Shown here one piece after another: positions 1-64,000 of a stretch of 64,000 nucleotides of DNA (within the stretch, counting starts at the first letter, position 1; every line of letters begins with the position of its first letter). Origin of the DNA: Chthoniobacter flavus (GTDB taxonomy: Bacteria; Verrucomicrobiota; Verrucomicrobiia; Chthoniobacterales; Chthoniobacteraceae); contig CAMAUX010000001.1 in assembly GCA_945861435.1 (NCBI GenBank), forward strand, positions 124,001 to 188,000, written 5' to 3'. The notes under the pieces are model-generated. The model had not been told where the DNA came from. It ran no database searches and saw only the letters and a program-made list of their open reading frames with translations. The position numbers and the translations under genes were made by a program.

Positions 1-1287
1 CACGGCGCACTCGCGGATGGCGGGGTGTTCGAGGAGGGCGGCCTCGATTTCAAGAGCGGAGAGTTTATAGCCGCCGCTCTTGATAATATCGACGGAGAGA
101 CGGCCCATGATCCGGTAGTAGCCGGTCTCGAGCACCGCCATGTCGCCGGTGCGGAACCAGCCTTCGTCGAAGGAGTCGGCGCTCGCTTCGGGCCGGTTCC
201 AGTAAGCACGGAACACACCGGGGCCGCGTGTCTGGATCTCGCCGGGTGTGTCCTCGCCGGAGACGATGTCGCCGGATTCGGTCTTGAGGCGGACCTCGAC
301 GCCCGGAAGAGGAACGCCAACGGCGCCGGGGCGGCGTTCGCCTGTGTAGGGATTGGAGAGGATCATGCCGGTCTCGGTCATGCCGTAGCGTTCGAGGAGC
401 TTCTGTCCTGTGAGTGCGGTCCATTGTTCGTGGACGCTGGCGGGGAGTGCAGCGGAGCCGGACACCATGAGGCGCATGCTTGCGAATCCGGCGACGAGTG
501 CGGCGCGGTCCGCGGGCGCGGCGGATTCGAGGGCTTGGATGATCTTCACGTAAATGGTGGGCACCGCCATGAAGAGCGTGTAAGCGCGGGCGCGGACGCG
601 TCCCAGAATGGTGGCGAGATCGAAGCGTTCGAAGTGTTCCACCCGTGCGCCGGACCACAGCGCGCAGGCCGTGACATTGATGATCCCGTGAATGTGGTGC
701 ATGGGGAGGAAGAGCGGGATCCGGTCGGCGGCGGACCAGTGCCATGCGGTGACGAGGCTCTCGACTTGAGCCTGAAGGTTGGCGTGCGTGGTGACCACAC
801 CCTTGGGCCTGCTGGTCGTGCCGCTTGTGTAGAGGATCATGGCGCGACGGTCCGGTGTGAGTTCGGGGAGCGCGCCCGCAGCGTCGGATGCGGTTTTGTG
901 CGTGTCGTCGGTGACAAGGATGCGCACGCCAAGACGCTCGCAAAGCTTACGGATCTTGGAGGCGAGCGCGCTGGTGGTGGCGAGGAGGGATGCGCCGGAA
1001 TCGGTGAGGGCGTATTCCCATTCATTCTCGGTGGCGGAAAGGCAGATGGGGATTTTGATTCCGCCTGCGCGCCAGATGGCCCACTGCGCTGCGGTGTAGC
1101 CTGGACCAGCCGGGGCGAGCAGGGCGACGCGCGCTTCGTTGAGGTCCGCCGCGCCGGCGAGCAGCGCCGAGGCGAGGACGGCCGAGTGGTCGATGAGTTG
1201 CTGGTAGGTGTGCGCTTCGGAGCCGGACTCGAAGGCGATGCTGGTGGCGTGCGCATGCGCACGGGCGAGGAAGGGCAGTTCGGTCAT
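1..1287 (-). CDS. matB: Malonyl-CoA synthetase-like AMP-forming acyl-CoA ligase (3' end outside window)
   Basis: This is an ANL-superfamily adenylate-forming ligase, expected to join an acid (probably malonate) to CoA using ATP in the cytoplasm. The minus-strand frame is open from an ATG at 1285-1287 to base 1, giving 429 residues, so the C-terminal part lies outside. The phosphate-binding motif YTSGTTSRPKG sits near residue 153. Further on come YGMTETGM, which is the A5-type motif, and GWFRTGD, which is the A7-type motif. The start overlaps the stop of madM by four bases (ATGA), so the genes are translationally coupled. Substrate assignment rests mainly on the adjacent MadL/MadM malonate transporter genes; MatB-type ligases are known to activate malonate. 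Another short-chain acid is possible. The hinge and catalytic-lysine region is not visible. Confidence 0.8.
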   Translation of the reverse strand, partial: MTELPFLARAHAHATSIAFESGSEAHTYQQLIDHSAVLASALLAGAADLNEARVALLAPAGPGYTAAQWAIWRAGGIKIPICLSATENEWEYALTDSGASLLATTSALASKIRKLCERLGVRILVTDDTHKTASDAAGALPELTPDRRAMILYTSGTTSRPKGVVTTHANLQAQVESLVTAWHWSAADRIPLFLPMHHIHGIINVTACALWSGARVEHFERFDLATILGRVRARAYTLFMAVPTIYVKIIQALESAAPADRAALVAGFASMRLMVSGSAALPASVHEQWTALTGQKLLERYGMTETGMILSNPYTGERRPGAVGVPLPGVEVRLKTESGDIVSGEDTPGEIQTRGPGVFRAYWNRPEASADSFDEGWFRTGDMAVLETGYYRIMGRLSVDIIKSGGYKLSALEIEAALLEHPAIRECAV

Positions 1288-2054
1288 GGGGTGGGAAAAA
1301 GAAGACGGACGATGAAGAACAACAGCGACGGACCGAGCAGGCAGCCGAGTCCGGTGTGAAATGTGGCCACGAGCGCGCCGTACGGGACGAGGCGGCGGTC
1401 GGTGGCGGCAAGGCCCGCAGAGACGCCGCTCACGGTGCCCGCAAGGCCGCCGAAGACCATTGCGGAACGCGGCGTCTTGAGACGGAGAAAGCGCGCGGCG
1501 GCCGGGGTGGAGATCATGACAAGGATGGCCTTCACCACACCGGTGGCGATGCTGAGAGCCATGATGTCGGAACTGGCGCCGAGCGCGGTGCCGGTGACGG
1601 GACCAACAATGTAGGTGATGGCGCCTGCGCCGAGGGTGGTCATGCTCACGGCATCGCGGTAGCCGAAAGCCCATGCCACCGAGGCGCCGACGAGAAAGGG
1701 GAGCACGGTGCCGAGCAGCAGTGCGATGGCGCCGACCCAGCCTGCGCGGCGGGCTTCCTCGGGCTGCACTTCAAAGGAGGTCGCGACGATGGCGAAGTCG
1801 CGCAGCATGTTGCCACCCATGAGTCCGATTCCACTGAAGAATGCGAGGTCCGCAAGGCCGCGGGTGCCGCCGGAGACCTTGCCGCCGACGTAAGCGAGCG
1901 CGAGGCCGATGAGGATGGCGAAAGCCGATCCCTGCACGCGGCCAAGTGTGAGCTTTTTGGAAAGGAAGGCGGAGAGGAGCGTGACTGCGCCGACGAGTGC
2001 GAAGGCGCCCACGAGGCCGTTGTCGCGCGCAGTTTTCTCAAGGATTTCCCACAT
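1284..2054 (-). CDS. madM: Malonate transporter subunit MadM
   Basis: This is a 256-residue polytopic inner-membrane protein that matches MadM in length and sequence character. MadM is the larger subunit of the two-component malonate carrier MadLM. Several hydrophobic segments are visible, for example around residues 15-31, 41-58, 105-130 and 140-160, with glycine-rich stretches such as GIGLMGGNMLRD and ITYIVGPVTGTALGAS. The ATG lies inside the 3' end of madL (17-base overlap) and the stop overlaps the ligase start (ATGA), so the three genes form one operon. Known MadLM systems couple malonate uptake to sodium or protons. The ion used here cannot be read from the sequence. Confidence 0.9.
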   Translation of the reverse strand: MWEILEKTARDNGLVGAFALVGAVTLLSAFLSKKLTLGRVQGSAFAILIGLALAYVGGKVSGGTRGLADLAFFSGIGLMGGNMLRDFAIVATSFEVQPEEARRAGWVGAIALLLGTVLPFLVGASVAWAFGYRDAVSMTTLGAGAITYIVGPVTGTALGASSDIMALSIATGVVKAILVMISTPAAARFLRLKTPRSAMVFGGLAGTVSGVSAGLAATDRRLVPYGALVATFHTGLGCLLGPSLLFFIVRLLFPTP

Positions 2055-2448
2055 GATGCGCTGGTTCTGGCTGAGGGGTGGAGGGATCGGAGGGCGGGGG
2101 TTCGGCGCGATTGATGGCGGCGACGCAGAGTCCGCAGACCAACACGCTGCCGGTGGCGGCGGCGAGTGCGAGAGGGCCTCCGCGGAGGGCGGCGACGACG
2201 TTCTGCTGCATCGCCATCGCGACCACCACGGGGATGTAGAGAGCGCCCCAATAATGCACCCCGCTCTCGGAGGCCGTGGAAAGCCAGCCCATCCGTCGCA
2301 GCACGAGGCGGGAGAGAATGAGCAGCAGCATGGCGATGCCCACGCCGCCTACGTTCGCAGGGATGCCGAGGGCGCGCCCGAGAAGATCGCCGGCCACAAT
2401 TCCTGCGAGATGACAGAGTGCGAGCAGAGCGGTGCCGTAGATCACCAT
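2038..2448 (-). CDS. madL: Malonate transporter subunit MadL
   Basis: This is a small membrane protein of 136 residues, the usual MadL size, and the partner of MadM. It opens with MVIYGTALLALCHLAGIVAG and carries about four hydrophobic segments, including one around residues 30-50 with GGVGIAMLLLILSRL. A longer frame reaches back to 2523, but the extra residues are proline-rich and unlike the family, so the ATG at 2446-2448 is preferred. The C-terminal tail is polar and proline-rich. It is first in the madL-madM-ligase operon. The 177-bp gap to the divergent peptidase gene must hold its promoter, though none is obvious. No decarboxylase (mdc) genes are visible here, which points to CoA ligation as the route for imported malonate. 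Confidence 0.85.
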   Translation of the reverse strand: MVIYGTALLALCHLAGIVAGDLLGRALGIPANVGGVGIAMLLLILSRLVLRRMGWLSTASESGVHYWGALYIPVVVAMAMQQNVVAALRGGPLALAAATGSVLVCGLCVAAINRAEPPPSDPSTPQPEPAHHVGNP

Positions 2449-2625
2449 GGGGTGGGTGGGGGTGGGAGTCAGCAGGAACTGACGGCCGCATCCTCTGGAG
2501 GAGGGGAGGGGATGGGAAGTCACAAATGGCGGTCAACGCGTGATGTGCCGCCGGCATTTGCGCAGGGGGCGGAGGGTTTCCCGGCTTTCCTGAAGGCCTC
2601 GGGAAGAGCATGGTGAAAGACTGCG

Positions 2626-4452
2626 ATGAAAACCGAATCCTCCCCATTTCCCGACCGCTGGTCCCTTGAATCGTGGTTCCCGAAGTTTGGAGGGAGTGAT
2701 TATCAATCGTTCAAGGAGGCTCTTGCGATGGAACTACCGGCGATGGCGGCGCGGGCTTCGATTCTTGCTGAGAAGAAAGCGGCGGCGCTGGATCCGGGAG
2801 AGTTGGCGAAAGCATTGCAGGAGGCGGAGGTGTTGGGCGACCGGTTCGGGCTGCTTTCCTCGTATCTGGGATGTCTCTCGGCGGACGATGCGAACGATGA
2901 GGCGGTGAAGGCCGATGAGGCTTGGCTGGCAACGCTGGAGGCAGAGGCGGTGAAACTCCATGCCTGCCTGCGTTCCGCGCTCGCGCGCCTCGACGACGCT
3001 GCTTTCCAGAGCCTGCTGCAAGATCCGCTCCTCACCGATGCCGGGTACGCGCTTGCGCAGATGCGCACGGAGGGGCGTCGCCAGATGAGCGCAGAGATGG
3101 AGGCGCTCGCCGCGGAACTCAATGTGGACGGCCTTCACGCGTGGGGTCGCCTTTACGATACGCTCTCGGGGCGGATGGAATTCGTCATGCAATTTCCGGA
3201 CGGGCGCACCGAGACCGTTCCGATGAGCCGTCGCCGCGCGCTGATGTCCGAGCCGGACCGGCGCCTGCGCGCAGCGGCGTTTCGTGACGGACAGAAGCCG
3301 TGGAACGATCATGCGGTGACGCTGGCCGCCGCGCTCAACGGGATCGCAGGGACGCGCCTGAGTTTGTACGGGCGCCGCGGGATCGGGCACTTTCTGGACA
3401 CCCCGCTTTTCGACGCGGGGATGACGCGCGCTTCGCTGGAGGCGATGTTGGAGGCGATCCACACGCAGTTGGAACTGCCCCGGCGGGCGATGCGCGCAGC
3501 TGCGCGGTTGCAGGGCACTCTGGCGCTCCATTACTTCGACCTCGAGGCTCCCCAGGTCGCGGCGCCGGACGCAGCGAAGCTCACATGGGACGATGCCTGT
3601 GCGACGGTGGACCGTGCTTTCAGCGCCGCGTATCCCGAGCTCGGTGCGTATTTCCGCGAGATGCTGGATCAGCGTTGGATCGAGGCGCAACCGCGCGCGG
3701 GCAAGCGGCCGACGGCTTTTTGCACCGGCTCCCGGCTGCGGGCCGAGGAGCGTGTGTACATGACCTTCCACGGCACGGTGCATGACATGGTGACCCTCGC
3801 TCATGAGGTCGGTCATGCGTGGCATGCGCGGGTGCTGCGGCCTGCGCGCGCGTACGCGGCCGGTTATCCCATGACGCTCGCGGAGACGGCCTCCAATTTT
3901 GGTGAGATGATCCTGCTCGACGGTCTGATGCGGGATCCCGGGATGAACGCGGCGACCAAGGCGTATCTGCTCGATCAGGAGATGTTGCGCGCCCACGCCT
4001 ACCTCGTGAACATCCCGATGCGCTACGAGTTCGAGAGGCAGTTCTATGGGGAGCGCGCTGCGGGTGAGGTTTCCGTGAGCCGGCTCGGCGAGTTGATGGA
4101 GGGCGCCCAGCGCAAGCTCTACGGTGATACACTGATCGCGGATGGGACGGATCCGATGTTCTGGGCGTCGAAACTGCACTTCTTCATCACGGGAGTGTCG
4201 TTCTACAATTTCCCGTACGTCTTTGGTTACCTGCTGAGTCATGCGCTGTTCGCGCGGTTTCAGGAGGAAGGCGCCGGATTTCTGCGCAACTACGAGGCGT
4301 TCCTTGCGTCCACGGGCAGGGCGTCCTGCGAGGATGTGGTGAGGCAGACGCTGGGCGAGGATCTCACGCAGCCGGAGTTCTGGGCGCGCGCGGTGAGAGC
4401 GATGGAGCCATCGCTGCGGGCGTACGAGCAGGTGGCGGACGTTGGAGTGTAA
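2626..4452 (+). CDS. M3 family oligoendopeptidase (PepF-like)
   Basis: This is a 608-residue zinc metallopeptidase of family M3, expected to cut short peptides in the cytoplasm; no signal peptide is present. The zinc motif HEVGH is at residues 393-397 and is followed by ETASNFGEM from residue 420, which supplies the third zinc ligand in this family. The N-terminal half is helical and charged (PepF/M3B-type N-terminal domain). The length agrees with PepF-like enzymes of about 560-610 residues. The start at 2626 is the first ATG of the frame. The gene is divergent from the malonate operon and followed by non-coding repeats, so it is probably transcribed alone. The peptide substrates cannot be inferred. 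Confidence 0.9.
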   Translation: MKTESSPFPDRWSLESWFPKFGGSDYQSFKEALAMELPAMAARASILAEKKAAALDPGELAKALQEAEVLGDRFGLLSSYLGCLSADDANDEAVKADEAWLATLEAEAVKLHACLRSALARLDDAAFQSLLQDPLLTDAGYALAQMRTEGRRQMSAEMEALAAELNVDGLHAWGRLYDTLSGRMEFVMQFPDGRTETVPMSRRRALMSEPDRRLRAAAFRDGQKPWNDHAVTLAAALNGIAGTRLSLYGRRGIGHFLDTPLFDAGMTRASLEAMLEAIHTQLELPRRAMRAAARLQGTLALHYFDLEAPQVAAPDAAKLTWDDACATVDRAFSAAYPELGAYFREMLDQRWIEAQPRAGKRPTAFCTGSRLRAEERVYMTFHGTVHDMVTLAHEVGHAWHARVLRPARAYAAGYPMTLAETASNFGEMILLDGLMRDPGMNAATKAYLLDQEMLRAHAYLVNIPMRYEFERQFYGERAAGEVSVSRLGELMEGAQRKLYGDTLIADGTDPMFWASKLHFFITGVSFYNFPYVFGYLLSHALFARFQEEGAGFLRNYEAFLASTGRASCEDVVRQTLGEDLTQPEFWARAVRAMEPSLRAYEQVADVGV

Positions 4453-4496
4453 CGGTTGCGCGGCGGCCGGTGGATGAGGCGATGCTTGGAAGAGAC

Positions 4497-4776
4497 AGGC
4501 GTTCTCTCCCTCTTTTTTGCAGCTTCGTGCCTTGGCGCCATGGTGTGAGAACCTGCGACTGAAGGGCACACCACGGAGACAAGAAGCGGGAGCCGATACG
4601 GACAGGCAAAGTTTCCTAGCATCGTCGCGCTTCTCGCGCCCGCTGCAGGGGCGCGTCGCGTGGGGACATGGAATCCGGTGGTTCTCTCCATCCGCTTTGC
4701 GGATTGCGTTCACCGACCGGCTAATTGCTTTCATGCCTCCGGCATGCGGACGGTGAGAGCGACTGTTTCGTGGCCG
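4497..4776 (+). repeat. Dispersed non-coding repeat, tandem copy 1 of 280 bp
   Basis: This copy and the one at 4791-5070 align without visible length change at a constant offset of 294 bases. A third, partial copy lies inverted at 12806-12976. The repeat contains the motif AGCCGATACGGACAGGC (4591-4607), a GC-rich block rich in CGCG, a hairpin with arms ATCCGC and GCGGAT around TTT, and the small palindrome CATGCCTCCGGCATG near its right end. Short open frames cross it in several directions, but they run through the hairpins and differ between copies, so I regard it as non-coding. Confidence 0.85.
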
Positions 4777-4790
4777 TGCCTGAACGGGAT

Positions 4791-5070
4791 AGGCGTTCTC
4801 TCCCCCTTTTTTGCAGCTTCGTGCCTTGGTGCCATGGTGTGAGAAATTGCGACTGAAGGGCACACCACGGAGCCAAGACGCGGGAGCCGATACGGACAGG
4901 CAAAGTCTCCTAGCATCGTCGCGCTTCTCGCGCCCGCTGCAGGGGCGCGTCGCGTGGGGACATGGAATCCGGCCGGTTCCCTGCGTCCGAGTTGCGGACT
5001 GCGATCACCACCGGCTAATCGCTTTCATGCCTCCGGCATGTGGACGGTGAGAGCGACTGTTTCGTGGCCG
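4791..5070 (+). repeat. Dispersed non-coding repeat, tandem copy 2 of 280 bp
   Basis: This is the second copy of the element at 4497-4776, separated from it by 14 bp. In the central hairpin, ATCCGC-TTT-GCGGAT of copy 1 becomes GTCCG-AGTTG-CGGAC here. Both arms have changed in a compensatory way, which suggests that folding matters. The flanks up to 5210 hold no recognisable gene. Confidence 0.85.
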
Positions 5071-5214
5071 AGCTACCCCATCCGGGCATGGCCGATGCCC
5101 TTAACCAAGTGCCATTCTTGCCTGTCATGCCAGGCCACTGGTCCTGAAGGCATGGGAGGCATCAGCCGGGTGGACGCGCGTCCCCGCTCACGCATCGGGC
5201 AGGCTCCTTTGGCG

Positions 5215-5244
5215 TTGATTTACATTTCTATACATGCAAATTAT
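5215..5244 (+). promoter_or_regulatory. Possible promoter/operator region of the IclR operon
   Basis: An AT-rich stretch stands out in a GC-rich genome directly before the IclR gene. TTGATT at 5215-5220 could serve as a -35 box. AATTAT at 5239-5244 could be a -10 box, with an 18-base spacer. The spacer (containing TTTCTATACATGC) could also be an operator for autoregulation, as is common for IclR proteins. No strong palindrome is present, so this is a weak prediction. Confidence 0.3.
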
Positions 5245-5259
5245 CGCACACATAGAAAC

Positions 5260-6078
5260 ATGAGTGCCCCCCGCTCTTCGCCCAAAAAACCAAGTTCTCC
5301 GGTCCACGATTCTGGGTTCAGCACGCCCAGCCTTGATCGCGCCCTCGCCGTGTTGAGCTGTCTGGGTCGGCATTCACTGGGACTCACACTGTCGGAGGTC
5401 GCCGCGGAACTCGGTCTTTCCGTCAACTTTGTCTACCGGGTCACGCAGTCCCTCGTGGCGCACGGCTACGTCGTGAGGGATGCGGACAAGCGCTTCAGCA
5501 TCGGTGCGCGGATGCTCTCGCTGTGCCAGCCGGTGGTGGACGATGTGCCGCTGGCCGAGGCGGCCCTTCCGGCGATGCGCTGGTTAAGTGAGCAGACCGG
5601 TGAGGCCGCCCATCTGGGGATGATCACGGGCCATGAAGTCATCGTGCTGGAGAGGGTGATCGGGCGGGCGTTGATCAAATTCTACGTGGAAAGAGGGACC
5701 CGCTTTCCGCTGCATACAAGCGGTCCCGGCAAAGTGATGCTGGCCTTCATGCCGGACGCACAGCGCGATGCGATCCTTGCCGGCATGCAATTCGAGCGCT
5801 ACCAATCCCGTACGATCACCAGTCGCAGGGGGTTCTTGAAGTGTTTGGCCGCGGTGCGCGAATGCGGCGTTGCCTCTGATCTCGGAGAGCATCTCGCCGG
5901 CCATCACTGCCTCGGGGCCCCTGTTTTCGGGCCCGATGGAAGCGCGGTTGCGAGCCTTTGGATTAGTGCGCCGAGTCAGCGCCTGAGCGAGGAGAGAATG
6001 ATGTCGCTGGCGTCCACGGTCCGAAAGGCCGGAGAGATGGCGACTCAGGCCTTCAACCCGCCCCCACGCATTGTATGA
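5260..6078 (+). CDS. IclR-family transcriptional regulator
   Basis: This 272-residue protein has the IclR layout. The N-terminal winged helix-turn-helix lies at about residues 20-80, where LTLSEVAAELGLSVNFVYRV looks like the recognition unit. The C-terminal effector-binding domain spans about residues 85-260 and contains LHTSGPGKVMLAF, the conserved region around the ligand pocket. The frame is open further upstream, but that part runs through the 280-bp repeat, so the ATG at 5260 is preferred. Its stop overlaps the start of the next gene (ATGA at 6075-6078), so it is cotranscribed with the secreted propeller, DUF1592 and DUF1552 genes and probably controls them. IclR proteins commonly sense small carbon compounds. 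The ligand is unknown. Confidence 0.9.
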   Translation: MSAPRSSPKKPSSPVHDSGFSTPSLDRALAVLSCLGRHSLGLTLSEVAAELGLSVNFVYRVTQSLVAHGYVVRDADKRFSIGARMLSLCQPVVDDVPLAEAALPAMRWLSEQTGEAAHLGMITGHEVIVLERVIGRALIKFYVERGTRFPLHTSGPGKVMLAFMPDAQRDAILAGMQFERYQSRTITSRRGFLKCLAAVRECGVASDLGEHLAGHHCLGAPVFGPDGSAVASLWISAPSQRLSEERMMSLASTVRKAGEMATQAFNPPPRIV

Positions 6079-7058
6079 AAGCCGCTCTCCTGCTTCTCCT
6101 CTCCATGGCGATGAACCTGCCGGTTTGCGCAGCGGAACGCTTTCTTCTCGCGGCAGACAACCAAGTCATCGAGGTCGATCGTTCCGGCAAGGTCACCGAG
6201 ATCTTAAAGCATCCCGGCCATGGTGGCATTTATGATGCGTGGCGCCTGCCCGATGGCGGCTTTGCTTATTCGCATCGCGGAGGATTAGCCGTCTTTGATG
6301 CGAACAAGAAACTCCTCATGGAGCATTCCGCGGTGCGCGGGGATAAGGGTTCCGAGGCGAACAGCTGTGCGGTTCTCGATGGCGGGTTGCGGTTCGCCTT
6401 GATGGATAGCGGCGCCAGCCAGATTCGTACGGTGGATCGCCGCGGTACCGTGGTGGCCGAGACACCGTTGCCAGATCTTTCCAATGAGCCCATGCACTTC
6501 CGCTACCGGACCATCCGAGAGATCCCGGGCGCGAATGCTTTCTGGGTGTGCCAATACGGTCGGAAGACGATCCTCAAGATTGAGGCCAACACTGGCAGGG
6601 TACTGCAGTCCATCTCGCTCGAGCCTTTGCTGGCTTCAACGCCGAGCGTGAAGAAAGCCTTTGCCGTAACACAGAGCGGCGACGGCTCGCTGTATGTCTC
6701 CACCTCGACGGGATGCCAGTTGCTGCACGTGGACGGCGATGGAAAGAAGCTGGCGTGCTGGACTACACAGGATCTGGCCGTTTCCTGCCGGTACTTGCTG
6801 GGAATGCAGCGCCTAGGGAACGGCAACCTGCTTGTCGCATGCGGAGATTATCATCTCAAAAATCCCGGTGAAGGCAGCGATCTGCTGGTGGAGATCGATG
6901 GAAGCGGCAGGGTTGTCTGGCGACTCCAACGCGATCAGTTGGTGGATCAGATCGAGGGCGCCGTTGAGAAAAGCACGGGAATGGAGGAGATGCGGATTAC
7001 TAATGTGCATGCCTATGACAGTGACCATTTGGATGAGTGCCTGAATGTGCGGCGGTAA
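6075..7058 (+). CDS. Secreted beta-propeller-like protein of unknown function
   Basis: This 327-residue protein has a signal peptide (MKAALLLLLSMAMNLPVCAA). The mature part shows repeated short strands and turns such as VIEVDRSGKVTEILKH, GLAVFDANKKLL, QIRTVDRRGTVVAET, ILKIEANTGRVLQ and LLVEIDGSGRVVWRL. These repeats resemble blades of an NHL- or PQQ-like propeller. No catalytic motif is recognisable. It lies between the IclR regulator (4-bp overlap) and a DUF1592 cytochrome gene (15-bp gap), so a role as a periplasmic binding or assisting protein for that block is plausible, though this is inference. Confidence 0.7.
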   Translation: MKAALLLLLSMAMNLPVCAAERFLLAADNQVIEVDRSGKVTEILKHPGHGGIYDAWRLPDGGFAYSHRGGLAVFDANKKLLMEHSAVRGDKGSEANSCAVLDGGLRFALMDSGASQIRTVDRRGTVVAETPLPDLSNEPMHFRYRTIREIPGANAFWVCQYGRKTILKIEANTGRVLQSISLEPLLASTPSVKKAFAVTQSGDGSLYVSTSTGCQLLHVDGDGKKLACWTTQDLAVSCRYLLGMQRLGNGNLLVACGDYHLKNPGEGSDLLVEIDGSGRVVWRLQRDQLVDQIEGAVEKSTGMEEMRITNVHAYDSDHLDECLNVRR

Positions 7059-7073
7059 GCTCATTTCAATCCC

Positions 7074-9656
7074 ATGCTATCCCGCCGTTTCCCCCCTTTG
7101 CGCGGAATGCTGAGCCGGATCCGGAATCAGGCCGGAGCGGCTTTCATCGCCCTTGCGTTTGCCTCCCCCGTTTGGGCGGCTCCAGTCCCGCAACCGGTGT
7201 GGATCGCGCTGGCCCCGCTGCTCGAGAAGCACTGTGTGGAGTGTCATGAAGGGGACACCACGAAGGGCGGCCTCGACCTGACTCAACTTCCCAAGAACCT
7301 GCAGGATCGGGCGCTCCGGGACCGATGGATTCGGATCCATGACCGCGTGAAGGCGGGTGAGATGCCGCCCAAGTTTGAAGATCTGCCCTCTTCAGAGCGC
7401 AGTGCCATCACGGGAATTCTTGGGGCGGCGATTGATGAAACGGATCGTGCGGAAGTTATTCAAAATGGGCGCGGGCCGCTTCGCCGGCTGAACCGCGACG
7501 AGTACGAGCAGAACCTGCGCGATGTGCTGCAACTCCCAAGCCTCGATATCCGCGACATGCTTCCGGAAGACCGGGAGGGACACCACTTCAACAAAACCTC
7601 GGAGACGCTCGACATGTCCCGCGTGCAATTCACTGCGTATCTCGAAGCGGCCGAAGCCGCGCTTCGAGCCGCGATGGTAGTGGATAAAAGCCCGCCTCCG
7701 TCCACGAAGTTCAAAGCAGTGGGGGCGTCCCTGTTTCCCGAGAAGACGACCTTCGGCGAGCGCGAGGCGATGTTTTTTGCGAGGGACAACCAAGCAATCG
7801 CATTCGAAAAAAACCCGACTAAGGAGGAGGCTCAGGCAGCCCTGAAAGACGAGACCATTGAGTTGGCGCTCTTTCGCTCAGCGCACTGGCCTTACTATGG
7901 ATATCCGAAGGGATTTGTGGCGAAGCTGCCGGGAGACTACAGGGTGCGTTTTTCCGCGCGAGCCGTGGTGCAGGTGGCAGGTTATCAACTCAAGCCGGCT
8001 GCGGAACCGGTGCCGATGACTTTCCGCGCGCGGAAACCATCAGGACCCGACGTGTCCGGCGATGTGCGCGCGACTGGAGGTGTCATGGACATCCAACCGG
8101 ACGTCGCAACCTATGAAACCACCATCAGCCTGCGAGAGCGCGAGACTTTTGAATACAGCCTGCTCGGTCTTCCGGTGCCCTTGGCGCGCAATGTGAAAGG
8201 CGGTCCTCCGACTTATCGCTATCCCCCCTTTCCCGAAGGCGGCCAGCCCGGTGTGGCCTTTCAATGGTTGGAAGTGGAGGGCCCGCTCTCGTCCGGGGAA
8301 TGGCCGCCGCAATCCCATCGTGTTCTATTCGACAACCTCGGGATTCCGCCAACCGCCGAGCAGCCCAGGGCGGAGGCGGCGCGGCTTCTGCGTCGTTTTG
8401 TAAAGAGGGCATCCCGCGAGCCGCTTTCCGAAGGGGATGTGAAGCAGTTCGAACAACTCATCTGGAACCGGCTGGAGAACGGTGCGGGTTTTTCCGAGGC
8501 TGTGCTGGCGGGATACAAAGCGTTCCTTTGCTCCAGCCACTTTCTCTATCTCCGTGAGCCGATGCACGAGAGCGATCACTTTGCGATTGCGTCGCGTCTG
8601 TCTCATTTCCTCACCAACACGCGGCCGGACCAGCGTCTCGCCTCGCTTGCCAGTGATGGTCGTCTGCGCGATGCGGAAATCCTGCGGAGTGAGACCCTCC
8701 GTCTGATGGAGGGGGACGGCTTTTCAAGATGCATCCAGCATTTCAGCGACTATTGGCTCAATCTGCGCCATCTGCGCCGCGATGAACCCGATATCCGCTT
8801 GTATCCCGAGTACCGCTTCGACGACTACCTCGTGGAGAGCATGGGGCACGAGACGCGCGCATTCCTCAGCGCAATAATCAGAGACAATCTGCCAGCCCGC
8901 GCGCTGATCGAGACGGATTTTGTTTTCGCTAATGACCGCCTCGCAAAACACTACAATCTCCCTCCGCTAAGCGGCTCGAGGGTGCGCAAAGTTTCATTGG
9001 AAAAGGGCAGCGCGCTCGGTGGTCTGATCACACAGGCCGCAATCCTCAAGGTGACAGCCAATGGGACCACTACATCGCCCATCGTGCGGGGCGCATGGGT
9101 CATGGATCGCATCCTCGGAGAGCCGCCACCGCCGCCCCCGCCGAGCGTTCCCGCCGTTGAGCCGGATATTCGCGGAGCCAAGACCATCCGGGATCTGCTC
9201 GCGCTCCATACAAAATCCAAGTCCTGTGCGGCGTGCCATGCCCGGTTTGATCCCGCCGGGCTCGCGCTCGAAAACTTCGATGTTCTCGGAGGCTGGCGCA
9301 CTCGCTACCGGGGGTTGGAGGAGGGTGAACTGGTTGCAGGGATCGACCGCGCTGGGCATGACTTTAATTACACGCTGGCGGCGCCCGTGGATGCTCGTGG
9401 GAAGCTGATGACCGGGAGTGCTTTCCAAGATATTCGCGATCTGAAGTCCATCCTTGCGCTCAATCCGCGTCAGCTCGCCCGTAATCTCCTTCAGCAATTC
9501 ACGATCTATGCAACGGGGACGCCGGCGCGTTTCTCCGACCGTGCAGAAATCGAATCGATCCTCGATGCATGTGCCGATGACGGGTACCGCGTGCGCGACC
9601 TCATCATTAGTCTGGTGCAAAGCCGTATATTTCTCGGCCAACCCGGATCCCACTGA
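7074..9656 (+). CDS. DUF1592 family protein with two CxxCH haem motifs
   Basis: This 860-residue secreted protein is typical of Planctomycetota and Verrucomicrobiota. After a signal region ending near residue 36 comes an N-terminal planctomycete cytochrome motif, CVECH at residues 54-58. Next are a DUF1587-like segment (from about residue 140, LRRLNRDEYEQNLRDVL), a beta-rich middle, DUF1595 (about 430-490), DUF1592 (about 500-630), DUF1588 (about 640-745, containing KVTANGTTTSPIVRG and a second CxxCH motif, CAACH, near residue 718) and DUF1585 at the C terminus. The function of this family is not established; the haem motifs suggest electron transfer coupled to a periplasmic oxidation. It is followed after 4 bp by its usual partner, a DUF1552 protein. 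Confidence 0.9.
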   Translation: MLSRRFPPLRGMLSRIRNQAGAAFIALAFASPVWAAPVPQPVWIALAPLLEKHCVECHEGDTTKGGLDLTQLPKNLQDRALRDRWIRIHDRVKAGEMPPKFEDLPSSERSAITGILGAAIDETDRAEVIQNGRGPLRRLNRDEYEQNLRDVLQLPSLDIRDMLPEDREGHHFNKTSETLDMSRVQFTAYLEAAEAALRAAMVVDKSPPPSTKFKAVGASLFPEKTTFGEREAMFFARDNQAIAFEKNPTKEEAQAALKDETIELALFRSAHWPYYGYPKGFVAKLPGDYRVRFSARAVVQVAGYQLKPAAEPVPMTFRARKPSGPDVSGDVRATGGVMDIQPDVATYETTISLRERETFEYSLLGLPVPLARNVKGGPPTYRYPPFPEGGQPGVAFQWLEVEGPLSSGEWPPQSHRVLFDNLGIPPTAEQPRAEAARLLRRFVKRASREPLSEGDVKQFEQLIWNRLENGAGFSEAVLAGYKAFLCSSHFLYLREPMHESDHFAIASRLSHFLTNTRPDQRLASLASDGRLRDAEILRSETLRLMEGDGFSRCIQHFSDYWLNLRHLRRDEPDIRLYPEYRFDDYLVESMGHETRAFLSAIIRDNLPARALIETDFVFANDRLAKHYNLPPLSGSRVRKVSLEKGSALGGLITQAAILKVTANGTTTSPIVRGAWVMDRILGEPPPPPPPSVPAVEPDIRGAKTIRDLLALHTKSKSCAACHARFDPAGLALENFDVLGGWRTRYRGLEEGELVAGIDRAGHDFNYTLAAPVDARGKLMTGSAFQDIRDLKSILALNPRQLARNLLQQFTIYATGTPARFSDRAEIESILDACADDGYRVRDLIISLVQSRIFLGQPGSH

Positions 9657-9660
9657 CGCT

Positions 9661-10965
9661 ATGAACTCCCCTTACGTTTCCTGCCGCGCTGGTGCGATCA
9701 GTCGCCGTTCCCTGCTGCGTGGGATTGGCGCCATGGTTGCGCTGCCATTTCTCGAGTGCATGACGCCGGTGTTTGCGCGTTCTGCAGTGCAGGAGGCGCC
9801 TGCGCGAATGCTGCTCATCTCCAACAACCTTGGCGTGCTGCCCAAGCCCTTCTTCCCCGAGGGGGTGGGCCGCGACTATCAACTCTCGCCCTATCTCTCC
9901 GTCCTCGCTGAGTTTCGCAATGAATTCACGGTCTTCAGCGGCCTTTCCCACCCGGGTGTCGTGGGCGGGCACAGTACGGAGAATTGCTTTCTTACTGCAG
10001 CGCGCGGCCCGACGAAGAGCGGGTTTCGCAATCAAATCTCGCTGGATCAATTCGCTGCCGAAAGGCTCGGACAGGCAACCCGGTTTACGACGCTCAATCT
10101 CGGGGTGAATATTGATAAGGCGAATCGCAGCCTCTCATGGACCCGCGACGGCGTGCTTCTGCCGGCGGAAGACAGCGCCGCGGCGCTCTTCCGAAAGATG
10201 TTCATCCAAGGCAACGCAGAGACAGTGCAGCGGCAGATCCGTAAGCTGGAGGAACGCGGCAGCATCCTTGACGCTCTGCTCGAGGACACGAGGCAGTTCT
10301 CGCGCAAGCTCGGCAGCAGCGACAAAGCACGGCTCGACCAGTATCTAACCTCGATCCGCGAAGTGGAGGAGCGCCTCCAAAAGGCCAGCGAATGGGAGCT
10401 GAAACCAAAGCCTTCAGCGACGCAGCCGCCCCCTGATGATATCCAGGACAAGAAGCTCTTCTTCGAGAAGCTCAGCCTCATGCTTTCCATGGCGCAGCTT
10501 GCTTTGGAGTCGGATTCCACGCGCATTGTCACGCTCATGGTCGACGCCTTTGCGACCCCAGCATTCAAGCTGCATCCCGACCAGAGTACGACGGACGGCT
10601 ATCACAATCTCAGTCACCACGGTCAGGCGGTGGAAAAAGTAAAGCAGCTTGAAGATGCCGACCGCCAGCAGATGAGGCTCCTGCTCCATCTTTTAAAGAA
10701 CCTTGCTGACAAGCCGGACGGGGGAAGGCGCTTGCTTGATCGGACGACGATTCTTTTCGGCAGCAACATGGGGGACGCGAACACCCATGATAATTCCAAC
10801 CTCCCCATCCTCCTTGCCGGCGGTGGCTTTAATCACGGTCAGCATCTGGCCTTCAAGCGGGATGACAACAAGCCGCTCAGCAACCTCTTCGTGTCCATGC
10901 TCCAGCAGATGGGTGTGGAGTGTGAGAGCTTTGGCTCCAGCACCGGAACGGTTGCGATGGGGTAG
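9661..10965 (+). CDS. DUF1552 family secreted protein
   Basis: This 434-residue protein has a twin-arginine type leader (ISRRSLLRGIGAMVALPFLE), so it is probably folded in the cytoplasm and exported by Tat. The body matches DUF1552: GLSHPGVVGGHSTENCFL near residue 100 and FGSNMGDANTHDNSNLPIL near residue 370 are characteristic. The frame is open upstream inside the previous gene, but the ATG at 9661 directly begins the Tat leader. DUF1552 proteins nearly always travel with DUF1592 proteins. Their chemistry is not established, although the fold resembles the alkaline phosphatase/sulfatase-like DUF1501 group. It belongs to the IclR-led operon. Confidence 0.9.
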   Translation: MNSPYVSCRAGAISRRSLLRGIGAMVALPFLECMTPVFARSAVQEAPARMLLISNNLGVLPKPFFPEGVGRDYQLSPYLSVLAEFRNEFTVFSGLSHPGVVGGHSTENCFLTAARGPTKSGFRNQISLDQFAAERLGQATRFTTLNLGVNIDKANRSLSWTRDGVLLPAEDSAAALFRKMFIQGNAETVQRQIRKLEERGSILDALLEDTRQFSRKLGSSDKARLDQYLTSIREVEERLQKASEWELKPKPSATQPPPDDIQDKKLFFEKLSLMLSMAQLALESDSTRIVTLMVDAFATPAFKLHPDQSTTDGYHNLSHHGQAVEKVKQLEDADRQQMRLLLHLLKNLADKPDGGRRLLDRTTILFGSNMGDANTHDNSNLPILLAGGGFNHGQHLAFKRDDNKPLSNLFVSMLQQMGVECESFGSSTGTVAMG

Positions 10966-11166
10966 GCGGTGGGAATCGGAGACGCGCCTGCACGGGGCGC
11001 GCAAAGGGGGGCTTCGTTCCCACCGTTGGACTAATGCCGGTTTCCCGGGCCCCGGGGACCGACTCGGGTTGCGGGCACAGGCCGCGGAGTGTAGGAGGCA
11101 TGACTATATAAGACCGGGTTTTGACTTGTAGCTAAGTGGCGTCTAAAAGAGGAGAAGTTCACCCCC

Positions 11167-12606
11167 ATGAAGTTGCGCCCCCCCTCGCAGTCTTCGCCTC
11201 ACGGAGGCGGTTTGGCATCCCTCGTTCGGGGAGGCTCTCTTGTCGGCCGCCGGAACTTCCTTAAAGCCGGTATATTAGGCGTTGGCGGCATTGCCTTCTC
11301 CGACATTCTCAGGGCCGAGGCGGCTTCCGGTATTTTGTCGTCGGGAAAAGCCGTGATTAACATCCACTTGGACGGGGGCCCGCCCCAGATGGATTTGATC
11401 GATCCCAAACCCGACGCCCCGTCGGAAATTCGCGGGGAGTTCGGTTCCCTGAGGACGTCCATTCCGGGAGTTCACCTTACCGAGCTCCTGCCACGGATGG
11501 CGGCAAATGCCTCGAAGTACGTCTTTCTCCGTTCGCTTGTCGGAGCGGATGGCAAACACGACGCTTTCCAATGCCAGTCGGGATTTGATGAGAAGGATCT
11601 GGCGGCCATTGGCGGTCGTCCTGCCATGGGATGCGTCCTGAACAAGCTTGCGGGAGACACCCAGAATTCAGCGCCTCTCTTTGTCGACCTCATGCAGGGG
11701 CGCCCGTATGTGCGGAACAGCGCGCGGCCTGGATTCCTCGGGGTGGTTCATTCAGCCTATCGGCCGGATATTTCGGAGATGTTCCCGCTGGCGATTTCCT
11801 CCGGGATGAAGGCGGAGTTGGAACAACGCAGCCAGAATCGCAGCGAGGGTCTGGCGCTTACGGAAGGACTTTCGCTGGGGCGCTTGGAGGACCGGGTGTC
11901 CCTGCTCCAGTCTCTGGACCGCTTCCGGAGAGATCTCGATCAGAGCGGGTCGATGGAGGCGCTCGACAAATTCACAAAGCTTTCACTGGGCATTCTCAGT
12001 TCGCAAAAATTCGCGAATGCGCTCGATCTTAGTAAGGAGGATCCGAGGGTGGTGGAACGATATACACCGCGCATGGTGATGCCTGAGATGCGGGAGACCA
12101 TGGAGACGCCGAAGGGGGCGCAGAAATTCCTTCTCGCACGCCGCCTGATCGAGGCCGGAGTGCGGTGTGTGAGCATTTCCCTCGGGGATTTCGACACGCA
12201 CGAGGATAACTTCGTGAGAATTCGTTACCTTGGTCCTCTATTGGATCACGCATTGGACACGTTGGTGACCGATTTGGACGAGCGCGGCATGCTCAACGAC
12301 GTTTTGATCGTCGTGTGGGGCGAATTCGGCCGGTCGCCGAAGATCAATCCAAAGGCGGGACGGGAACACTGGCCCCGGGTGGCGATGGGGATCATGGCTG
12401 GGGGCGGGCTCAGGACGGGGCAGGTCATCGGCAGCACCGACCGATTCGCGGGCGAGGCGACTTCGCGGCCGGTGCATTACCAGGACGTGCTTGCGACCAT
12501 GTACAGGCATCTGGGAATCGATGCCGCAGCCACGATGCTAAGCGATCCGAGTGGCCGGCCCCTGCCGCTGCTGGATGTGGGACGTCCTATTGCAGAACTG
12601 CTTTAG
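11167..12606 (+). CDS. DUF1501 family secreted protein
   Basis: This 479-residue protein has a Tat-type leader (GRRNFLKAGILGVGG, near residue 27) and the DUF1501 pattern: NIHLDGGPPQMDLIDPKP after the leader, FDTHEDNF near residue 340, VVWGEFGRSPKINPKAGREH near residue 380, and HYQDVLATMYRHLGI near the end. DUF1501 is placed by structure-based classification in the alkaline phosphatase superfamily. No activity is established. A purine-rich ribosome-binding stretch (GAGGAGAAG) precedes the start by about ten bases. A 201-bp gap separates it from the DUF1552 gene; the gap holds AT-rich TATATA at 11105-11110, so a separate promoter is possible. DUF1501 normally pairs with a PSD1 protein, and here it stands without one. 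Confidence 0.88.
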   Translation: MKLRPPSQSSPHGGGLASLVRGGSLVGRRNFLKAGILGVGGIAFSDILRAEAASGILSSGKAVINIHLDGGPPQMDLIDPKPDAPSEIRGEFGSLRTSIPGVHLTELLPRMAANASKYVFLRSLVGADGKHDAFQCQSGFDEKDLAAIGGRPAMGCVLNKLAGDTQNSAPLFVDLMQGRPYVRNSARPGFLGVVHSAYRPDISEMFPLAISSGMKAELEQRSQNRSEGLALTEGLSLGRLEDRVSLLQSLDRFRRDLDQSGSMEALDKFTKLSLGILSSQKFANALDLSKEDPRVVERYTPRMVMPEMRETMETPKGAQKFLLARRLIEAGVRCVSISLGDFDTHEDNFVRIRYLGPLLDHALDTLVTDLDERGMLNDVLIVVWGEFGRSPKINPKAGREHWPRVAMGIMAGGGLRTGQVIGSTDRFAGEATSRPVHYQDVLATMYRHLGIDAAATMLSDPSGRPLPLLDVGRPIAELL

Positions 12607-12805
12607 GCGTCGGCGGCGGCTGGCTCTGGTGGTGAAGTCCCGCACATTACAGTGACACCCGGCGGCGGCTCAGTGTCTGACTATGGGGTGTCCCCCTGTT
12701 TCGCGATCCTCATGGAGGGGATGTTCAGGATGGCATCGAGGGAACGGCATCGGGCGTGCCTCGGGGGATGGGAGCCCGCGTAAGTAACAAGCGTTCTTCC
12801 CGTCA

Positions 12806-12976
12806 GCATGACGGAGGCATGAAAGCCAATAGCCGGTCGGTGAACGCAATCCGCAAAGCGGGTTGCGGGAACCACCGGATCACGATTCCCCACGCGACGC
12901 GCCCCGGCAGCGGGCGCGAGAAGGGCGATGATGGGAGGCAATCTTGCCAGCCAGTCTTGCCTGTCCCTTTCGGCTT
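12806..12976 (-). repeat. Inverted partial copy of the 280-bp dispersed repeat
   Basis: Read on the minus strand, this segment matches the central part of the copies at 4497-4776 and 4791-5070: the CATGC palindrome region, the GGTCGGTGAACGCAATCCGC hairpin arm, the block with GACGCGCCCC and GCAGCGGGCGCGAG, and the TTGCCTGTCC motif. It has lost the outer part that contains the TTTTTTGCAGCTTCG segment and shows more changes. Its end overlaps the last codon of the vapC gene at 12975-12977. The stretch 12607-12805 before it holds no recognisable gene. Confidence 0.75.
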
Positions 12977-13409
12977 ACGGGATCAGTAACTCCACACGAA
13001 GCCCGCTGCGCCGGAACATTTCAAAATCCGCGTCGCGGGTCACCCACGTGCACCCGTTTTCCAACGCCACCGCGGCGTGCTGGGCGTCGGCCACCATTTT
13101 CCCGGCGGCCCCGGAGTCCCAGCACAAGCGCTTCACCAGACCCCAGTGCCCGGCACCCGGCCCTGGCATGACGCAGGCCGGCGTGGCGGCAAGCGCATCG
13201 ATCACCGCAAGCGCTTGCGCAAGTGGCGTGGGGAAAGGGCGGAATGAGGCATGGGTCACCACCCGCACAAACGCCACGGCCACAAGGGAGGAAATTGCGA
13301 AGGGTTCGGCTCCGTTCGCCAGATCCTCCATCCAGCGCCGATAGAACTCGTGATCTGGGTCCTCGCGACGATGGGCGTACACGAGCACGTTGACGTCGGG
13401 CATCCGCAT
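12975..13409 (-). CDS. vapC: PIN-domain ribonuclease toxin (VapC-like)
   Basis: This 144-residue PIN-domain protein is expected to be a magnesium-dependent ribonuclease toxin. The N-terminal acidic motif MPDVNVLVYAHR carries the first conserved aspartate. The C-terminal part, with VADAQHAAVALENGCTWVTR and D following, supplies the other acidic residues. A second ATG (13401-13403, before PDVNVLVYAH) is an equally good start. The antitoxin gene ends two bases upstream, giving the usual antitoxin-toxin order. The stop codon falls in the end of the inverted repeat at 12806-12976, so the repeat abuts or has trimmed the gene end. Confidence 0.85.
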   Translation of the reverse strand: MRMPDVNVLVYAHRREDPDHEFYRRWMEDLANGAEPFAISSLVAVAFVRVVTHASFRPFPTPLAQALAVIDALAATPACVMPGPGAGHWGLVKRLCWDSGAAGKMVADAQHAAVALENGCTWVTRDADFEMFRRSGLRVELLIP

Positions 13410-13411
13410 CT

Positions 13412-13645
13412 TTAACGGCCCTCGTCGCGCAGCCGGGAAAGTTCCTGCGGAGAATGGTGAAGCGCTCCGGGATCTCCGCAGGTGGGCATGCGAAAAGTGG
13501 GCCTCGGCGTTCCGGCGGCGGGCTGAGCAAAGAGCTGGGCGCGCAGGGCGGAGGTGGTGAACTCGCTGAGGGTCATTCCGAGTTCTGCAGCCCTTTTTTT
13601 CGCCTTGAGGAAGACGGGATCATCGAGGACGAGTGTAGTCCGCAT
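13412..13645 (-). CDS. vapB: Ribbon-helix-helix antitoxin (VapB-like)
   Basis: This 77-residue protein begins MRTTLVLDDPVFLKAKKRAA, the typical ribbon and first helix of an RHH/CopG-type DNA-binding antitoxin. TLSEFTTSALRAQL forms the second helix. The C-terminal tail is expected to wrap around and block the PIN toxin encoded next. The frame extends to 13747, but the added residues do not resemble the family. The start MRTTLV at 13643-13645 is preferred; MYAR four codons upstream is an alternative. Upstream DNA carries the repeated GTATGC motif on the coding strand, a possible autoregulatory site. Confidence 0.8.
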   Translation of the reverse strand: MRTTLVLDDPVFLKAKKRAAELGMTLSEFTTSALRAQLFAQPAAGTPRPTFRMPTCGDPGALHHSPQELSRLRDEGR

Positions 13646-13897
13646 ACGTGCATACATACAAACACATGGGCTGCCTGTCAAGCAGCGTCCATTCGCAAAA
13701 ATCGCTCGCGCGCAACCCGTTGCGCTCATAGGCGTTCCCATCGCCATAAATCAGCCGCGCCATCAGGGTCTCCTCCGACGCAAACCAGACCGATTTCTGG
13801 GCGATGAGGAAATAGGGCCCCTGCCTCTCAGCTCCCGCGTGTGTGGCACTTAAAGTACGCATCAAGATGGACCCGCGCCCCGTTTCTCAGTCCTTCA

Positions 13898-13920
13898 GGT
13901 GATGTAGATTTGACATCACC
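13898..13920. promoter_or_regulatory. Perfect inverted repeat, likely vapBC operator
   Basis: GGTGATGT (13898-13905) and ACATCACC (13913-13920) form a perfect 8-bp inverted repeat with a 7-bp spacer, 24 bp before the antitoxin start at 13945. RHH antitoxins with their toxins are known to bind such sites and repress their own operon. The site is in the 299-bp gap between the two divergent vapBC pairs. The rest of that gap shows no supported gene. Confidence 0.65.
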
Positions 13921-13944
13921 CAATGCTGATGGAGAGTCTCCATT

Positions 13945-14202
13945 ATGACGCGGACCCAAATCCAGCTCCCCGACGCGCTTTATCAGCGCGCCAAGGCCTT
14001 CGCCGCACAGCGGGAGATCTCCCTCGCTGAAGTGACGCGCCGTGGCCTCGAGTTGTTTCTCGACCGCTTTCCATCCGACGCACCGCCGTCAGACGCGTGG
14101 ACCCTTCCCTGTGTCGACGCAGGTCGCATCAAGGTTCCCCTGCAAGCCCTGCGCGGGATCGCCGCGGATGAGGAAGCCACCCGCAGTCTCAACGGGCGAT
14201 GA
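13945..14202 (+). CDS. vapB: Ribbon-helix-helix antitoxin (VapB-like)
   Basis: This 85-residue protein has an N-terminal RHH domain (MTRTQIQLPDALYQRAKAFA, then REISLAEVTRRGLELFL) and a C-terminal tail with DAWTLPCVDAGRIKVPLQAL that should contact the toxin. The stop overlaps the toxin start (ATGA at 14199-14202). A perfect inverted repeat lies just upstream and probably mediates autoregulation. It is not a close copy of the antitoxin at 13412-13645, so the two modules are likely independent acquisitions. Confidence 0.85.
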   Translation: MTRTQIQLPDALYQRAKAFAAQREISLAEVTRRGLELFLDRFPSDAPPSDAWTLPCVDAGRIKVPLQALRGIAADEEATRSLNGR

Positions 14203-14645
14203 TCTCCCTCGACGCCAATATCCTTCTACCCGCCGTGGTGGCCCGCAATGCCCACCACGCGGCGGCGGCTGCGTTTCTCGGCTCTCTGCACGGGCGTCAG
14301 GACGTTGCGATCTCCGAGTTCATCCTCCTCGAACTCTACGTGCTCCTAAGGAACCCCGCGGTACTTGCAAAGCCCCTGTCTGCCACTGCTGCCGCCGATG
14401 TTTGTGAAGCCTTTCGAAACCATCCCCGCTGGCAGGTGATCGGCTTTCCATCGGAGAGCCGCTCCTTTCACGACACCCTTTGGATCAAGCTGCGCTTGGA
14501 TGACTTCGCCCGCCGCCGGGCCTATGACTTGCGTGCGGCCCTCGTCCTTCTCCAGCAGGGCGTCACCGATTTCGCGACGGTGAACGCAAAGGACTTTCAG
14601 GGCTTCGGATTTAGACGGGTCTGGAATCCCCTCGCCGCCGAATAA
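14199..14645 (+). CDS. vapC: PIN-domain ribonuclease toxin (VapC-like)
   Basis: This 148-residue PIN-domain toxin carries the motif MISLDANILLPAVVARNAHH with the first catalytic aspartate, SEFILLELYVLLRN with the conserved glutamate, RAYDLRAALVLLQQGVTDFA with the third acidic residue, and VNAKDFQGFGFRRVWNPL at the end. It is translationally coupled to its antitoxin. The natural RNA target cannot be read from the sequence; known VapC enzymes cut tRNA or rRNA. Confidence 0.88.
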   Translation: MISLDANILLPAVVARNAHHAAAAAFLGSLHGRQDVAISEFILLELYVLLRNPAVLAKPLSATAAADVCEAFRNHPRWQVIGFPSESRSFHDTLWIKLRLDDFARRRAYDLRAALVLLQQGVTDFATVNAKDFQGFGFRRVWNPLAAE

Positions 14646-14726
14646 GTCGGCCAGCGGGGGCAGCGGGAGCCCGAGGCCACGGCGAAGCTGACGACGCTTC
14701 ACGCAAGGGCGCACAGCCAGGCACCC

Positions 14727-14870
14727 CTACGAAGGAGATAAAAACGGGTTGCGCACCTGCACCCCGCCATTGTTTTGCCCGTTGCCAAGGTCCTCAGAGT
14801 GGACGAGCTCACACCCCAGACGTTTTGCCGCGACCAAATTCTGGGAATCAAAATGGGAGATTTGGAAACG
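14727..14870 (-). pseudogene. C-terminal remnant of a third VapC-like PIN toxin
   Basis: The last 47 codons of a minus-strand frame give a clear PIN C terminus: FQISHFDSQNLVAAKRLGCE, then LVHSEDLGNGQ and VQVRNPF. In intact PIN toxins this region carries the third aspartate (here in HFDS), the SED acidic motif and the closing NPF. Upstream in the same frame the sequence is not PIN-like and no N-terminal acidic motif or antitoxin is present, so only the last third survives. It converges on the intact vapBC at 13945-14645. Confidence 0.6.
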
Positions 14871-15235
14871 TTCCCCATGTGCCGCCGATCGCCCGGTTCC
14901 GAATCGCGGGATCCTCATGAATCTGAGCAAGCGTGACAGCCATGCGGGTAGGATGTCGTCAGGGACGCATGAGCGGCAACCTGCGCATGGGGTGAAGGAA
15001 CTTGCGATCCCCCAAAGAGCATGAACCCTGGCGCCCGCTGGCTGCATTTTCGCGATCCATTTCTTCCCAGTGGGATCGAGCGTGGTGTGAGGCGCAGGCC
15101 AAAGCCTCTCCAATCAGAGAGGGTCGGGAAATGAGCCTGAATCAGTCACACGGGTCGCCTAACGAAACCGAGGATGCGGTGTTATCGCCTCGCATGCGGC
15201 CACGAACCGGAGACCTGAGGCCCAACTGGTCGGAC
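14871..15235. other. Non-coding interval
   Basis: There is no supported gene between the vapC remnant and the end of the GntR gene. Frames here are short, arginine- and proline-rich and lack family signatures. The interval may hold the decayed front of the vapC remnant. Confidence 0.5.
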
Positions 15236-15916
15236 TTAACCAATAAACACGCGGCTCCCCTGCTTGAGTGCCGCGACCGCGGACGCGGCGGCCTGGTCAA
15301 GGTGCAGACGCATCGCCTCGGCGGCGGCGTCTGCATCGCGTCGCTTGAGGCACTTGAGGATCCGCAGATGGTCGGTGACCGAGGTGGAATGAATGTCGGC
15401 GCGGACAGTGCCGACCGCTTCGCGCATGGTTTGCACCAGATCGCCATAGCGGGCGATCTCAGCTGCCAACCGCGGGTTTCCCGCAGCGTTCGCAATGGCC
15501 GAGTGAAGCTCGCGGTCGAGTTTCCAATCAGTGTCGGGACGTTGCTCCCGCCGGAGCGCCGCGAAGGAACTCTTGAGTCGGTCGATCACTGTGTCGTCGA
15601 TGCGGGTCGCGGCAAGCCTTGCGGCCTCGGTTTCCAGCAGCGTACGCACGGCGTAGAGGTCGCGCAGTTCCTTTTCACCAAAGGGAAGGAAGATGGCGCC
15701 GCAATTGCGTTTGAGTTCGACGATCCCCATGGAAGCGAGTTCGAGCAGCGCCTCGCGCACCGGCGTGCGGCTGACTTTGAACAACGCAGCGGCCTCCACT
15801 TCCGTCAGACGATCGTCCCCGTTCCAACGGCCATGCAGCAGGCCATGAATGACACCACGCACGACGCGGGCTTTGCCTGCGGTGGAGCTTTTGGAGGAGG
15901 GAGTGCGTTTGATCAC
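15236..15916 (-). CDS. GntR-family (FCD/FadR-type) transcriptional regulator
   Basis: This is a regulator of about 226 residues with an N-terminal winged helix-turn-helix (DDRLTEVEAAALFKVSRTPV then REALLELASMGIVE) and an FCD effector domain. In the FCD domain, YAVRTLLETEAARLAA, LDRELHSAIANAAGNPRLA and VTDHLRILKCLKRRDADAA carry the conserved acidic and histidine metal-site positions. The start is uncertain: GTG at 15914-15916 is chosen. A TTG at 15935-15937 would add seven residues but lies inside the palindrome, an unlikely place for a start. The gene is divergent from the PSD1-DUF1501 pair, which it probably represses. FCD regulators often sense sugar acids and other carboxylates. Confidence 0.85.
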   Translation of the reverse strand: MIKRTPSSKSSTAGKARVVRGVIHGLLHGRWNGDDRLTEVEAAALFKVSRTPVREALLELASMGIVELKRNCGAIFLPFGEKELRDLYAVRTLLETEAARLAATRIDDTVIDRLKSSFAALRREQRPDTDWKLDRELHSAIANAAGNPRLAAEIARYGDLVQTMREAVGTVRADIHSTSVTDHLRILKCLKRRDADAAAEAMRLHLDQAAASAVAALKQGSRVFIG

Positions 15917-15925
15917 GAGCGAGGT

Positions 15926-15939
15926 GATTGTATACAATC
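15926..15939. promoter_or_regulatory. Perfect 14-bp palindrome, likely GntR/FCD operator
   Basis: GATTGTATACAATC is a perfect palindrome in the gap between the GntR gene and the divergent PSD1 gene. Its core TTGTATACAA resembles operators known for FCD-type GntR regulators of sugar-acid genes, which bind as dimers to short palindromes with a central TA. Its position next to both starts suits coordinate repression of both directions. Confidence 0.7.
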
Positions 15940-15969
15940 CACGCTTGCCTCGTCACGCGGATAAATCGT

Positions 15970-18834
15970 ATGCAATGCAGCATGCGCCCCCCGCCGATCC
16001 CCGGCCGCCCTCATCCGCCGGCTCATCGCTCGTCCGGCCTCAGGTCCCGCCTCCTCCTGTCCTTCGCTCTCTGCCTCCCGCTCCTCGCCTCTGCGGCTCC
16101 CAATCCCAGTTTCTTTGAGAAAACGGTGCGCCCCATCCTCGAGGAGCACTGCTTCGACTGCCATGCCGAAGACTCCGCCAAAGCCAGACTCCGGCTCGAT
16201 ACCACCGTCGGCATCCTGCGCGGCGGCGAGTCCGGCGAGCCGCTGATGGTGCGGGGCGTGAGCGCCGAGAGCTATCTGATCCAGCGCGTGACGTCGAAGC
16301 AGCCGAAGGAGAGGATGCCCCCCAAGGGAGAGCGACTCAGCGATGCCGAGGTCGCGGTGCTGCGTGAGTGGATCGACAGCTCATCGAAGCTGCCCGATGA
16401 AGAGGCTGCGATGGCGCAGTTGCGGATCAAGACGGAGCACTGGTCTTTCCAGCCGGTGCAGCGTCCGCAAGCCGCGGCGCGGGGCGGGGAGATCGATCAA
16501 TTCATCCAAGCCAAGCAGCGGGAGAAAGGCCTCACGGCATCGCCGCCAGCCGACAAGTGGACCTTGATCCGCAGGCTTTATCTCGTGATGCACGGCATGC
16601 CGCCGACGCCGGAGGAAGTCGCCGAGTTCGTTGCGGACAAGCGCGCGGACGCTTATGCACGCCTCGTGGATCGTGTGCTCGACAGCCCGCGCTATGGCGA
16701 ACGTTGGGCGCGGCATTGGATGGATGTGGTGCGCTATGCCGACACCAATGGCTTCGAAACCAACCGCGAGCGCAAGACCGCCTACCACTACCGGGACTAC
16801 CTCATCAGCGCGTTCAACGAGGACAAACCCTACGATCAGTTCATCAAGGAACAACTCGCGGGCGACGCCATGGGTGTCGATGCCGCGACCGGCTTCCTCG
16901 TCGCCGGGCCTTATGACGTCGTGAAGAGTCCGGACAGGAACCTGACGCTGATGCAGCGGCAGGACGAACTCACCGACATGGTCAACACCACGGGCACGGC
17001 CTTTCTGGGCCTCACGATGGGCTGCGCGCGTTGTCACAACCACAAGTTCGATCCCATCCTCCAACGCGACTTCTACGCGATGCAGGCGGTGTTCGCGGGC
17101 GTGTCGCACGGTGAACGTCCGCTGCGGGAGAAGACGAGTGCAGCCGCGGAGAAAGACCTCGCGACCTTGAAGACGGAGGAGACGGCGAAGAATGCGCAAC
17201 TGGACGTCTTCCGCAAAAAGGCAGCAGCGGCCGAGAATGCGCCGTCGCGGACACCATTGCCACAGGGTAAATTGCGGCCCCCGGTGAATGCGCGGCTGAA
17301 TGAGGAGACGTTCCCGCCAATGGACGCGGTGGCAATGAAGTTCACCATCCTCGCGACGAGCGGTGCGGAGCCGTGCATCGACGAACTGGAGATCTATGAT
17401 GAGAGCGGGCGCAATGTCGCCCTCGCTGAGGCAGGCGCGATTGCGAGTGCTTCGGGCACGCTGGCGGGACACGCGATTCACAAGCTGGAACACATCAACG
17501 ACGGAAAGACCGGGAACGAGCACAGTTGGATTTCCAACGCGAAGGGGCAGGGCTGGGTGCAGATTGGTCTCCCTGCAAAGGCCCGCATCGCACGCATCGT
17601 CTGGAGCCGTGATCGCGAGATGCGCTTCGCGGACCGTGTCGCCACGCAGTACCGGATCGAGGTCGCGGCGGAGTCCGGGATGTGGACAACAGTCGCCAGT
17701 TCGGAGGACCGCCAGCCATTCAATTCCAAGGGCGCCAAGGGTGATCGGGGCGACCTTTACGCAAAGCTCCCCGCCTCCGAAGCGGCTGCCGCACGGAGTT
17801 TGCAGGCGGACCTCGCCGCGCTCAAAACGCGCATCGACAAGCTCTCTGAGAGCGCGTGGGTGGGCAGATTTTCCGTCAAGCCCGCAATCACGCACCGCCT
17901 TTATCGCGGCGAGCCCATGCAAGAGCGTGAAGCGATCGCCCCCGATGCGCTGAGCGTGCTCGGCACACTCTCACTCGACATCAACGAGCCCGATCAATCC
18001 CGCCGGGTGAAGCTCGCCGAGTGGATCGCGAGTGCGCAGAACCCACTCACTGCACGCGTGATGGTGAACCGGCTTTGGCACTACATCTTCGGCAACGGCA
18101 TCGTCGATACGCCGAGCGATTTCGGAGCCAATGGCACGCGCCCGACGCATCCCGAGCTGCTGGACTGGCTCGCCGATGAGTTCGTGAGCAGCGGTTGGTC
18201 CATCAAGCATATGCAGCGCTGCATCCTCCTCTCCGCCGCGTTCCAGCAATCCTCCGCACCACGCGCGGACGCTGCCGCCATCGATGCGGACGCGCGTTAC
18301 CTCTGGCGCTATCAGCCGCGCAGGCTGGAGGCGGAAGCGATCCGCGACAGCATGCTCGCCGCATCCGGCGCGCTGGATTTGAAAATGTGCGGCCCGGGCT
18401 TCTACCTCATGGATGTCGTCGCGGAGAACGTGATGCACTACTTCCCGAAGGAGAGCTACACACCGGCCGAGTATCGTCGCATGGTCTATCTCTTCCGCAT
18501 CCGCGCCGCGCAGGACGGGGTCTTTGGCTCCTTCGACTGCCCCGATGGCGGCAGCGTCATGGCCAAGCGCAGCCGCTCGAACACGCCGCTCCAAGCGCTC
18601 AACCTTTTCAACAGCAGCTTCATCCTCCAACAGGCAGAGATCCTCGCGCAACGGCTCCAACGCGAGGCCGGAGCGGAACCCGAGGCGCAGGTGAAGCTCG
18701 CCTTCCGCCTGTTCTACGCGCGCGAGCCCGATGCCTTCGAGCTCAGCAATTCCGTCGCGATGCAGCGCGAACATGGCCCCATGGCCTTCGCGCGCGCGAT
18801 GTTCAATACCAGTGAGTTCCTGTTCGTGCTGTGA
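15970..18834 (+). CDS. PSD1 and cytochrome domain protein (PSCyt1-DUF1549-DUF1553)
   Basis: This secreted protein of about 954 residues starts with a signal region ([20 protein letters not shown]), then a planctomycete cytochrome domain with CFDCH at residues 61-65 and the downstream [15 protein letters not shown]1549 follows ([14 protein letters not shown] to QLAGDAM, about 175-310) and includes [19 protein letters not shown] second CxxCH, CARCH, lies near residue 355. Residues about 450-590 look like a discoidin-type carbohydrate-binding insert, and DUF1553 fills the C terminus ([20 protein letters not shown]). The start is uncertain: ATG at 15970 or 15982, since the frame extends to a TTG at 15928. 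Function is not established. The DUF1501 partner overlaps its stop by four bases. Confidence 0.88.
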
Positions 18835-20321
18835 ACCCCGACTCTTCCCATCGCATGCATCCCTTCCTCAATCGCCGCGCTTTTCTCGGACACACCGCCA
18901 CCGGCCTCAGCGGCATCGCGCTCGCGCATTTGCTGGGTCGCGATCAGGCGCACGCCGCGCCCGTGCCGATCCGGCCCCGGATTAATCCTGCAAACCCCAA
19001 TGCACCGCGCGCACCGCATCACGAGGCGCCTGCGAAACGCGTGCTGATGATATTCTGCTCCGGCGCCTGCAGCCAGCTCGACACCTTTGACTACAAGCCC
19101 GAGCTCATCAAACGCCACGGTCAGGACATGCCCGGCGCCGAGGGACTCGTGACCTTCCAAGGCGCACAGGGAGCACTGACGAAGAGTCCGTGGGAGTTCC
19201 GTCCACGCGGCAAGTCGGGCAAGATGATCTCGGATCTCGTGCCGCATCTTGGAGCACTGGCCGACGACATGTGCTTCATCCACTCGCTCACCAGCAAGAC
19301 CAACACCCACGGCCCCGGCGAGAACTTCATGGCCACCGGCTTCACTCTGGATGGCTTCCCCAGCATGGGCGCGTGGACTTCATATGCACTCGGCAGCGAG
19401 AACGACACGCTGCCCGCCTACGTCGCGATCCCCGATCCTCGCGGCGCTCCGCAATCCGCCGGCAATTTCTGGGGCCCGGGCTTCTTACCCGCCGCGTTCC
19501 AAGGCACCGACTTCAACGCCAGCAATCCGCTGCGCAATCTCCAGCGCCCCGCCCAGTTCTCCGCCAGCACCGACGCGGCGACGCGCGAGTTCATAGCCAA
19601 AATCAACCGTCATCATCTCGAGCGCTTCCCCGGCGACTCCGAGCTGGCTGCGCGCATCTCCAGCTACGAGCTCGCCGCGAAGATGCAGCTCTCCGTCCCC
19701 GAGGTGGCCGACATCTCCACCGAACCCGCTCATGTCCTCAAGAGCTACGGAGCCGATCAATCGGGTGATCCCGTGAAGGATCTGAAGGCCGCTTACGCGC
19801 GCAACTGCATCCTCGCTCGGCGTCTCGTGGAGCGCGGCGTGCGCTTCGTCCAACTCTTCAACGGAGCCTATCAAACCGGTGGGGAAGGCGTGAGCAACTG
19901 GGACGGCCACAAGGCGCTGCATCCCCAATACATCAAGCACGGTGAAGTGATGGACCAGCCCACCGCCGCCCTGCTGAGCGACCTCAAGGAGCGCGGTTTG
20001 TTGAAGGACACGCTCGTCGTGTGGTGCACCGAGTTCGGCCGCATGCCCACTTTTCAGAAAGGAGCCAGCGGCCGCGATCACAACCCCGCGGGCTTCACCG
20101 CGTGGATGGCGGGCGCAGGCGTGAAGCCCGCCTTCAGTTACGGCGCCACCGATGAGTTCGGCTACAAGGCTGTGGAGAACGTGGCCACCGTCCACGATTT
20201 CCACGCCACCCTCATGGAGCTCCTCGGCCTGAATCACGAGCGGCTTTCCTTCTACCACAATGGCATCGAGCGCCGTCTCACGGATGTCCACGGGAAGGTG
20301 ATTCGCGAGGTGTTGGCGTGA
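18831..20321 (+). CDS. DUF1501 family secreted protein
   Basis: This protein of up to 496 residues has a Tat-type leader ([20 protein letters not shown]) and DUF1501 motifs: [52 protein letters not shown], then [14 protein letters not shown] and [13 protein letters not shown] near the end. The GTG at 18831 overlaps the PSD1 stop (GTGA), giving coupling; an ATG at 18855 begins closer to the Tat motif and is an alternative. PSD1 plus DUF1501 is the standard pair of the PVC group. The genes flanking this pair point to regulated breakdown of a carbohydrate, but no substrate can be named. Confidence 0.9.
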
Positions 20322-20687
20322 ACTTGCCGCGTATCCAGCACTTCACCAATCCGGCCTGTGTGCTGCTTGATACCGAGCCGCTGGCCTTCCCTCCCGGCAT
20401 CCGATGCCGCGGCAACGACGACCACACAACGTCCTGAACGCCTCGATCCCGATTGGCCTCGTAGGTCTGCGCGCCCGCAGAGGCGAACAGATCGAGATGA
20501 AGCCGCGCGTGCCCGCGGATAGTTGGGACTCCTTCTTCTCCGACCGCGTCTCTGACCACGGCGGATCCTCACGATCTTCTGGGGAAAACCGGCCAGCGCT
20601 TCCATCGGGCGCTGGACTGCGCATCCTCGGCGACGGCAAGGGAATCGCCTCGTCCACCGAGCTCCGGCCCACTACAGCGAAACTCCC
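20322..20687. other. 366-bp interval with broken open frames
   Basis: The interval sits inside an otherwise tight operon yet holds no intact gene. A 39-residue frame starts with a GTG overlapping the DUF1501 stop (20318-20437), and a second frame (20404-20691) continues with protein-like text. Together they could be a decayed or frameshifted gene. No family was recognised and no terminator is evident. Confidence 0.35.
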
Positions 20688-21437
20688 ATGAGACAACCCC
20701 TGCTCCTGACGCTCCTCCTGATTTCGCTTTCTGCCTTCGCCGCAGACCAGCCCGCGCCCAAGGCCGCGCCGCCCGTCCCCAAGGAATTCGCACCGATCGT
20801 TGATGATCCTGCGCTTCCCCGCGTGCTCCTGATCGGCGACTCCGTCTCCGTCGCCTACACACTGGATGTCCGCAAGAACCTCGCAGGCGTTGCGAACGTG
20901 CACCGCATCGCGGCCAATGGCGGCTCCACCCGCACCGCCGTCGGCGACTACGGCCTCGTCCGCTGGATCAAGCCGGGGGACAAGTGGGACGTGATTCACT
21001 TCAACCACGGCCTGCACGATCTCTCGTACCGCTTCGCCGATGATCGCGACAAAAACGAGCAGGGCGAGTACGCCTCGCCGACCAATGGCGGCCACCCCAA
21101 CGTCGCGCTCGACCAATACGAGAAAAACCTCCGCGTCATCGTCGCCCGCCTCAAGCAGACCGGCGCGAAGCTCATCTTCGCCAACACCACCCCGGTCCCC
21201 GAATCCGACGCTGCCAAGTACGTGAAGGACTCCGAGCTCCCTTACAACGTGGCGGCCAGAAAGGTCATGGATGAGGAAGGCGTCGCATGGAACGACGTGT
21301 GGTCCGCAGTCAAACCCCGGCAGGACGAACTCCAAGGCAAGCGCAACGTCCACTTCATGGCCTCCGGATCAGCGGTGCTGGCAAAGCAGGTCGCCGAAGC
21401 CATCACCCGCGCACTACCCGCGCCGTCCGCGAAATAG
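20688..21437 (+). CDS. Secreted SGNH/GDSL hydrolase
   Basis: This 249-residue protein has a signal peptide (MRQPLLLTLLLISLSAFAAD). The catalytic serine block is VLLIGDSVSVAY (GDS at residues 50-52). Later blocks are VIHFNHGLHDLSY and, near the C terminus, NVHFMASGSAVLA, which supplies the histidine. The aspartate normally three residues before that histidine is not present (an arginine is there), so the triad may be completed differently. Such secreted esterases remove acyl groups from polysaccharides in many PVC bacteria. It is the last gene of the GntR-linked group, 77 bp before the ECF sigma gene. Confidence 0.8.
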   Translation: MRQPLLLTLLLISLSAFAADQPAPKAAPPVPKEFAPIVDDPALPRVLLIGDSVSVAYTLDVRKNLAGVANVHRIAANGGSTRTAVGDYGLVRWIKPGDKWDVIHFNHGLHDLSYRFADDRDKNEQGEYASPTNGGHPNVALDQYEKNLRVIVARLKQTGAKLIFANTTPVPESDAAKYVKDSELPYNVAARKVMDEEGVAWNDVWSAVKPRQDELQGKRNVHFMASGSAVLAKQVAEAITRALPAPSAK

Positions 21438-21514
21438 GCGCCCAGAAAGTTCAGGAGCACTGGGGGGCGTATTTTCTCTGCTAATGAGGAGGCCTCTGCG
21501 GTGGTATCATTCGC

Positions 21515-22045
21515 ATGGGAGATTCCCCCGCCCCCTCAGATCACACCTTGCAGGTGCAACGACTCTTCGTTCAGCACCAGCAGGTGGTGCTCTATTACGT
21601 GCTCACCATCGTGCCCGATCTCGCCGATGCACAGGACATCGTTCAGGAAACCTTCCTCACCATCACCCGTAAGGCGGAGACTTACACCCTCGGCACCAAT
21701 TTCCCCGCATGGGCTTGCACGACCGCCCGCTACCAAGCCCTGCAATTCCAGCGGACACGCGCGCGCGCCGCCGCCCGTCTCGATGACGACGTGCTCGAGA
21801 TGCTCTACAGCGAGGACGCATCGCCCCCCGACAACCTCGAGCCGCGCACCGAAGCCCTGAAGAACTGCCTCGACCGGCTGACCCCCAAGGCACTGGAACT
21901 CATCCGCCTCCGTTACCATCTGGGCCAATTGCCCGAAGACATCGCCACGACCGTCGGCTGGACCCCGAACTCCGTCCGCGTCGCCCTCACCCGCGCGCGG
22001 CAGATCCTCCGTGTCTGCGTCGAACGCACGCTCCACACCGCCTAA
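21515..22045 (+). CDS. ECF-type RNA polymerase sigma factor (PVC family)
   Basis: This 176-residue sigma-70 family protein contains only regions 2 and 4. Region 2 includes DLADAQDIVQETFLTITR and FPAWACTTARYQALQFQR. Region 4 includes CLDRLTPKALELIRLRYHLG then PEDIATTVGWTPNSVRVALT. It resembles the Rhodopirellula/Verrucomicrobium group of ECF factors. The next gene, 5 bp downstream, encodes a single-span membrane protein fitting an anti-sigma factor, followed by sulfatase, SGNH and cytochrome genes, so the sigma factor probably drives this operon in response to an extracellular signal. Confidence 0.9.
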   Translation: MGDSPAPSDHTLQVQRLFVQHQQVVLYYVLTIVPDLADAQDIVQETFLTITRKAETYTLGTNFPAWACTTARYQALQFQRTRARAAARLDDDVLEMLYSEDASPPDNLEPRTEALKNCLDRLTPKALELIRLRYHLGQLPEDIATTVGWTPNSVRVALTRARQILRVCVERTLHTA

Positions 22046-22050
22046 TTTTC

Positions 22051-23001
22051 ATGAAAGCCGAACGCCTCGACGACCTCTTCGACGCATGGTCCGAATCGCG
22101 ACTCACGCCGGACGAAGCCGCTGAACTCAGCGCCCTGCTCCGCGCCGATCCTGCTGCGCGCGCCCGTTTCCGCGAGGCAGCCGCTTTCCATGCCCAACTC
22201 CACGCGGCGCTCGACTCGCTCAACCTTGAACAGGCCTCTGCTCCCGCCAAGACCATCGCATTCCCCGCGCGCAGCCGCGGCCTCGGAATCGCTGCCATGC
22301 TTCTGGCCGTCGGCCTCACCGTCGCCTCGCTGGGCTGGCTGCTCACCGCCCGCGCCGACAGCTCCCAGATCCGCCCGCTCGGAATCCGCGACGGTGGGTT
22401 CGAAGCTCTTCAGGGCCGAGTTCCCGCGGGCTTCCCGAAGGAGATTCTGGCGTGGGGGGGCGATCCGAGTGAAGTGGCTGCCGCAGACGCGGACCATCCG
22501 ACGGCACTCCGCTTCCTCGAAGCCGCCGGCGAACCGAACGTGCCGAACAGTCCGCGGCAGTCGTGCGATATTTTCCAGATCATCGACCTGAAGTCCGTGC
22601 ACAGCGAGTTGCTGGCAAGCAGCGAGGCGTTCGTCGAATTGCAGACCAGCCTGCTCGATGCGAGGACACAGGCCGGCGTTCCGGTGCGGTTCATTTCGAA
22701 GGTCTACGTCTTCGAAGGTTCACCTGAAAACCTCGCTGAACAGTGGCCGCCCGCTGCCGACCAGGTCCTCGGGAGCGGCACGCAGTTCCACGTCAGCAAG
22801 GGTGGTACCCCGGCAGATTGGAAGACGCTCACCACCCGCTGCGTGCTGCCGCCGAATGCAGGGTTCCTCGTCGTCCAGATCGGTGCGGGTAGCGCAGGCA
22901 ACCCCGGGGTTCCATCGCCCGCGCTTGGCGCGCAGTTTGCCGACGACATCCGCCTCACGCTGCGCACCCGCCAGAACAAAGCCGAACTCGCCACCCGCTG
23001 A
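22051..23001 (+). CDS. Membrane-anchored anti-sigma factor candidate
   Basis: This 316-residue protein has the layout of PVC anti-sigma factors. A cytoplasmic N-terminal helical domain (DDLFDAWSESRLTPDEAAEL to QLHAALDSLNLE, residues 6-60) is followed by one membrane segment (GLGIAAMLLAVGLTVASLG, about residues 77-96) and then a large outer domain of about 215 residues with beta-rich text. The outer domain may sense a ligand or damage; no fold was recognised. It lies directly behind the sigma gene (5 bp) and 2 bp before the sulfatase gene. The lack of a HxxxCxxC motif indicates that it is not a zinc anti-sigma factor. Confidence 0.7.
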   Translation: MKAERLDDLFDAWSESRLTPDEAAELSALLRADPAARARFREAAAFHAQLHAALDSLNLEQASAPAKTIAFPARSRGLGIAAMLLAVGLTVASLGWLLTARADSSQIRPLGIRDGGFEALQGRVPAGFPKEILAWGGDPSEVAAADADHPTALRFLEAAGEPNVPNSPRQSCDIFQIIDLKSVHSELLASSEAFVELQTSLLDARTQAGVPVRFISKVYVFEGSPENLAEQWPPAADQVLGSGTQFHVSKGGTPADWKTLTTRCVLPPNAGFLVVQIGAGSAGNPGVPSPALGAQFADDIRLTLRTRQNKAELATR

Positions 23002-23003
23002 CC

Positions 23004-24374
23004 ATGCGCCTGCTCACGTTCTCTCTCGTCGTGCTCGCCGCCACAGGGTTCGCCGCCAGCGGAAGCGGCGCCGAATCCAGCGCGCGGCCAAACATCCTGT
23101 TCATCGTAGCGGACGACCTTGCGACGCGGCTCGGATGTTACGGCGACAAGGCGGCCATCACGCCTCATATCGATCAACTCGCATCCGAGGGCGTGCTCTT
23201 CGAGCATGCCTATGTGCAGGGCGTCGTCTGCACTCCAAGCCGCACGTCCTTCATGCTCGGCCTCAACAACCGGCACGCGAACCCGAACCATTTCATCAAG
23301 AATCCCGACACGATGACCATGGGTCGCTGGTTCCGTGAACACGGATACCAGACGTGCGCCATCGGCAAGCTCGACCACGACGATCCGCAGGACCGCTACG
23401 TGGATCCAAAGGCATGGGATGTCCGCGTGAAACGCGAAGAAATGCCGCCCGCAACAAAGCCGTCCCAGCTCATCTCCCTCGACGAGGATCTCGGGCTCAA
23501 ACGCACGAGGGTCAGCGCCTATGGGGCTTCCGAGTCTCCCGATGCGATCGCCGACACCTCGCGTGCACGACGCCTGCTGAAGTTCTTCAGCGAGGAACGC
23601 GACCCGCAGAAACCCTTCCTCGCCTGCATCGGCTTCCACGCTCCGCACGTCCCGTGGGAAGCCACCAAGGCCGCATGGGACGCGCACGATCCCAGAAAGT
23701 TCGTGCTCGAGCCCACGCCCGCCGACGCCACGCCGATGCCTGGCGGATCGCTCCTGCAGGAGCCAGGGATCGAGATGTCCGAGGCACGCCAGCGCGAGGG
23801 AATGCACGGTTACTACGCAGCCGTCACGACGCTCGACTCCATCATCGGCGACCTGCTGGCCCGGTTGAAAGCCGCGGGTCACCTCGACAACACCCTCGTC
23901 GTCTTCACCAGCGACCACGGCTACCACCTCGGCTGGCGCGGCCAATGGTGCAAGCACAGCCTCGACGAACAGGTGCTGCGCGTGCCCCTCATCGTCCGAC
24001 TCCCCGGCGCCGCCGGCGGTACCCGCGCCAACGGCATCGTCGAACTCCTCGACCTCTTCCCCTCCTTCAGTGCATTCGCCGGGCTGACCCGCCCCCCGCA
24101 CATCGACGGCACGAGTTTCCTCCCCCTCGTCCGCGATCCCGCCAGCAAAGGAAAGGACGGCGCCTTCTGCCGCGGCTCCAACGGCCGCACCGTCCGCACC
24201 CTGCGCTACCGCCTCACCGAGCGCTTCGACGGCTCGGTGGAACTCTACGACCACGCGTCCGATCCGCTGGAATACCGAAGCGTCGCGGGCCTGCCTGAAA
24301 ATGCGGGCACGGTGAAACGTCTTGCCGCCATGCTGCTCTCCGAGCTCGGCCCGCTTCCCCCCAGAAAGAAATAG
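23004..24374 (+). CDS. Secreted sulfatase (iduronate/choline-sulfatase type)
   Basis: This 456-residue alkaline phosphatase-superfamily sulfatase carries a signal peptide of about 23 residues. Metal-binding aspartates lie in NILFIVADDLATRLGCYG (D37, D38). The formylglycine motif CTPSR is at residues 76-80; the cysteine is expected to be oxidised by an anaerobic or FGE-type maturase, which is not encoded in this window. VVFTSDHGYHLGWRGQW supplies the second metal site. The enzyme should remove sulfate esters from glycans or small molecules in the periplasm. Two bp separate it from the anti-sigma gene and four from the double SGNH hydrolase. Confidence 0.92.
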   Translation: MRLLTFSLVVLAATGFAASGSGAESSARPNILFIVADDLATRLGCYGDKAAITPHIDQLASEGVLFEHAYVQGVVCTPSRTSFMLGLNNRHANPNHFIKNPDTMTMGRWFREHGYQTCAIGKLDHDDPQDRYVDPKAWDVRVKREEMPPATKPSQLISLDEDLGLKRTRVSAYGASESPDAIADTSRARRLLKFFSEERDPQKPFLACIGFHAPHVPWEATKAAWDAHDPRKFVLEPTPADATPMPGGSLLQEPGIEMSEARQREGMHGYYAAVTTLDSIIGDLLARLKAAGHLDNTLVVFTSDHGYHLGWRGQWCKHSLDEQVLRVPLIVRLPGAAGGTRANGIVELLDLFPSFSAFAGLTRPPHIDGTSFLPLVRDPASKGKDGAFCRGSNGRTVRTLRYRLTERFDGSVELYDHASDPLEYRSVAGLPENAGTVKRLAAMLLSELGPLPPRKK

Positions 24375-24378
24375 CCCC

Positions 24379-26247
24379 ATGCGCTTCATCCTCCCGCTCT
24401 TCCTCACCACCCCGCTGCTCGCGCTCGAATACGCGCACAAGCCCGCCGATCCGCAGCCCACGGGCTGGCCGCTCACGGCGGAGGAACGCGCCTACGTTGT
24501 CGAGAAGCCGGAACACGACCGCCGCCCCGGGCGCGAGATCAGCAAGCACCTTCCTCAGCTCTGGCCTTCGGTTCCCACCGCCGGGCACTGGGGCGGGACG
24601 AGCTGGCTCAACACGCACGCGAAACTGGTCGCGTACGTGCAGGCCAATGCCGGCCCGGTCGATGTGCTCCTCGTCGGCGACTCGATCACCCAGCAATGGG
24701 GCAGCCCGCTGGACAAGGGAGTGCTGAACACCGCGTGGCTCCAGCAGTTTCCAAACTACAAGACCCTCAACATCGGCATCGGCGGCGACAAGATACAGAA
24801 CGTCCTCTGGCGTCTGGACCATGGCGGGGTCGATGGACTCCAACCGCGCGCAATCGTCCTGATGATCGGCAATAACAACATGTTCTTCACCGCCGAGACC
24901 GGCGTCGCCGCCGCGGCCGAGGGCGTGAAGACCTGCCTCGCCAACCTCCGCGAGAAGTTCCCCAGCGCCGACGTCATCCTCGCCAAGATCCTCCCCTGCC
25001 ACGCGCCGAAGAACCGCTTCTACGAAGACATCGTTCTGACCAACGCCGAACTCGACAGACTCGCCCTCGGCTCTGATCCCAAGGTGCGCGTGCTTGATCT
25101 GACCAACGACTTCCTCAACGCAGACGGCACCATCAAGCAGGCCCTGTTCATCGCGGACAACATCCACCTCTCGCTCGAGGGCTACACCGTCTATGCCGGG
25201 CGCTTGAAGCCCTTGCTCGACGCAGCGCTCGGCGCAGAGGGCCTCGGCAGCGCGGTCAAAATTCCTTCCGCCAACAGCGCGGCCCCATCCGCCCCGGCCG
25301 CGGAGAAGCGGCTCGAAACTTCCATGGGCCCCGCGCCCAAAACCGCAGACGGCAAGTCGCTCGTGTATCCCTACGCGCCCTACAACGAGGGAAAACTGGA
25401 CCCGCAGCTCAGCGGATGGCCGCTGACCGATGCCGAGAAAAGCTGGGTGCTGCGCGACGAATACACCCGCAAACCCGGTCATGAAGCGCAGAAGCATCTC
25501 CCCGGGATGTGGTTCGTAACGCCCACCGCAGGCCGCTGGCGGGGCGAAGATGCGACCCATGGCAATGCGTGGCTGGCCCATCACGCCGCGAACATCGCGA
25601 ACGTCGCCAATGCGCGGGCCGCCGGCGCCATCGACATCGCGCTCCTCGGCGACAGCATCACGCAGGGCTGGGGCGGCGGCTGGGACGGCACACCCTTCAA
25701 CGCAGCCTGGAACACGTACTTCGGCTCCTCCAAAACCGTGAACCTCGGCATCGGCGGGGATCGCATGGAACACATCCTCTGGAGGCTCGACCACGGCGCG
25801 CTCGACGGAGTTTCGCCCGGAGTGATCGTGCTGATGGTCGGCGTGAACAACGCCCCGCTGATCCAAGCCAACGGCGTCCCGGTCGCCAGCGCCGTGCGCG
25901 GAATTCAGCTCTGCATCGAGAACCTCCGGATGCGCTGCCCGCAGTCCCGGATCGTCCTCGTGCAGATCATTCCCGCATTCGATCCGGAGAAGGAAATCGG
26001 CGCCAAGGTGCGGGAGATCAACGCCGGGCTCGCCGCCCTTCAACTCGAAAGCGACCCGCAGGTCCGCGTCCTCGATCTGTGGCAGGACTTCACCAATGCC
26101 GACGGAACGCTGAAAGCCGCGCTGTATTCTGACAAACACCTCCACCTCAGTGCCGCGGGCTACGAGGTCTTTGCGGCGAAGCTAAAGCCTGCTGTCGAGA
26201 AGCTGCTGGGGAACGAGGGCAAGCCCCATCCAAAGTCTCCCAAGTGA
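24379..26247 (+). CDS. Secreted protein with two tandem SGNH hydrolase domains
   Basis: This 622-residue protein holds two copies of a PAF-acetylhydrolase-like SGNH domain, each preceded by a similar segment ending in a PTAG motif. The first has VDVLLVGDSITQQWG (GDS near residue 98), LNIGIGGDKIQNVLWRLDHG, VLMIGNNNMF and DNIHLSLEGY with the D-x-x-H pair. The second has IDIALLGDSITQGWG, LGIGGDRMEHILWRLDHG, VLMVGVNNAP and DKHLHLSAAGY, where the Asp-His spacing is one residue longer. The frame extends upstream to 24322, but the ATG at 24379 begins the signal peptide. It is probably a glycan deacylase acting next to the sulfatase. The tandem layout suggests duplication within the gene. Confidence 0.88.
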   Translation: MRFILPLFLTTPLLALEYAHKPADPQPTGWPLTAEERAYVVEKPEHDRRPGREISKHLPQLWPSVPTAGHWGGTSWLNTHAKLVAYVQANAGPVDVLLVGDSITQQWGSPLDKGVLNTAWLQQFPNYKTLNIGIGGDKIQNVLWRLDHGGVDGLQPRAIVLMIGNNNMFFTAETGVAAAAEGVKTCLANLREKFPSADVILAKILPCHAPKNRFYEDIVLTNAELDRLALGSDPKVRVLDLTNDFLNADGTIKQALFIADNIHLSLEGYTVYAGRLKPLLDAALGAEGLGSAVKIPSANSAAPSAPAAEKRLETSMGPAPKTADGKSLVYPYAPYNEGKLDPQLSGWPLTDAEKSWVLRDEYTRKPGHEAQKHLPGMWFVTPTAGRWRGEDATHGNAWLAHHAANIANVANARAAGAIDIALLGDSITQGWGGGWDGTPFNAAWNTYFGSSKTVNLGIGGDRMEHILWRLDHGALDGVSPGVIVLMVGVNNAPLIQANGVPVASAVRGIQLCIENLRMRCPQSRIVLVQIIPAFDPEKEIGAKVREINAGLAALQLESDPQVRVLDLWQDFTNADGTLKAALYSDKHLHLSAAGYEVFAAKLKPAVEKLLGNEGKPHPKSPK

Positions 26248-26810
26248 TCTCCCGAGCCTCGCCCCTCATGAAAGTCCCCCCGCTTAAAGTGATCCTCCTG
26301 ATCGCCGCGCTCGCGCTGGCGGCTGCGGTCAGCATCGGGCCTGCGCCGCAGACCATGTCGAACACCCCTCCCCACTCGTTCTTCTCGCGGGCTCCGACCA
26401 TCGCGTCTTTCGAGATCGTCCGGGACGGTGCGGTGCTTCACCGCGAGCAGATGCCCGGCCAGAATCAGGGCTCCGCCCTCCAAGCCACGCTGGGCCGGCC
26501 CTCGTACGCGACGGCTCCTTCGACCCGCCGACTCGGCGTCCAAACCGGTGACATCAAGGTCACCGTACCCATTGCCTTTCTCGCTGAGGGCCGCCCGGTC
26601 GGTGTTTCCCATATGGGGAAACCCATCGAGGCCGACCAAATCGAGGTGCTCGTGGCCATCCGCCGTTACGGACTCATCCCCCGCGACTACACCGACGGCC
26701 GCCTCGACCCACTGATCCTCGCCGCCGCGATGGAAGGCGTGAGGATCAGGGTCGCGGACGGGAACCAACAGGTCGCCATTAAACAAAAATACGGCATCAC
26801 CCAGAGATGA
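26244..26810 (+). CDS. Small membrane-anchored protein, function unknown
   Basis: This protein of up to 188 residues has one N-terminal hydrophobic segment (VILLIAALALAAAVSIG), either a signal peptide or an anchor. The rest is soluble and without a recognised domain. The GTG at 26244 overlaps the preceding stop (GTGA), and its own stop overlaps the next start (ATGA at 26807). An ATG at 26268 is an alternative start. The double coupling shows that it is made with the SGNH and DUF1592 proteins. A role as an assembly or accessory factor is guesswork. Confidence 0.6.
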   Translation: MISRASPLMKVPPLKVILLIAALALAAAVSIGPAPQTMSNTPPHSFFSRAPTIASFEIVRDGAVLHREQMPGQNQGSALQATLGRPSYATAPSTRRLGVQTGDIKVTVPIAFLAEGRPVGVSHMGKPIEADQIEVLVAIRRYGLIPRDYTDGRLDPLILAAAMEGVRIRVADGNQQVAIKQKYGITQR

Positions 26811-29455
26811 AGCTTCCCCTCGCCATCGCCCTGTTCGCCGCCGCGACGGCAGCCGCCGAACCACGCCTCTTTCTCGAGCAGCACTGCTTCGAGTGCCACG
26901 ACAAGGAAACCAAGAAAGGCGGCTTCGACCTTGAGTCCCTCAGCACGGAAACGCAGGCGCTCGATCCGTGGATCAAGGTCCACGACGCAGTGGCCACCGG
27001 CGAGATGCCGCCTGCAAAGAAGAAGACCCGGCCGCCCGCCGCCGAAGCCGCCGCGTTTCTCACCGCACTCGACGCGCGTCTCCACACGGCTTCATCCGCC
27101 GCCCGGCCCGTCCGCGTTCAGCTCCGCAGGCTGACTCGCAGCGAATTCGAGAACTCGCTCAAAGACCTGCTCGCACTCCCGCGTCTCGACATCACGGCAC
27201 TGCTGCCCGCGGATGGTCGCGTCTCGGGTTATGACAAAATCGCCGGCGGTCTCGACCTCTCCCCGGGCCACCTTGCCGCTTACGCCGAGGCGGTGGAGAA
27301 GGCCCTCGATGCAGCGATCGCCACCCAGAGTGCACCGCCCAAGGTCTACCAGAAACGCATCTACCCAGCCGGCCTCTTCAAGTTCGGCGCCAACCTCGCC
27401 CATGGCCAATACGTGCTGCTGAAAGACAAGCAGCCCGACCCGGCACTGCCCGTCCGTGGCGGCTTCGAGGACAAGAAGGGACACGTGGGCTTTGACGGGC
27501 CCGACCTCAAGGAGCGCGGGGATCTCGTCAAAAGCAAAACCGTTGCCGAGAGCCAGAGCGCCGTCGGCCTGCTCAATCCCAACCTCGCAGGCTACGAGGC
27601 CGCGATGAACGTCTCCCCCATCTACGCCGGCATGTACCGGATGCGCCTTTCCGTCTGGGGACTCCACTGGGAAAACGCACAGCCCAATCCCTGCGCCGCA
27701 CCGCAGGCCGCCGTCCTGCGCGCCCACGAGGAAGGCAAACAGCAGGAGGGCGGCCGTCTCCTCGCCGCCTTCACCGCTCCCTCCATGGAGTCCAAGGAAG
27801 GCGAAATCGTCGCATGGCTCGATGCCCATGATTCCATCGTCTTCGACCCGGTGTCCGTCCCATGGATCGGCCTCCGCATCGGCCAGATCGCCGGACGCGC
27901 CGCGAAACACGCAGGCCCGGGAGTCGCACTCGACTGGTTCGAAATCGAAGGCCCGTTGAACCCCGTCTGGCCGCCCGTCAGCCACAGGAGGCTCTTTGGC
28001 GATCTACCGATCAAACCGCGGGCTGCGGACAGCGAAGCGCTCCCGCCGCGTCGTGAGAAAATCCGCAGCATCCCCGGCTACCTGCCGAGCACTCATCTCA
28101 GCCTCACACCGGCCGAGCGCCAGCCGCTCCTCGAGACCGTCCACTCCGACCATCCCGTCGAGGACGCACGCCAGTTGCTCGCGGAGTTCCTCCCGCGCGC
28201 GTTCCGTCGCGATGTGACGCCCGGCGAGCTCGAGCCCTACCTCCGCCTGCTCCGCGCCCGTCTCGATGCGAAGGACTGCTTCGAGGACGCCATGCGCCGC
28301 GTGTACGTCGCCGCGCTGACTTCACCGGAATTCCTGTTCCTTCCCGGCGACGCCACGGAAGACGCGCACCTCTTCTCCGCCAACGCGGATTTCGCCCTCG
28401 CCTCGCGTCTTTCCTACTGGCTCTGGAACGGCCCGCCCGACGATGCCCTGTTAGCCGCCGCGCGCGACCGATCCCTCCACCGCCCGGAAATCCTCCACGC
28501 GCAGATCGACCGTCTGCTGGCCGATCCGCGCGCCGATCGTTTCACCACGGACTTCGCCCGCCAATGGCTCGAGCTCGGCAGACTGGACGAGACCACTCCA
28601 GATCCGTTGCTCTACCCGGAGTACCGGTTCCTCCTCAACGAAGGGGTTGCGATGGAGACGCCGTCCTTCTTCAAGGAACTGCTCCACGACAACCTGCCGG
28701 CGCGCTCCCTTCTCAAGCCGGGCTTCGCGATGCTCACCCAGCGTCTCGCGGAACACTATCGGATCCCGGGCGTGGAAGGCGTCGAAGTCCGCAAAGTCCC
28801 ACTTCCCGCCGACAACGTTCGCGGCGGGCTGCTCGGGCAGGCCGGCATCCACAAACTCACCGCCAACGGCACCACCACTTCGCCCGTGAAACGCGGCGTC
28901 TGGGTCTCTGACAGGCTCCTCAATGACCCGGCTCCACCGCCTCCGCCCGGCGTGTCCGCCGTCGACCCCGACACCCGCGGCACCACCACCATTCGGGAGC
29001 AGCTCGCCAAGCATCGCGCCGACCCCAGCTGCGCGGCGTGCCATGCCAAGATCGACCCGCCCGGTTTCGCGCTGGAAGCCTTCGACCCCATCGGCGGATT
29101 CCGCGACCGCTACCGCTCCAACGGAAAGGGCGATGTCCCTCTCGAAAAAGGGCACACCGAGTGGAAGGTCGAATACAAGCTGGGTCCGCAGGTCGACGCA
29201 TCGGGGCAGCTTCGCGACGGCCGCAACTTTGCGAGCCCTGCCGCATTCATCGAGTTGCTCGCGCAGGATGACGAGCGTCTTGCCCGCGCATTCACCGCGC
29301 ACCTCGCGCGCTACGCCACGGGCGCTGAGATGAATTACGCTGACCGCGCCGAGATCCGTCGCATCGTCGCGGGTTCCAAACAAAGCGACTATGCGCTTCG
29401 CTCGCTCGTGCACGCTCTCGCTCAGAGCACCCTCTTCCTCCCTCCAACCCGCTGA
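26807..29455 (+). CDS. DUF1592 family protein with two CxxCH haem motifs
   Basis: This 882-residue secreted protein has the full family layout: short signal peptide (MKLPLAIALFAAATAAAE), CFECH at residues 27-31, DUF1587 (LRRLTRSEFENSLKDLLALP, near residue 105), a beta-rich binding segment, DUF1595 (about 445-510), DUF1592 (about 525-660, including DFARQWLELGRLDETTPDPL), DUF1588 (KLTANGTTTSPVKRGVWVSD, then CAACH near residue 743) and DUF1585 at the end. It is a paralogue of the gene at 7074-9656 but not a recent copy. The ECF-linked location suggests that expression follows the sigma factor. Its reaction is unknown. Confidence 0.9.
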   Translation: MKLPLAIALFAAATAAAEPRLFLEQHCFECHDKETKKGGFDLESLSTETQALDPWIKVHDAVATGEMPPAKKKTRPPAAEAAAFLTALDARLHTASSAARPVRVQLRRLTRSEFENSLKDLLALPRLDITALLPADGRVSGYDKIAGGLDLSPGHLAAYAEAVEKALDAAIATQSAPPKVYQKRIYPAGLFKFGANLAHGQYVLLKDKQPDPALPVRGGFEDKKGHVGFDGPDLKERGDLVKSKTVAESQSAVGLLNPNLAGYEAAMNVSPIYAGMYRMRLSVWGLHWENAQPNPCAAPQAAVLRAHEEGKQQEGGRLLAAFTAPSMESKEGEIVAWLDAHDSIVFDPVSVPWIGLRIGQIAGRAAKHAGPGVALDWFEIEGPLNPVWPPVSHRRLFGDLPIKPRAADSEALPPRREKIRSIPGYLPSTHLSLTPAERQPLLETVHSDHPVEDARQLLAEFLPRAFRRDVTPGELEPYLRLLRARLDAKDCFEDAMRRVYVAALTSPEFLFLPGDATEDAHLFSANADFALASRLSYWLWNGPPDDALLAAARDRSLHRPEILHAQIDRLLADPRADRFTTDFARQWLELGRLDETTPDPLLYPEYRFLLNEGVAMETPSFFKELLHDNLPARSLLKPGFAMLTQRLAEHYRIPGVEGVEVRKVPLPADNVRGGLLGQAGIHKLTANGTTTSPVKRGVWVSDRLLNDPAPPPPPGVSAVDPDTRGTTTIREQLAKHRADPSCAACHAKIDPPGFALEAFDPIGGFRDRYRSNGKGDVPLEKGHTEWKVEYKLGPQVDASGQLRDGRNFASPAAFIELLAQDDERLARAFTAHLARYATGAEMNYADRAEIRRIVAGSKQSDYALRSLVHALAQSTLFLPPTR

Positions 29456-29461
29456 CATCTC

Positions 29462-30697
29462 ATGAACCGTCGTGCATTCCTCATCGCCGCTGGCGCCTGC
29501 CTCGCCCTGCCTCGCCTCGCCCGCGCAGCAGAAAAAACACCGCCCCGCCGCCTGCTCGCGATCCACGTCCCGCTTGGGATGATGCCGAGCTTTTTCTTTC
29601 CAAAGGAGGGCGAACCCTCCAGCCCCTACCTCGATCTCCTCGCCAAGCACAGGGATCAATTCACCACCTTCGCGGGCCTCTCGCATCCCGGCGTCGACGG
29701 CAATCACCACGCGGGACAATGCTTCCTTTCAGGCGCACCGCATCCGGGCCAGCCCACCTTCCGCAACAGCGTCTCGCTTGACCAATTCGTCGCCGACAAG
29801 ATCGGTGCCGACACGCGCTTCCCCTCGCTCGGTGTGGCGGTGCGCAAGGGCGAGCATTACTCCGACTCGATCGCCGTCTCCCCATCGGGCGTGGTCCTCC
29901 CGGCAGAGGTCAGCGCCGAGAGGCTCTACCGAAGGCTTTTTGTCGCGGGAACGCCCGACGAAAAAGCCGCCACCATGCGCCGGATCGAAGCCGGAGGCAG
30001 TGTGCTCGATCTCATTCTCGACAAGGCAAAGCGCCTCGAGAAGACCTCCGACTCTCAGGACCGCGCCCGCATCGACCAGTACTTCCAAAGCGTCCGCGAT
30101 CTCGAAGGCCGCCTTCAACGCAGCATCGAATGGGAGCACCGTCCCAAACCCACCGTCGATTACCCGATGCCCAAGGACATCGCGGACGCCAACGAGGTCG
30201 TGGACCGCTCGCGTCTGATGTTCGACCTCATCCGGCTTGCGCTCCAGACCGACAGCACCCGCGTCGTGACACTCACGCTCAGCACCTTCTCCGTAGTGCC
30301 GCATGTGCCTGGCGTGAAGAGCGAAACGCACGGCCTCACCCATCACGGCAATGAACCCGAGAAAATCGCCGAACTCCGCAAGATCGAGGAGGCGCAGATG
30401 ACGGTCTTCGGCGAGATGCTTTCCACGTTCCGCGACACGCCCGAGGCCGGCGGCAGCCTCCTCGACCGCACGCAGATCCTCTATGGAAGCTGCCTCGGCA
30501 ACGCCAATTCCCACAGCAACCAGAACCTGCCGCTGATTCTGGCGGGCGGCGGCTTCCGCCATGGACAACACCTTGCCTTCGACACCGTCCACAACACGCC
30601 GCTCGCGAACCTGTATGTCAGCATGCTGCAGAACCTCGGCATCGAGACCGACAAGTTCGCCTCCAGCACAGGGCCGCTGCGCGGGCTGCGTTCGTAA
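29462..30697 (+). CDS. DUF1552 family secreted protein
   Basis: This 411-residue partner of the DUF1592 protein lies 6 bp downstream of it. It has a short Tat-like leader (MNRRAFLIAAGACLALPRLA) and DUF1552 text: HVPLGMMPSFFFPKEGEP, FAGLSHPGVDGNHHAGQCFL and LYGSCLGNANSHSNQNLPLI. The counterpart at 9661-10965 has the same block order. It ends the long sigma-led run; the following 635 bp hold no gene. Confidence 0.9.
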   Translation: MNRRAFLIAAGACLALPRLARAAEKTPPRRLLAIHVPLGMMPSFFFPKEGEPSSPYLDLLAKHRDQFTTFAGLSHPGVDGNHHAGQCFLSGAPHPGQPTFRNSVSLDQFVADKIGADTRFPSLGVAVRKGEHYSDSIAVSPSGVVLPAEVSAERLYRRLFVAGTPDEKAATMRRIEAGGSVLDLILDKAKRLEKTSDSQDRARIDQYFQSVRDLEGRLQRSIEWEHRPKPTVDYPMPKDIADANEVVDRSRLMFDLIRLALQTDSTRVVTLTLSTFSVVPHVPGVKSETHGLTHHGNEPEKIAELRKIEEAQMTVFGEMLSTFRDTPEAGGSLLDRTQILYGSCLGNANSHSNQNLPLILAGGGFRHGQHLAFDTVHNTPLANLYVSMLQNLGIETDKFASSTGPLRGLRS

Positions 30698-30724
30698 AGG
30701 GTCGGCGGCAGAAGAGCGGCGCCC

Positions 30725-30764
30725 GCTGTTGCTGTTGCGGTTGCTGTTGCTGTTGCTGTCGTTG
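30725..30764 (+). repeat. Simple-sequence tract of GCTGTT-type units
   Basis: About 40 bp consists of GCTGTT or GTTGCT units with one GCG variation, lying about 30 bp after a stop codon. It is not part of a coding frame. Confidence 0.8.
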
Positions 30765-31084
30765 GGGCATCAGGACGCGCATGCTGCCTGAGAACAATGC
30801 CTGTCCCTATCGGCTTTGGCCCCGTTGTTGAGGGACCCCGGGAGGAAACAGGCTCCGGGGATGAAGCTCGGCCCGCTCATCACCTGCGGAGCCAGGGGGC
30901 GTCGTCATGGTCGAGCGCATTGTTACTTATTAATCCGGCCACAAAACATCAGCCATCGCGCGGGTCGATTTGGTTACGCTTTGGCAGTACACATGAGCTT
31001 CATCCCTCGCTCGCCGGGCATCGAGACACTGCGTGCGGCGCATCATTACCGCGGGTATTCAATGGCCGGATTAATAGCGCACAA

Positions 31085-31192
31085 TGGCCCACGGAACGCA
31101 CTGAATGCACGGACCATGAAACACACTTTCACGCTCCTCATTCTCCTCATTTCTTTCGTGTCGTCCGTGTGTTCCGTGTGTTCCGTGGGCCA
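31085..31192 (+). repeat. Small inverted-repeat element, copy 1 (108 bp)
   Basis: The ends are a perfect 12-bp inverted repeat, TGGCCCACGGAA and TTCCGTGGGCCA, enclosing a pyrimidine-rich centre with TCCGTGTG units near the right end. The left 27 bases reappear in inverted orientation at the right end of the element at 33781-33881, and the centres are also alignable. It is too short to code for a transposase; it looks like a MITE- or REP-like element. Confidence 0.75.
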
Positions 31193-31332
31193 GCTCTCCT
31201 CCTTCCGCTCTTGTGCATCGGCGGGCGAAGGGATGTCCCGAAAGAAATTTGGCCTGTCGCTATCGGCCCTCAAGAAACCCGGAAAGGCCCCTTGTCTCAG
31301 TGCCATTCGGACCTGTCTCTATGGGCTTCTTA

Positions 31333-32055
31333 TTAGGGCTCAACTACCTCCACATACGAAAGGTTGGGGAGGTAATCTTGAATCAACCAGGTGGTGGCGG
31401 CGGGTATGGAGGTGGAGACACCGGAATCGGATACAGACTGAATCGAGTTCGCTTTCAGATGCTCATTCACGGCCTTGGTGAGCGTTGCGTCATACTTGAA
31501 GGATAAAACCCCTTTCCCCAGACTGGTCCCGTCTCCGCGAAGGATGGGGGCGGTGAAATCGATGGGGACCGAAGAGGTGCGGGCGCCGCCGATATCCACG
31601 TTCGATTTGCAACTGCCACGGGCGAGGATGGTGCCGGTGTCAAAACCTGCGTTGGCGTCTGTCTGCAGGTAGAAGTAATAAAACTTCCTGCTCTTCGAGT
31701 AGAAGGTGAACTTATGACAGACGCGATGCTCGGCATCCCCTTCGCCCACATCCGGAGCATGGCTGAAATGTTTCACAGCCGCGGCGCCCGAAGCTCCCGA
31801 CTTTTCGGTGAGGTAAATGGATTCCGCGCTGGTCCCCTTGCCGCTGGATTCCTCCCAGCAGGCGGTATCCAGATCTAAAAACCATAATTGGCACGAGTGA
31901 GCCGGATGCGTTTCGCTGTCGAATTTTCCAGCGGCGTCCTCGTAGGTGAATTTGCCGGACAATCGCATTCGAAAAACGAGCACATGGGCATCTGCGCTGG
32001 AGGCGCCGAGCAAAACTGCGGCACTGAAAACGAATAACCTTTGGAATAGATTCAT
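31333..32055 (-). CDS. Secreted protein of unknown function
   Basis: This 240-residue protein has a clear signal peptide (MNLFQRLFVFSAAVLLGASS, cleavage after ADA). The mature part is beta-rich, with several aromatic strands such as QLWFLDLDTACW and RKFYYFYLQTDANAGFD, and carries four cysteines that may form disulfides. No family was recognised. It stands alone between repeat-rich intervals and has a somewhat lower GC content than the neighbours. It converges on the DUF1552 gene, so the two are not cotranscribed. Confidence 0.7.
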   Translation of the reverse strand: MNLFQRLFVFSAAVLLGASSADAHVLVFRMRLSGKFTYEDAAGKFDSETHPAHSCQLWFLDLDTACWEESSGKGTSAESIYLTEKSGASGAAAVKHFSHAPDVGEGDAEHRVCHKFTFYSKSRKFYYFYLQTDANAGFDTGTILARGSCKSNVDIGGARTSSVPIDFTAPILRGDGTSLGKGVLSFKYDATLTKAVNEHLKANSIQSVSDSGVSTSIPAATTWLIQDYLPNLSYVEVVEP

Positions 32056-32229
32056 GGGGCGGCAAATGGGGCGCTACGGTGATGTGGTTGAGCAGCTAAT
32101 GAGAGGATCGGAGAGAGGCAAAGGGACATATCTGGCGGTGAAATACCCCCGCGACACTCGCGGCTGAGCGCCTGCATGGGGCATGTGCCTGCCCCCGTGG
32201 TCTCGACGGCCCAGCGGTCGCCGGGGCGA

Positions 32230-33315
32230 TCACGCTTCCAGCGCGGGATAATCCGTGTATCCCTTCGGGCCCGACGCATAGAACGTCGACGGATCCGCCT
32301 CATTGAGAGGCGCACGTCTGTGCAGACGTTCGGGCAGGTCGGGGTTCGCAAGAAACGGAACTCCAAACGCCACCGCATCCGCCCAGCCTTCCCGCAGCGC
32401 TTCGTTGCCGGACTCCAAATCGAACCCGCCATTGGCGATGATGCGCCCCTTGTAGTGCGCCCGTAATTCCCGGGGCCCGATCCCCGCCGCCGCTCCATGC
32501 GCGATGTCCTGAGCTGTCACCCGCGGAATGTGAGCATACGCGAGCCCCATGGGATCGAGTCGCTCCAGCACATAGCCAAACGTGCGCAGCGGATCCGAAT
32601 CCCGCATATCGTTGAACACACCGCCCGGCGAGAAGCGGATCCCGACGCGGTCGGCGCCCCAGACGTTCGCCACGGCTTGGGTGACTTCCAGAGTGAGTCG
32701 GGCACGGTTTTCCAAGGATCCACCGTACTCGTCGGTGCGCTGGTTGGTTCCGTCGCGCAGGAACTGGTCGAGCAGGTAGCCGTTTGCGTTGTGGATCTCC
32801 ACGCCATCGAACCCGGCGTCCTTTGCCGCTTTCGCTCCGTGCACATATTCGGCGATCACCCCGGGGATCTCGTCCCGCTCGAGAGCGCGGGGCGTTACAT
32901 AGTCGGCCATTCCGGTTCCGGTGAACACCTGACCGCACGGCTTGATCGCTGAGGGCGCGACGGGTGCGGCACCGTCCGGCTGGAAGATCGGGTGCGAGAT
33001 CCGGCCCACGTGCCAGAGTTGCAGGAAGATGAGGCCGCCCGCTCCGTGCACCGCCTCGGTCACCTTGCGCCATCCCGCGACATGCTCCGGCGTGAAGATT
33101 CCGGGCGTGTTGGGATAACCATAACCGCGCGGCGATACCGAGGTCGCCTCCGCGATCAGCAACCCGCCCGAGGCCCGCTGCCGGTAATGCTCCGCATTGA
33201 GATCGCACGGGACATTTCCTGGCTCCGCGCGACAGCGTGTCAGCGGGGCGAGGTAGATCCGGTTGGGCGTATGAACGGCTCCGAGTTGGAGCGGAGTGAA
33301 GAGGTCGGGAGTCAT
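32230..33315 (-). CDS. Old Yellow Enzyme family alkene reductase (NemA-like)
   Basis: This 361-residue FMN-dependent flavin oxidoreductase uses NAD(P)H to reduce activated C=C bonds or nitro compounds in the cytoplasm. Family motifs are present in order: LFTPLQLGAVHTPNRIYLAP at the N terminus, LQLWHVGRISHP, the substrate-binding His/Asn pair in VEIHNANGYLLDQFLRDGTN, the signature YGGSLENRARL, and RIIANGGFD near the phosphate-binding end. The length is normal for the NemA group of about 360 residues. It has no operon partner; 174 bp without a gene follow its stop. The natural substrate cannot be inferred. Confidence 0.92.
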   Translation of the reverse strand: MTPDLFTPLQLGAVHTPNRIYLAPLTRCRAEPGNVPCDLNAEHYRQRASGGLLIAEATSVSPRGYGYPNTPGIFTPEHVAGWRKVTEAVHGAGGLIFLQLWHVGRISHPIFQPDGAAPVAPSAIKPCGQVFTGTGMADYVTPRALERDEIPGVIAEYVHGAKAAKDAGFDGVEIHNANGYLLDQFLRDGTNQRTDEYGGSLENRARLTLEVTQAVANVWGADRVGIRFSPGGVFNDMRDSDPLRTFGYVLERLDPMGLAYAHIPRVTAQDIAHGAAAGIGPRELRAHYKGRIIANGGFDLESGNEALREGWADAVAFGVPFLANPDLPERLHRRAPLNEADPSTFYASGPKGYTDYPALEA

Positions 33316-33431
33316 GGGAGCAGGGTCTTTTCGGGCGGTGGGCCGGAAGCACTAAGCGCGATCGTGCGACAAGGGAAGTCTGGGAAGGCGCCCGGCCGCG
33401 CAGGAATGGCGGCCTCCATCCATGGCAGAGA

Positions 33432-33776
33432 GTGAGGCAACGGCGGGTGCATCCATTCCAGCGCGGACGCGCCGGAACGGAGTCCCCCGTCGTCGACTGT
33501 CTTCCGGCGAGCTTTCTGAAGGGTTATGTGGAGACCGTCCGCCGGGCGGGGCTGGTCATGCTGGAGTGGTCGCTGACCGCGCGTTTCAACGCCTCCAAGG
33601 CTGGCAAGCATGGCTTCAAGGTCCTCGTGGGGATGCCCGGCAATGAGTTGGCGGCCCTGAACGTTTACGCGAACGGCCAGCGCCAGCTGAGTGCCAACGG
33701 AATCGTCATCAACAGGCGGGATAATTTTCTTCAGGAGATCGAGCGCGCTGCACTCGCACTGAACCTAAAAACGTGA
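33432..33776 (+). CDS. Hypothetical small protein or gene remnant
   Basis: This 114-residue frame starts at a GTG. From about residue 20 onward the text is protein-like (LPASFLKGYVETVRRAGLVM, FKVLVGMPGNELAALNVYAN, NGIVINRRDNFLQEIERAAL), while the first 20 residues are not. No family was recognised. It may be the surviving C-terminal part of a longer gene, or a small gene starting further in. It ends 4 bp before an inverted-repeat element. Confidence 0.35.
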   Translation: MRQRRVHPFQRGRAGTESPVVDCLPASFLKGYVETVRRAGLVMLEWSLTARFNASKAGKHGFKVLVGMPGNELAALNVYANGQRQLSANGIVINRRDNFLQEIERAALALNLKT

Positions 33777-33780
33777 ATGG

Positions 33781-33881
33781 ACGGCCCACGGAATCCACGG
33801 GCGGCACGGAGAGAATGGGGGGAATGAAGAGGCTGAGAGTCTGTTGCGTGATCCGTGCATTCAGTGCGTTCCGTGGGCCGT
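33781..33881 (-). repeat. Small inverted-repeat element, copy 2 (101 bp)
   Basis: The ends form a perfect 13-bp inverted repeat, ACGGCCCACGGAA and TTCCGTGGGCCGT. Read on the minus strand, it aligns with the element at 31085-31192 over its first 27 bases without mismatch and more loosely through the CTC/CATT-rich centre. The two copies lie 2.6 kb apart in opposite orientation. Confidence 0.75.
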
Positions 33882-34508
33882 TGGGAACTCTCCGGGTTCA
33901 GGCGACTGCTGAGTCCTATCGGTGCCTGGGTACTTGAGGGTAACAGCCTTGTCGTTACAGACTTTGAAGATCGCTCAAAGAGACTCACCCAACGGGTGCG
34001 CCTGAAACGGGACGATTTTAAGCTGCAAATTCCGTTCCGACAGAAACTCACATTAGATCCGCCGAGTTTTCATCGCCGTATTGAGGCTGAAGCTACCCCC
34101 ATACCAGATCTCCCCTTGGTCGGTCGTGACCGTATTATCACCGACGGACTGCAGCAGACCTTCTTGGTCAAATCCACCATCGGCGGCCCCATTTTTCCCG
34201 TCGAGGCATCGGTGAATCTGAAGGACAAAAGTTGTATCCGTGTAATCCGCCGCCCGGTTCCTATTATTGATCAGATTCCAATTATCGGCGACCCAGCGGC
34301 GCTCCCGAAGCGGGCGGCCACGTTGTTACCATCGAAGGGAACCTCATTGGCATCATGATCAGCGACCGTGAGGCTTACATTCTCGATGAGAGCGACGTTG
34401 ATGAGATCCGCTTTCGCCTGCCAATTGCGAAGCCCTACGAGGAGTTCGTTCGGCCGGCCAAAGCGCTCCACTCAACCACTCCCTAACCCGCTGCCTCCTG
34501 GATCGGCG
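33882..34508. other. Low-GC interval with protein-like but broken frames
   Basis: By eye this 627-bp stretch is near 50 percent GC, well below the flanks. On the plus strand a frame ending at 34486 reads NLIGIMISDREAYILDESDV near its end but has no start. Another plus frame (33855-34358) reads IIDQIPIIGDPAALPKR near its end. On the minus strand a frame at 34271-34471 and a shifted one over about 34050-34310 (WVADNWNLINNRNRAADYTD) are also protein-like. The coding strand cannot be decided. Decayed foreign gene pieces are the best reading. Confidence 0.4.
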
Positions 34509-37241
34509 TCAGTTTCTGAGCACGGGGGCCGTTGCCGATTCCTTCTGCGCCAACAGCCACGTCACGAGATCAGCGACCTGACGAGGAGACAGGATCCGGT
34601 CGAAGGATGGCATCGGGGAAGTGTGCAGGCTTTCGCGTCTGCGGATGAGCGCTTTTTCTGCGCGCGCAATCCGGCCGTCGGTTTGCACCAAGGTGAGATG
34701 CAGGTCTGTTTCCTCTCGCAGGACGCCTGTCATCGATGCTCCGTCGCGCATCACCACGCTCAACAGGCCGAAGCCCTGTGTGATCTCCCCGTTGGGGGTG
34801 AGAATGGAACGGACAAGATACTCCGGATCGTGACGCTCTCCGGCACGAGAGAGGTCTGGGCCGAACTGCCGCCCCAGTCCGTCGGCGCGGTGACAGTTTG
34901 CGCACCCGGCCGCGGTGAACAGCGCAGGACCGTTTGCGGACTGGCCGGTTTCAAGCACTGCCATCACCTGCTTCACGGTGGTCGGCTCCTTGCGTGGTTG
35001 CAGCAGCACGTTTGATGCAAGCGCGCTCGTGCGCTTGGTGAAGAGGGCATCGGCAGGCTCACCGACCGGTTTGTTGCCCACACAGAGCACCGCTCGGAGC
35101 CTCGTGGTGTTGTGAAGGACAAGGGGCTTTGATTCTGGCAAGACGGGTGAAAGCTCCGTCGGCGTCGAGCCGTCGAGGGTGTAATGAATGACCGACGGCT
35201 TGAGCCCGGGAGCCACATACACTTCGACCTCCCTTTCGAAATCGCCCGGTTCAGGCTCGAAGGTGATCAAGGGGTTGCCGTTCCGCTTGGCGAGCCAGAG
35301 TGCGGCGACGTCCGCGGTGGCCGGATCTGCGATCAGGGCACTTGCGTCCTCAATGCTGATCTGGCCTAGGTCTGCGAGAGCCAGCAGGGCGCCGCGGCGG
35401 ACGCCATCCCGCGGGTCCTTGAGCATGATCCGGAGCCCTTCCGTGGTGGCAATGTCGCGGAGCGTGCCCCACGCGACATAATAGGTGAGGCGGTCGGTTT
35501 CCACAGCGGCGAGGTCCTGCAGCGCTCGAACCGAACGCACATCGCGGGCCTGTCGGATCGCCTGTGCAGCCGCGAAGCGGATGCGGGGTTCTTCATCGTG
35601 AAGCGCGTCCGCCACGCAATTCGGCAGAGGGCGGGTGCGTTCCCCATGGATCCTGAGCGTTTGGATGCGACGGTTTAGCGAGGTGCTGCGGTCGTATGGA
35701 AGCGGTGCATCCATGCGTCCAAGGGTCCACAGCGCCCATGTCTCCTGAGCCATGGACAGCCCCGGCGCGTCAATCAAGCGGAGGAGATCGGCTTGCACTG
35801 TTGCGCCGCGTCGAAGCAGTTCTTCCTGAGCGTCCAGCCGCCAGATGGGCAGATGGCTGCCGAGATCCTCGGCGAGTTCGGCGAAGCTCCAGCGGTCCAG
35901 CGGGCGGTTTCGCTTTGCGGTGCACCAGTCCAGAAGCGGCGTGCTTTTCCACGCAACGCGGAAGACGCGGCCCTCGAGGTCGTCGGTCCTTCCGAGCAAG
36001 CCACGCACGACTTGCTCGGGTCGGTTGTACTGCTTGCCCCAACCAAGCACCCAGACTGCACCGTCCGGGCCCACCTCCATGTCCGTGGGACGATAGAGAG
36101 CGCGCCCCGCACTGACGAAGTTCTGGCAGACTCCGCCTGTTGGTTGGATGAGCGCGCCGTCCCATTGGGGCCGGTACGCATAGGTATTCTTGCCGGCGAA
36201 GTCGTTCATCAGCCACAGGCCGCGCCACTCCGGCGGGAATTGAGGGGCATCGTAGAACACCACGCCCGTGCTTGATCCGCCGAAGAGCGGGCCGCTGACG
36301 GGCACCGTCGGCGGGTTCCGCTCGTCTGTCCAGTGGGCGCTCCAGCCGTGCCCCCACCCGAAGTGCGCTCCCTTGAACGGCATCACAATGCGGTCGCCCC
36401 CCGTTTGATCATTGTCCGTTCCGAGCCAGTTGAAGCCGCTGTCGAACACAATGTCGAAGGGGTTGCGGAGCCCGCGGGCGATGATCTCAAGATTCGTGCC
36501 CATGTCGTTGCAGCGAAGGAAGCCGCCTTCCCGGCCCCAGTCGTCATCCGGATCTTGGTACGCGTGTCTGTAGGTGCCTTTCCCGAAGGTCATGGGCGGC
36601 GGAAAATCGGGCGCACCGTCCGGTGCATTGACCCCCCACAACTCCCGGAAAGGCTTTGGCGCGATGCGACCGGGCTGTGTAAGCCCCTTGGAGTTGCCCT
36701 TCGTCATGTAGAGCTTTCCGTCCGGAGCCCAAACCAAGCCGTGAAGCGCGTGTTCGAGATTTCCGAGGTCGGTGTAAACGCGCACGTATTCATCCGCCTC
36801 ATCGTCGCCGTTCAGATCGCGTGCGATGGTGAGATCCGGTGCATTCGCGATCCACAGATCCCGGCCGTGCCATGCGAGGCCTTGGATGGAATTCAATCCT
36901 GTGGCGAACGCTCTGCTCTGGTCCGCTACGCCGTCGCCATCGGTGTCGAGCAGGATCATGACGCGGTCGCCGGGTGTCTCGGGTGTTGGCATCCGATACT
37001 GGGACCCCATACCGACGAAAAGCCGGCCCTTCCTGTCAAAGGCCAGCGCGCTCGGGTGCCCGACGAGTGGCTCCTTTGCGAACATCCTGACTTCGAAGCC
37101 CGCCGGCACTTGCGGCAGCGCAGTCGTGTCCATCCGGGACGAGTCGGAGGGATGGGTGAAATAGGCGACCGGGGCTGCGACCAAGGCGCAGAGCGTGCCG
37201 AACACGAGGAGCCTTGGGGTTGTGAGGGGAAAAGGTTTCAT
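34509..37241 (-). CDS. PVC-type membrane-bound dehydrogenase with C-terminal cytochrome c domain
   Basis: This 910-residue secreted protein begins with a hydrophobic leader (LLVFGTLCALVAAPVAYFTH). A six-bladed propeller of the Pirellula/Verrucomicrobium dehydrogenase type follows (VPAGFEVRMFAKEPLVGHPS to about residue 440, with ITRYDTDGDGVAD-like text near DTDGDGVADQSRAF). Next come helical HEAT-like repeats (about 470-640), a segment like the C-terminal domain of chitobiases (HYTLDGSTPTELSP) and finally a cytochrome domain with CANCH, GPDLSRAG and SFDRILSPRQVADLVTWLL. The open frame extends to 37841, but that part is arginine- and proline-rich; the ATG at 37239-37241 starts the leader. Such proteins are thought to oxidise sugars or alcohols and pass electrons to the haem. 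The substrate is unknown. Confidence 0.88.
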   Translation of the reverse strand: MKPFPLTTPRLLVFGTLCALVAAPVAYFTHPSDSSRMDTTALPQVPAGFEVRMFAKEPLVGHPSALAFDRKGRLFVGMGSQYRMPTPETPGDRVMILLDTDGDGVADQSRAFATGLNSIQGLAWHGRDLWIANAPDLTIARDLNGDDEADEYVRVYTDLGNLEHALHGLVWAPDGKLYMTKGNSKGLTQPGRIAPKPFRELWGVNAPDGAPDFPPPMTFGKGTYRHAYQDPDDDWGREGGFLRCNDMGTNLEIIARGLRNPFDIVFDSGFNWLGTDNDQTGGDRIVMPFKGAHFGWGHGWSAHWTDERNPPTVPVSGPLFGGSSTGVVFYDAPQFPPEWRGLWLMNDFAGKNTYAYRPQWDGALIQPTGGVCQNFVSAGRALYRPTDMEVGPDGAVWVLGWGKQYNRPEQVVRGLLGRTDDLEGRVFRVAWKSTPLLDWCTAKRNRPLDRWSFAELAEDLGSHLPIWRLDAQEELLRRGATVQADLLRLIDAPGLSMAQETWALWTLGRMDAPLPYDRSTSLNRRIQTLRIHGERTRPLPNCVADALHDEEPRIRFAAAQAIRQARDVRSVRALQDLAAVETDRLTYYVAWGTLRDIATTEGLRIMLKDPRDGVRRGALLALADLGQISIEDASALIADPATADVAALWLAKRNGNPLITFEPEPGDFEREVEVYVAPGLKPSVIHYTLDGSTPTELSPVLPESKPLVLHNTTRLRAVLCVGNKPVGEPADALFTKRTSALASNVLLQPRKEPTTVKQVMAVLETGQSANGPALFTAAGCANCHRADGLGRQFGPDLSRAGERHDPEYLVRSILTPNGEITQGFGLLSVVMRDGASMTGVLREETDLHLTLVQTDGRIARAEKALIRRRESLHTSPMPSFDRILSPRQVADLVTWLLAQKESATAPVLRN

Positions 37242-37677
37242 GTCGTGAAGGCTGGTTGCATTTGTTTTTCCTCGGAGACCGGAACGAGGCGGCAAAGTCG
37301 GGCCAACACAGGATCGGAAGTCACCTTGTGGGAGGTGATCAGTGATTGCCCCGTGGCGGACCTCGCAGATTGCAGAAGCGGAGGCCTGTGCCGCTTGAGC
37401 CGCCCCTGCCCCGCGCGCTAGGGAGGAGCCATGAGCACCTCGGCCACCGCCTTCGGTCGCCTGCAAGGGATCGATGATCTCGGGCTCGCGGCATCCAATG
37501 CGGTGTGGACCGCGGACGGATTTCGGAGAGCGAGGGGGGCCGGGAAAGAGGGTGGCGAAATCAGGATGAAGTGGGCGGGTGGCACCGCGGCGCAGAGATC
37601 CGATGGGAGCCGATAGAGACGGGTGAAGCTTCCTCTCCTGCAGCGCGCCCTCCCGCTTCTGCTCCGGCCCGCGCCGC
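37242..37677. other. Interval with a doubtful 61-residue ORF
   Basis: It contains no supported gene. A plus-strand ORF at 37431-37616 has a good ribosome-binding sequence (GGGAGGAG before ATG) and starts MSTSATAFGRLQGIDDLGLA but ends within a copy of the AGCCGATAGAGACGGG motif (37608-37623), which is related to the dispersed repeat. It may be a truncated gene. The rest is GC-rich without features. Confidence 0.4.
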
Positions 37678-38352
37678 TTACTTGAGGCGGAAGGCGACGG
37701 GGACCTCCACGGTGGTTCCGACGCGCTGGCCGTTGACCTCCGCGGGACGGAAGGTCCATGTGCGCACGGCCGCAATGGCCGCCTCGTCGAGATCGGGTGA
37801 TCCGGAGCTGCGGCTGACCACGACCTTTTCCGCACGGCCATCCGCGGAGACGGTGACCTCTAGAACGACGGTGCCCTCGCGATGCGCTTTTCGGGCCGCC
37901 GGCGGGTAGGGCGGGGCGGGCGCGCGCAGGTAGCTCGGGGGCAGAAGGGCGCCGGAACGGGGATTCGAACCGGACTGAGCGGCACTGGAATCGCGTCGGG
38001 AACGCGGCCGATTTTTGTCGGGGGGCGCTGGTGCCGGAGGTGCGGGAGGGGCTGTCGCGAGGGGAATGGTGGTGGGAGAATCTTCGCGGGCTCTTGCAAT
38101 GATGGCGGCTGCGGCCTCGGGGATCTCCGGAGGTTTTGGTTCCGTGGGGGGTGGAGGCTGGGGCGGCTCGGGTGGTTCGGGGGCAGGCGGGTTGTCCGGA
38201 GCGGGAGAGAGCAGGGCGACTGGCTCTTGGAGGGCGACACGGAAGGAGTCGCCGTCGTGAGGGCGGCCACGATACCCCGCGCTCAGGGTCCATGCGGCGG
38301 CGACGGCAGCCGCATGGACGCAAAGGGAGAGAGCGAGGGCCTGCGAGTTCAC
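37678..38352 (-). CDS. TonB-family energy-transducing protein
   Basis: This 224-residue protein has TonB layout: one N-terminal membrane segment (ALALSLCVHAAAVAAAWTLS), a long proline-rich and charged spacer (about residues 50-130) and a C-terminal TonB domain (PPYPPAARKAHREGTVVLEV to VRTWTFRPAEVNGQRVG). TonB proteins pass energy from ExbB/ExbD in the inner membrane to outer-membrane receptors. No exbB/exbD genes are present in this window. The gene lies 6 bp downstream of a beta-barrel-like outer-membrane protein gene, and the two form an operon divergent from a two-component system. Confidence 0.88.
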   Translation of the reverse strand: MNSQALALSLCVHAAAVAAAWTLSAGYRGRPHDGDSFRVALQEPVALLSPAPDNPPAPEPPEPPQPPPPTEPKPPEIPEAAAAIIARAREDSPTTIPLATAPPAPPAPAPPDKNRPRSRRDSSAAQSGSNPRSGALLPPSYLRAPAPPYPPAARKAHREGTVVLEVTVSADGRAEKVVVSRSSGSPDLDEAAIAAVRTWTFRPAEVNGQRVGTTVEVPVAFRLK

Positions 38353-38358
38353 CGGGTC

Positions 38359-39240
38359 CTAGTTGCTGCGGAGGGAGGCCGGTGCGTAGTGGGAACCGGT
38401 GTTGTCGATGCGCCCGAAGTCGATGCCGAACACAATGAATCCTTCGAAGTTCGGAGATTCTTGGTTGGTGCCGAAGAGGCCCACGAGGTCGATGTGGGTG
38501 TTGGGCGTCGGCCGGATCTGGACGCTGGGTCCGATGAGGAACTTGTTCGCAGCATCGCCGCGCGCGTCGCGTTCGCTTTCATTGATCCATTTCATTTCGA
38601 CGCCCGCGCCGAGTTTCCCGTCGATGAGGGAATAACTGAGGCCCTGGCTGATCTGGAACTCTGTGGTGCGCGCGCCGCCGATTTCCTGTTCGTAGACGGC
38701 GTTGAGGCCCCAGTGGAGGCGGGGCAGGAGCTGTTCGCCGAGGAGGAGTTTGAGTTCATAGACATCCGGTCCCTGACTCGGATCCACGAACTTATACTCG
38801 CCGTAAAGTGTGGGGTTCAGCGGGATTGCACCCCAGTCCGCGACGGCCCAGCGCAGTTCAACGGCGAAGTCGTGATGACGCGCATGCCCGCGTCCGTCCA
38901 TGACCCAGTTTTCGTAAAAGTCGGCCTGCATGCGGCCCGGGAGGCCGATCTCGAACTCCTGCTGGAAGAGGTGGCCGACGGTGTTGTCCCGGAAATCGCG
39001 AACGCGCCACCATTGTTCGACGCCCATTTCCCATGGGTTTTTTTGGATGTACACGCGGGTGGTGCTGAAGCGACGGGCGGAGGTCCATTCGGGGCGTCCC
39101 GTGGGGCCGGTGGGTTGTTCCTCGGAAAGGATGGAGCTGCTGGTGACCTGCGGCATGCGGGTCGGCGCGTCGGTGCTCTGGGCGTGGAGCGCCATGGGGA
39201 GGAGGAGCAGGGCGGCGGGGAGGAGGTGGGATATGCGCAT
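38359..39240 (-). CDS. Outer-membrane beta-barrel-like protein
   Basis: This 293-residue protein has a signal peptide (MRISHLLPAALLLLPMALHA) and a mature part of alternating aromatic strands such as GVEQWWRVRDFRDNTVGHLF, FAVELRWAVADWGAIPLNPT and HWGLNAVYEQEIGGARTTEF. It ends in a short strand-like segment with FIVFGIDFGRI. This fits a small outer-membrane barrel, perhaps a porin-like or transporter family. The frame is open further, but the ATG at 39238-39240 begins the signal peptide. It is cotranscribed with the TonB-like gene. Specificity is unknown. Confidence 0.75.
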   Translation of the reverse strand: MRISHLLPAALLLLPMALHAQSTDAPTRMPQVTSSSILSEEQPTGPTGRPEWTSARRFSTTRVYIQKNPWEMGVEQWWRVRDFRDNTVGHLFQQEFEIGLPGRMQADFYENWVMDGRGHARHHDFAVELRWAVADWGAIPLNPTLYGEYKFVDPSQGPDVYELKLLLGEQLLPRLHWGLNAVYEQEIGGARTTEFQISQGLSYSLIDGKLGAGVEMKWINESERDARGDAANKFLIGPSVQIRPTPNTHIDLVGLFGTNQESPNFEGFIVFGIDFGRIDNTGSHYAPASLRSN

Positions 39241-39417
39241 GGGGTTTGGTGGGTGAATGTTCGGGAGAACGGCGCAATGAGCAATCCGTGTGCCAGAGGC
39301 CATTGGGGGTCCCGCCGGCAGGGGGTGTCTGGGAACTTTGCTGCCAGAGGGGCCTCGGATGGACAACAAATTTCCTCGTCAGGCGGGGCGCGGATAGTTT
39401 CTGTCCATCCGCGCCGC

Positions 39418-40764
39418 ATGTTTCCCCCTGTCTTTTCCAGTCTGAAGGTGCGCATCGGCCTCGCCCTCCTGCTCTTCGTCGGGGCCGGGTCGCTGGCGTT
39501 GGTGGGTTGGATGCGTTCTTCGGCGGAGAGCGAGGCCCGGCGGGTGTTCGCTGCGCTGGCCACTGCGAACGCCGAGTTCATCCGAACTCAGCGTCTGCCT
39601 GTGAGCGATCGGACCTCGGAGGCGCTCGGCCATGTGCTGGGGGTGGAGGTGGAGTTGTGGGGACGCGCCGGGCGGGAGGGACGGTTGCGTGCCCTCGCCA
39701 TGGAGGGGGCGCGACCGGACGCTGCGGGTGTGGCGGTGGAAGCCCTTCAGACGCCGGGGCGGGTGCGTGTGAAAGGGGGTTTGGAGGCGGTGGCGGTGCC
39801 GGTTTCCGAGGAGGCAGACCTGCTGATGATCCGCCCGGCGGGCACTCTCGCGGAGGGGGAAGGGCGTTCGATGTGGTGGGTGTTGGGTGCGTTCTGGGTG
39901 CTTTCGCTGGGGCTGGGTGTGGTGCTGGCGCGCGGGGTGGTGGCGCCGCTGCAGCAGTTGGCCGAGCGCCTGCCACGGATTGGGGAGGATTCGGAATCGG
40001 ACCTCCCCGGGGCGGAACGTTCGGATGAGATCGGGCAGCTTGCGCGAGCCTATCTGAGAACGCGGGCGCAGCTTGCGGAGGAACGTGCGGGCCGGGCGCG
40101 AGCGGAGCGGTTGGCGGTGCTTGGCCGGATGGCGACGGGGCTTGCGCACGAGATCCACAATCCGCTGGCGGCGATCCGCATGCATGCGCAGTTGTTACAG
40201 GACACGGCGCCCGAGGCGTTGCCGGGCGCGGCGGCGGAATCGCTGCCGGTGATGCTGGGGGAGGGGGCGCGGATCGAGGGGTTGGTGAACCAGTGGATGT
40301 TCCTTGCGCGTCCGGAACCGCCGCGTCGGGTGGGGTCGGATCTTGGTGCACTCGTTGCGGTGCAGGTCCGGGTGCATCAGGCAGCGGCGCGGCATGCGGG
40401 TGTGGAGATCGAGCTGTCGCTGCCGGGCGAGCTGCCGGTGTGTGTGGATGGGCGGCGGCTGAGCCAGGCGGTGGGAAATGTGATCCTCAACGCCATCCAG
40501 GCGATGCCCGCGGGTGGACGGCTCCGTATCGAGGGTGCTTCCGGAGCGCAGGGTGTGGAGGTGCGTTTTTGCGACAACGGCCCCGGCTTTTCAGCGATCG
40601 CGTTGGAGAGGCACACGGAGCTGTTCTTCTCAGAGAAAGAGGGCGGGATGGGCATCGGGCTGAGCGTGGCTTCGGAGATTGTCCGTGCTCATGGGGGCTC
40701 GCTGGGTGTCGCGAATGCGGCGTCCGGAGGCGCGTGTGTGACTCTTCAAATTCCGCATCCATGA
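39418..40764 (+). CDS. Sensor histidine kinase (NtrB/AtoS-like)
   Basis: This 448-residue membrane sensor has two membrane segments (about residues 9-33 and 147-170) flanking a periplasmic sensor region. A HAMP-like linker (VVAPLQQLAERLPRIGEDSE) follows, then the phosphoacceptor helix GLAHEIHNPLAAIRMHAQLL with His244, and a HATPase domain with N box VILNAIQAMPAG, G1 box DNGPGFS and G2 box GMGIGLSVASEI. Its stop overlaps the start of the response-regulator gene (ATGA at 40761-40764). The upstream open frame is disregarded because it runs antisense through the barrel and TonB genes. The stimulus is unknown. Confidence 0.92.
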   Translation: MFPPVFSSLKVRIGLALLLFVGAGSLALVGWMRSSAESEARRVFAALATANAEFIRTQRLPVSDRTSEALGHVLGVEVELWGRAGREGRLRALAMEGARPDAAGVAVEALQTPGRVRVKGGLEAVAVPVSEEADLLMIRPAGTLAEGEGRSMWWVLGAFWVLSLGLGVVLARGVVAPLQQLAERLPRIGEDSESDLPGAERSDEIGQLARAYLRTRAQLAEERAGRARAERLAVLGRMATGLAHEIHNPLAAIRMHAQLLQDTAPEALPGAAAESLPVMLGEGARIEGLVNQWMFLARPEPPRRVGSDLGALVAVQVRVHQAAARHAGVEIELSLPGELPVCVDGRRLSQAVGNVILNAIQAMPAGGRLRIEGASGAQGVEVRFCDNGPGFSAIALERHTELFFSEKEGGMGIGLSVASEIVRAHGGSLGVANAASGGACVTLQIPHP

Positions 40765-42161
40765 ATCCTGTTTTGATTGTTGAGGACGAACACGCGCTTG
40801 CGGCGGGCCTTGCCACGGTGTGCCGGAGGCTTGGACGCGAAGCGCGGCTCTGTGCATCCGGCCGGCGGGCCTTGGAGGAGCTGGGTGCATCAAGGTTTTC
40901 GCTGGTGCTGCTGGATATCGGGCTGCCGGACATGAGCGGGCTGCGGGTGCTGGAACAGGTGCGCGCGGGGTGGCCGGGGACGCCGGTGGTGGTGCTGACG
41001 GCGCATGGCACGCTGGACAATGCGGTGGCCGCGAAGCAGCTCGGTGCGGCTGCGTATTTGCTCAAGCCTCTGGAGTTATCCGAGGTGCAGGAGACGATGC
41101 GCCAGTTGCTGGCCGCGGCGGGTGAGGCGCCGGTGGCGAGGCCGGAGGCGCTTTCGCTCCTTGTGGGGGCGGCGCCGGTGATGCAGCGCAGCTTTCTGGA
41201 AATCGCGCACGCCTGCGCCAGTGAAGCGCCGGTGCTGGTGAGCGGCCCGACCGGCACGGGCAAGACGCTTGCGGCCCGCGTGATTCATCAGAACAGTGCG
41301 CGGCGCGCGGCTCCCTTTGTGGCGTTGCACTGCAGCGCGATCACCGAGACGCTGCTGGAGAGCGAGCTCTTCGGTCATGAGAAGGGCGCGTTCACGGGCG
41401 CTCTTTCCATGAGGGCAGGGCATCTGGAGCGTGCGCATGGCGGGACGCTTTTCCTGGACGAGGTCGGGGACATCCCGCTGCCGGTGCAGGCCAAGCTGCT
41501 GCGTTTCGTGGAGGAGCGGACGTTCACGCGGGTGGGCGGTCGCGAGGATCTGCGGGTGGACGTGCGGCTGATTACCGCCACCCACAAGGATCTCCGGGCG
41601 GAGGTGCGGGCCGGGCGATTCCGGGAAGACCTGTATTACCGGCTCCATGTCCTCGAGATCGCCATGCCTGCGCTCCGCGAAAGGCTGGGAGATCTGCCGG
41701 CGCTTGCCCATTTCTTCCTTGGTGCGCTGGCGCCCGGGCGTGCGGTGCAGCTTGCGCCGGAAACTCTGCAGATCCTTGAGCGTCACCAGTGGCCGGGCAA
41801 TGTGCGTGAACTGCGCAACGTGCTCGAGCATGCGCTGGCCGTTTCCGCCGGAGGATCTCTGCTGCCGAGTCATCTCCCGCGGGGGCTGCGCGAGATGGAG
41901 CCTGTTCCGGCGGAGATTGGGAGTGGCGCGATTGCGGCAGGGGTTGGGGATTGGACGGATGCGGTGGCGGCGTGGCTCGATGCGCAGCTTGCGCTTGGGA
42001 ACACGTACCATGAGATGACCGATGCGCTGGAGGCGGCGGCGCTCCGTCATCTGCTCGGGCGTTTTGAAGGGAAACCCACGGCGCTTGCGCGTGCGCTGAA
42101 GCTGAACCGGGTGACCCTGCGCAAGCGCTGCCGGGAACTGCTCGGGGAGGCGCCGCAGTGA
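40761..42161 (+). CDS. Sigma-54-dependent response regulator (NtrC family)
   Basis: This 466-residue regulator has three parts. The receiver domain carries phosphoacceptor Asp52 (LVLLDIGLPDMSG). The AAA+ domain spans about residues 140-360, with Walker A SGPTGTGKTLAAR, the sigma-54 contact loop GAFTGA and Walker B GGTLFLDEVGD. The C-terminal helix-turn-helix lies in KPTALARALKLNRVTLRKRC. It should activate sigma-54 promoters on phosphorylation by the kinase encoded just before it. No sigma-54 promoter was recognised nearby, so its targets may be elsewhere; the divergent barrel/TonB operon is a reasonable candidate. A strong terminator follows. Confidence 0.94.
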   Translation: MNPVLIVEDEHALAAGLATVCRRLGREARLCASGRRALEELGASRFSLVLLDIGLPDMSGLRVLEQVRAGWPGTPVVVLTAHGTLDNAVAAKQLGAAAYLLKPLELSEVQETMRQLLAAAGEAPVARPEALSLLVGAAPVMQRSFLEIAHACASEAPVLVSGPTGTGKTLAARVIHQNSARRAAPFVALHCSAITETLLESELFGHEKGAFTGALSMRAGHLERAHGGTLFLDEVGDIPLPVQAKLLRFVEERTFTRVGGREDLRVDVRLITATHKDLRAEVRAGRFREDLYYRLHVLEIAMPALRERLGDLPALAHFFLGALAPGRAVQLAPETLQILERHQWPGNVRELRNVLEHALAVSAGGSLLPSHLPRGLREMEPVPAEIGSGAIAAGVGDWTDAVAAWLDAQLALGNTYHEMTDALEAAALRHLLGRFEGKPTALARALKLNRVTLRKRCRELLGEAPQ

Positions 42162-42188
42162 TTGAGCGGAGGCGTCCCGTTGAACGCC

Positions 42189-42222
42189 AAAGCGGGAGTC
42201 CGGTCGGGACTCCCGCTTTTTT
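42189..42222. terminator. Rho-independent terminator, probably bidirectional
   Basis: AAAGCGGGAGTCC (42189-42201) and GGACTCCCGCTTT (42207-42219) form a perfect 13-bp stem with a 5-base loop, followed by a run of six Ts (42217-42222). On the other strand an A run becomes a T run, so it can serve both convergent genes, the NtrC-type regulator and the NarL-type regulator. Confidence 0.9.
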
Positions 42223-42267
42223 GAGGACGGCTGTGGCAAGCCCGCCGCGTCGATCTGCGGACGGGGG

Positions 42268-42945
42268 CTATCCGGTCTGCGCGCGGACCCAGTTGACGGC
42301 GTAGCGGATGAGTTCGGGCGCGGTGTTGAGGGCGAGCTTGTCTTTCATGTTGAGACGGTGGGTTTCGATGGTCTTGGCGCTGAGACTGAGGCGGGAGGCG
42401 ATCTCGCGGGTGCTGTGGCCTTCGCCGACGAGTTGGAGAACCTCGAGTTCGCGGTCTGTGAGCGACTCGATCGGGGTGCCGGGTGCCTCGTCCTCGGCTT
42501 CCGGCTGCTCCATTCTTGCTGTGACGTGTGGGCTTGCGTAGGTGCCGCCTCCGAGGACGGTGCGCACCGCGGTGAGCAGCAGGTGCGGCGCCTCGCGTTT
42601 CATGATGTAGCCGCCCGCGCCTGCCCGCAGAGCCCGCATGGCGTAGAGATCTTCGTCGTGCATCGAGAGGACGAGGACGGGCAGTGCGGGATACTCGCCG
42701 CGGATGAGCTTGGTGAGTTCGATGCCGTTGGTGCCGCCGAGCGAGATGTCGACCACGGCGAGATCCGTGGGGCCTTCGCGCAGGATTGCCAGTGCTTCGG
42801 CCGCGGAACTGGCCTGCCCGCTGACCTCGAGATCCGGCTCGAGGCCGATGGTCTGCGCCACGCCGTGGCGGATGATCGGGTGGTCGTCGACGATGAGCAC
42901 GCGGCGCCGGGCTGTTGCGGGGAGGGGAGCGAGGAGTTCTGTCAT
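42268..42945 (-). CDS. NarL/FixJ-family response regulator
   Basis: This 225-residue protein has a receiver domain with the acidic pair near the N terminus (VLIVDDHPIIRHG), phosphoacceptor Asp66 (LAVVDISLGG) and MKRE near the end. A LuxR-type helix-turn-helix follows (SLTDRELEVLQLVGEGHSTR then IASRLSLSAKTIETHRLNMK). The start is the ATG at 42943-42945; the frame extends far upstream but overlaps the divergent gene. No cognate kinase lies beside it, so it is an orphan regulator in this window. It is divergent from the ThuA-like gene, across 162 bp, and may control it. Confidence 0.93.
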   Translation of the reverse strand: MTELLAPLPATARRRVLIVDDHPIIRHGVAQTIGLEPDLEVSGQASSAAEALAILREGPTDLAVVDISLGGTNGIELTKLIRGEYPALPVLVLSMHDEDLYAMRALRAGAGGYIMKREAPHLLLTAVRTVLGGGTYASPHVTARMEQPEAEDEAPGTPIESLTDRELEVLQLVGEGHSTREIASRLSLSAKTIETHRLNMKDKLALNTAPELIRYAVNWVRAQTG

Positions 42946-43107
42946 GGTGTTGGGTGGCCCGGGGTGTTGCGGGCGCGGTTGGATTGTGCCCGGGTGGGGA
43001 ACACGCGCCCATCGGGGCGGCCCCTGAGCGGCGAGGGTTGACCCGTCGGATGTCGATGGGGCAGGCTCAGTTTTCTCCGTCCAACAAACCCCCACGTTCT
43101 TCCCACC

Positions 43108-44136
43108 ATGGCAACCTCCCTCCTCCGCTGCATCGCCCTCGCTTCGGCCGTCCTGTGTGCCCCACTGCTGCAGGCCGCTGATCACCTTGTCTTCCCGCCA
43201 AAGGCCGGCGCCGGAGAGCCGAGGGAGGGCGGTGTGCGTCACATCGTGCTTCTGGCTGGCGACGAGGAATACCGCAGCGAAGAGGCGATGCCGATGCTCG
43301 CCAAAATCCTGAGCCAGCGTCACGGGTTCAAGTGCACCGTGCTCTTTTCCGCGGACGCGGACGGCAACGTGCTTCCGGACCGTGGCGAGTTGCTGACGCA
43401 CCCGGAAGCGCTCGACACGGCCGATGCGATCGTGATGTCGCTCCGGTTCCGCCACTGGGCGCCGGAGACGGTGGCGCGGTTCCAAGCGGCGGTGGCTCGT
43501 GGGATCCCGCTGATCGGGCTGCGGACGAGCACGCATGCGTTCAACGACAAACCCCTCGGAGGTTTTGGCAAGGACGTGCTCGGTGAGCGCTGGGTCAGCC
43601 ACTGGGGTGCTCACAAGAGCCAGGCAACCCGCGGCGTGGTGGAGCCGGGAGCGGAGGGTGAATCGCTGCTGCACGGTGTCTCGGACATCTTTGGGACCAC
43701 GGATGTGTACGAGGCCTATCCGCCTGCGGATGCGAAGATCCTTGTCCGCGGTCAGGTGCTCAAGGGCATGCAGGCCAGCGACGAACCGGCGGATTACCGC
43801 AAGAAGCGCAGCACGGACAAGATGGAGCAGGGCGTGAATGATCCGATGATGGCTGTGGCTTGGACGCGCGACGTGGCCGGTTCTGCCGGCAAGACGAACC
43901 GCACCTTCTGCACCACAATGGGCGCTGCGACGGACCTCACCAATGAGGGGTTCCGGCGTCTCGTGGTCAACTCGGTCTTCTGGGGTTTGAAGCTGGACGT
44001 GCCGCAGAGGGCCGATGTCAGCTTTGTGGACCCCTTCGAGCCCAGCATGTACGGGTTCAAGGGATCGATCCCCGGCCTCAAGGTCGACGATCTCGAGCTC
44101 GGAAAAGCACTCCCGAAGCGGCAGGCCCAGAAGTAA
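43108..44136 (+). CDS. Secreted ThuA-like domain protein
   Basis: This 342-residue protein has a signal peptide (LLRCIALASAVLCAPLLQAA). The main domain is of the ThuA/glutamine-amidotransferase-like type, with VRHIVLLAGDEEYRSEEAMP, VMSLRFRHWAPETVARFQAA, GIPLIGLRTSTHAFND and NRTFCTTMGAATDLTNEGFR. ThuA-like proteins are common in PVC secreted gene sets and are linked with trehalose or other sugar metabolism, but their reaction is not established. It is followed after 133 bp by a large propeller/cupredoxin fusion protein, and the two may form one unit. Confidence 0.8.
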   Translation: MATSLLRCIALASAVLCAPLLQAADHLVFPPKAGAGEPREGGVRHIVLLAGDEEYRSEEAMPMLAKILSQRHGFKCTVLFSADADGNVLPDRGELLTHPEALDTADAIVMSLRFRHWAPETVARFQAAVARGIPLIGLRTSTHAFNDKPLGGFGKDVLGERWVSHWGAHKSQATRGVVEPGAEGESLLHGVSDIFGTTDVYEAYPPADAKILVRGQVLKGMQASDEPADYRKKRSTDKMEQGVNDPMMAVAWTRDVAGSAGKTNRTFCTTMGAATDLTNEGFRRLVVNSVFWGLKLDVPQRADVSFVDPFEPSMYGFKGSIPGLKVDDLELGKALPKRQAQK

Positions 44137-44269
44137 TCGACGGGCTAAGGAAAGGCGCAGCGCGGGGTTGCCTCCGTGCCGTCTCCATTCGTCGTTGATC
44201 CCTGCATCCCACTCAATTCCGCCGCGGTCCGCTGTCTGTCGTCCGCATCAACCCTCTCCTCACGCACCC

Positions 44270-47200
44270 ATGAAACGCACCGTTCTCGCCTCCCTGCTTC
44301 TTGCCTCCCTTGGTCTTTCTGCCGACGCGCTGGAGCTGCGCAAAGGCGACCACATCGCCATCGTCGGCAGCGGTCTCGCGGATCGTCAGCAGCATCATGC
44401 ATGGCTGGAAACCATGATCCACAGGGCGTTCCCGGATCTCGATCTGACGGTGCGGAACCTCGGGTTTGCGACGGACGAGGTGAATCTGCATCCGCGTTCG
44501 GACGAAGTGCCGCCGACGGAGTACTTCCTGAACATGAAGCCCGGCGACCTGACGACGAAGGTCGGCAATGCCGAGGTGACGTACAAGGCGGGGTCGGAAT
44601 TTCATGCCGGGGTGATTCTTGCGTACTGGGGGTTCAACGAGTCCTTCCGCGGTGCGGCGGGGGTGGAGGAGTTCAAGAAGAACCTCGCTGAGTATCTGCG
44701 GAAGCATCTCGATGCGGATTATGGGGCGGGGCATCCGCGCCTGGTGCTGCTTTCGCCGATCGCGCATGAGAACCTGCGCAGCCCGGATTTTGGGGATGGC
44801 GCAGCGAACAACGCAAACCTCGCGTTGTACACGGCGGCGATGGCTGAGGTGGCGAAGGCGAACAGCGTGCCGTTTGTAGATTTGTTCAACGCCTCGAAGG
44901 AGCTCTACGCGAAGGCGACGAAGCCGCTGACGCTCAATGGCGTCCATCTCACGGAGGAGGGGGACAAGGCGCTGGCGCCGGTGCAATTCAAGGCCCTCTT
45001 CGGCAAGGAAGCGCCGGTCCTGCAGGATCCCGCGGCGGTGAGGTTGCACGAGGCGGTGGTGGAGAAGAATCTCCAGTGGCATCACCGCTATCGGACGGTG
45101 GACCAGTACAACATCTTTGGCGGCCGTTCGCGGCTCAAGTACGAGGGGGTGGACAACGCCACGGTCATGGGCGAGGAGCTGGCGCAGCGCGATGTGAAGA
45201 CGGTGAACCGCGACAAGGCGGTGTGGGCGGCCGCGCGCGGGTCGCAGTTGCAGGTGGTCGACGACAACCTGCCGGCGGTCCGTGAGACCCCGCCGAACCG
45301 TCCGCAGCCCGTCGCGTACATGGGGCCGGAGGAGGCGATCAAGCACCTGAAACTTGCGCCTGGATGCAAGGTGGAGTTGGTGGCGGATGAGAGCCAGTTC
45401 CCGGATTTGGTGAATCCGGTGCAGATGAATTTCGACACGCAGGGTCGGCTGTGGATCTCGGCGTGGCCGAGCTATCCGGAGACGACGCCGACCACGAAGG
45501 TGTACGACAAGCTGCTCGTGCTCGACCTCGATCCGAAGACGGGCAAGGCCACCAAGTGCACCACCTTTCTCGATGGGCTCAACTGCCCGACGGGCTTCCA
45601 GTTCTACAAGGACGGCGTGATCGTGATGCAGTCGCCGGACCTCTGGTTCGTGCGCGACACGAATGGCGACGGCCGGATCACCGCTGCCGACGGGCGTCCG
45701 GAGCGGCTCCTGCACGGGCTCGACGCCGCGGACTCGCACCACGAGACCAACTCGATCTGCTACGAGCCGGGCGGTGCGATGTACCTGAGCGACGGTGTGT
45801 TTCACCGCACGAATGTGGAGACGCCTTCCGGTCCCGTGCGCAACGTGAACGGCGCGATCTACCGCTTCGAGCCGCGCACCAGCAAGTTTGAGCGTTACGT
45901 GCCCTACGGCTTCGCGAATCCGCACGGGCGGGTGTTTGATGCGTGGGGCAACGACATCATCACCGACGCCACGGGGAATTCGAACTACTTCGGGCCCGGG
46001 TTCAGCTCGTTCCTGAGCGAGGGTGCGCATCCCGGTTACAAGCAGTTCTGGAACCGGCCGTCGCGTCCGTGTCCTGGCACGGCGATCCTGACCAGCAGAC
46101 ACTTTCCGGACGACTGGCAGGGGCAGTTCCTGAACACGAACGTGATCAGCTTTCAGGGCATCTTCCGCGCCGCGATCTCCGAGGACGGCTCGGGGTTGAA
46201 GGGTGAGACGCTGGATCCGTTGGTGGAGACCGATGTGGCGGCGAACCCGAATTTCCGCCCCTCGGGCGTGACGGTGGCTCCGGACGGTTCGCTGTATTTC
46301 ATGGACTGGTCGCAGATGCTAATCGGCCATCTGCAGCATCACCTGCGCGATCCGAACCGGGACCATCAGCACGGGCGGATTTACCGGATCACCTACCCTG
46401 AGCGTCCGTTGCTGGTGCCGAAGCTGGTGCACGGGCAGCCGATCCCGCAGTTGCTTGAGCTTTTGAAGGAACCGGAGAACGACGTGCGTCTGCGTGCGAA
46501 GATCGAGCTCGGGAAGCGCGACTCGAAGGAGGTGGTGGCCGCTGCGCAAAAGTGGGCCGCGCAGTTTGATCCGAAGAAGGCCTCGGACGCGCATCCTCTC
46601 CTGGAGGCCCTGTGGGTGCACCAGTGGCACAACGTGGTGAACGTGGAGCTCACCCGCGCACTCCTGCAGTCGCCTGAGCCGCGCGCCCGCGCGCAGGCTG
46701 TGCGGGTCGTGTGCTACCAGCGGGATCGCATTCCCGGGGCGCTTGGGTTGATCAAGGCGGCGGTGGCGGACGAGGCGCCGCGTGTGCGGTTGGAAGCGGT
46801 GCGTGCGGCGAGTTTCTTCAACGGAGCCGATGTGCCGGCGGCGTTGGAGGTGGCGTTTGCTGCGCTGCGGCAGCCGACGGATTACTACATCGAGTACTGC
46901 CTGAAGGAGACGCTCAAGCAGCTTCACGCGCTCGCGAAGGAGAAGGTGCTGCCGAGCGATCCGGCGCTGCTGGCTGCGCTCATCAGCAAGATGGACGATC
47001 AGGAATTGCAGCAGGCTCCAGCCGTGGAGGCCGTGCTCAACGCGCGGCTGGAGCGCAGGAGCTACAACCTGCAGGTGCGGGAAAGAACACTGTCCGAGCT
47101 GGCGAAGCTGCATCAGAGGAGCAGCGCGGCGGAGGCGGTGGCCTCGTTGCAGAGGTTTGATGCGGCCGGCGGATCGCTCAACGGAGCCGCCACGGAGCTG

Positions 47201-48232
47201 ACGAAGGTGCTCGTGCTTTCCAAGAAGACGGAGCTGGAGAAAAACCGCGAGGCATTGATGAAGCTGGCGGCGGGCGCGCAGCAGGCGGTGGTTCGCAAGG
47301 CGGCCTTCGCGGGTGTGGTGCTGGCAGACGGAAAGGCCGATGGCGCATGGGAGGCGGCGTCAGCGGCGCCCCAGCGCGAGGCGCTTGTGCAGGCGATTGC
47401 CGTGGTGCCCGACCTTGCATTGCGCGGGCAGTTCCAGCCCAAGATTGCGCCTCTGGCGGCAACGGCATCCGGCGGGCTTTTGCGGGCGGTGCATCAGGCG
47501 CTGCCGCTGCTGGGTGCGCAGAATGCGGATGCGAACTTCGCTGCGCTCGCACAGAACGTGGTGGCCGGGCGCGACCGCGAGTCCGCGGCGAATGCGATCC
47601 TGCAGCTGCCTCGTGCGAGCTGGAAGAAGGAGCAGGCGGGCGCGATGGCGGCCAAGGTGCTGGAGTTTGCGAAGACGGTGCCGGAGAAGGACCGCACGCA
47701 GCAGAGGTTCGTGGAGTTGAGCCAGTTTGGTCTGGAGATGGCGTCGCTGGCCGGGGACACGGCTTCTGCAAAGGCGATCCGCGGGCTCAGCGTGGCGGTG
47801 TTTGTGGTGAAGACCGTTCCCGAGCAGATGCGCTATGACGCGCAGCGGCTGGTGGTGGAGGCGGGCAAGCCGTTTGAGGTGATCTTCGAGAACGCGGACG
47901 TGATGCCGCACAACCTCGTGGTGGTGGAGCCGGGCAAGCACATGGAGATCGGGATGGCCGCTGCGACGATGGGGCCCAACGATAACAAGGATCGCCAGGG
48001 CCGCACCTATCTGCCGAAGGGTCAGAAGTTCATCGAGGCATCGCGTCTGCTCGAGCCCGGGCAGAAAGAGACCATCAAGGTGTCGGCGCTCGGGAAACCG
48101 GGTGAGTACGAGTTTGTGTGCACGTTCCCCGGACACGCTGCCGTGATGTGGGGACGGATTGTGGTGACGAAGGACGTGGATGCGTACCTCGCCGCGAATC
48201 CGGACTCGGCTGCGGCGCCAGCGCATCCGTAG
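44270..48232 (+). CDS. Fusion protein: SGNH-like, PVC propeller dehydrogenase, helical repeats, cupredoxin
   Basis: This 1320-residue secreted protein combines four parts. After a signal peptide of about 20 residues, residues 25-240 resemble an SGNH hydrolase (DHIAIVGSGLADRQQH, later GVHLTEEGDKAL). Residues about 350-700 are a PVC-type propeller dehydrogenase (PVQMNFDTQGRLWISAWPSY, DTNGDGRITAADG). Residues about 720-1150 are alpha-helical HEAT-like repeats. The C terminus (about 1180-1300) is a cupredoxin with likely copper ligands His1214, Cys1284, His1289 and Met1293 (MPHNLV and CTFPGHAAVM). The usual C-terminal CxxCH haem of such dehydrogenases is absent, so copper may take over electron transfer. 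The GDS serine is changed to GSG in the SGNH-like part, so it may not be catalytic. The ATG at 44270 begins the signal peptide. Confidence 0.85.
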   Translation: MKRTVLASLLLASLGLSADALELRKGDHIAIVGSGLADRQQHHAWLETMIHRAFPDLDLTVRNLGFATDEVNLHPRSDEVPPTEYFLNMKPGDLTTKVGNAEVTYKAGSEFHAGVILAYWGFNESFRGAAGVEEFKKNLAEYLRKHLDADYGAGHPRLVLLSPIAHENLRSPDFGDGAANNANLALYTAAMAEVAKANSVPFVDLFNASKELYAKATKPLTLNGVHLTEEGDKALAPVQFKALFGKEAPVLQDPAAVRLHEAVVEKNLQWHHRYRTVDQYNIFGGRSRLKYEGVDNATVMGEELAQRDVKTVNRDKAVWAAARGSQLQVVDDNLPAVRETPPNRPQPVAYMGPEEAIKHLKLAPGCKVELVADESQFPDLVNPVQMNFDTQGRLWISAWPSYPETTPTTKVYDKLLVLDLDPKTGKATKCTTFLDGLNCPTGFQFYKDGVIVMQSPDLWFVRDTNGDGRITAADGRPERLLHGLDAADSHHETNSICYEPGGAMYLSDGVFHRTNVETPSGPVRNVNGAIYRFEPRTSKFERYVPYGFANPHGRVFDAWGNDIITDATGNSNYFGPGFSSFLSEGAHPGYKQFWNRPSRPCPGTAILTSRHFPDDWQGQFLNTNVISFQGIFRAAISEDGSGLKGETLDPLVETDVAANPNFRPSGVTVAPDGSLYFMDWSQMLIGHLQHHLRDPNRDHQHGRIYRITYPERPLLVPKLVHGQPIPQLLELLKEPENDVRLRAKIELGKRDSKEVVAAAQKWAAQFDPKKASDAHPLLEALWVHQWHNVVNVELTRALLQSPEPRARAQAVRVVCYQRDRIPGALGLIKAAVADEAPRVRLEAVRAASFFNGADVPAALEVAFAALRQPTDYYIEYCLKETLKQLHALAKEKVLPSDPALLAALISKMDDQELQQAPAVEAVLNARLERRSYNLQVRERTLSELAKLHQRSSAAEAVASLQRFDAAGGSLNGAATELTKVLVLSKKTELEKNREALMKLAAGAQQAVVRKAAFAGVVLADGKADGAWEAASAAPQREALVQAIAVVPDLALRGQFQPKIAPLAATASGGLLRAVHQALPLLGAQNADANFAALAQNVVAGRDRESAANAILQLPRASWKKEQAGAMAAKVLEFAKTVPEKDRTQQRFVELSQFGLEMASLAGDTASAKAIRGLSVAVFVVKTVPEQMRYDAQRLVVEAGKPFEVIFENADVMPHNLVVVEPGKHMEIGMAAATMGPNDNKDRQGRTYLPKGQKFIEASRLLEPGQKETIKVSALGKPGEYEFVCTFPGHAAVMWGRIVVTKDVDAYLAANPDSAAAPAHP

Positions 48233-48261
48233 GCGGGGGCCGGCGCGGGGAGGGCGGTCGG

Positions 48262-48327
48262 GACGACATGGACGACATGGACGGCATGGACGACATGGAC
48301 GACATGGACGCTGTGGAGGCCATGGAC
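48262..48327 (+). repeat. Nine-bp minisatellite (GACGACATG units)
   Basis: About seven head-to-tail copies of a 9-bp unit, GACGACATG, with the last units altered (GACGCTGTG, GAGGCCATG), lie 30 bp after a stop codon. In one frame it would code DDM repeats, but no gene with a proper start contains it. Confidence 0.9.
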
Positions 48328-48461
48328 TTCGCGGGCGGCGCGGGTCAGTGGCTGCACTAGCCGTGTGTGGGAGTGCCGCACCCGCCAAACCATTGGACGG
48401 GCGGGTCTTCGTGGATTGATTGCAGCGGGCCTTTGTTCGGGGCGGAAACAGCCGCCGGTGA

Positions 48462-50240
48462 ATGGGCTCCCTGCACATGCATTACGCGCCCATTCTCAAG
48501 CCAGCCGGCGCGTGCCGGGTGCCGCCGCAACTCGCAGACTATGAAACCGTCTGCCGGGAGTTTTCTTGGGAGCAGGTGCGTGCCGGGTTTGCGGGGCTGC
48601 CAAATGGTGCTGGCTTCAACCTCGCTCACGAGGCGGTGGATCGGCACGCGGCGAGTGCGCTTCGGGAGCATGTGGCGCTGCATTGTCTGGGGCGGGACGG
48701 AGCAAGCACGGTGCTTACTTATGGCGAGCTGCGGGTGCAGACGAACCGGTTTGCGAATGTGCTGCGCGGCCTTGGTGTGGGTAGGGGCGATCGCGTGTTC
48801 GCACTCACGGGGCGCGTTCCCGCGCTCTATATCGCAGCGCTTGGGACGCTGAAGAAGACGAGCGTCTTTTGTCCGCTGTTCTCCGCGTTCGGGCCGGAGC
48901 CGATCTATCAGCGGCTGCAGCGCGGCGATGCGCGGGTGCTGGTGACGACGTCCGAGCTTTATCATGGAAAGGTGGCGCCGCTGCGTGATCGGCTGCCTTC
49001 GTTGCAGCACGTGCTGTTGGTCGATGGATTACCGATGGAGACGCACGGGCCCGGTGTCGCATCGCTGCCTGCGTTGATGGATGCGGCTTCGCCGGATTTC
49101 ACGATCCCGCCGACGGCGCCGGAGGACATGGCGCTGCTGCACTTCACCAGCGGCACGACTGGGATGCCGAAGGGGGCGGTGCATGTGCACGAGGCGGCGC
49201 TGATGCATTACGCGACGGGCCGTTACGTGCTCGATCTGCATCCGGACGATGTCTTCTGGTGCACGGCCGATCCGGGCTGGGTGACCGGGACCTCTTACGG
49301 AATTCTCGCCCCGCTTCTGCATGGAGTGACCAATCTGGTGGACGAGGCGGACTTCGATGCCGAGCGCTGGCTGCGGACCCTCGCCGAAAAGCGGGTGAGC
49401 GTTTGGTATACCGCGCCCACGGCGATCCGAAGGCTGATGCGTCTCCCGGGCGAACCGCGCAGCCGCTTTGATCTGAGCGCACTCCGGCTCATTCACAGCG
49501 TGGGTGAACCGTTGAATCCGGAGGCTGTGGTATGGGGCGAACGAGCGCTGGGCCTGCCCATCCACGACAACTGGTGGCAGACGGAGACGGGCGGGATCAT
49601 GATTGCGAACTTCGCCTCGATGGAGATCCGGCCTGGTTCGATGGGGCGTCCGGTGCCCGGGGTGGAGGCGGCCGTGGTGCGTCGGACACCGCGCGGGGTG
49701 GAGGTGGTGGACGCGCCGGGTGTGGAGGGGGAACTGGCGCTGCGGCCCGGCTGGCCCTCGATGTTCCGCGGATATCTGCACGAGGAGGAGCGGTATCGGC
49801 GTTGCTTTGCGGATGGATGGTATCTCACCGGCGACCTCGCGCGGCGCGATGCCGGCGGGTACTTTTGGTTCGTCGGCCGGTCGGGCGACATCATCAAGAC
49901 TGCCGGTCACATGGTCGGTCCGTTTGAGGTGGAAAGCGCGCTCATGGAGCATCCCGCGGTCGCGGAGGCGGGTGTGATTGGGAAGCCGGATCCGGTGATT
50001 GGCGAACTGGTGAAAGCGTTCATCTCGCTCAAACCGGGCATGGAGCCTGGGGAGGCGCTGAGGCGGGAGCTGCTCGGGTTTGGTCGGAAGCGCCTCGGAT
50101 CCGCGGTGGCACCGAAGGAGATCGAGTTTCAGCGGCACCTGCCGCGGACGCGGAGCGGGAAGATCATGCGCCGGCTGCTGAAGGCGCGGGAGCTGGGGTT
50201 GCCTGCGGGCGATACGTCGACGTTGGAGCGGGAGGATTGA
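48462..50240 (+). CDS. acsA: Acetyl-CoA synthetase (AMP-forming, Bacillus AcsA type)
   Basis: This 592-residue ANL ligase converts acetate, ATP and CoA to acetyl-CoA, AMP and pyrophosphate in the cytoplasm. It follows the AcsA pattern from end to end: [20 protein letters not shown] (phosphate loop), [13 protein letters not shown]-type text (here [18 protein letters not shown]), [47 protein letters not shown] and the C-terminal [14 protein letters not shown] with the catalytic lysine, a known target of regulatory acetylation. An ATG at 48477 is an alternative start. It is first in an operon with E1, E2 and acyl carrier protein genes; the E1 alpha gene begins 2 bp downstream. A substrate other than acetate is possible. 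Confidence 0.88.
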
Positions 50241-50242
50241 GC

Positions 50243-51241
50243 ATGGGGACCGATCTCTTCCCACCGCCGCTTCCAACGCGGGATCACGCGCTGGTGTTGC
50301 TGCGGCAGATGCTCTTGATCCGGCACTTTGAGGAGAGATGCGCGGAGCTCTACACGCAGCAGAAGATCCGCGGGTTTCTTCATCTCTACACGGGCGAGGA
50401 GGCTGTGGCGGTGGGCGTGATGCAGGCGCTTGATCCGCGGGATGCGGTGGTCTCGACCTACCGAGAGCACGGACATGCACTCGCCCGCGGAATCGCGCCG
50501 GGTGCGATCATGGCGGAGATGTTTGGGAGGCGGGAGGGCTGCAGCGGCGGGCGCGGAGGGTCGATGCATCTCTTCGACGCAGCGACCCGGTTTTATGGGG
50601 GCGGCGCGATTGTGGGCGGCGGGCTGCCGGTTGCGGTGGGGCTGGCGCTGGCGGATCGGATGCAGGGGCGTCCGCAGGTGAGCTGCTGTTTCTTTGGCGA
50701 AGGGGCTGCGGCGGAGGGGGAGTTCCACGAGTCGATGAACCTCGCGCAGCTGTGGCGGCTGCCGGTGCTCTTTGTGTGCGAGAACAACCTGTATGCGATG
50801 GGCAGCGCGCTGAGCATTACTGAGTCCTCCGCGGATTTCACCCGCAAGGCTTCGGGCTACGGGATGGCGGCCGGTGCGGTGGATGGGATGGATGTGCTCG
50901 CGGTCGAGAACTCTGCGCGTGCGGCTGTGCAGGCGATCCGGGCGGGAAACGGCCCCTTCCTTCTCGAGGCGCGCACGTACCGGTTCCGGGCGCATTCGAT
51001 GTTCGACCCGGAGCTGTATCGGAGCCGGGAGGAGGTGGAGCACTGGAGGGAGCATGGTCCGTTGATCACGCTGACACGCAGGCTGCGGGAGGCGGGTCTG
51101 TTCGCGGAGGAAGATTTTCAGGCGCTCACGCGCGAGGTGGAGGCGGAGGTCGAGCAGGCTGTCGCGTTTGCAGAGGCGGGCACATGGGAGCCGGTGGAGG
51201 ATCTGTGCCGCTTCGTCTACTCGGAGGTGGAACGCGCATGA
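50243..51241 (+). CDS. pdhA: 2-oxoacid (pyruvate-type) dehydrogenase E1 alpha subunit
   Basis: This 332-residue thiamine-diphosphate enzyme subunit should, with the beta subunit, decarboxylate pyruvate or a related 2-oxoacid and pass the acyl group to E2 lipoate. Family text includes [40 protein letters not shown] and [20 protein letters not shown]. The thiamine-diphosphate motif runs from [20 protein letters not shown] to LFVCENN and has GEG where GDG is usual. The frame could start at a TTG six bases earlier; the ATG at 50243 is preferred. The stop overlaps the E1 beta start (ATGA). Substrate could be pyruvate, acetoin or a branched 2-oxoacid. Confidence 0.88.
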
Positions 51242-52230
51242 GCGGGGAACTGCAGGTGACCACTTATCGGGAAGCGCTCCGCGCGGGTCTTCGGGACGCT
51301 CTTCTCCGCGATGAGCGTGTGTTCCTCATGGGCGAGGATGTGGGGCATTATGGCGGCTGCTTCGCGGTGAGCCGGGGGCTGCTTGCGGAGTTCGGTTCCG
51401 AGCGGATCCGCGACACGCCGCTGGCGGAGTCTGGTTTTGTGGGGGCTGGCATCGGTGCGGCGATGGGCGGGATGCGTCCGGTGGTGGAGGTGATGACGTG
51501 CAACTTCAGCCTGCTGGCGCTGGATCAGCTGGTGAACAACGCGGCCACATGGCTGCACATGTCCGGGGGCCAGTTCCCATGCCCGCTCGTGGTCCGCATG
51601 GCGACTGGTGGCGGGAAGCAGCTCGCGGCCCAGCATTCGCACAGTTTCGAGGGGTGGTTCGCCCACATCCCGGGCCTCAAGATTCTCACCCCGGCCACGC
51701 TGGAGGATGCGCGCGGGATGCTGTGGACGGCGCTCCAGGATCCCGATCCGGTGCTGATCTTTGAGAATCAGACACTCTATCCCATGGAGGGCTCACTGGC
51801 CGTGGATGCGGGTGCCGTGGCGATTTCGGGTGCGCGCATTCACCGGGGTGGCGCGGACGTGACGTTGATCACCTATGGAGCGAGCCTTTGGAAAGCGCTG
51901 GCGGCGGCCAGCACGCTGGCGGAGAAGGGGATCGATGCCGAGGTGATCGACCTGCGCAGTCTGCGGCCGCTCGATGATGCGACGATCCTTGCGTCCGTGG
52001 CTCGCACGCACCGCGCGGTGGTGGTGGACGAGGGATGGCGCAGCGGCGGCATCTCGGCCGAGATCGGGATGCGGATCATGGAGTCCGTCTTTTACCAGCT
52101 CGACGCTCCCGTGGCGCGGGTCTGCACCGCGGAGGTGCCGATCCCGTACCCGAAGCATTTGGAGGAGGCGGCGCTACCGCAGGCCGTGAAGATTGTGGAA
52201 ACGGTGGAAAGGATGATGCGCCATGGGTGA
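51238..52230 (+). CDS. pdhB: 2-oxoacid (pyruvate-type) dehydrogenase E1 beta subunit
   Basis: This 330-residue partner of the alpha subunit has the pyrimidine-binding text [20 protein letters not shown] with the conserved glutamate, [40 protein letters not shown] and the C-terminal [20 protein letters not shown]. The ATG at 51238 is coupled to the alpha stop, and the coding end overlaps the E2 start by eight bases (52223-52230). Tight coupling supports equal expression of the complex. Confidence 0.9.
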
Positions 52231-53527
52231 GTTCAAGATGCCGAGTCTCGGTGCGGACATGGAGAAGGGGACGCTCGTCGCATGGAATGTGAAGGCCGGC
52301 GACGCGGTGAAGCACGGCGATATCATCGCGGTGGTCGAGACGGAGAAGGGTGCGTTCGAGACCGAGTGTTATGAGGACGGGGTGATCGACCGACTCTTTG
52401 TGGAACCCGGCAGCACGGTGCCGGTGGGGACCACGCTTGCGCTTGTACGGGTGGCCGGTGCAGAGGCGCCTCGTGCTCCTGTGATGCCCGTTCAGCCAGC
52501 GGAGCCCGCGCCAGTGCCAGTGCCAGTACCAGCCGCGGCGGCGGCCCCGCCGGTGGTGGAGCCCACCGCTCCGCCTCCCGTGGAGCCCGCGATGGAACCG
52601 GCGCATTCTCCGGAGGAAGGGGCGGCATGGGTGGCGGTGTCGCCGCTTGCACGCAGGATCGCCGCGCAACTCGGGGTGGATCTTTCCACCGTGCATGGCA
52701 CAGGGCCGGGGGACGCAATCCGGCGTGAGGATGTGGAGCAGGCGGCTGAAGCCTTGCGAGCGCCCATCCATGCAGCGGTTCCGGTGGTCGTATCGGCCGC
52801 GGTCGCGGAAGTGCCGCTGGTGCATGGATCGGCGGGAGTGTCCGTGCGTTCGGAGGAGGAATTGCACGCGGGGATGCGGCGCGCGATTGCAGCGGCGATG
52901 AGCCGGTCCAACCGCGAGATCCCGCACTATTACCTTTCGACCCGCATTGACATGAGCGAGTCGCTGCGTTGGCTGGCGGAAGAGAACCAGAGGCGTCCGA
53001 TCCAGGATCGTCTGCTCGCCGCGGTGCTCTCGCTGCGGGCGGTGGCGCTGGCGCTGAGGAAGGTGCCGGAGCTCAATGGATTCTGGACCGGGGATGCGTA
53101 TCGGCCGGGAGACGGCATCCACATTGGATTTGCGGTGGCGCTGCGGCGGGGCGGACTTGTGACGCCAGCGATTCACGATGCGGACCGGAAGGGGTTGGAC
53201 GAGATGCAGGCCGCTCTGAACGACGTGATCAAGCGGGCCCGCGGTGGGCGGCTCCGGGCTTCGGAGATGAGCGATCCGACGATCACGGTGACGAACCTTG
53301 GGGAGCTCGGAGCGGAGAGCGTGCTGGGGGTGATTTATCCGCCGCAGGTGGCGCTGGTGGGGTTTGGGAGGATCACCGATCAGCCGTGGGCGGTGGGGGG
53401 GATGCTGGGGGTGCGTCCGGTGCTCACGGCATCGCTTGCTGGGGATCATCGCGCGACCGATGGGCACCGTGGCGCGCAGTTTTTCGATGCGCTGGGGCGT
53501 CTGCTTCAGGAGCCGGAGAAGCTATGA
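52223..53527 (+). CDS. pdhC: Dihydrolipoamide acyltransferase (E2)
   Basis: This 434-residue protein contains all E2 parts. The single lipoyl domain spans residues 1-77, with the lipoylated lysine in [17 protein letters not shown]. An alanine- and proline-rich linker follows (about 85-130). The peripheral subunit-binding domain ([20 protein letters not shown]) lies about residues 135-175, and the catalytic domain runs from about 210 to the end, with [16 protein letters not shown] carrying the active-site histidine and aspartate. It transfers the acyl group from lipoate to CoA. No E3 gene (lipoamide dehydrogenase) lies nearby, so E3 must be shared. The stop overlaps the ACP start (ATGA at 53524-53527). 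Confidence 0.92.
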
Positions 53528-53781
53528 CGGAAGACGATGTCAGGCAGGCGATCGTGAACGGGCTCGCAGAGATTGCCCCGGAATGCGATCCCGGCGCGCT
53601 GCGTGGGACGGATCCGATCCGGCGGACGCTGGACATTGATTCCTACGACTTTCTGAGTTTGCTTATTGGCCTGCACGAACGGCTTGGGGTGGATATTCCG
53701 GAGGCGGATTACGGCAGGCTCGGAACGCTGGACGAGATGGTGGCGTATGTTGTGGAGCGGGTCGCGAAGGTGGAGCGGTGA
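53524..53781 (+). CDS. Acyl carrier protein-like phosphopantetheine-binding protein
   Basis: This 85-residue acidic helical protein of the acyl carrier family has the modified serine at position 40 in DIDSYDFLSLLIGLHERLGV, a variant of the DSL motif. It should carry a 4'-phosphopantetheine arm. Its start overlaps the E2 stop, and its own stop overlaps the GTG at 53778 in the next frame, so it belongs to the operon. In the E1-E2 context it could accept the acyl group from E2 or from the ligase, but this is inference. No fatty-acid or polyketide genes are present nearby. A stand-alone ACP in a 2-oxoacid dehydrogenase operon is unusual. Confidence 0.85.
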   Translation: MTEDDVRQAIVNGLAEIAPECDPGALRGTDPIRRTLDIDSYDFLSLLIGLHERLGVDIPEADYGRLGTLDEMVAYVVERVAKVER

Positions 53782-53855
53782 GTGGATGGGAAAACGCTGT
53801 TGAGCTTGGTGTGGTTGGGTTCATGGTTGATGGGGCCGTCACTCACCCCCCTGAG

Positions 53856-54845
53856 ATGCGATTCATTCTCCCTGTGTCAAAAACGATGCGCGTGGTCCGA
53901 GCGGTGCGTCTTTCATTCATGCTGTTCGCGGTGGCTGCGGGAGCTGTGTTGTGCGTTGGTGCGGCTCCGCCGACGGGCGTGCCGTCAGCCGCCATGCCTC
54001 TCATCTTCGCGCATCGCGGCGCGAGCGGTGAGCGGCCTGAACACACGATGGGAGCGTATCGACTGGCGCTCGAGCAGGGGGCGGACTTTGTGGAGCCGGA
54101 CCTGCGGATGACGAAGGATGGCGTGTTCATTGCGCTGCACGATGTGAGCTTGAACCGCACCACGGACATCGCCCTTCACCCTGAGTTTGAGAGCCGTGCC
54201 AAGCGCGATCTGAAGGGCGGGAAGTTCTGGGTGCCGGGGGATTTTACTCTGGCCGAAATCCGGACGCTGCGCTGCATCCAAGGGACTGCGGGGCGCTCGA
54301 AGGAGTTCGACGGCAGGGAGCCGATCCCGACGCTGGGGGAGGTTGTGGGGCTGGTGCGTGGATGGAATCGGGAGCGTGGAGCGCAGGCGGGTGTTGTCCC
54401 AGAATTGCGAGGGGGCGCGGAGGCGTTCATCGACTTTGTGCATGAGCAGCGTCTTGAGGAAGCTGGTGCGCCGCCGATCTATCTGCAGTCCTTCGAGGCG
54501 GGCACGCTGCGGAAGGTGCGCGAGGTGCTGAAGTTTCCTGCGGCGCTGCTGCTAGCGAAGCAGCCGGATGCGGCGACGCTTGGGGATGCGCGTACTTACT
54601 GCACTGCGGTCGCGGTTTCGAAGGGGGCCTGCATTGCGGAGGATTCGGCTGGATGGATCAAGGAAGCCGTGGCGCTCGGGCTTCAGGTGATTGCGTGGAC
54701 GTTTGAGGATGCGCGCTTCGACAAGGCGCGTTTTGCGTCGAGCCAGGAGGAGATGGAGTGCGCGTTTCGGAATGGGGTTGCCGCGGTATTCACCGACTAT
54801 CCTGCAACGGCTGTGAAGGCGCGGTTGGCGGTGTTCCCACGTTGA
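53856..54845 (+). CDS. Glycerophosphodiester phosphodiesterase (secreted)
   Basis: This protein of about 329 residues belongs to the GDPD family, which splits glycerophosphodiesters to glycerol 3-phosphate and an alcohol. Catalytic motifs are IFAHRGASGERPEHTMGAY (general acid-base histidine and RPE), then DFVEPDLRMTKDGVFIALHD with the metal-binding Glu/Asp pair and HD motif. The C terminus has LGLQVIAWTFED and AVFTDYPATA. A hydrophobic leader (VRLSFMLFAVAAGAVLCVGA) marks export. Start choices are GTG at 53778 (overlapping the ACP stop), ATG at 53856 or ATG at 53886; the last two put the leader near the N terminus. Link to the operon function is unclear. Confidence 0.85.
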   Translation: MRFILPVSKTMRVVRAVRLSFMLFAVAAGAVLCVGAAPPTGVPSAAMPLIFAHRGASGERPEHTMGAYRLALEQGADFVEPDLRMTKDGVFIALHDVSLNRTTDIALHPEFESRAKRDLKGGKFWVPGDFTLAEIRTLRCIQGTAGRSKEFDGREPIPTLGEVVGLVRGWNRERGAQAGVVPELRGGAEAFIDFVHEQRLEEAGAPPIYLQSFEAGTLRKVREVLKFPAALLLAKQPDAATLGDARTYCTAVAVSKGACIAEDSAGWIKEAVALGLQVIAWTFEDARFDKARFASSQEEMECAFRNGVAAVFTDYPATAVKARLAVFPR

Positions 54846-55050
54846 ACTGGGGCGGGAGGCTGCCTGCGGTTGTGGGAGCATGGGTCCGGCGCGTGGTCGA
54901 TGGAGGGATGCGGGGTGAAGGGGGCGCAAAAGTTTCGTGTGCTGCAGTGGCGGTCCGGTGTGTTTGCGCGTGGGGCGGATGGGTTCGGGATGTTCGGGAA
55001 ATTTCGGATTGGCATCCCGATGCGTCCTGCTAGAGTTGCGGGCTGCATTT

Positions 55051-55126
55051 GGTGGCCGTAGCTCAATGGTAGAGTCCCAGATTGTGATTCTGGTTGTTGC
55101 GGGTTCGAGCCCCGTCGGTCACCCCA
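55051..55126 (+). tRNA. tRNA-His (anticodon GTG)
   Basis: A full cloverleaf can be drawn. The acceptor stem GTGGCCG (55052-55058) pairs with CGGTCAC (55116-55122), with one G-T pair. G at 55051 is the histidine-specific extra 5' G, opposite discriminator C at 55123. The anticodon stem CCAGA/TCTGG holds loop TTGTGAT with anticodon GTG. The T arm is GCGGG-TTCGAGC-CCCGT. CCA at 55124-55126 is encoded. Confidence 0.95.
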
Positions 55127-55130
55127 CTTC

Positions 55131-55153
55131 CCACTGAAAGGCGTGGTTTTTTT
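55131..55153 (+). terminator. Possible weak terminator after tRNA-His
   Basis: CCAC (55131-55134) can pair with GTGG (55143-55146) across an 8-base loop, followed by seven Ts (55147-55153). The stem is only 4 bp, so this is a weak call, but the position right after the tRNA and the T run suit a terminator. Confidence 0.4.
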
Positions 55154-55291
55154 CGTTGAGGCGGGTGGTGGTGTGAGGCGGCTTGGTTGAAGGAGGAGAC
55201 GTGAGGGGGGCGCTGGAAGGGGTGGTGGTGATGTTCGCGCGGGTGTTTCGGTTTGCATCGGGGCAAGGCCCCATAAGAGAGTGGAGGGCTT

Positions 55292-56662
55292 ATGACTTTG
55301 ACTGAGAAGATCCTTGCCCGCGCCAGCGGGAAGGCCCGTGTGCAAGCGGGCGAGAACGTGTGGGTGAATGTGGACGTGCTGATGACGCACGACGTCTGCG
55401 GGCCGGGCACGATCGGGGTCTTCAAGCGGGAGTTCGGCAAGGAGGCGCGGGTGTGGGATGCGCGCAAGGTGGTGATCATTCCGGACCACTACATTTTCAC
55501 GGCGGATTCGATGTCGAACCGCAACGTGGACATTCTGCGGGATTTTGCGCGGGAGCAGGGGCTGCCGTATTTTTACGATGTGATCGACGATCCGAACGGG
55601 CACTGGCAGTTCGATGCGTCGCAGGGGCAGCACAAGGCGCAGTACGGGTCTCGGTACACGGGGGTGTGCCACACGACGCTGCCATGGAAGGGGCACACGC
55701 GGCCCGGGGAGATTCTTTTCGGGACGGATTCGCACACGTGCATGGCTGGGGCGTTCAACCAGTTTGCGACGGGGATTGGGAACACGGACGCGGGGTTCAT
55801 CCTTGGGACGGGCAAGTTGCTGATCAAGGTGCCTGAGACGATGCGGTTTTACATGGAGGGGGCGATGCAGCCCGGGGTGATGGCGAAGGACGTGATTTTG
55901 CACGTGATCGGCGACATTGGGTTCGACGGGGCGACGTACCGGGCGATGCAGTGGGAAGGTGCGGGCGTGTACGGGATGAGCATGGATGACCGGATGACGA
56001 TCGCGAACATGGCGATCGAGGCGGGCGGCAAGAATGCGATGTTCCCTTGCGACCAGAAGACGCTCGACTACGTGAACGAGCGGACGAAGGAGAACGGGAC
56101 CAAGAGCGAGTTCGAGCCTGTGGAACTCGAGAAGGAGCAGAGCTTCGTGTACGACAAGGTGTTTGATCTCTCGAAGCTGGAGCCGACGGTGGCGTGTCAT
56201 CCGGATCCGGGTCAGCGCAAGCTGGCGAAGGAGATGGGGAACGTGCAACTGGACCGCGCCTACATCGGGTCGTGCACGGGCGGCAAGACGAGCGACTTTC
56301 TGGCATTTGCCGAGGTGGTGCGTGGCAAGACGGTGAAGATCGACACGTTCGGGGTGCCGGCGACGACGAAGGTGGTACGCGAGTTGAAGGACACGCAGTG
56401 GGGTGGCCAGAGCGTGTGGTCCATTCTGGAAAGCGCCGGGGTGCGGATGACGGAGAATGCTTCGTGCGCGGCCTGTCTGGGCGGGCCGGTGGATACGTTT
56501 GGCCGTTTGAACACGCCGATGAAGTGCATCAGCGCGACGAACCGGAACTTCCCCGGCCGCATGGGCAACAAGGAGTCGCAGGTGTTCCTAGCCAGTCCTT
56601 ACACCGTCGCCGCCAGTGCGCTGACCGGCCGGATCACCGATCCGCGCGAGTTTGTGAGCTGA
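55292..56662 (+). CDS. leuC: 3-isopropylmalate dehydratase large subunit
   Basis: This 456-residue aconitase-family protein forms isopropylmalate isomerase with LeuD in leucine biosynthesis, moving the hydroxyl of 2-isopropylmalate to give 3-isopropylmalate. Iron-sulfur cluster cysteines lie in IGSCTGGKTSDF and in NASCAACLGGP; a third is in the earlier THTC-type text DSHTCMAGAFNQFATGIGNT. Other family text is ARVQAGENVWVNVDVLMTHD and TATNRNFPGRMG-like (here ATNRNFPGRMGNKESQVFLA). A GGAGG ribosome-binding site precedes the ATG by about eight bases. Homoaconitase-type substrates are possible, as in the HACN group, but the leuD partner downstream supports LeuC. Confidence 0.9.
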   Translation: MTLTEKILARASGKARVQAGENVWVNVDVLMTHDVCGPGTIGVFKREFGKEARVWDARKVVIIPDHYIFTADSMSNRNVDILRDFAREQGLPYFYDVIDDPNGHWQFDASQGQHKAQYGSRYTGVCHTTLPWKGHTRPGEILFGTDSHTCMAGAFNQFATGIGNTDAGFILGTGKLLIKVPETMRFYMEGAMQPGVMAKDVILHVIGDIGFDGATYRAMQWEGAGVYGMSMDDRMTIANMAIEAGGKNAMFPCDQKTLDYVNERTKENGTKSEFEPVELEKEQSFVYDKVFDLSKLEPTVACHPDPGQRKLAKEMGNVQLDRAYIGSCTGGKTSDFLAFAEVVRGKTVKIDTFGVPATTKVVRELKDTQWGGQSVWSILESAGVRMTENASCAACLGGPVDTFGRLNTPMKCISATNRNFPGRMGNKESQVFLASPYTVAASALTGRITDPREFVS

Positions 56663-56681
56663 GATTTCCGGAGTTGTTGCG

Positions 56682-57134
56682 GTGAGAATCCCGTCCATAG
56701 CCGGAGTCCGGCGATCGCTGCGAGGCCGGCGAGCGTGCGCTCTGCTGCGGCCTGCGGTGGCCGTGGTGCTGTTGGGATGCGGTCTTGCGGTGGCGGGGTG
56801 TGCGGCGTCCGGGAATCGGCCGGCGCCTGGAGCGCGGATGGTGGTGAGTGCGGAGAGCGCGCCGTTTTACAAGCAGGGTCCGGCGCAGGCATTCGGGGCG
56901 GATCTGCGGCTTGCGAAGGGAGCTGAGCTGACGCTGATGAGCCGCGGGTTTGGGTTCAGCCATGTGCTTGCGGCCAACGGGGTCCTTGGATACGTGCCGA
57001 ACGAGGACCTTGCGCCTGCGCGTGGTGTGCAGGCGGATGAATCCGAGGCGGTGCGCGGCGGCCCCTCTGGTGGTGGTGTGCCCTCTTTGAAGTCTGAGAC
57101 TCTTGACCGGAGCGGGTTGGTGCCCGCGCCATGA
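56682..57134 (+). CDS. Lipoprotein with SH3-like segment, function unknown
   Basis: This 150-residue protein begins at a GTG. It has a basic N terminus (RRSLRGRRACALL), a hydrophobic stretch and the lipobox LAVAGC with the lipid-modified cysteine at residue 40. The mature part (VVSAESAPFYKQGPAQAF to NGVLGYVPNEDLAPA) resembles a bacterial SH3-type fold. It lies between leuC (20-bp gap) and leuD (25-bp gap) and so is cotranscribed with leucine biosynthesis, an odd partnership. No role in that pathway is known to me. Confidence 0.65.
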   Translation: MRIPSIAGVRRSLRGRRACALLRPAVAVVLLGCGLAVAGCAASGNRPAPGARMVVSAESAPFYKQGPAQAFGADLRLAKGAELTLMSRGFGFSHVLAANGVLGYVPNEDLAPARGVQADESEAVRGGPSGGGVPSLKSETLDRSGLVPAP

Positions 57135-57158
57135 ACGAACCTGAACCTTTCTGAATTT

Positions 57159-57707
57159 ATGTCCCACGTCCTCACGAGCCCCGTCTACGTTTGCGCAGAC
57201 AACATTGACACCGACCAGATCATCCCGGCCCAGTACCTGACGCTGGTGCCGACGATTCCCGACGAGTACGAGAAGCTCGGCGGGTACGCGATGATCGGAT
57301 TGCCGGACGACCTGTACCCGACGCGGTTCGTGCCGGAGGGCGGGTTGAAGACACAGTACAAGATCGTGATTGCGGGGCGGAATTTTGGGTGCGGCAGTTC
57401 GCGGGAGCATGCGCCGATCGCGATGGGGGCGGCTGGGGTGGAGGCGGTGGTGGCGGAATCCTTTGCGCGGATCTTTTTCCGCAACTGCGTGGCGACGGGT
57501 GAGCTCTATCCGTACGATGCGCAGGAGCGGCTCTGCGATGTGTTGAAGACGGGGGATGTGGCGACGCTGGACTTCGACGCGAACACGCTGACTGCTAACG
57601 GGGTGACGTATGCGCTGAAACCGCTGGGGGAGGTGCGCCCCGTGATTGATGCGGGCGGGATCTTCAACTACGCGCGGCAGAGCGGGATGATCGCGCCGAA
57701 GGCGTGA
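57159..57707 (+). CDS. leuD: 3-isopropylmalate dehydratase small subunit
   Basis: This 182-residue swivel-domain subunit pairs with LeuC. Family text is VYVCADNIDTDQIIPAQYLT, then VIAGRNFGCGSSREHAPIAM with the substrate-contacting GSSREH, and VVAESFARIFFRNCVATGEL. The length is typical for the short LeuD form. It is the last gene of the leuC-lipoprotein-leuD unit. Confidence 0.93.
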   Translation: MSHVLTSPVYVCADNIDTDQIIPAQYLTLVPTIPDEYEKLGGYAMIGLPDDLYPTRFVPEGGLKTQYKIVIAGRNFGCGSSREHAPIAMGAAGVEAVVAESFARIFFRNCVATGELYPYDAQERLCDVLKTGDVATLDFDANTLTANGVTYALKPLGEVRPVIDAGGIFNYARQSGMIAPKA

Positions 57708-57754
57708 AGGACTGCGGGCTGAAGGCGTGAGGTGCGCGCCCGGCGTTGCCAGGG

Positions 57755-58294
57755 CTACCAGGTGACGGGGACGGATTTGCGCTGCTTGAAGCGGTCGACG
57801 TAGAAGAGCTGGCGGTGTTCGACGCCGTACTCGTGCACGAGTTTGGTGCACTTGACGTCGAAGCAGCAGTACTCGGCGATTTCGAGCATTTTGCCCTCGC
57901 GGTACCAGCGGATGGCGTCGAGGCCGTCGGCGGTTTTGCCGACTTGGAGTGTTGCGCTGGCGATGGCGTCGAGGCCGAGCCTGTGGCCGAGGGTTTTCTC
58001 GAGTTCCACGAGGAGGTCGAGGGTGCGGCACTGGTGTGGCAGGTCGAGGATGGTGTAGCCCATGAGCACCTCGTAATCGAAGTTGATGACGTTGAAGCCG
58101 ACGACGAGATCGGCCTTGAGCAGCTCGTCGATGAGGTCGTTGACGCGCTTTTCGTCGTAGATGCGGTAGGCTTGGTCGCGCGTGCTGTAGGTGACGCCGA
58201 TCGACATGCCCATGTCCCGCTTTTTGTCCCAGCCGCCTGCGTCGTTCGCGGTGCGTTTGGTTTCGAGGTCGAAGTAGACGATGTTCCGGGACAC
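57755..58294 (-). CDS. RNase H-like (DEDD) 3'-5' exonuclease domain protein
   Basis: This 179-residue protein looks like a stand-alone exonuclease of the RNase H-like superfamily. The first acidic pair is in IVYFDLETKRTANDAGGW. The second block is LVVGFNVINFDYEVLMGYTI, and the third is IAEYCCFDVKCTKLVHEYGV with the last aspartate. Such domains are found in YprB-type ribonucleases and next to helicases. Whether it cuts RNA or DNA is not known. It converges on leuD, with 47 bp between the stops, and begins 52 bp downstream of the giant gene's stop, so it may be cotranscribed with that gene. Confidence 0.75.
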   Translation of the reverse strand: MSRNIVYFDLETKRTANDAGGWDKKRDMGMSIGVTYSTRDQAYRIYDEKRVNDLIDELLKADLVVGFNVINFDYEVLMGYTILDLPHQCRTLDLLVELEKTLGHRLGLDAIASATLQVGKTADGLDAIRWYREGKMLEIAEYCCFDVKCTKLVHEYGVEHRQLFYVDRFKQRKSVPVTW

Positions 58295-58346
58295 GGGGCG
58301 CTTTTAGGAAACGCAGGGCGGCGTGGCAAGCGCGGGGCCCGGCAGT

Positions 58347-61300
58347 CTAGTCGGCGGCCTGCGGGACGAGGGTTGCGGAGCCGGGTCCTGTCGGGCCGAG
58401 GAAGATGCCGAAACCGGTGCCGGTGGTCTGGTCGAGGACGCCGGAAAGGGTGTGGCGCGAGGTGCTGCCTGGCGGAGTGAATGTCCCCTGAAAAGTTCCA
58501 GTGGCAGGGTTGAGGGTGAGGGTGAGCGACCAGTTGGGATCGGTGGGTGGGATGGAAAAGAGGTTCGTCGCGGAGAGTGAGATCTGGCGGGAGAGGGTGG
58601 CGGCGGTGGACGAGAGGGAGAGAAGGGCCTGGCCGTTGACGGGATCGAGGCTGGCAAGTGCGCGGGTATTTTTCGGGGGAGTGTAGCGGTGGCATTCCAC
58701 GGAGAGCGGGATGCAAACCGCAGGCTGGCTGGGGCGCGTCCAGTAGAGGGAGCCGGACGCGGCGTTTTGGGTGAAGAGCAGGGCGCCGCCGATGGAGCTG
58801 GTTTTGGAGAGGAGCACGTGGAAGGCGAGGAGACCGTCGTGGGAGAGCGCGCCGCCGGCGGTGAGTTTGGTGCCATCGGGCAGTTGGCCGGCGAGGCGTG
58901 CGGTTCCGGCGGTGCTGATGGACACGGATGCAAATCCCGAGGCGGCTGCGGCTGGGAGCGCGGAGTCGGGGGCGAGCCGCGCGGTGAAGGTGCCAGCGAG
59001 GGAGACGGGTGCTTTTGCCGCGCGCAATCCGGTGACGTCTGCGGTGAAATCAGCGGAGGTCAGCGTGCCGGAGAGCTGGCCGGCGCCTGCGAGGTCTGCG
59101 TTGAGGTGCAGGGTGACGGAGCCTCCCCGGTTGCGGCGGAGAGTTTTGGTGAAGCTGCCGTCGGGGAGGAGGCGGCCTGAGAAGGTGAGCGTTTCGGAGC
59201 CGAGGGTGAGCCTGCCGCTGAGCGTGCCGGTGATTGTGGCGGTGAGTTTGAGCAGGCCCATGGAGGCGCCCTGTGCATCCACTTTTCGGACGAGGGCTTC
59301 ATAGGAGCCGGAGGCGCGTGCGAGGAGGTCTTCGACGAAGTGAGCGGTGAGGAGAAGGTTGGGGGTGGCGACGATGCTGACGGCTGGCGTCGTGGCATCG
59401 GTGGCCCCGCTCCAGTGGCTGAAGAGCGAGCCGCGGTCCGGGATTGCGGTCCAGCGGTAGGTTTTGCCGGGTTCCAGGAGGGAGCCGTTGACCTGGCCCG
59501 CGATTTTGCCGGAGCCGATGGTGGCAAGGGTGAGAGGGGATGTGGTGGCGCGGGTGATGGTGACGCTGCGGCTAGCGGTGTTGCCGCTTTCGTCGACGGC
59601 GCGGAGTTCCAGGGTGTTGAGGCCGGGGAGCAGGGCGATGTCGGCGGCGCTCCATGTGGCGCTGTTCCCATCGGGCGTGGTGTTGAGGTTCAGTGTGGGG
59701 AAAGGGGCGCCGTTGAGGAGCAATTGCACCGAGGCGAGGGGATGGGCATCGGTCACGGTGCCTGAGAGCGCGGCCGTGGCGGACGGGGTGCGGTCGGCTG
59801 CGGGACCGTTGATGGTGATGCGCGGGGCGTCGTAGTCGGCATCGCCGGTGGCCTGTACTTGGGCGAGAGGGAAGTCTGTGCCGCCGACCTTGCGGACTTG
59901 GAGGCTGGTTTTGCCGGAGAGATAGAGGGGGCGACTGCCAGAGCTGCCACCGAAGGAGAACGCGACGTCTGAGGCGGCGAGGGTTTGGAGGAAAGTGCCG
60001 GATGTGGCGCGGTGCTCAGGTGCGGTGATGCTGAGATTGGGGGCGTTGATTTGGAGCGTGGCGGTGAGGACGGAGGCGGTCCATGAGAGGGAGAGGGAGC
60101 CCACGGCGACGTCCGCCGAGCGCAGGGTGATGCGGGCGCTGGATTTGCCGGAGCTGAAGGCGGTGTCCTCGGCGAGGGTCCCGCTGAAGCTGAGTGTGCC
60201 GAGTCGGATGAGGTAGGGGGTGGAAGGGTTGATGGTGGCAAGCGGGACATCGGCCATGGAGGCTTGGTAGGAGACGGTGAGGCTGTGCGTGGCGACGGTG
60301 CCGTAGCCCGTGGCCTGGGTGCCTTGAACGGTCTCGCCGTAAGATTCCGTGAACTGGATGCGCGGACGTAGGAGGGAGGTGTTTGGGGTGAGGAGGGAGG
60401 TGCCGTCGGTGAGAGCCCATTGGAGCTGGACGTTGCCCGTGGAGCCTCTGGTGTCGATCGCGAGGCGGTAGGTGACGCCGGAGACGGCGGCGAATTCGAT
60501 GGCGCTGGTGGGCGTGCCGCCGGCGGTGTCGTCGTCGTTGAAGGCGAGGCGCTGGAGGGTTTGCAGGGTGGTTCCGGTGTAGGCGGCGAGGAGGGTGTCG
60601 AGGGGGGCGGAGGCGAGTGTGGTGCTGCCTGCGGTGCTGAAACGGACGCGGCCGTTGACCGGGGAGGTCCAGCGGAACCAGATGGAGGCGCCATCGCCGA
60701 GGACGGGTTCGCCGGGTTCGAGATCAGCGCCGACATTGGTGGCAGTGACCGTGGCCGCAGGGCCGGGGAGTGCGGCGGGGGTGGCGAAGGCGTTATTGGC
60801 GGGATCGTCGTTGGTATCCGCGATCACGAGCGTGGCTGTGGACGGCGTATCCAGTTCGGCGCCGGCGCCGGGGTTGGCGAGTGCGATGGTGAGTTCCTCG
60901 TCGCCCTCGGTGAGGGAGTCCGGGAGGAGGGTGATGGGGAGGGTTCTGGAACGCTGCCCGGCCGCGAACTGGAGGGTGGTGTTACCGGGGGCGTAGTCTT
61001 CGCCGGCGAGGGCGGTCCTGTCGACGAGCAGCACGTCGACGGAGCAGGGCTGGGTGAGCGGGCCCGAGCGCATGATGGTGATGAAAGCGGAGCCGGCGTC
61101 CTCCCTTGCCCGGTAGGTGGGCTGGATGAAGTGGAAGAAGCCGGCTTGGTTGAGATCCCAGCGGAGGAGGATCCGGCCGATGGCGCCGTTGCGCCCATCG
61201 ACGGCGATGGCGTAGGAGGTTCCGGCCTGCACGGGGAAACTGATCTTGCTGAACTTGGAGCTGGGAGCCGCATCGTCGTTGGTTGCGATCTGGGCAAGGC

Positions 61301-64000
61301 TGGGCAGGAGCGAGCCGGAATACGCGGCGAGGAGGGTGTCGAGCGGGTCGGAACCGGTGTCGACGCTGCCTTCGGTGCTGAAGGTGACCATGCCGGAGGC
61401 GGGTGCCTGCCAGCGGAACCAGATGGAGTTTTGGCCTGCGCCGCCGTGTTCGGGCTCGGTGGGTTCGCGGGTGGCGCCGGTGTTTTCGCCCTCCACGGAG
61501 CCGCTGGGGTCTGAGAGGATCTGGGCGTTGATGAAACGGTCGTTGGTGGGGGGATCGTCGTCTTGGATGAGGACTGTGGTGCTGGAGTGGAGGCCGAGGT
61601 TTGCTCCGACGGAGTTGCTGAGGGTGACGGTGAACTGTTCGTCGGGCTCGTGGAGCGAGTCGTTGATGAGCGCAATGAGGAGGTCTGTCGTTGGTTGACC
61701 CGCGATCCAGCGGATGGTGCCGGGGCCTGTGCGGTAGTCTGTGCCGGCGGCTGCAGTGCCGTTGGATGCGGTGAAGTCGACGGAGGCTGCGGAGCCGAGG
61801 TCGCCGGAGCGCACCAACCGGAGGAGGACGGAGCCGCGGCCCTCGGAAACGGTGAAGCGTTGGGAGGAGAACTGGATGGTGGAGGGGATGCTGGGTCGTT
61901 GAAATTCGCCGCCGTGGCGCGTGCCCGCGGTCCAACTGGCGGGAAGGCTGTCTGTGCTGGTGTCGGCGGAGGGCTGGCTGCGGAGGATGCTGTAGCCGCC
62001 ATCGTTCGGGAGGGATGGCCATGCGCCGGTGGAGCTGTAGGCGAGTTGCCGCAGGAGGGTGTCCCCGAGGCGCAATTCCACGGTGTCGCCGAGGTTGCTG
62101 AGGTGACCGGAGAATACGCCCGCAACCGGGAGTCCGGAGCCGTAGCGCAGGGTGAAGGCCGCGAGGTTGGAGACCACGAGCACGGAGTTGCCGGGGTCGA
62201 GGGATTCGCTGAGTAGGGAGCTGGCGAAATCGAACTGGATGCCGCCTGCGAGACGGAGGTTGGTGAGAACGACGGGCTTGGCGCCGAAGTTGGTGAGCAC
62301 CACGTATTCGAAGTCGCGTGCGGTGAAGCCGGCGGCCGCTTCCTCCGGGAGGGGCGCCGCGGGGCGGTACATGATCTCGGTGATGGCGAGGTTGGCGGCC
62401 GCCGGGGCTTGAAGGCCGACGAGGAAGGAGGCTTCGGAGAGGGCGCTCCATGTCTGGGTGGCGGCGTCGTAGCCGCGGATGCGGATGACTTGTTCGCCGG
62501 GCGTTTGCTGGAGGAGGAAGGGGGTGGCGGTGATGGTCTTTGTGGAGCGAAGGCTGAGATCGAAGCTGATGTCAGTGCTCGCGGCGTTCATCTGGTGGAT
62601 CTCCACAGCAATGATGTTGGTGCCTTCAACGAGGAGCGCGGGGTCGAGGGTGAAGTCGAAGAAGCTGGATTCATTCGCGGTCCCGGAGCCGGGGTAGAAG
62701 TCGTAGGCGGGGTTGGCGGGGAGGGTGGAATCGGTCCGCAGTGCGAGCTGGCCGTTGAGGTAGACCCACGCCTGATCGTCGTATTTGAGGGAGAGGGCGA
62801 GTGCGGTGAGAGCGGATGCGTCGGTGACGGAGAACGTGCGGCGGAAGTACGTGGTGGCAAAACGCGCTCCGGTGGGGCCGCCGTTGACGGTGGTGGCCTC
62901 GTCGCCGTCGCCGTATCCGAGCTCGGCGGGGCCGCTTTTCCATGCGCTGTCGTCGAAGGCGGAGCCGCGCCATGCGGTGCCTTGATTGGAGCCGTCGTCG
63001 AGATAGCGCCAGACGGCGCCGGTGGGGACGAGGGTGGCCTGCGATGTGCCGTTGGTGTAGGCCTGCGCGTCCGGTTTGACGGCGCCGCCGATTGCACGCG
63101 GGTCGCTGCCGTCCGGCATGGCATAGATGGTGGATGGTCCTGTGAAGAGGACTTGGGTGCCGGGCTCGGCGGTCCCGCCCGGGGGCGAGAGGGTGGGGGC
63201 GTCGATGGAGGGGTAGAGTTGATCTGCGCGGAGCTGGTCGAGGACGATAGCGTTGCGGGTGGGGAGGAACTGTTGCAGGAGCCAGTCGCGCGCCGCGGCC
63301 CAGTGGGCGTGGTTGAGCGGGGAGGCGCTCTTGGACCGGCCCCAGCGTGCGGATTCCGCGAAGATGGCGGTGTCGACGAGGGTGGTGAGCCTGTTGATGC
63401 GGTTGAGCCATGCGGTGGTGCTGAGTGCGCCTTGGTTGAAGAGGTGCTTTTGGACGCGGTCGGCCCAGCGGATGCGGTACTCGGCGTTGCCCATGAGATC
63501 TTGGTGAAGGAACATGGGGTTGGAGTAGGCGAAGACGTCCTGATTGCCGGAGAGGAACGGGCCCGTGCGGTCGACTGCGGGATTGCCAGAGGGCAGGCCG
63601 AGGCAGTGTTCGAAGTCGTGGGCGAAGAAGCGGAAGCCTTGGGAGCTGGTGCGGTTGCGGAGGGAGAACCAGTTGTTGGCGACGTTGTTGCCGAGGAAGG
63701 CGGAGGTGCAGCCGTCTTCGTTGCCTGTCCAGAAGGTGAGGAGGTTGTAGTCGATGAGGTTGTCGACATCGAGGAGGACGGGGTCGGAGGTGGGGGTGAC
63801 GCCGTCCTGGGCGAGGCCCATGAGCTTGAAGTAGTTGGCGTTGGTGGGGCTGGCGGCGTGTGCGCGGGCCTTTTCCCAGAGGGCCTGCCATGCGGCGAGG
63901 TCGCCATCGGTGGCTTCGACGGTGTAGCCGCCGCTGCCGCCGGTGCACTTGGGGACGTCGTAATCGGATTTGGATCCACCGAAGTAGGAGGCTCCGAAGG
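58347..64000 (-). CDS. Giant secreted CotH-like/lamin-tail/Calx-beta repeat protein (5' end outside window)
   Basis: The frame is open from base 64000 down to the stop, giving 1884 visible codons; the N terminus lies outside. Reading from the N-terminal side: a CotH-kinase-like domain (to about 63230, with GGSGGYTVEATDGDLAAWQA and NLIDYNLLTFWTGNEDGCTS), a galactose-binding-like segment (about 63030-62540), a lamin-tail domain (NLAITEIMYRPAAP, about 62400-61920), a Calx-beta domain (about 61890-61550, GTAAAGTDYRTGPG), a PPC-like domain, a second Calx-beta (about 61130-60820, TALAGEDYAPGNTTL), a second PPC-like domain, an Ig-like domain (about 59830-59520), an InlB-type repeat (GSLFSHWSGATDATTP) and a beta-rich C-terminal part. 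It is probably exported or attached at the surface for adhesion or spore-coat-like modification. CotH-like proteins in other bacteria are protein kinases. Confidence 0.88.
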   Translation of the reverse strand, partial: FGASYFGGSKSDYDVPKCTGGSGGYTVEATDGDLAAWQALWEKARAHAASPTNANYFKLMGLAQDGVTPTSDPVLLDVDNLIDYNLLTFWTGNEDGCTSAFLGNNVANNWFSLRNRTSSQGFRFFAHDFEHCLGLPSGNPAVDRTGPFLSGNQDVFAYSNPMFLHQDLMGNAEYRIRWADRVQKHLFNQGALSTTAWLNRINRLTTLVDTAIFAESARWGRSKSASPLNHAHWAAARDWLLQQFLPTRNAIVLDQLRADQLYPSIDAPTLSPPGGTAEPGTQVLFTGPSTIYAMPDGSDPRAIGGAVKPDAQAYTNGTSQATLVPTGAVWRYLDDGSNQGTAWRGSAFDDSAWKSGPAELGYGDGDEATTVNGGPTGARFATTYFRRTFSVTDASALTALALSLKYDDQAWVYLNGQLALRTDSTLPANPAYDFYPGSGTANESSFFDFTLDPALLVEGTNIIAVEIHQMNAASTDISFDLSLRSTKTITATPFLLQQTPGEQVIRIRGYDAATQTWSALSEASFLVGLQAPAAANLAITEIMYRPAAPLPEEAAAGFTARDFEYVVLTNFGAKPVVLTNLRLAGGIQFDFASSLLSESLDPGNSVLVVSNLAAFTLRYGSGLPVAGVFSGHLSNLGDTVELRLGDTLLRQLAYSSTGAWPSLPNDGGYSILRSQPSADTSTDSLPASWTAGTRHGGEFQRPSIPSTIQFSSQRFTVSEGRGSVLLRLVRSGDLGSAASVDFTASNGTAAAGTDYRTGPGTIRWIAGQPTTDLLIALINDSLHEPDEQFTVTLSNSVGANLGLHSSTTVLIQDDDPPTNDRFINAQILSDPSGSVEGENTGATREPTEPEHGGAGQNSIWFRWQAPASGMVTFSTEGSVDTGSDPLDTLLAAYSGSLLPSLAQIATNDDAAPSSKFSKISFPVQAGTSYAIAVDGRNGAIGRILLRWDLNQAGFFHFIQPTYRAREDAGSAFITIMRSGPLTQPCSVDVLLVDRTALAGEDYAPGNTTLQFAAGQRSRTLPITLLPDSLTEGDEELTIALANPGAGAELDTPSTATLVIADTNDDPANNAFATPAALPGPAATVTATNVGADLEPGEPVLGDGASIWFRWTSPVNGRVRFSTAGSTTLASAPLDTLLAAYTGTTLQTLQRLAFNDDDTAGGTPTSAIEFAAVSGVTYRLAIDTRGSTGNVQLQWALTDGTSLLTPNTSLLRPRIQFTESYGETVQGTQATGYGTVATHSLTVSYQASMADVPLATINPSTPYLIRLGTLSFSGTLAEDTAFSSGKSSARITLRSADVAVGSLSLSWTASVLTATLQINAPNLSITAPEHRATSGTFLQTLAASDVAFSFGGSSGSRPLYLSGKTSLQVRKVGGTDFPLAQVQATGDADYDAPRITINGPAADRTPSATAALSGTVTDAHPLASVQLLLNGAPFPTLNLNTTPDGNSATWSAADIALLPGLNTLELRAVDESGNTASRSVTITRATTSPLTLATIGSGKIAGQVNGSLLEPGKTYRWTAIPDRGSLFSHWSGATDATTPAVSIVATPNLLLTAHFVEDLLARASGSYEALVRKVDAQGASMGLLKLTATITGTLSGRLTLGSETLTFSGRLLPDGSFTKTLRRNRGGSVTLHLNADLAGAGQLSGTLTSADFTADVTGLRAAKAPVSLAGTFTARLAPDSALPAAAASGFASVSISTAGTARLAGQLPDGTKLTAGGALSHDGLLAFHVLLSKTSSIGGALLFTQNAASGSLYWTRPSQPAVCIPLSVECHRYTPPKNTRALASLDPVNGQALLSLSSTAATLSRQISLSATNLFSIPPTDPNWSLTLTLNPATGTFQGTFTPPGSTSRHTLSGVLDQTTGTGFGIFLGPTGPGSATLVPQAAD

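Follow-up and report, generated by a model that had tools for sequence, protein, structure and literature searches.

An ECF sigma factor and a membrane anti-sigma factor with a sugar-binding-like outer fold head an operon containing a DUF1592/DUF1552 pair

Related switches and cytochrome-type gene clusters

In Bacteroidota, polysaccharide utilisation loci are controlled by ECF sigma factors and FecR-type anti-sigma factors. The locus described here is similar in that a membrane anti-sigma factor and an ECF sigma factor stand ahead of glycan-processing genes, but it contains no SusC/SusD, and no FecR domain was found in its anti-sigma factor. In the SigI/RsgI systems of cellulolytic clostridia (PMC6056542), as here, the sigma gene shares one operon with the anti-sigma gene and, as is also proposed here, is autoregulated, the membrane anti-sigma factor carries an extracytoplasmic sensory module, and paralogues possess their own promoter and saccharolytic targets. 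Unlike SigI/RsgI, the present locus has a gvs1 ECF sigma factor composed of region 2 and region 4 and an outer domain without any Pfam match, and its targets would be di-haem and alkaline-phosphatase-fold proteins instead of cellulosome enzymes. The likeness is one of mechanism only, and the locus falls outside the SigI/RsgI group.

As for the cytochrome-type genes, the ECF gene RB10049 of Rhodopirellula baltica was proposed by Studholme et al. (cited in PMC2754498) as the regulator of RB10051 (PSD1/PSC2), which, as here, would place a planctomycete-specific cytochrome-type protein under an ECF sigma factor. RB10051 is of the DUF1549/DUF1553 class, whereas the genes of our locus are of the DUF1592/DUF1552 class, and the available portion of that source describes neither an anti-sigma sensor nor a promoter. 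In freshwater Verrucomicrobia, PSCyt3-type genes usually adjoin one unknown family, often near sulfatases, and a carbohydrate role was proposed (He et al. 2017, PMC5615132); that study does not mention sigma factors and gives no fold for the partner protein. Sulfatase–PSCyt neighbourhoods and one ECF–PSCyt link are already published. Our literature search gave nothing on DUF1592 with sigma factors or on DUF1592 with DUF1552, and turned up no publication that describes the sensor with its sugar-type fold, the promoter of the regulon or the fold of DUF1552.

The operon and its proteins

The window, that is, the whole stretch of 64,000 nucleotides analysed, comes from a freshwater Verrucomicrobiota bacterium. 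It contains seven open reading frames, every one on the + strand, that extend from the start of a sigma gene at 21515 to the stop of a DUF1552 gene at 30697, exactly the limits given by an earlier sequence-only reading. That reading had counted eight genes; there are seven, and both of its SGNH domains belong to one protein. The junctions are, in order, +5, +2, +4, -4, -4 and +6 bp, matching the gaps of at most 6 bp and 4-bp overlaps that it described, and the one ahead of the 180-residue gene becomes +20 bp if translation starts at ATG 26268, not GTG 26244. Since same-strand neighbours separated by no more than 6 bp make up 21% of adjacent gene pairs in the loci examined, six consecutive junctions of this kind have a chance of about 8e-5 per starting point. 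No sigma-70-like promoter was found inside the operon, and terminator-like sites within it are not above chance. The seven-gene operon is genuine, and profile matches (TIGR02989, PF00884, PF13472, PF07586) bore out the families first read from the letters: sigma factor, sulfatase, two SGNH domains, DUF1592 and DUF1552.

The first gene (21515..22045, +) encodes an ECF sigma factor of the Sig-70_gvs1 family (TIGR02989, 1.3e-42; 145.5 bits against a curated cut-off of 124.55), in which Sigma70_r2 and Sigma70_r4_2 are both present. It is followed, after 5 bp, by the gene of a membrane anti-sigma factor (22051..23001, +), and the same gene pair is found in orthologous loci. The protein has no Pfam match; its structure model (pLDDT 81) contains a helical ASD-like domain of three helices (residues 2–63), a single transmembrane helix (80–99) and an outer β-sandwich (105–308), in agreement with the large outer domain previously proposed for it. 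The N-terminal profile matches RsiW weakly (E 0.016), and zf-HC2 was matched in one of 24 homologues. The structural neighbours of the outer domain are glycan binders, including the polymer-binding CBM16, CBM61 and CBM4, with Z scores of 11.9–13.8 to Fbs1, CBM16 and CBM61 (Fbs1 sugar-binding domain, Z 13.8, rmsd 2.8, 155 aligned; CBM16, Z 11.9, rmsd 3.4, 141 aligned) and a Foldseek probability of 1.00. In the model, the outer part thus looks like a sugar-binding domain, a fold that by itself is no proof of sugar binding.

The third gene (23004..24374, +) encodes an exported S1-type sulfatase (PF00884, 1.7e-44) whose nearest solved chain is the arylsulfatase 6hhm (3e-58). Its translation contains the formylglycine signature CTPSR, of which C76 and R80 are conserved throughout a set of 25 homologues. 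It is followed by an exported double-domain SGNH/GDSL hydrolase (24379..26247, +; PF13472, 2.3e-46, two stretches), the first domain of which is PAF-AH Ib-like (3dt6 PAF-AH Ib, 1.1e-23). Next is an exported orphan of 180–188 residues with an N-terminal hydrophobic segment (26244..26810, +, or from ATG 26268). Its GC3 of 0.80 is of coding type, and it matched no Pfam family; its relatives, one good match in a congener, one marginal match and a 29% homologue at the equivalent position in locus L071, gave no function.

The DUF1592 gene (26807..29455, +) encodes an exported di-haem c protein with the architecture PSCyt1-PSD3-PSD5-PSD4-PSCyt3-PSD2, the last five domains occurring in the expected order. 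Its two CxxCH motifs (C27-H31 and C742-H746) are invariant in 63 homologues. The DUF1552 (HXXSHH) protein (29462..30697, +) has a Tat-type signal, RRAFL, and a strong family match (PF07586, 2.1e-72; 244.7 bits against a cut-off of 30), and it contains no CxxCH. The "cytochrome pair" of the sequence-only reading therefore holds for DUF1592 and fails for DUF1552, which lacks this motif and whose structure model (pLDDT 90) is of the alkaline-phosphatase superfamily. The model aligns with PafA (Z 16.9, rmsd 4.1, 272 aligned), with ENPP7 (Z 16.4) and with sulfatases (15–16), and the DUF1552 profile matches DUF1501 at 98.3% in hhalign. As modelled, DUF1552 is of alkaline-phosphatase/sulfatase fold and related to DUF1501. 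In a low-confidence profile alignment, the Asp-Asp and Cys positions of sulfatases fall on non-matching DUF1552 residues; other residues, H82, D183, D200, H290 and H294, are invariant. A PDB sequence search found no relatives of either DUF1592 or DUF1552.

Recurrence across genomes and promoters

In four congeneric genomes, 22 of the 67 gvs1 sigma genes are followed by a DUF1592 gene on their own strand and no more than 10 kb away, against 1.97 expected. The other three orientations yielded 4, 1 and 2 cases, and only one of 38 weaker ECFs has DUF1592 downstream. Orthologous DUF1552 loci (68–87% identity, n=35, from Verrucomicrobiota and Planctomycetota) were compared with 43 other DUF1552 genes: a sigma gene is near 11/35 orthologues and 3/43 of the others, and the SGNH orthologue adjoins 16/35 and 2/43, respectively. 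The DUF1592/DUF1552 orthologues thus recur with a sigma/anti-sigma pair and this SGNH esterase across both phyla, and the pair is found with sigmas of at least three separate supported clades. The sulfatase, which had been taken for a core member, has an orthologue in only 3/35 loci and is an accessory gene.

The distribution of the operon is patchy (10/40 family genomes), and its identity to Opitutales is 87% compared with 71–74% inside the genus; it was probably acquired horizontally. These two facts would also suit a gene-dense cluster that was co-transferred, with a sigma/anti-sigma pair that regulates only itself. In the same direction, DUF1592/DUF1552 pairs are more numerous without a gvs1 sigma: the host genome has 37 DUF1592 and 35 DUF1552 genes, and 31 of the 37 DUF1592 genes have no such sigma; nor is there an adjacent sigma in 9 of 17 well-covered orthologous loci. 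We nevertheless consider mere neighbourhood without control improbable: the strong same-strand downstream bias does not appear upstream, on the opposite strand or with other ECFs; sigmas of different clades are repeatedly the partners; and an ECF-type promoter is common to unlinked units.

This promoter is best seen in relatives. The motif GTCGAG-N15/16-CGTA precedes 12/12 clade-III sigma genes examined and, where the sigma is unlinked, also separate SGNH and DUF1592 units. With the following NT it occurs 13 times in 1.9 Mb, and 12 of these occurrences directly precede SIG, SGNH2, D1592 or D1552 genes (shuffled hexamers: mean 1.5 matches, 0.02 before such genes). Several loci with a DUF1592 orthologue and no nearby sigma carry this motif instead of TGCTAA, for which the only match upstream of such orthologues is a distant one, at -238 (L082). 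A clade-III sigma was present in 9/9 genomes in which it was predicted (orthologous locus without its own clade-III sigma) compared with 0/8 controls, a contrast not fully independent of kinship because the lineages of the regulator and of its targets vary together with taxonomy. It is for this different sigma clade, in families other than that of the window, that the promoter is best supported.

In the window itself, a putative -10-like element of an autoregulated sigma promoter, TGCTAA (21479..21484, +), is located 36 bp before the sigma ATG. It lies in TGCTAATGA, the sole TGCTAANGA of the window. TGCTAA is found in 9/36 sigma upstream regions (0.76 expected), at -35 to -41 in seven other loci and at -36 in one more. 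No -35 element was recognised before the sigma gene, and the putative promoter consists of one hexamer; the pattern TTTNNTGCTAANGA, tried as the window promoter, had no match genome-wide, its spacing being wrong even for the window, and yielded no regulon for the window's own sigma.

A proposed switch and its possible substrates

Gene order, families, folds, recurrence and the shared sigma-type promoter in relatives were computed directly, and a membrane-gated ECF switch with its operon is the explanation that we consider fairly likely to be right as a whole. The anti-sigma factor would keep the gvs1 sigma bound to the inner membrane until its CBM-like β-sandwich meets a ligand, which is most likely a periplasmic carbohydrate or glycan fragment, and the sigma would then be set free. 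The freed sigma would transcribe from its own promoter and read through the whole operon. The exported esterase and, in this copy, the sulfatase would remove ester groups, and the di-haem DUF1592 protein, with a presumed redox role, may work together with the alkaline-phosphatase-type-fold DUF1552 protein. Desulfation and deacylation might precede oxidation, as the sequence-only reading supposed. Of the joint sigma control first suggested, the part concerning the esterase and DUF1592/DUF1552 is thus supported by the genus-wide association, the orthologous loci and the promoter in relatives; the sulfatase drops out as a core member.

The same module may respond to and act on small molecules or acidic sugars, not polymers, as a periplasmic redox and ester-hydrolysis unit. 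IclR and GntR/FCD regulators usually sense small organic acids, and members of these families are neighbours of two further PSCyt modules of the window (IclR, 4954-6078; GntR/FCD, 15236-15937). No glycoside hydrolase, polysaccharide lyase or SusC/D-type transporter was found among the Pfam-scanned operon genes and neighbours, so the label "polysaccharide utilisation system" exceeds the evidence. Moreover, PSCyt proteins were predicted to reside in the periplasm or cytoplasm, with mono- or oligomers as their substrates (He et al. 2017, PMC5615132). The resemblance of the outer domain to polymer binders and the S1 class of the sulfatase point the other way, and we regard a small-molecule role as possible, if doubtful.

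Anti-sigma factors of ECFs are often stress sensors, and the β-sandwich might instead detect when the cell's own surface glycans are damaged, and the enzymes would remodel them. In R. baltica, RB10049 is up under heat, cold and salt stress (PMC2754498). An envelope-stress response is unlikely given the many parallel cassettes, with outer domains only 20–36% identical among paralogues, which resemble a repertoire of specific inputs and not one circuit, and given the patchy presence among family genomes.

Extending the membrane-gated switch beyond this operon, we tentatively envisage a repertoire of gvs1 ECF/anti-sigma switches in Planctomycetes/Verrucomicrobiota, each with a CBM-like sensor, its own glycan and promoter, that would command haem and alkaline-phosphatase-fold modules (DUF1592/DUF1552, DUF1549/1553 with DUF1501) in redox-assisted processing of decorated sugars alongside glycoside hydrolases. 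Since DUF1552 is the predicted alkaline-phosphatase-fold partner and is related to DUF1501, the data suggest that both large PSCyt families share one plan, a haem protein with an alkaline-phosphatase-fold protein. In these bacteria a single genome carries dozens of DUF1592/DUF1552 and DUF1549/DUF1501 genes, and the same type of switch and a common promoter before the same genes in relatives give the poorly understood DUF1592/DUF1552 proteins a testable regulator. The sigma is defined, the putative sensor has a fold that can be recognised, and the sequence of a promoter is at hand; together they form a direct route to the inducer and, through it, to the substrate.

Finally, a single-domain SGNH hydrolase (20688..21437, +; PF13472, 1.1e-8) lies 77 bp upstream of the operon. 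In Opitutae BS6 (locus L102), a 56% fragment stands just ahead of the sigma gene, and the hydrolase gene possibly belongs to the transferred block.

Operon architecture and the candidate sensor

The operon extends from 21515 to 30697 and consists of seven + strand genes, whose successive junctions measure +5, +2, +4, −4, −4 and +6 bp. Eight genes had been counted in the sequence-only reading, but the two SGNH domains belong to one gene. Third-position GC is 0.77–0.84 in all seven, which supports their coding nature. The first gene encodes an ECF sigma factor of the gvs1 type (145 bits for TIGR02989, above its cut-off of 124.6) and the second a 316-residue membrane protein, a putative anti-sigma factor. 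They are followed by an S1 sulfatase whose CTPSR signature is intact, a 622-residue protein with both SGNH domains, an orphan of 180–188 residues with a hydrophobic N-terminal segment, an 882-residue DUF1592 protein with the complete PSCyt1-PSD3-PSD5-PSD4-PSCyt3-PSD2 order, and a DUF1552 protein. As read from the translations, the sulfatase, SGNH, DUF1592 and DUF1552 proteins start with predicted export-type signals, that of DUF1552 being Tat-like (RRAFL).

A Pfam scan found no family for the 316-residue protein. Its model, built from an alignment of 24 relatives (pLDDT 81), contains a helical N-domain, a transmembrane helix (residues 80–99) and a β-sandwich (residues 105–308), with pLDDT mostly near or above 90 in the outer part. 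The N-domain profile matches RsiW weakly (E 0.016), so the anti-sigma role rests mainly on position and architecture. In the model, the outer domain matches a glycan-binding-type fold, which alone does not prove sugar binding: the structural matches comprise the sugar-recognition domain of Fbs1/Fbs2 (Z 13.8, rmsd 2.8, 155 residues), CBM16 and CBM61 (Z 11.9 each) and CBM4 (Z 11.6), and also chains that bind no sugar.

The operon, the families and folds, their recurrence and the shared promoters are established by computation. In the proposed mechanism, a ligand bound outside, probably a carbohydrate, would set the sigma free from the anti-sigma factor, and the esterase, sulfatase, DUF1592 and DUF1552 proteins may share one common substrate, with DUF1592 as a candidate redox partner. 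Desulfation and deacylation ahead of oxidation, the sequence of steps suggested in the sequence-only reading, is a purely hypothetical order. The closest known mechanism is clostridial SigI/RsgI, each paralogue of which has its own sensor and promoter (PMC6056542); the likeness lies in the way of working, not in family membership. That PSCyt genes neighbour sulfatases and that PSCyt3 genes have a fixed partner was already reported (He et al., PMC5615132), and an ECF regulator has been proposed for one PSD1/PSC2 protein of Rhodopirellula, as cited in PMC2754498. The limited literature searched contained no report of a sugar-fold anti-sigma sensor for PSCyt modules, and no earlier one of a genus-wide gvs1-DUF1592/1552 association, a GTCGAG-N16-CGTA regulon or the DUF1552 fold.

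DUF1592 and its partner DUF1552

Two CxxCH motifs are present in DUF1592 (residues 27–31 and 742–746), both invariant across 63 homologues, and the DUF1552 sequence has none. The DUF1552 model (pLDDT 90) shows an alkaline phosphatase superfamily fold (Foldseek probability 1.00), matching PafA (Z 16.9), ENPP7 (Z 16.4) and many sulfatases (Z 15–16), and a profile alignment spanning 358 columns relates DUF1552 to DUF1501 (98.3%, E 1.2e-14). A weak alignment does not reveal the Asp-Asp and Cys/Ser positions that are canonical in sulfatases; other residues, R30, H82, D183, D200, H290 and H294, are invariant. Model and profile thus support the superfamily fold and kinship with DUF1501, and DUF1552 may or may not be catalytic. 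Since PSCyt2 (DUF1549/1553), the other large class, usually adjoins DUF1501 in the loci examined, both classes appear to couple a haem protein to a partner of alkaline phosphatase fold. Another PVC-type redox protein is encoded close to the operon (34509–37841, − strand); it has 1110 residues, with DUF7133, GSDH-like, HEAT and cytochrome c regions.

Recurrence and origin of the locus

The four genomes of the genus contain 67 gvs1 sigmas, and 22 of these are followed within 10 kb by a DUF1592 gene of the same orientation, where 1.97 would be expected. The three remaining orientations gave 4, 1 and 2, and weaker ECF matches 1 of 38. The downstream enrichment extends to PSCyt2 genes (9, with 2.7 expected) but not to sulfatases in these four genomes (5, with 3.0 expected). 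Typically the genes run sigma, anti-sigma, DUF1592, DUF1552, or the same with the last two exchanged; the window has the former with sulfatase, SGNH and orphan genes inserted.

Elsewhere in the window, at 4954–10965, an IclR-type regulator and a β-propeller-like gene directly precede another DUF1592/DUF1552 pair (7107–10965), and at 15236–20321 a GntR/FCD regulator (− strand) adjoins, divergently, a PSCyt2 (DUF1549/1553)-DUF1501 pair, so the window's PSCyt modules adjoin three different regulator classes. Two back-to-back PIN-domain genes (12975–14645), each with a small gene alongside, one ribbon-helix-helix-like, are likely VapBC-type toxin-antitoxin pairs.

A GTDB genome scan yielded 36 loci with DUF1552 68–87% identical, the next group reaching only ~52%. 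Genes of the relatives were called by a simple script and labelled from BLAST. The 35 readable loci contain DUF1592 in 30, window-type SGNH in 16, sigma in 11 and a sulfatase orthologue (≥55%) in 3, and the comparison group (DUF1552 48–52%) SGNH in 2/43 and sigma in 3/43; related genomes in these counts are not independent, and absence counts are lower bounds because many contigs are short MAG pieces. Together with the fullest relatives (L078, L102 and L169), which have all five genes in the order given here, these counts define a conserved core of sigma, anti-sigma, SGNH, DUF1592 and DUF1552, with the rare sulfatase as an accessory. The window's DUF1552 joins Opitutales in the tree (support 98/93) and not its own genus (71–74%), which points to acquisition of the operon by horizontal transfer. 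The sigmas preceding the orthologous pair fall into at least three separate supported clades.

In the Opitutales copies L071, L072 and L102, a conserved 117-residue protein that contains hydrophobic segments and matches no Pfam family is encoded directly before the SGNH gene, in L102 between it and the anti-sigma gene. The sigma gene of L102 (Opitutae bacterium BS6, ~3713–4239) is split over two frames in the assembly, which may be a sequencing artefact or a genuine disruption.

Promoters and the predicted regulon

The stronger promoter evidence concerns a second sigma clade, here named clade III. In Verrucomicrobiaceae, orthologues of the window's SGNH and DUF1592 genes often have no neighbouring sigma in the stretch examined, and just before their starts lies GTCGAG-N15/16-CGTANT, which these units share with clade-III sigma genes. 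The motif occurs 13 times in 1.9 Mb of loci, 12 of them directly before sigma, SGNH, DUF1592 or DUF1552 genes; shuffling the motif 60 times yielded 1.5 matches on average, 0.02 before such genes. Its presence on sigma-less units predicts a clade-III sigma in those genomes, which was found in 9/9 (71–87% identity) and in 0/8 controls, kinship among the test genomes being the remaining confounder; in one of the nine (L075) the sigma lies on the same contig, ~2 kb past the stretch examined. GTCGAG-N15/16-CGTA precedes 12/12 clade-III sigma genes of the nine test and two reference genomes. As the motif was first noticed in part of these loci, independent evidence comes from the shuffled motifs and from the prediction of the sigma. 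By its geometry it is a putative ECF-type promoter, and its −10 agrees with the CGT consensus (PMC8103513). The loci concerned are L073, L075, L082, L090, L091, L093, L095, L098, L099 and L170–L181, and the clade-III sigmas with the separate SGNH and DUF1592 units are predicted to form a small regulon.

In the window's own sigma clade, TGCTAA lies 35–41 bp before the sigma start (the window, at 21479–21484, L077, L079, L092, L038 and L169), and it also precedes the sigma in L029, L031 and L067. It occurs in 9/36 sigma upstream regions, where 0.76 would be expected; no accompanying −35 was recognised, so the element is putative. Another sigma clade (L030, L041 and L042) has an apparent motif of its own, TTTTTTCGGCA(A/G), ~40 bp before the sigma start.
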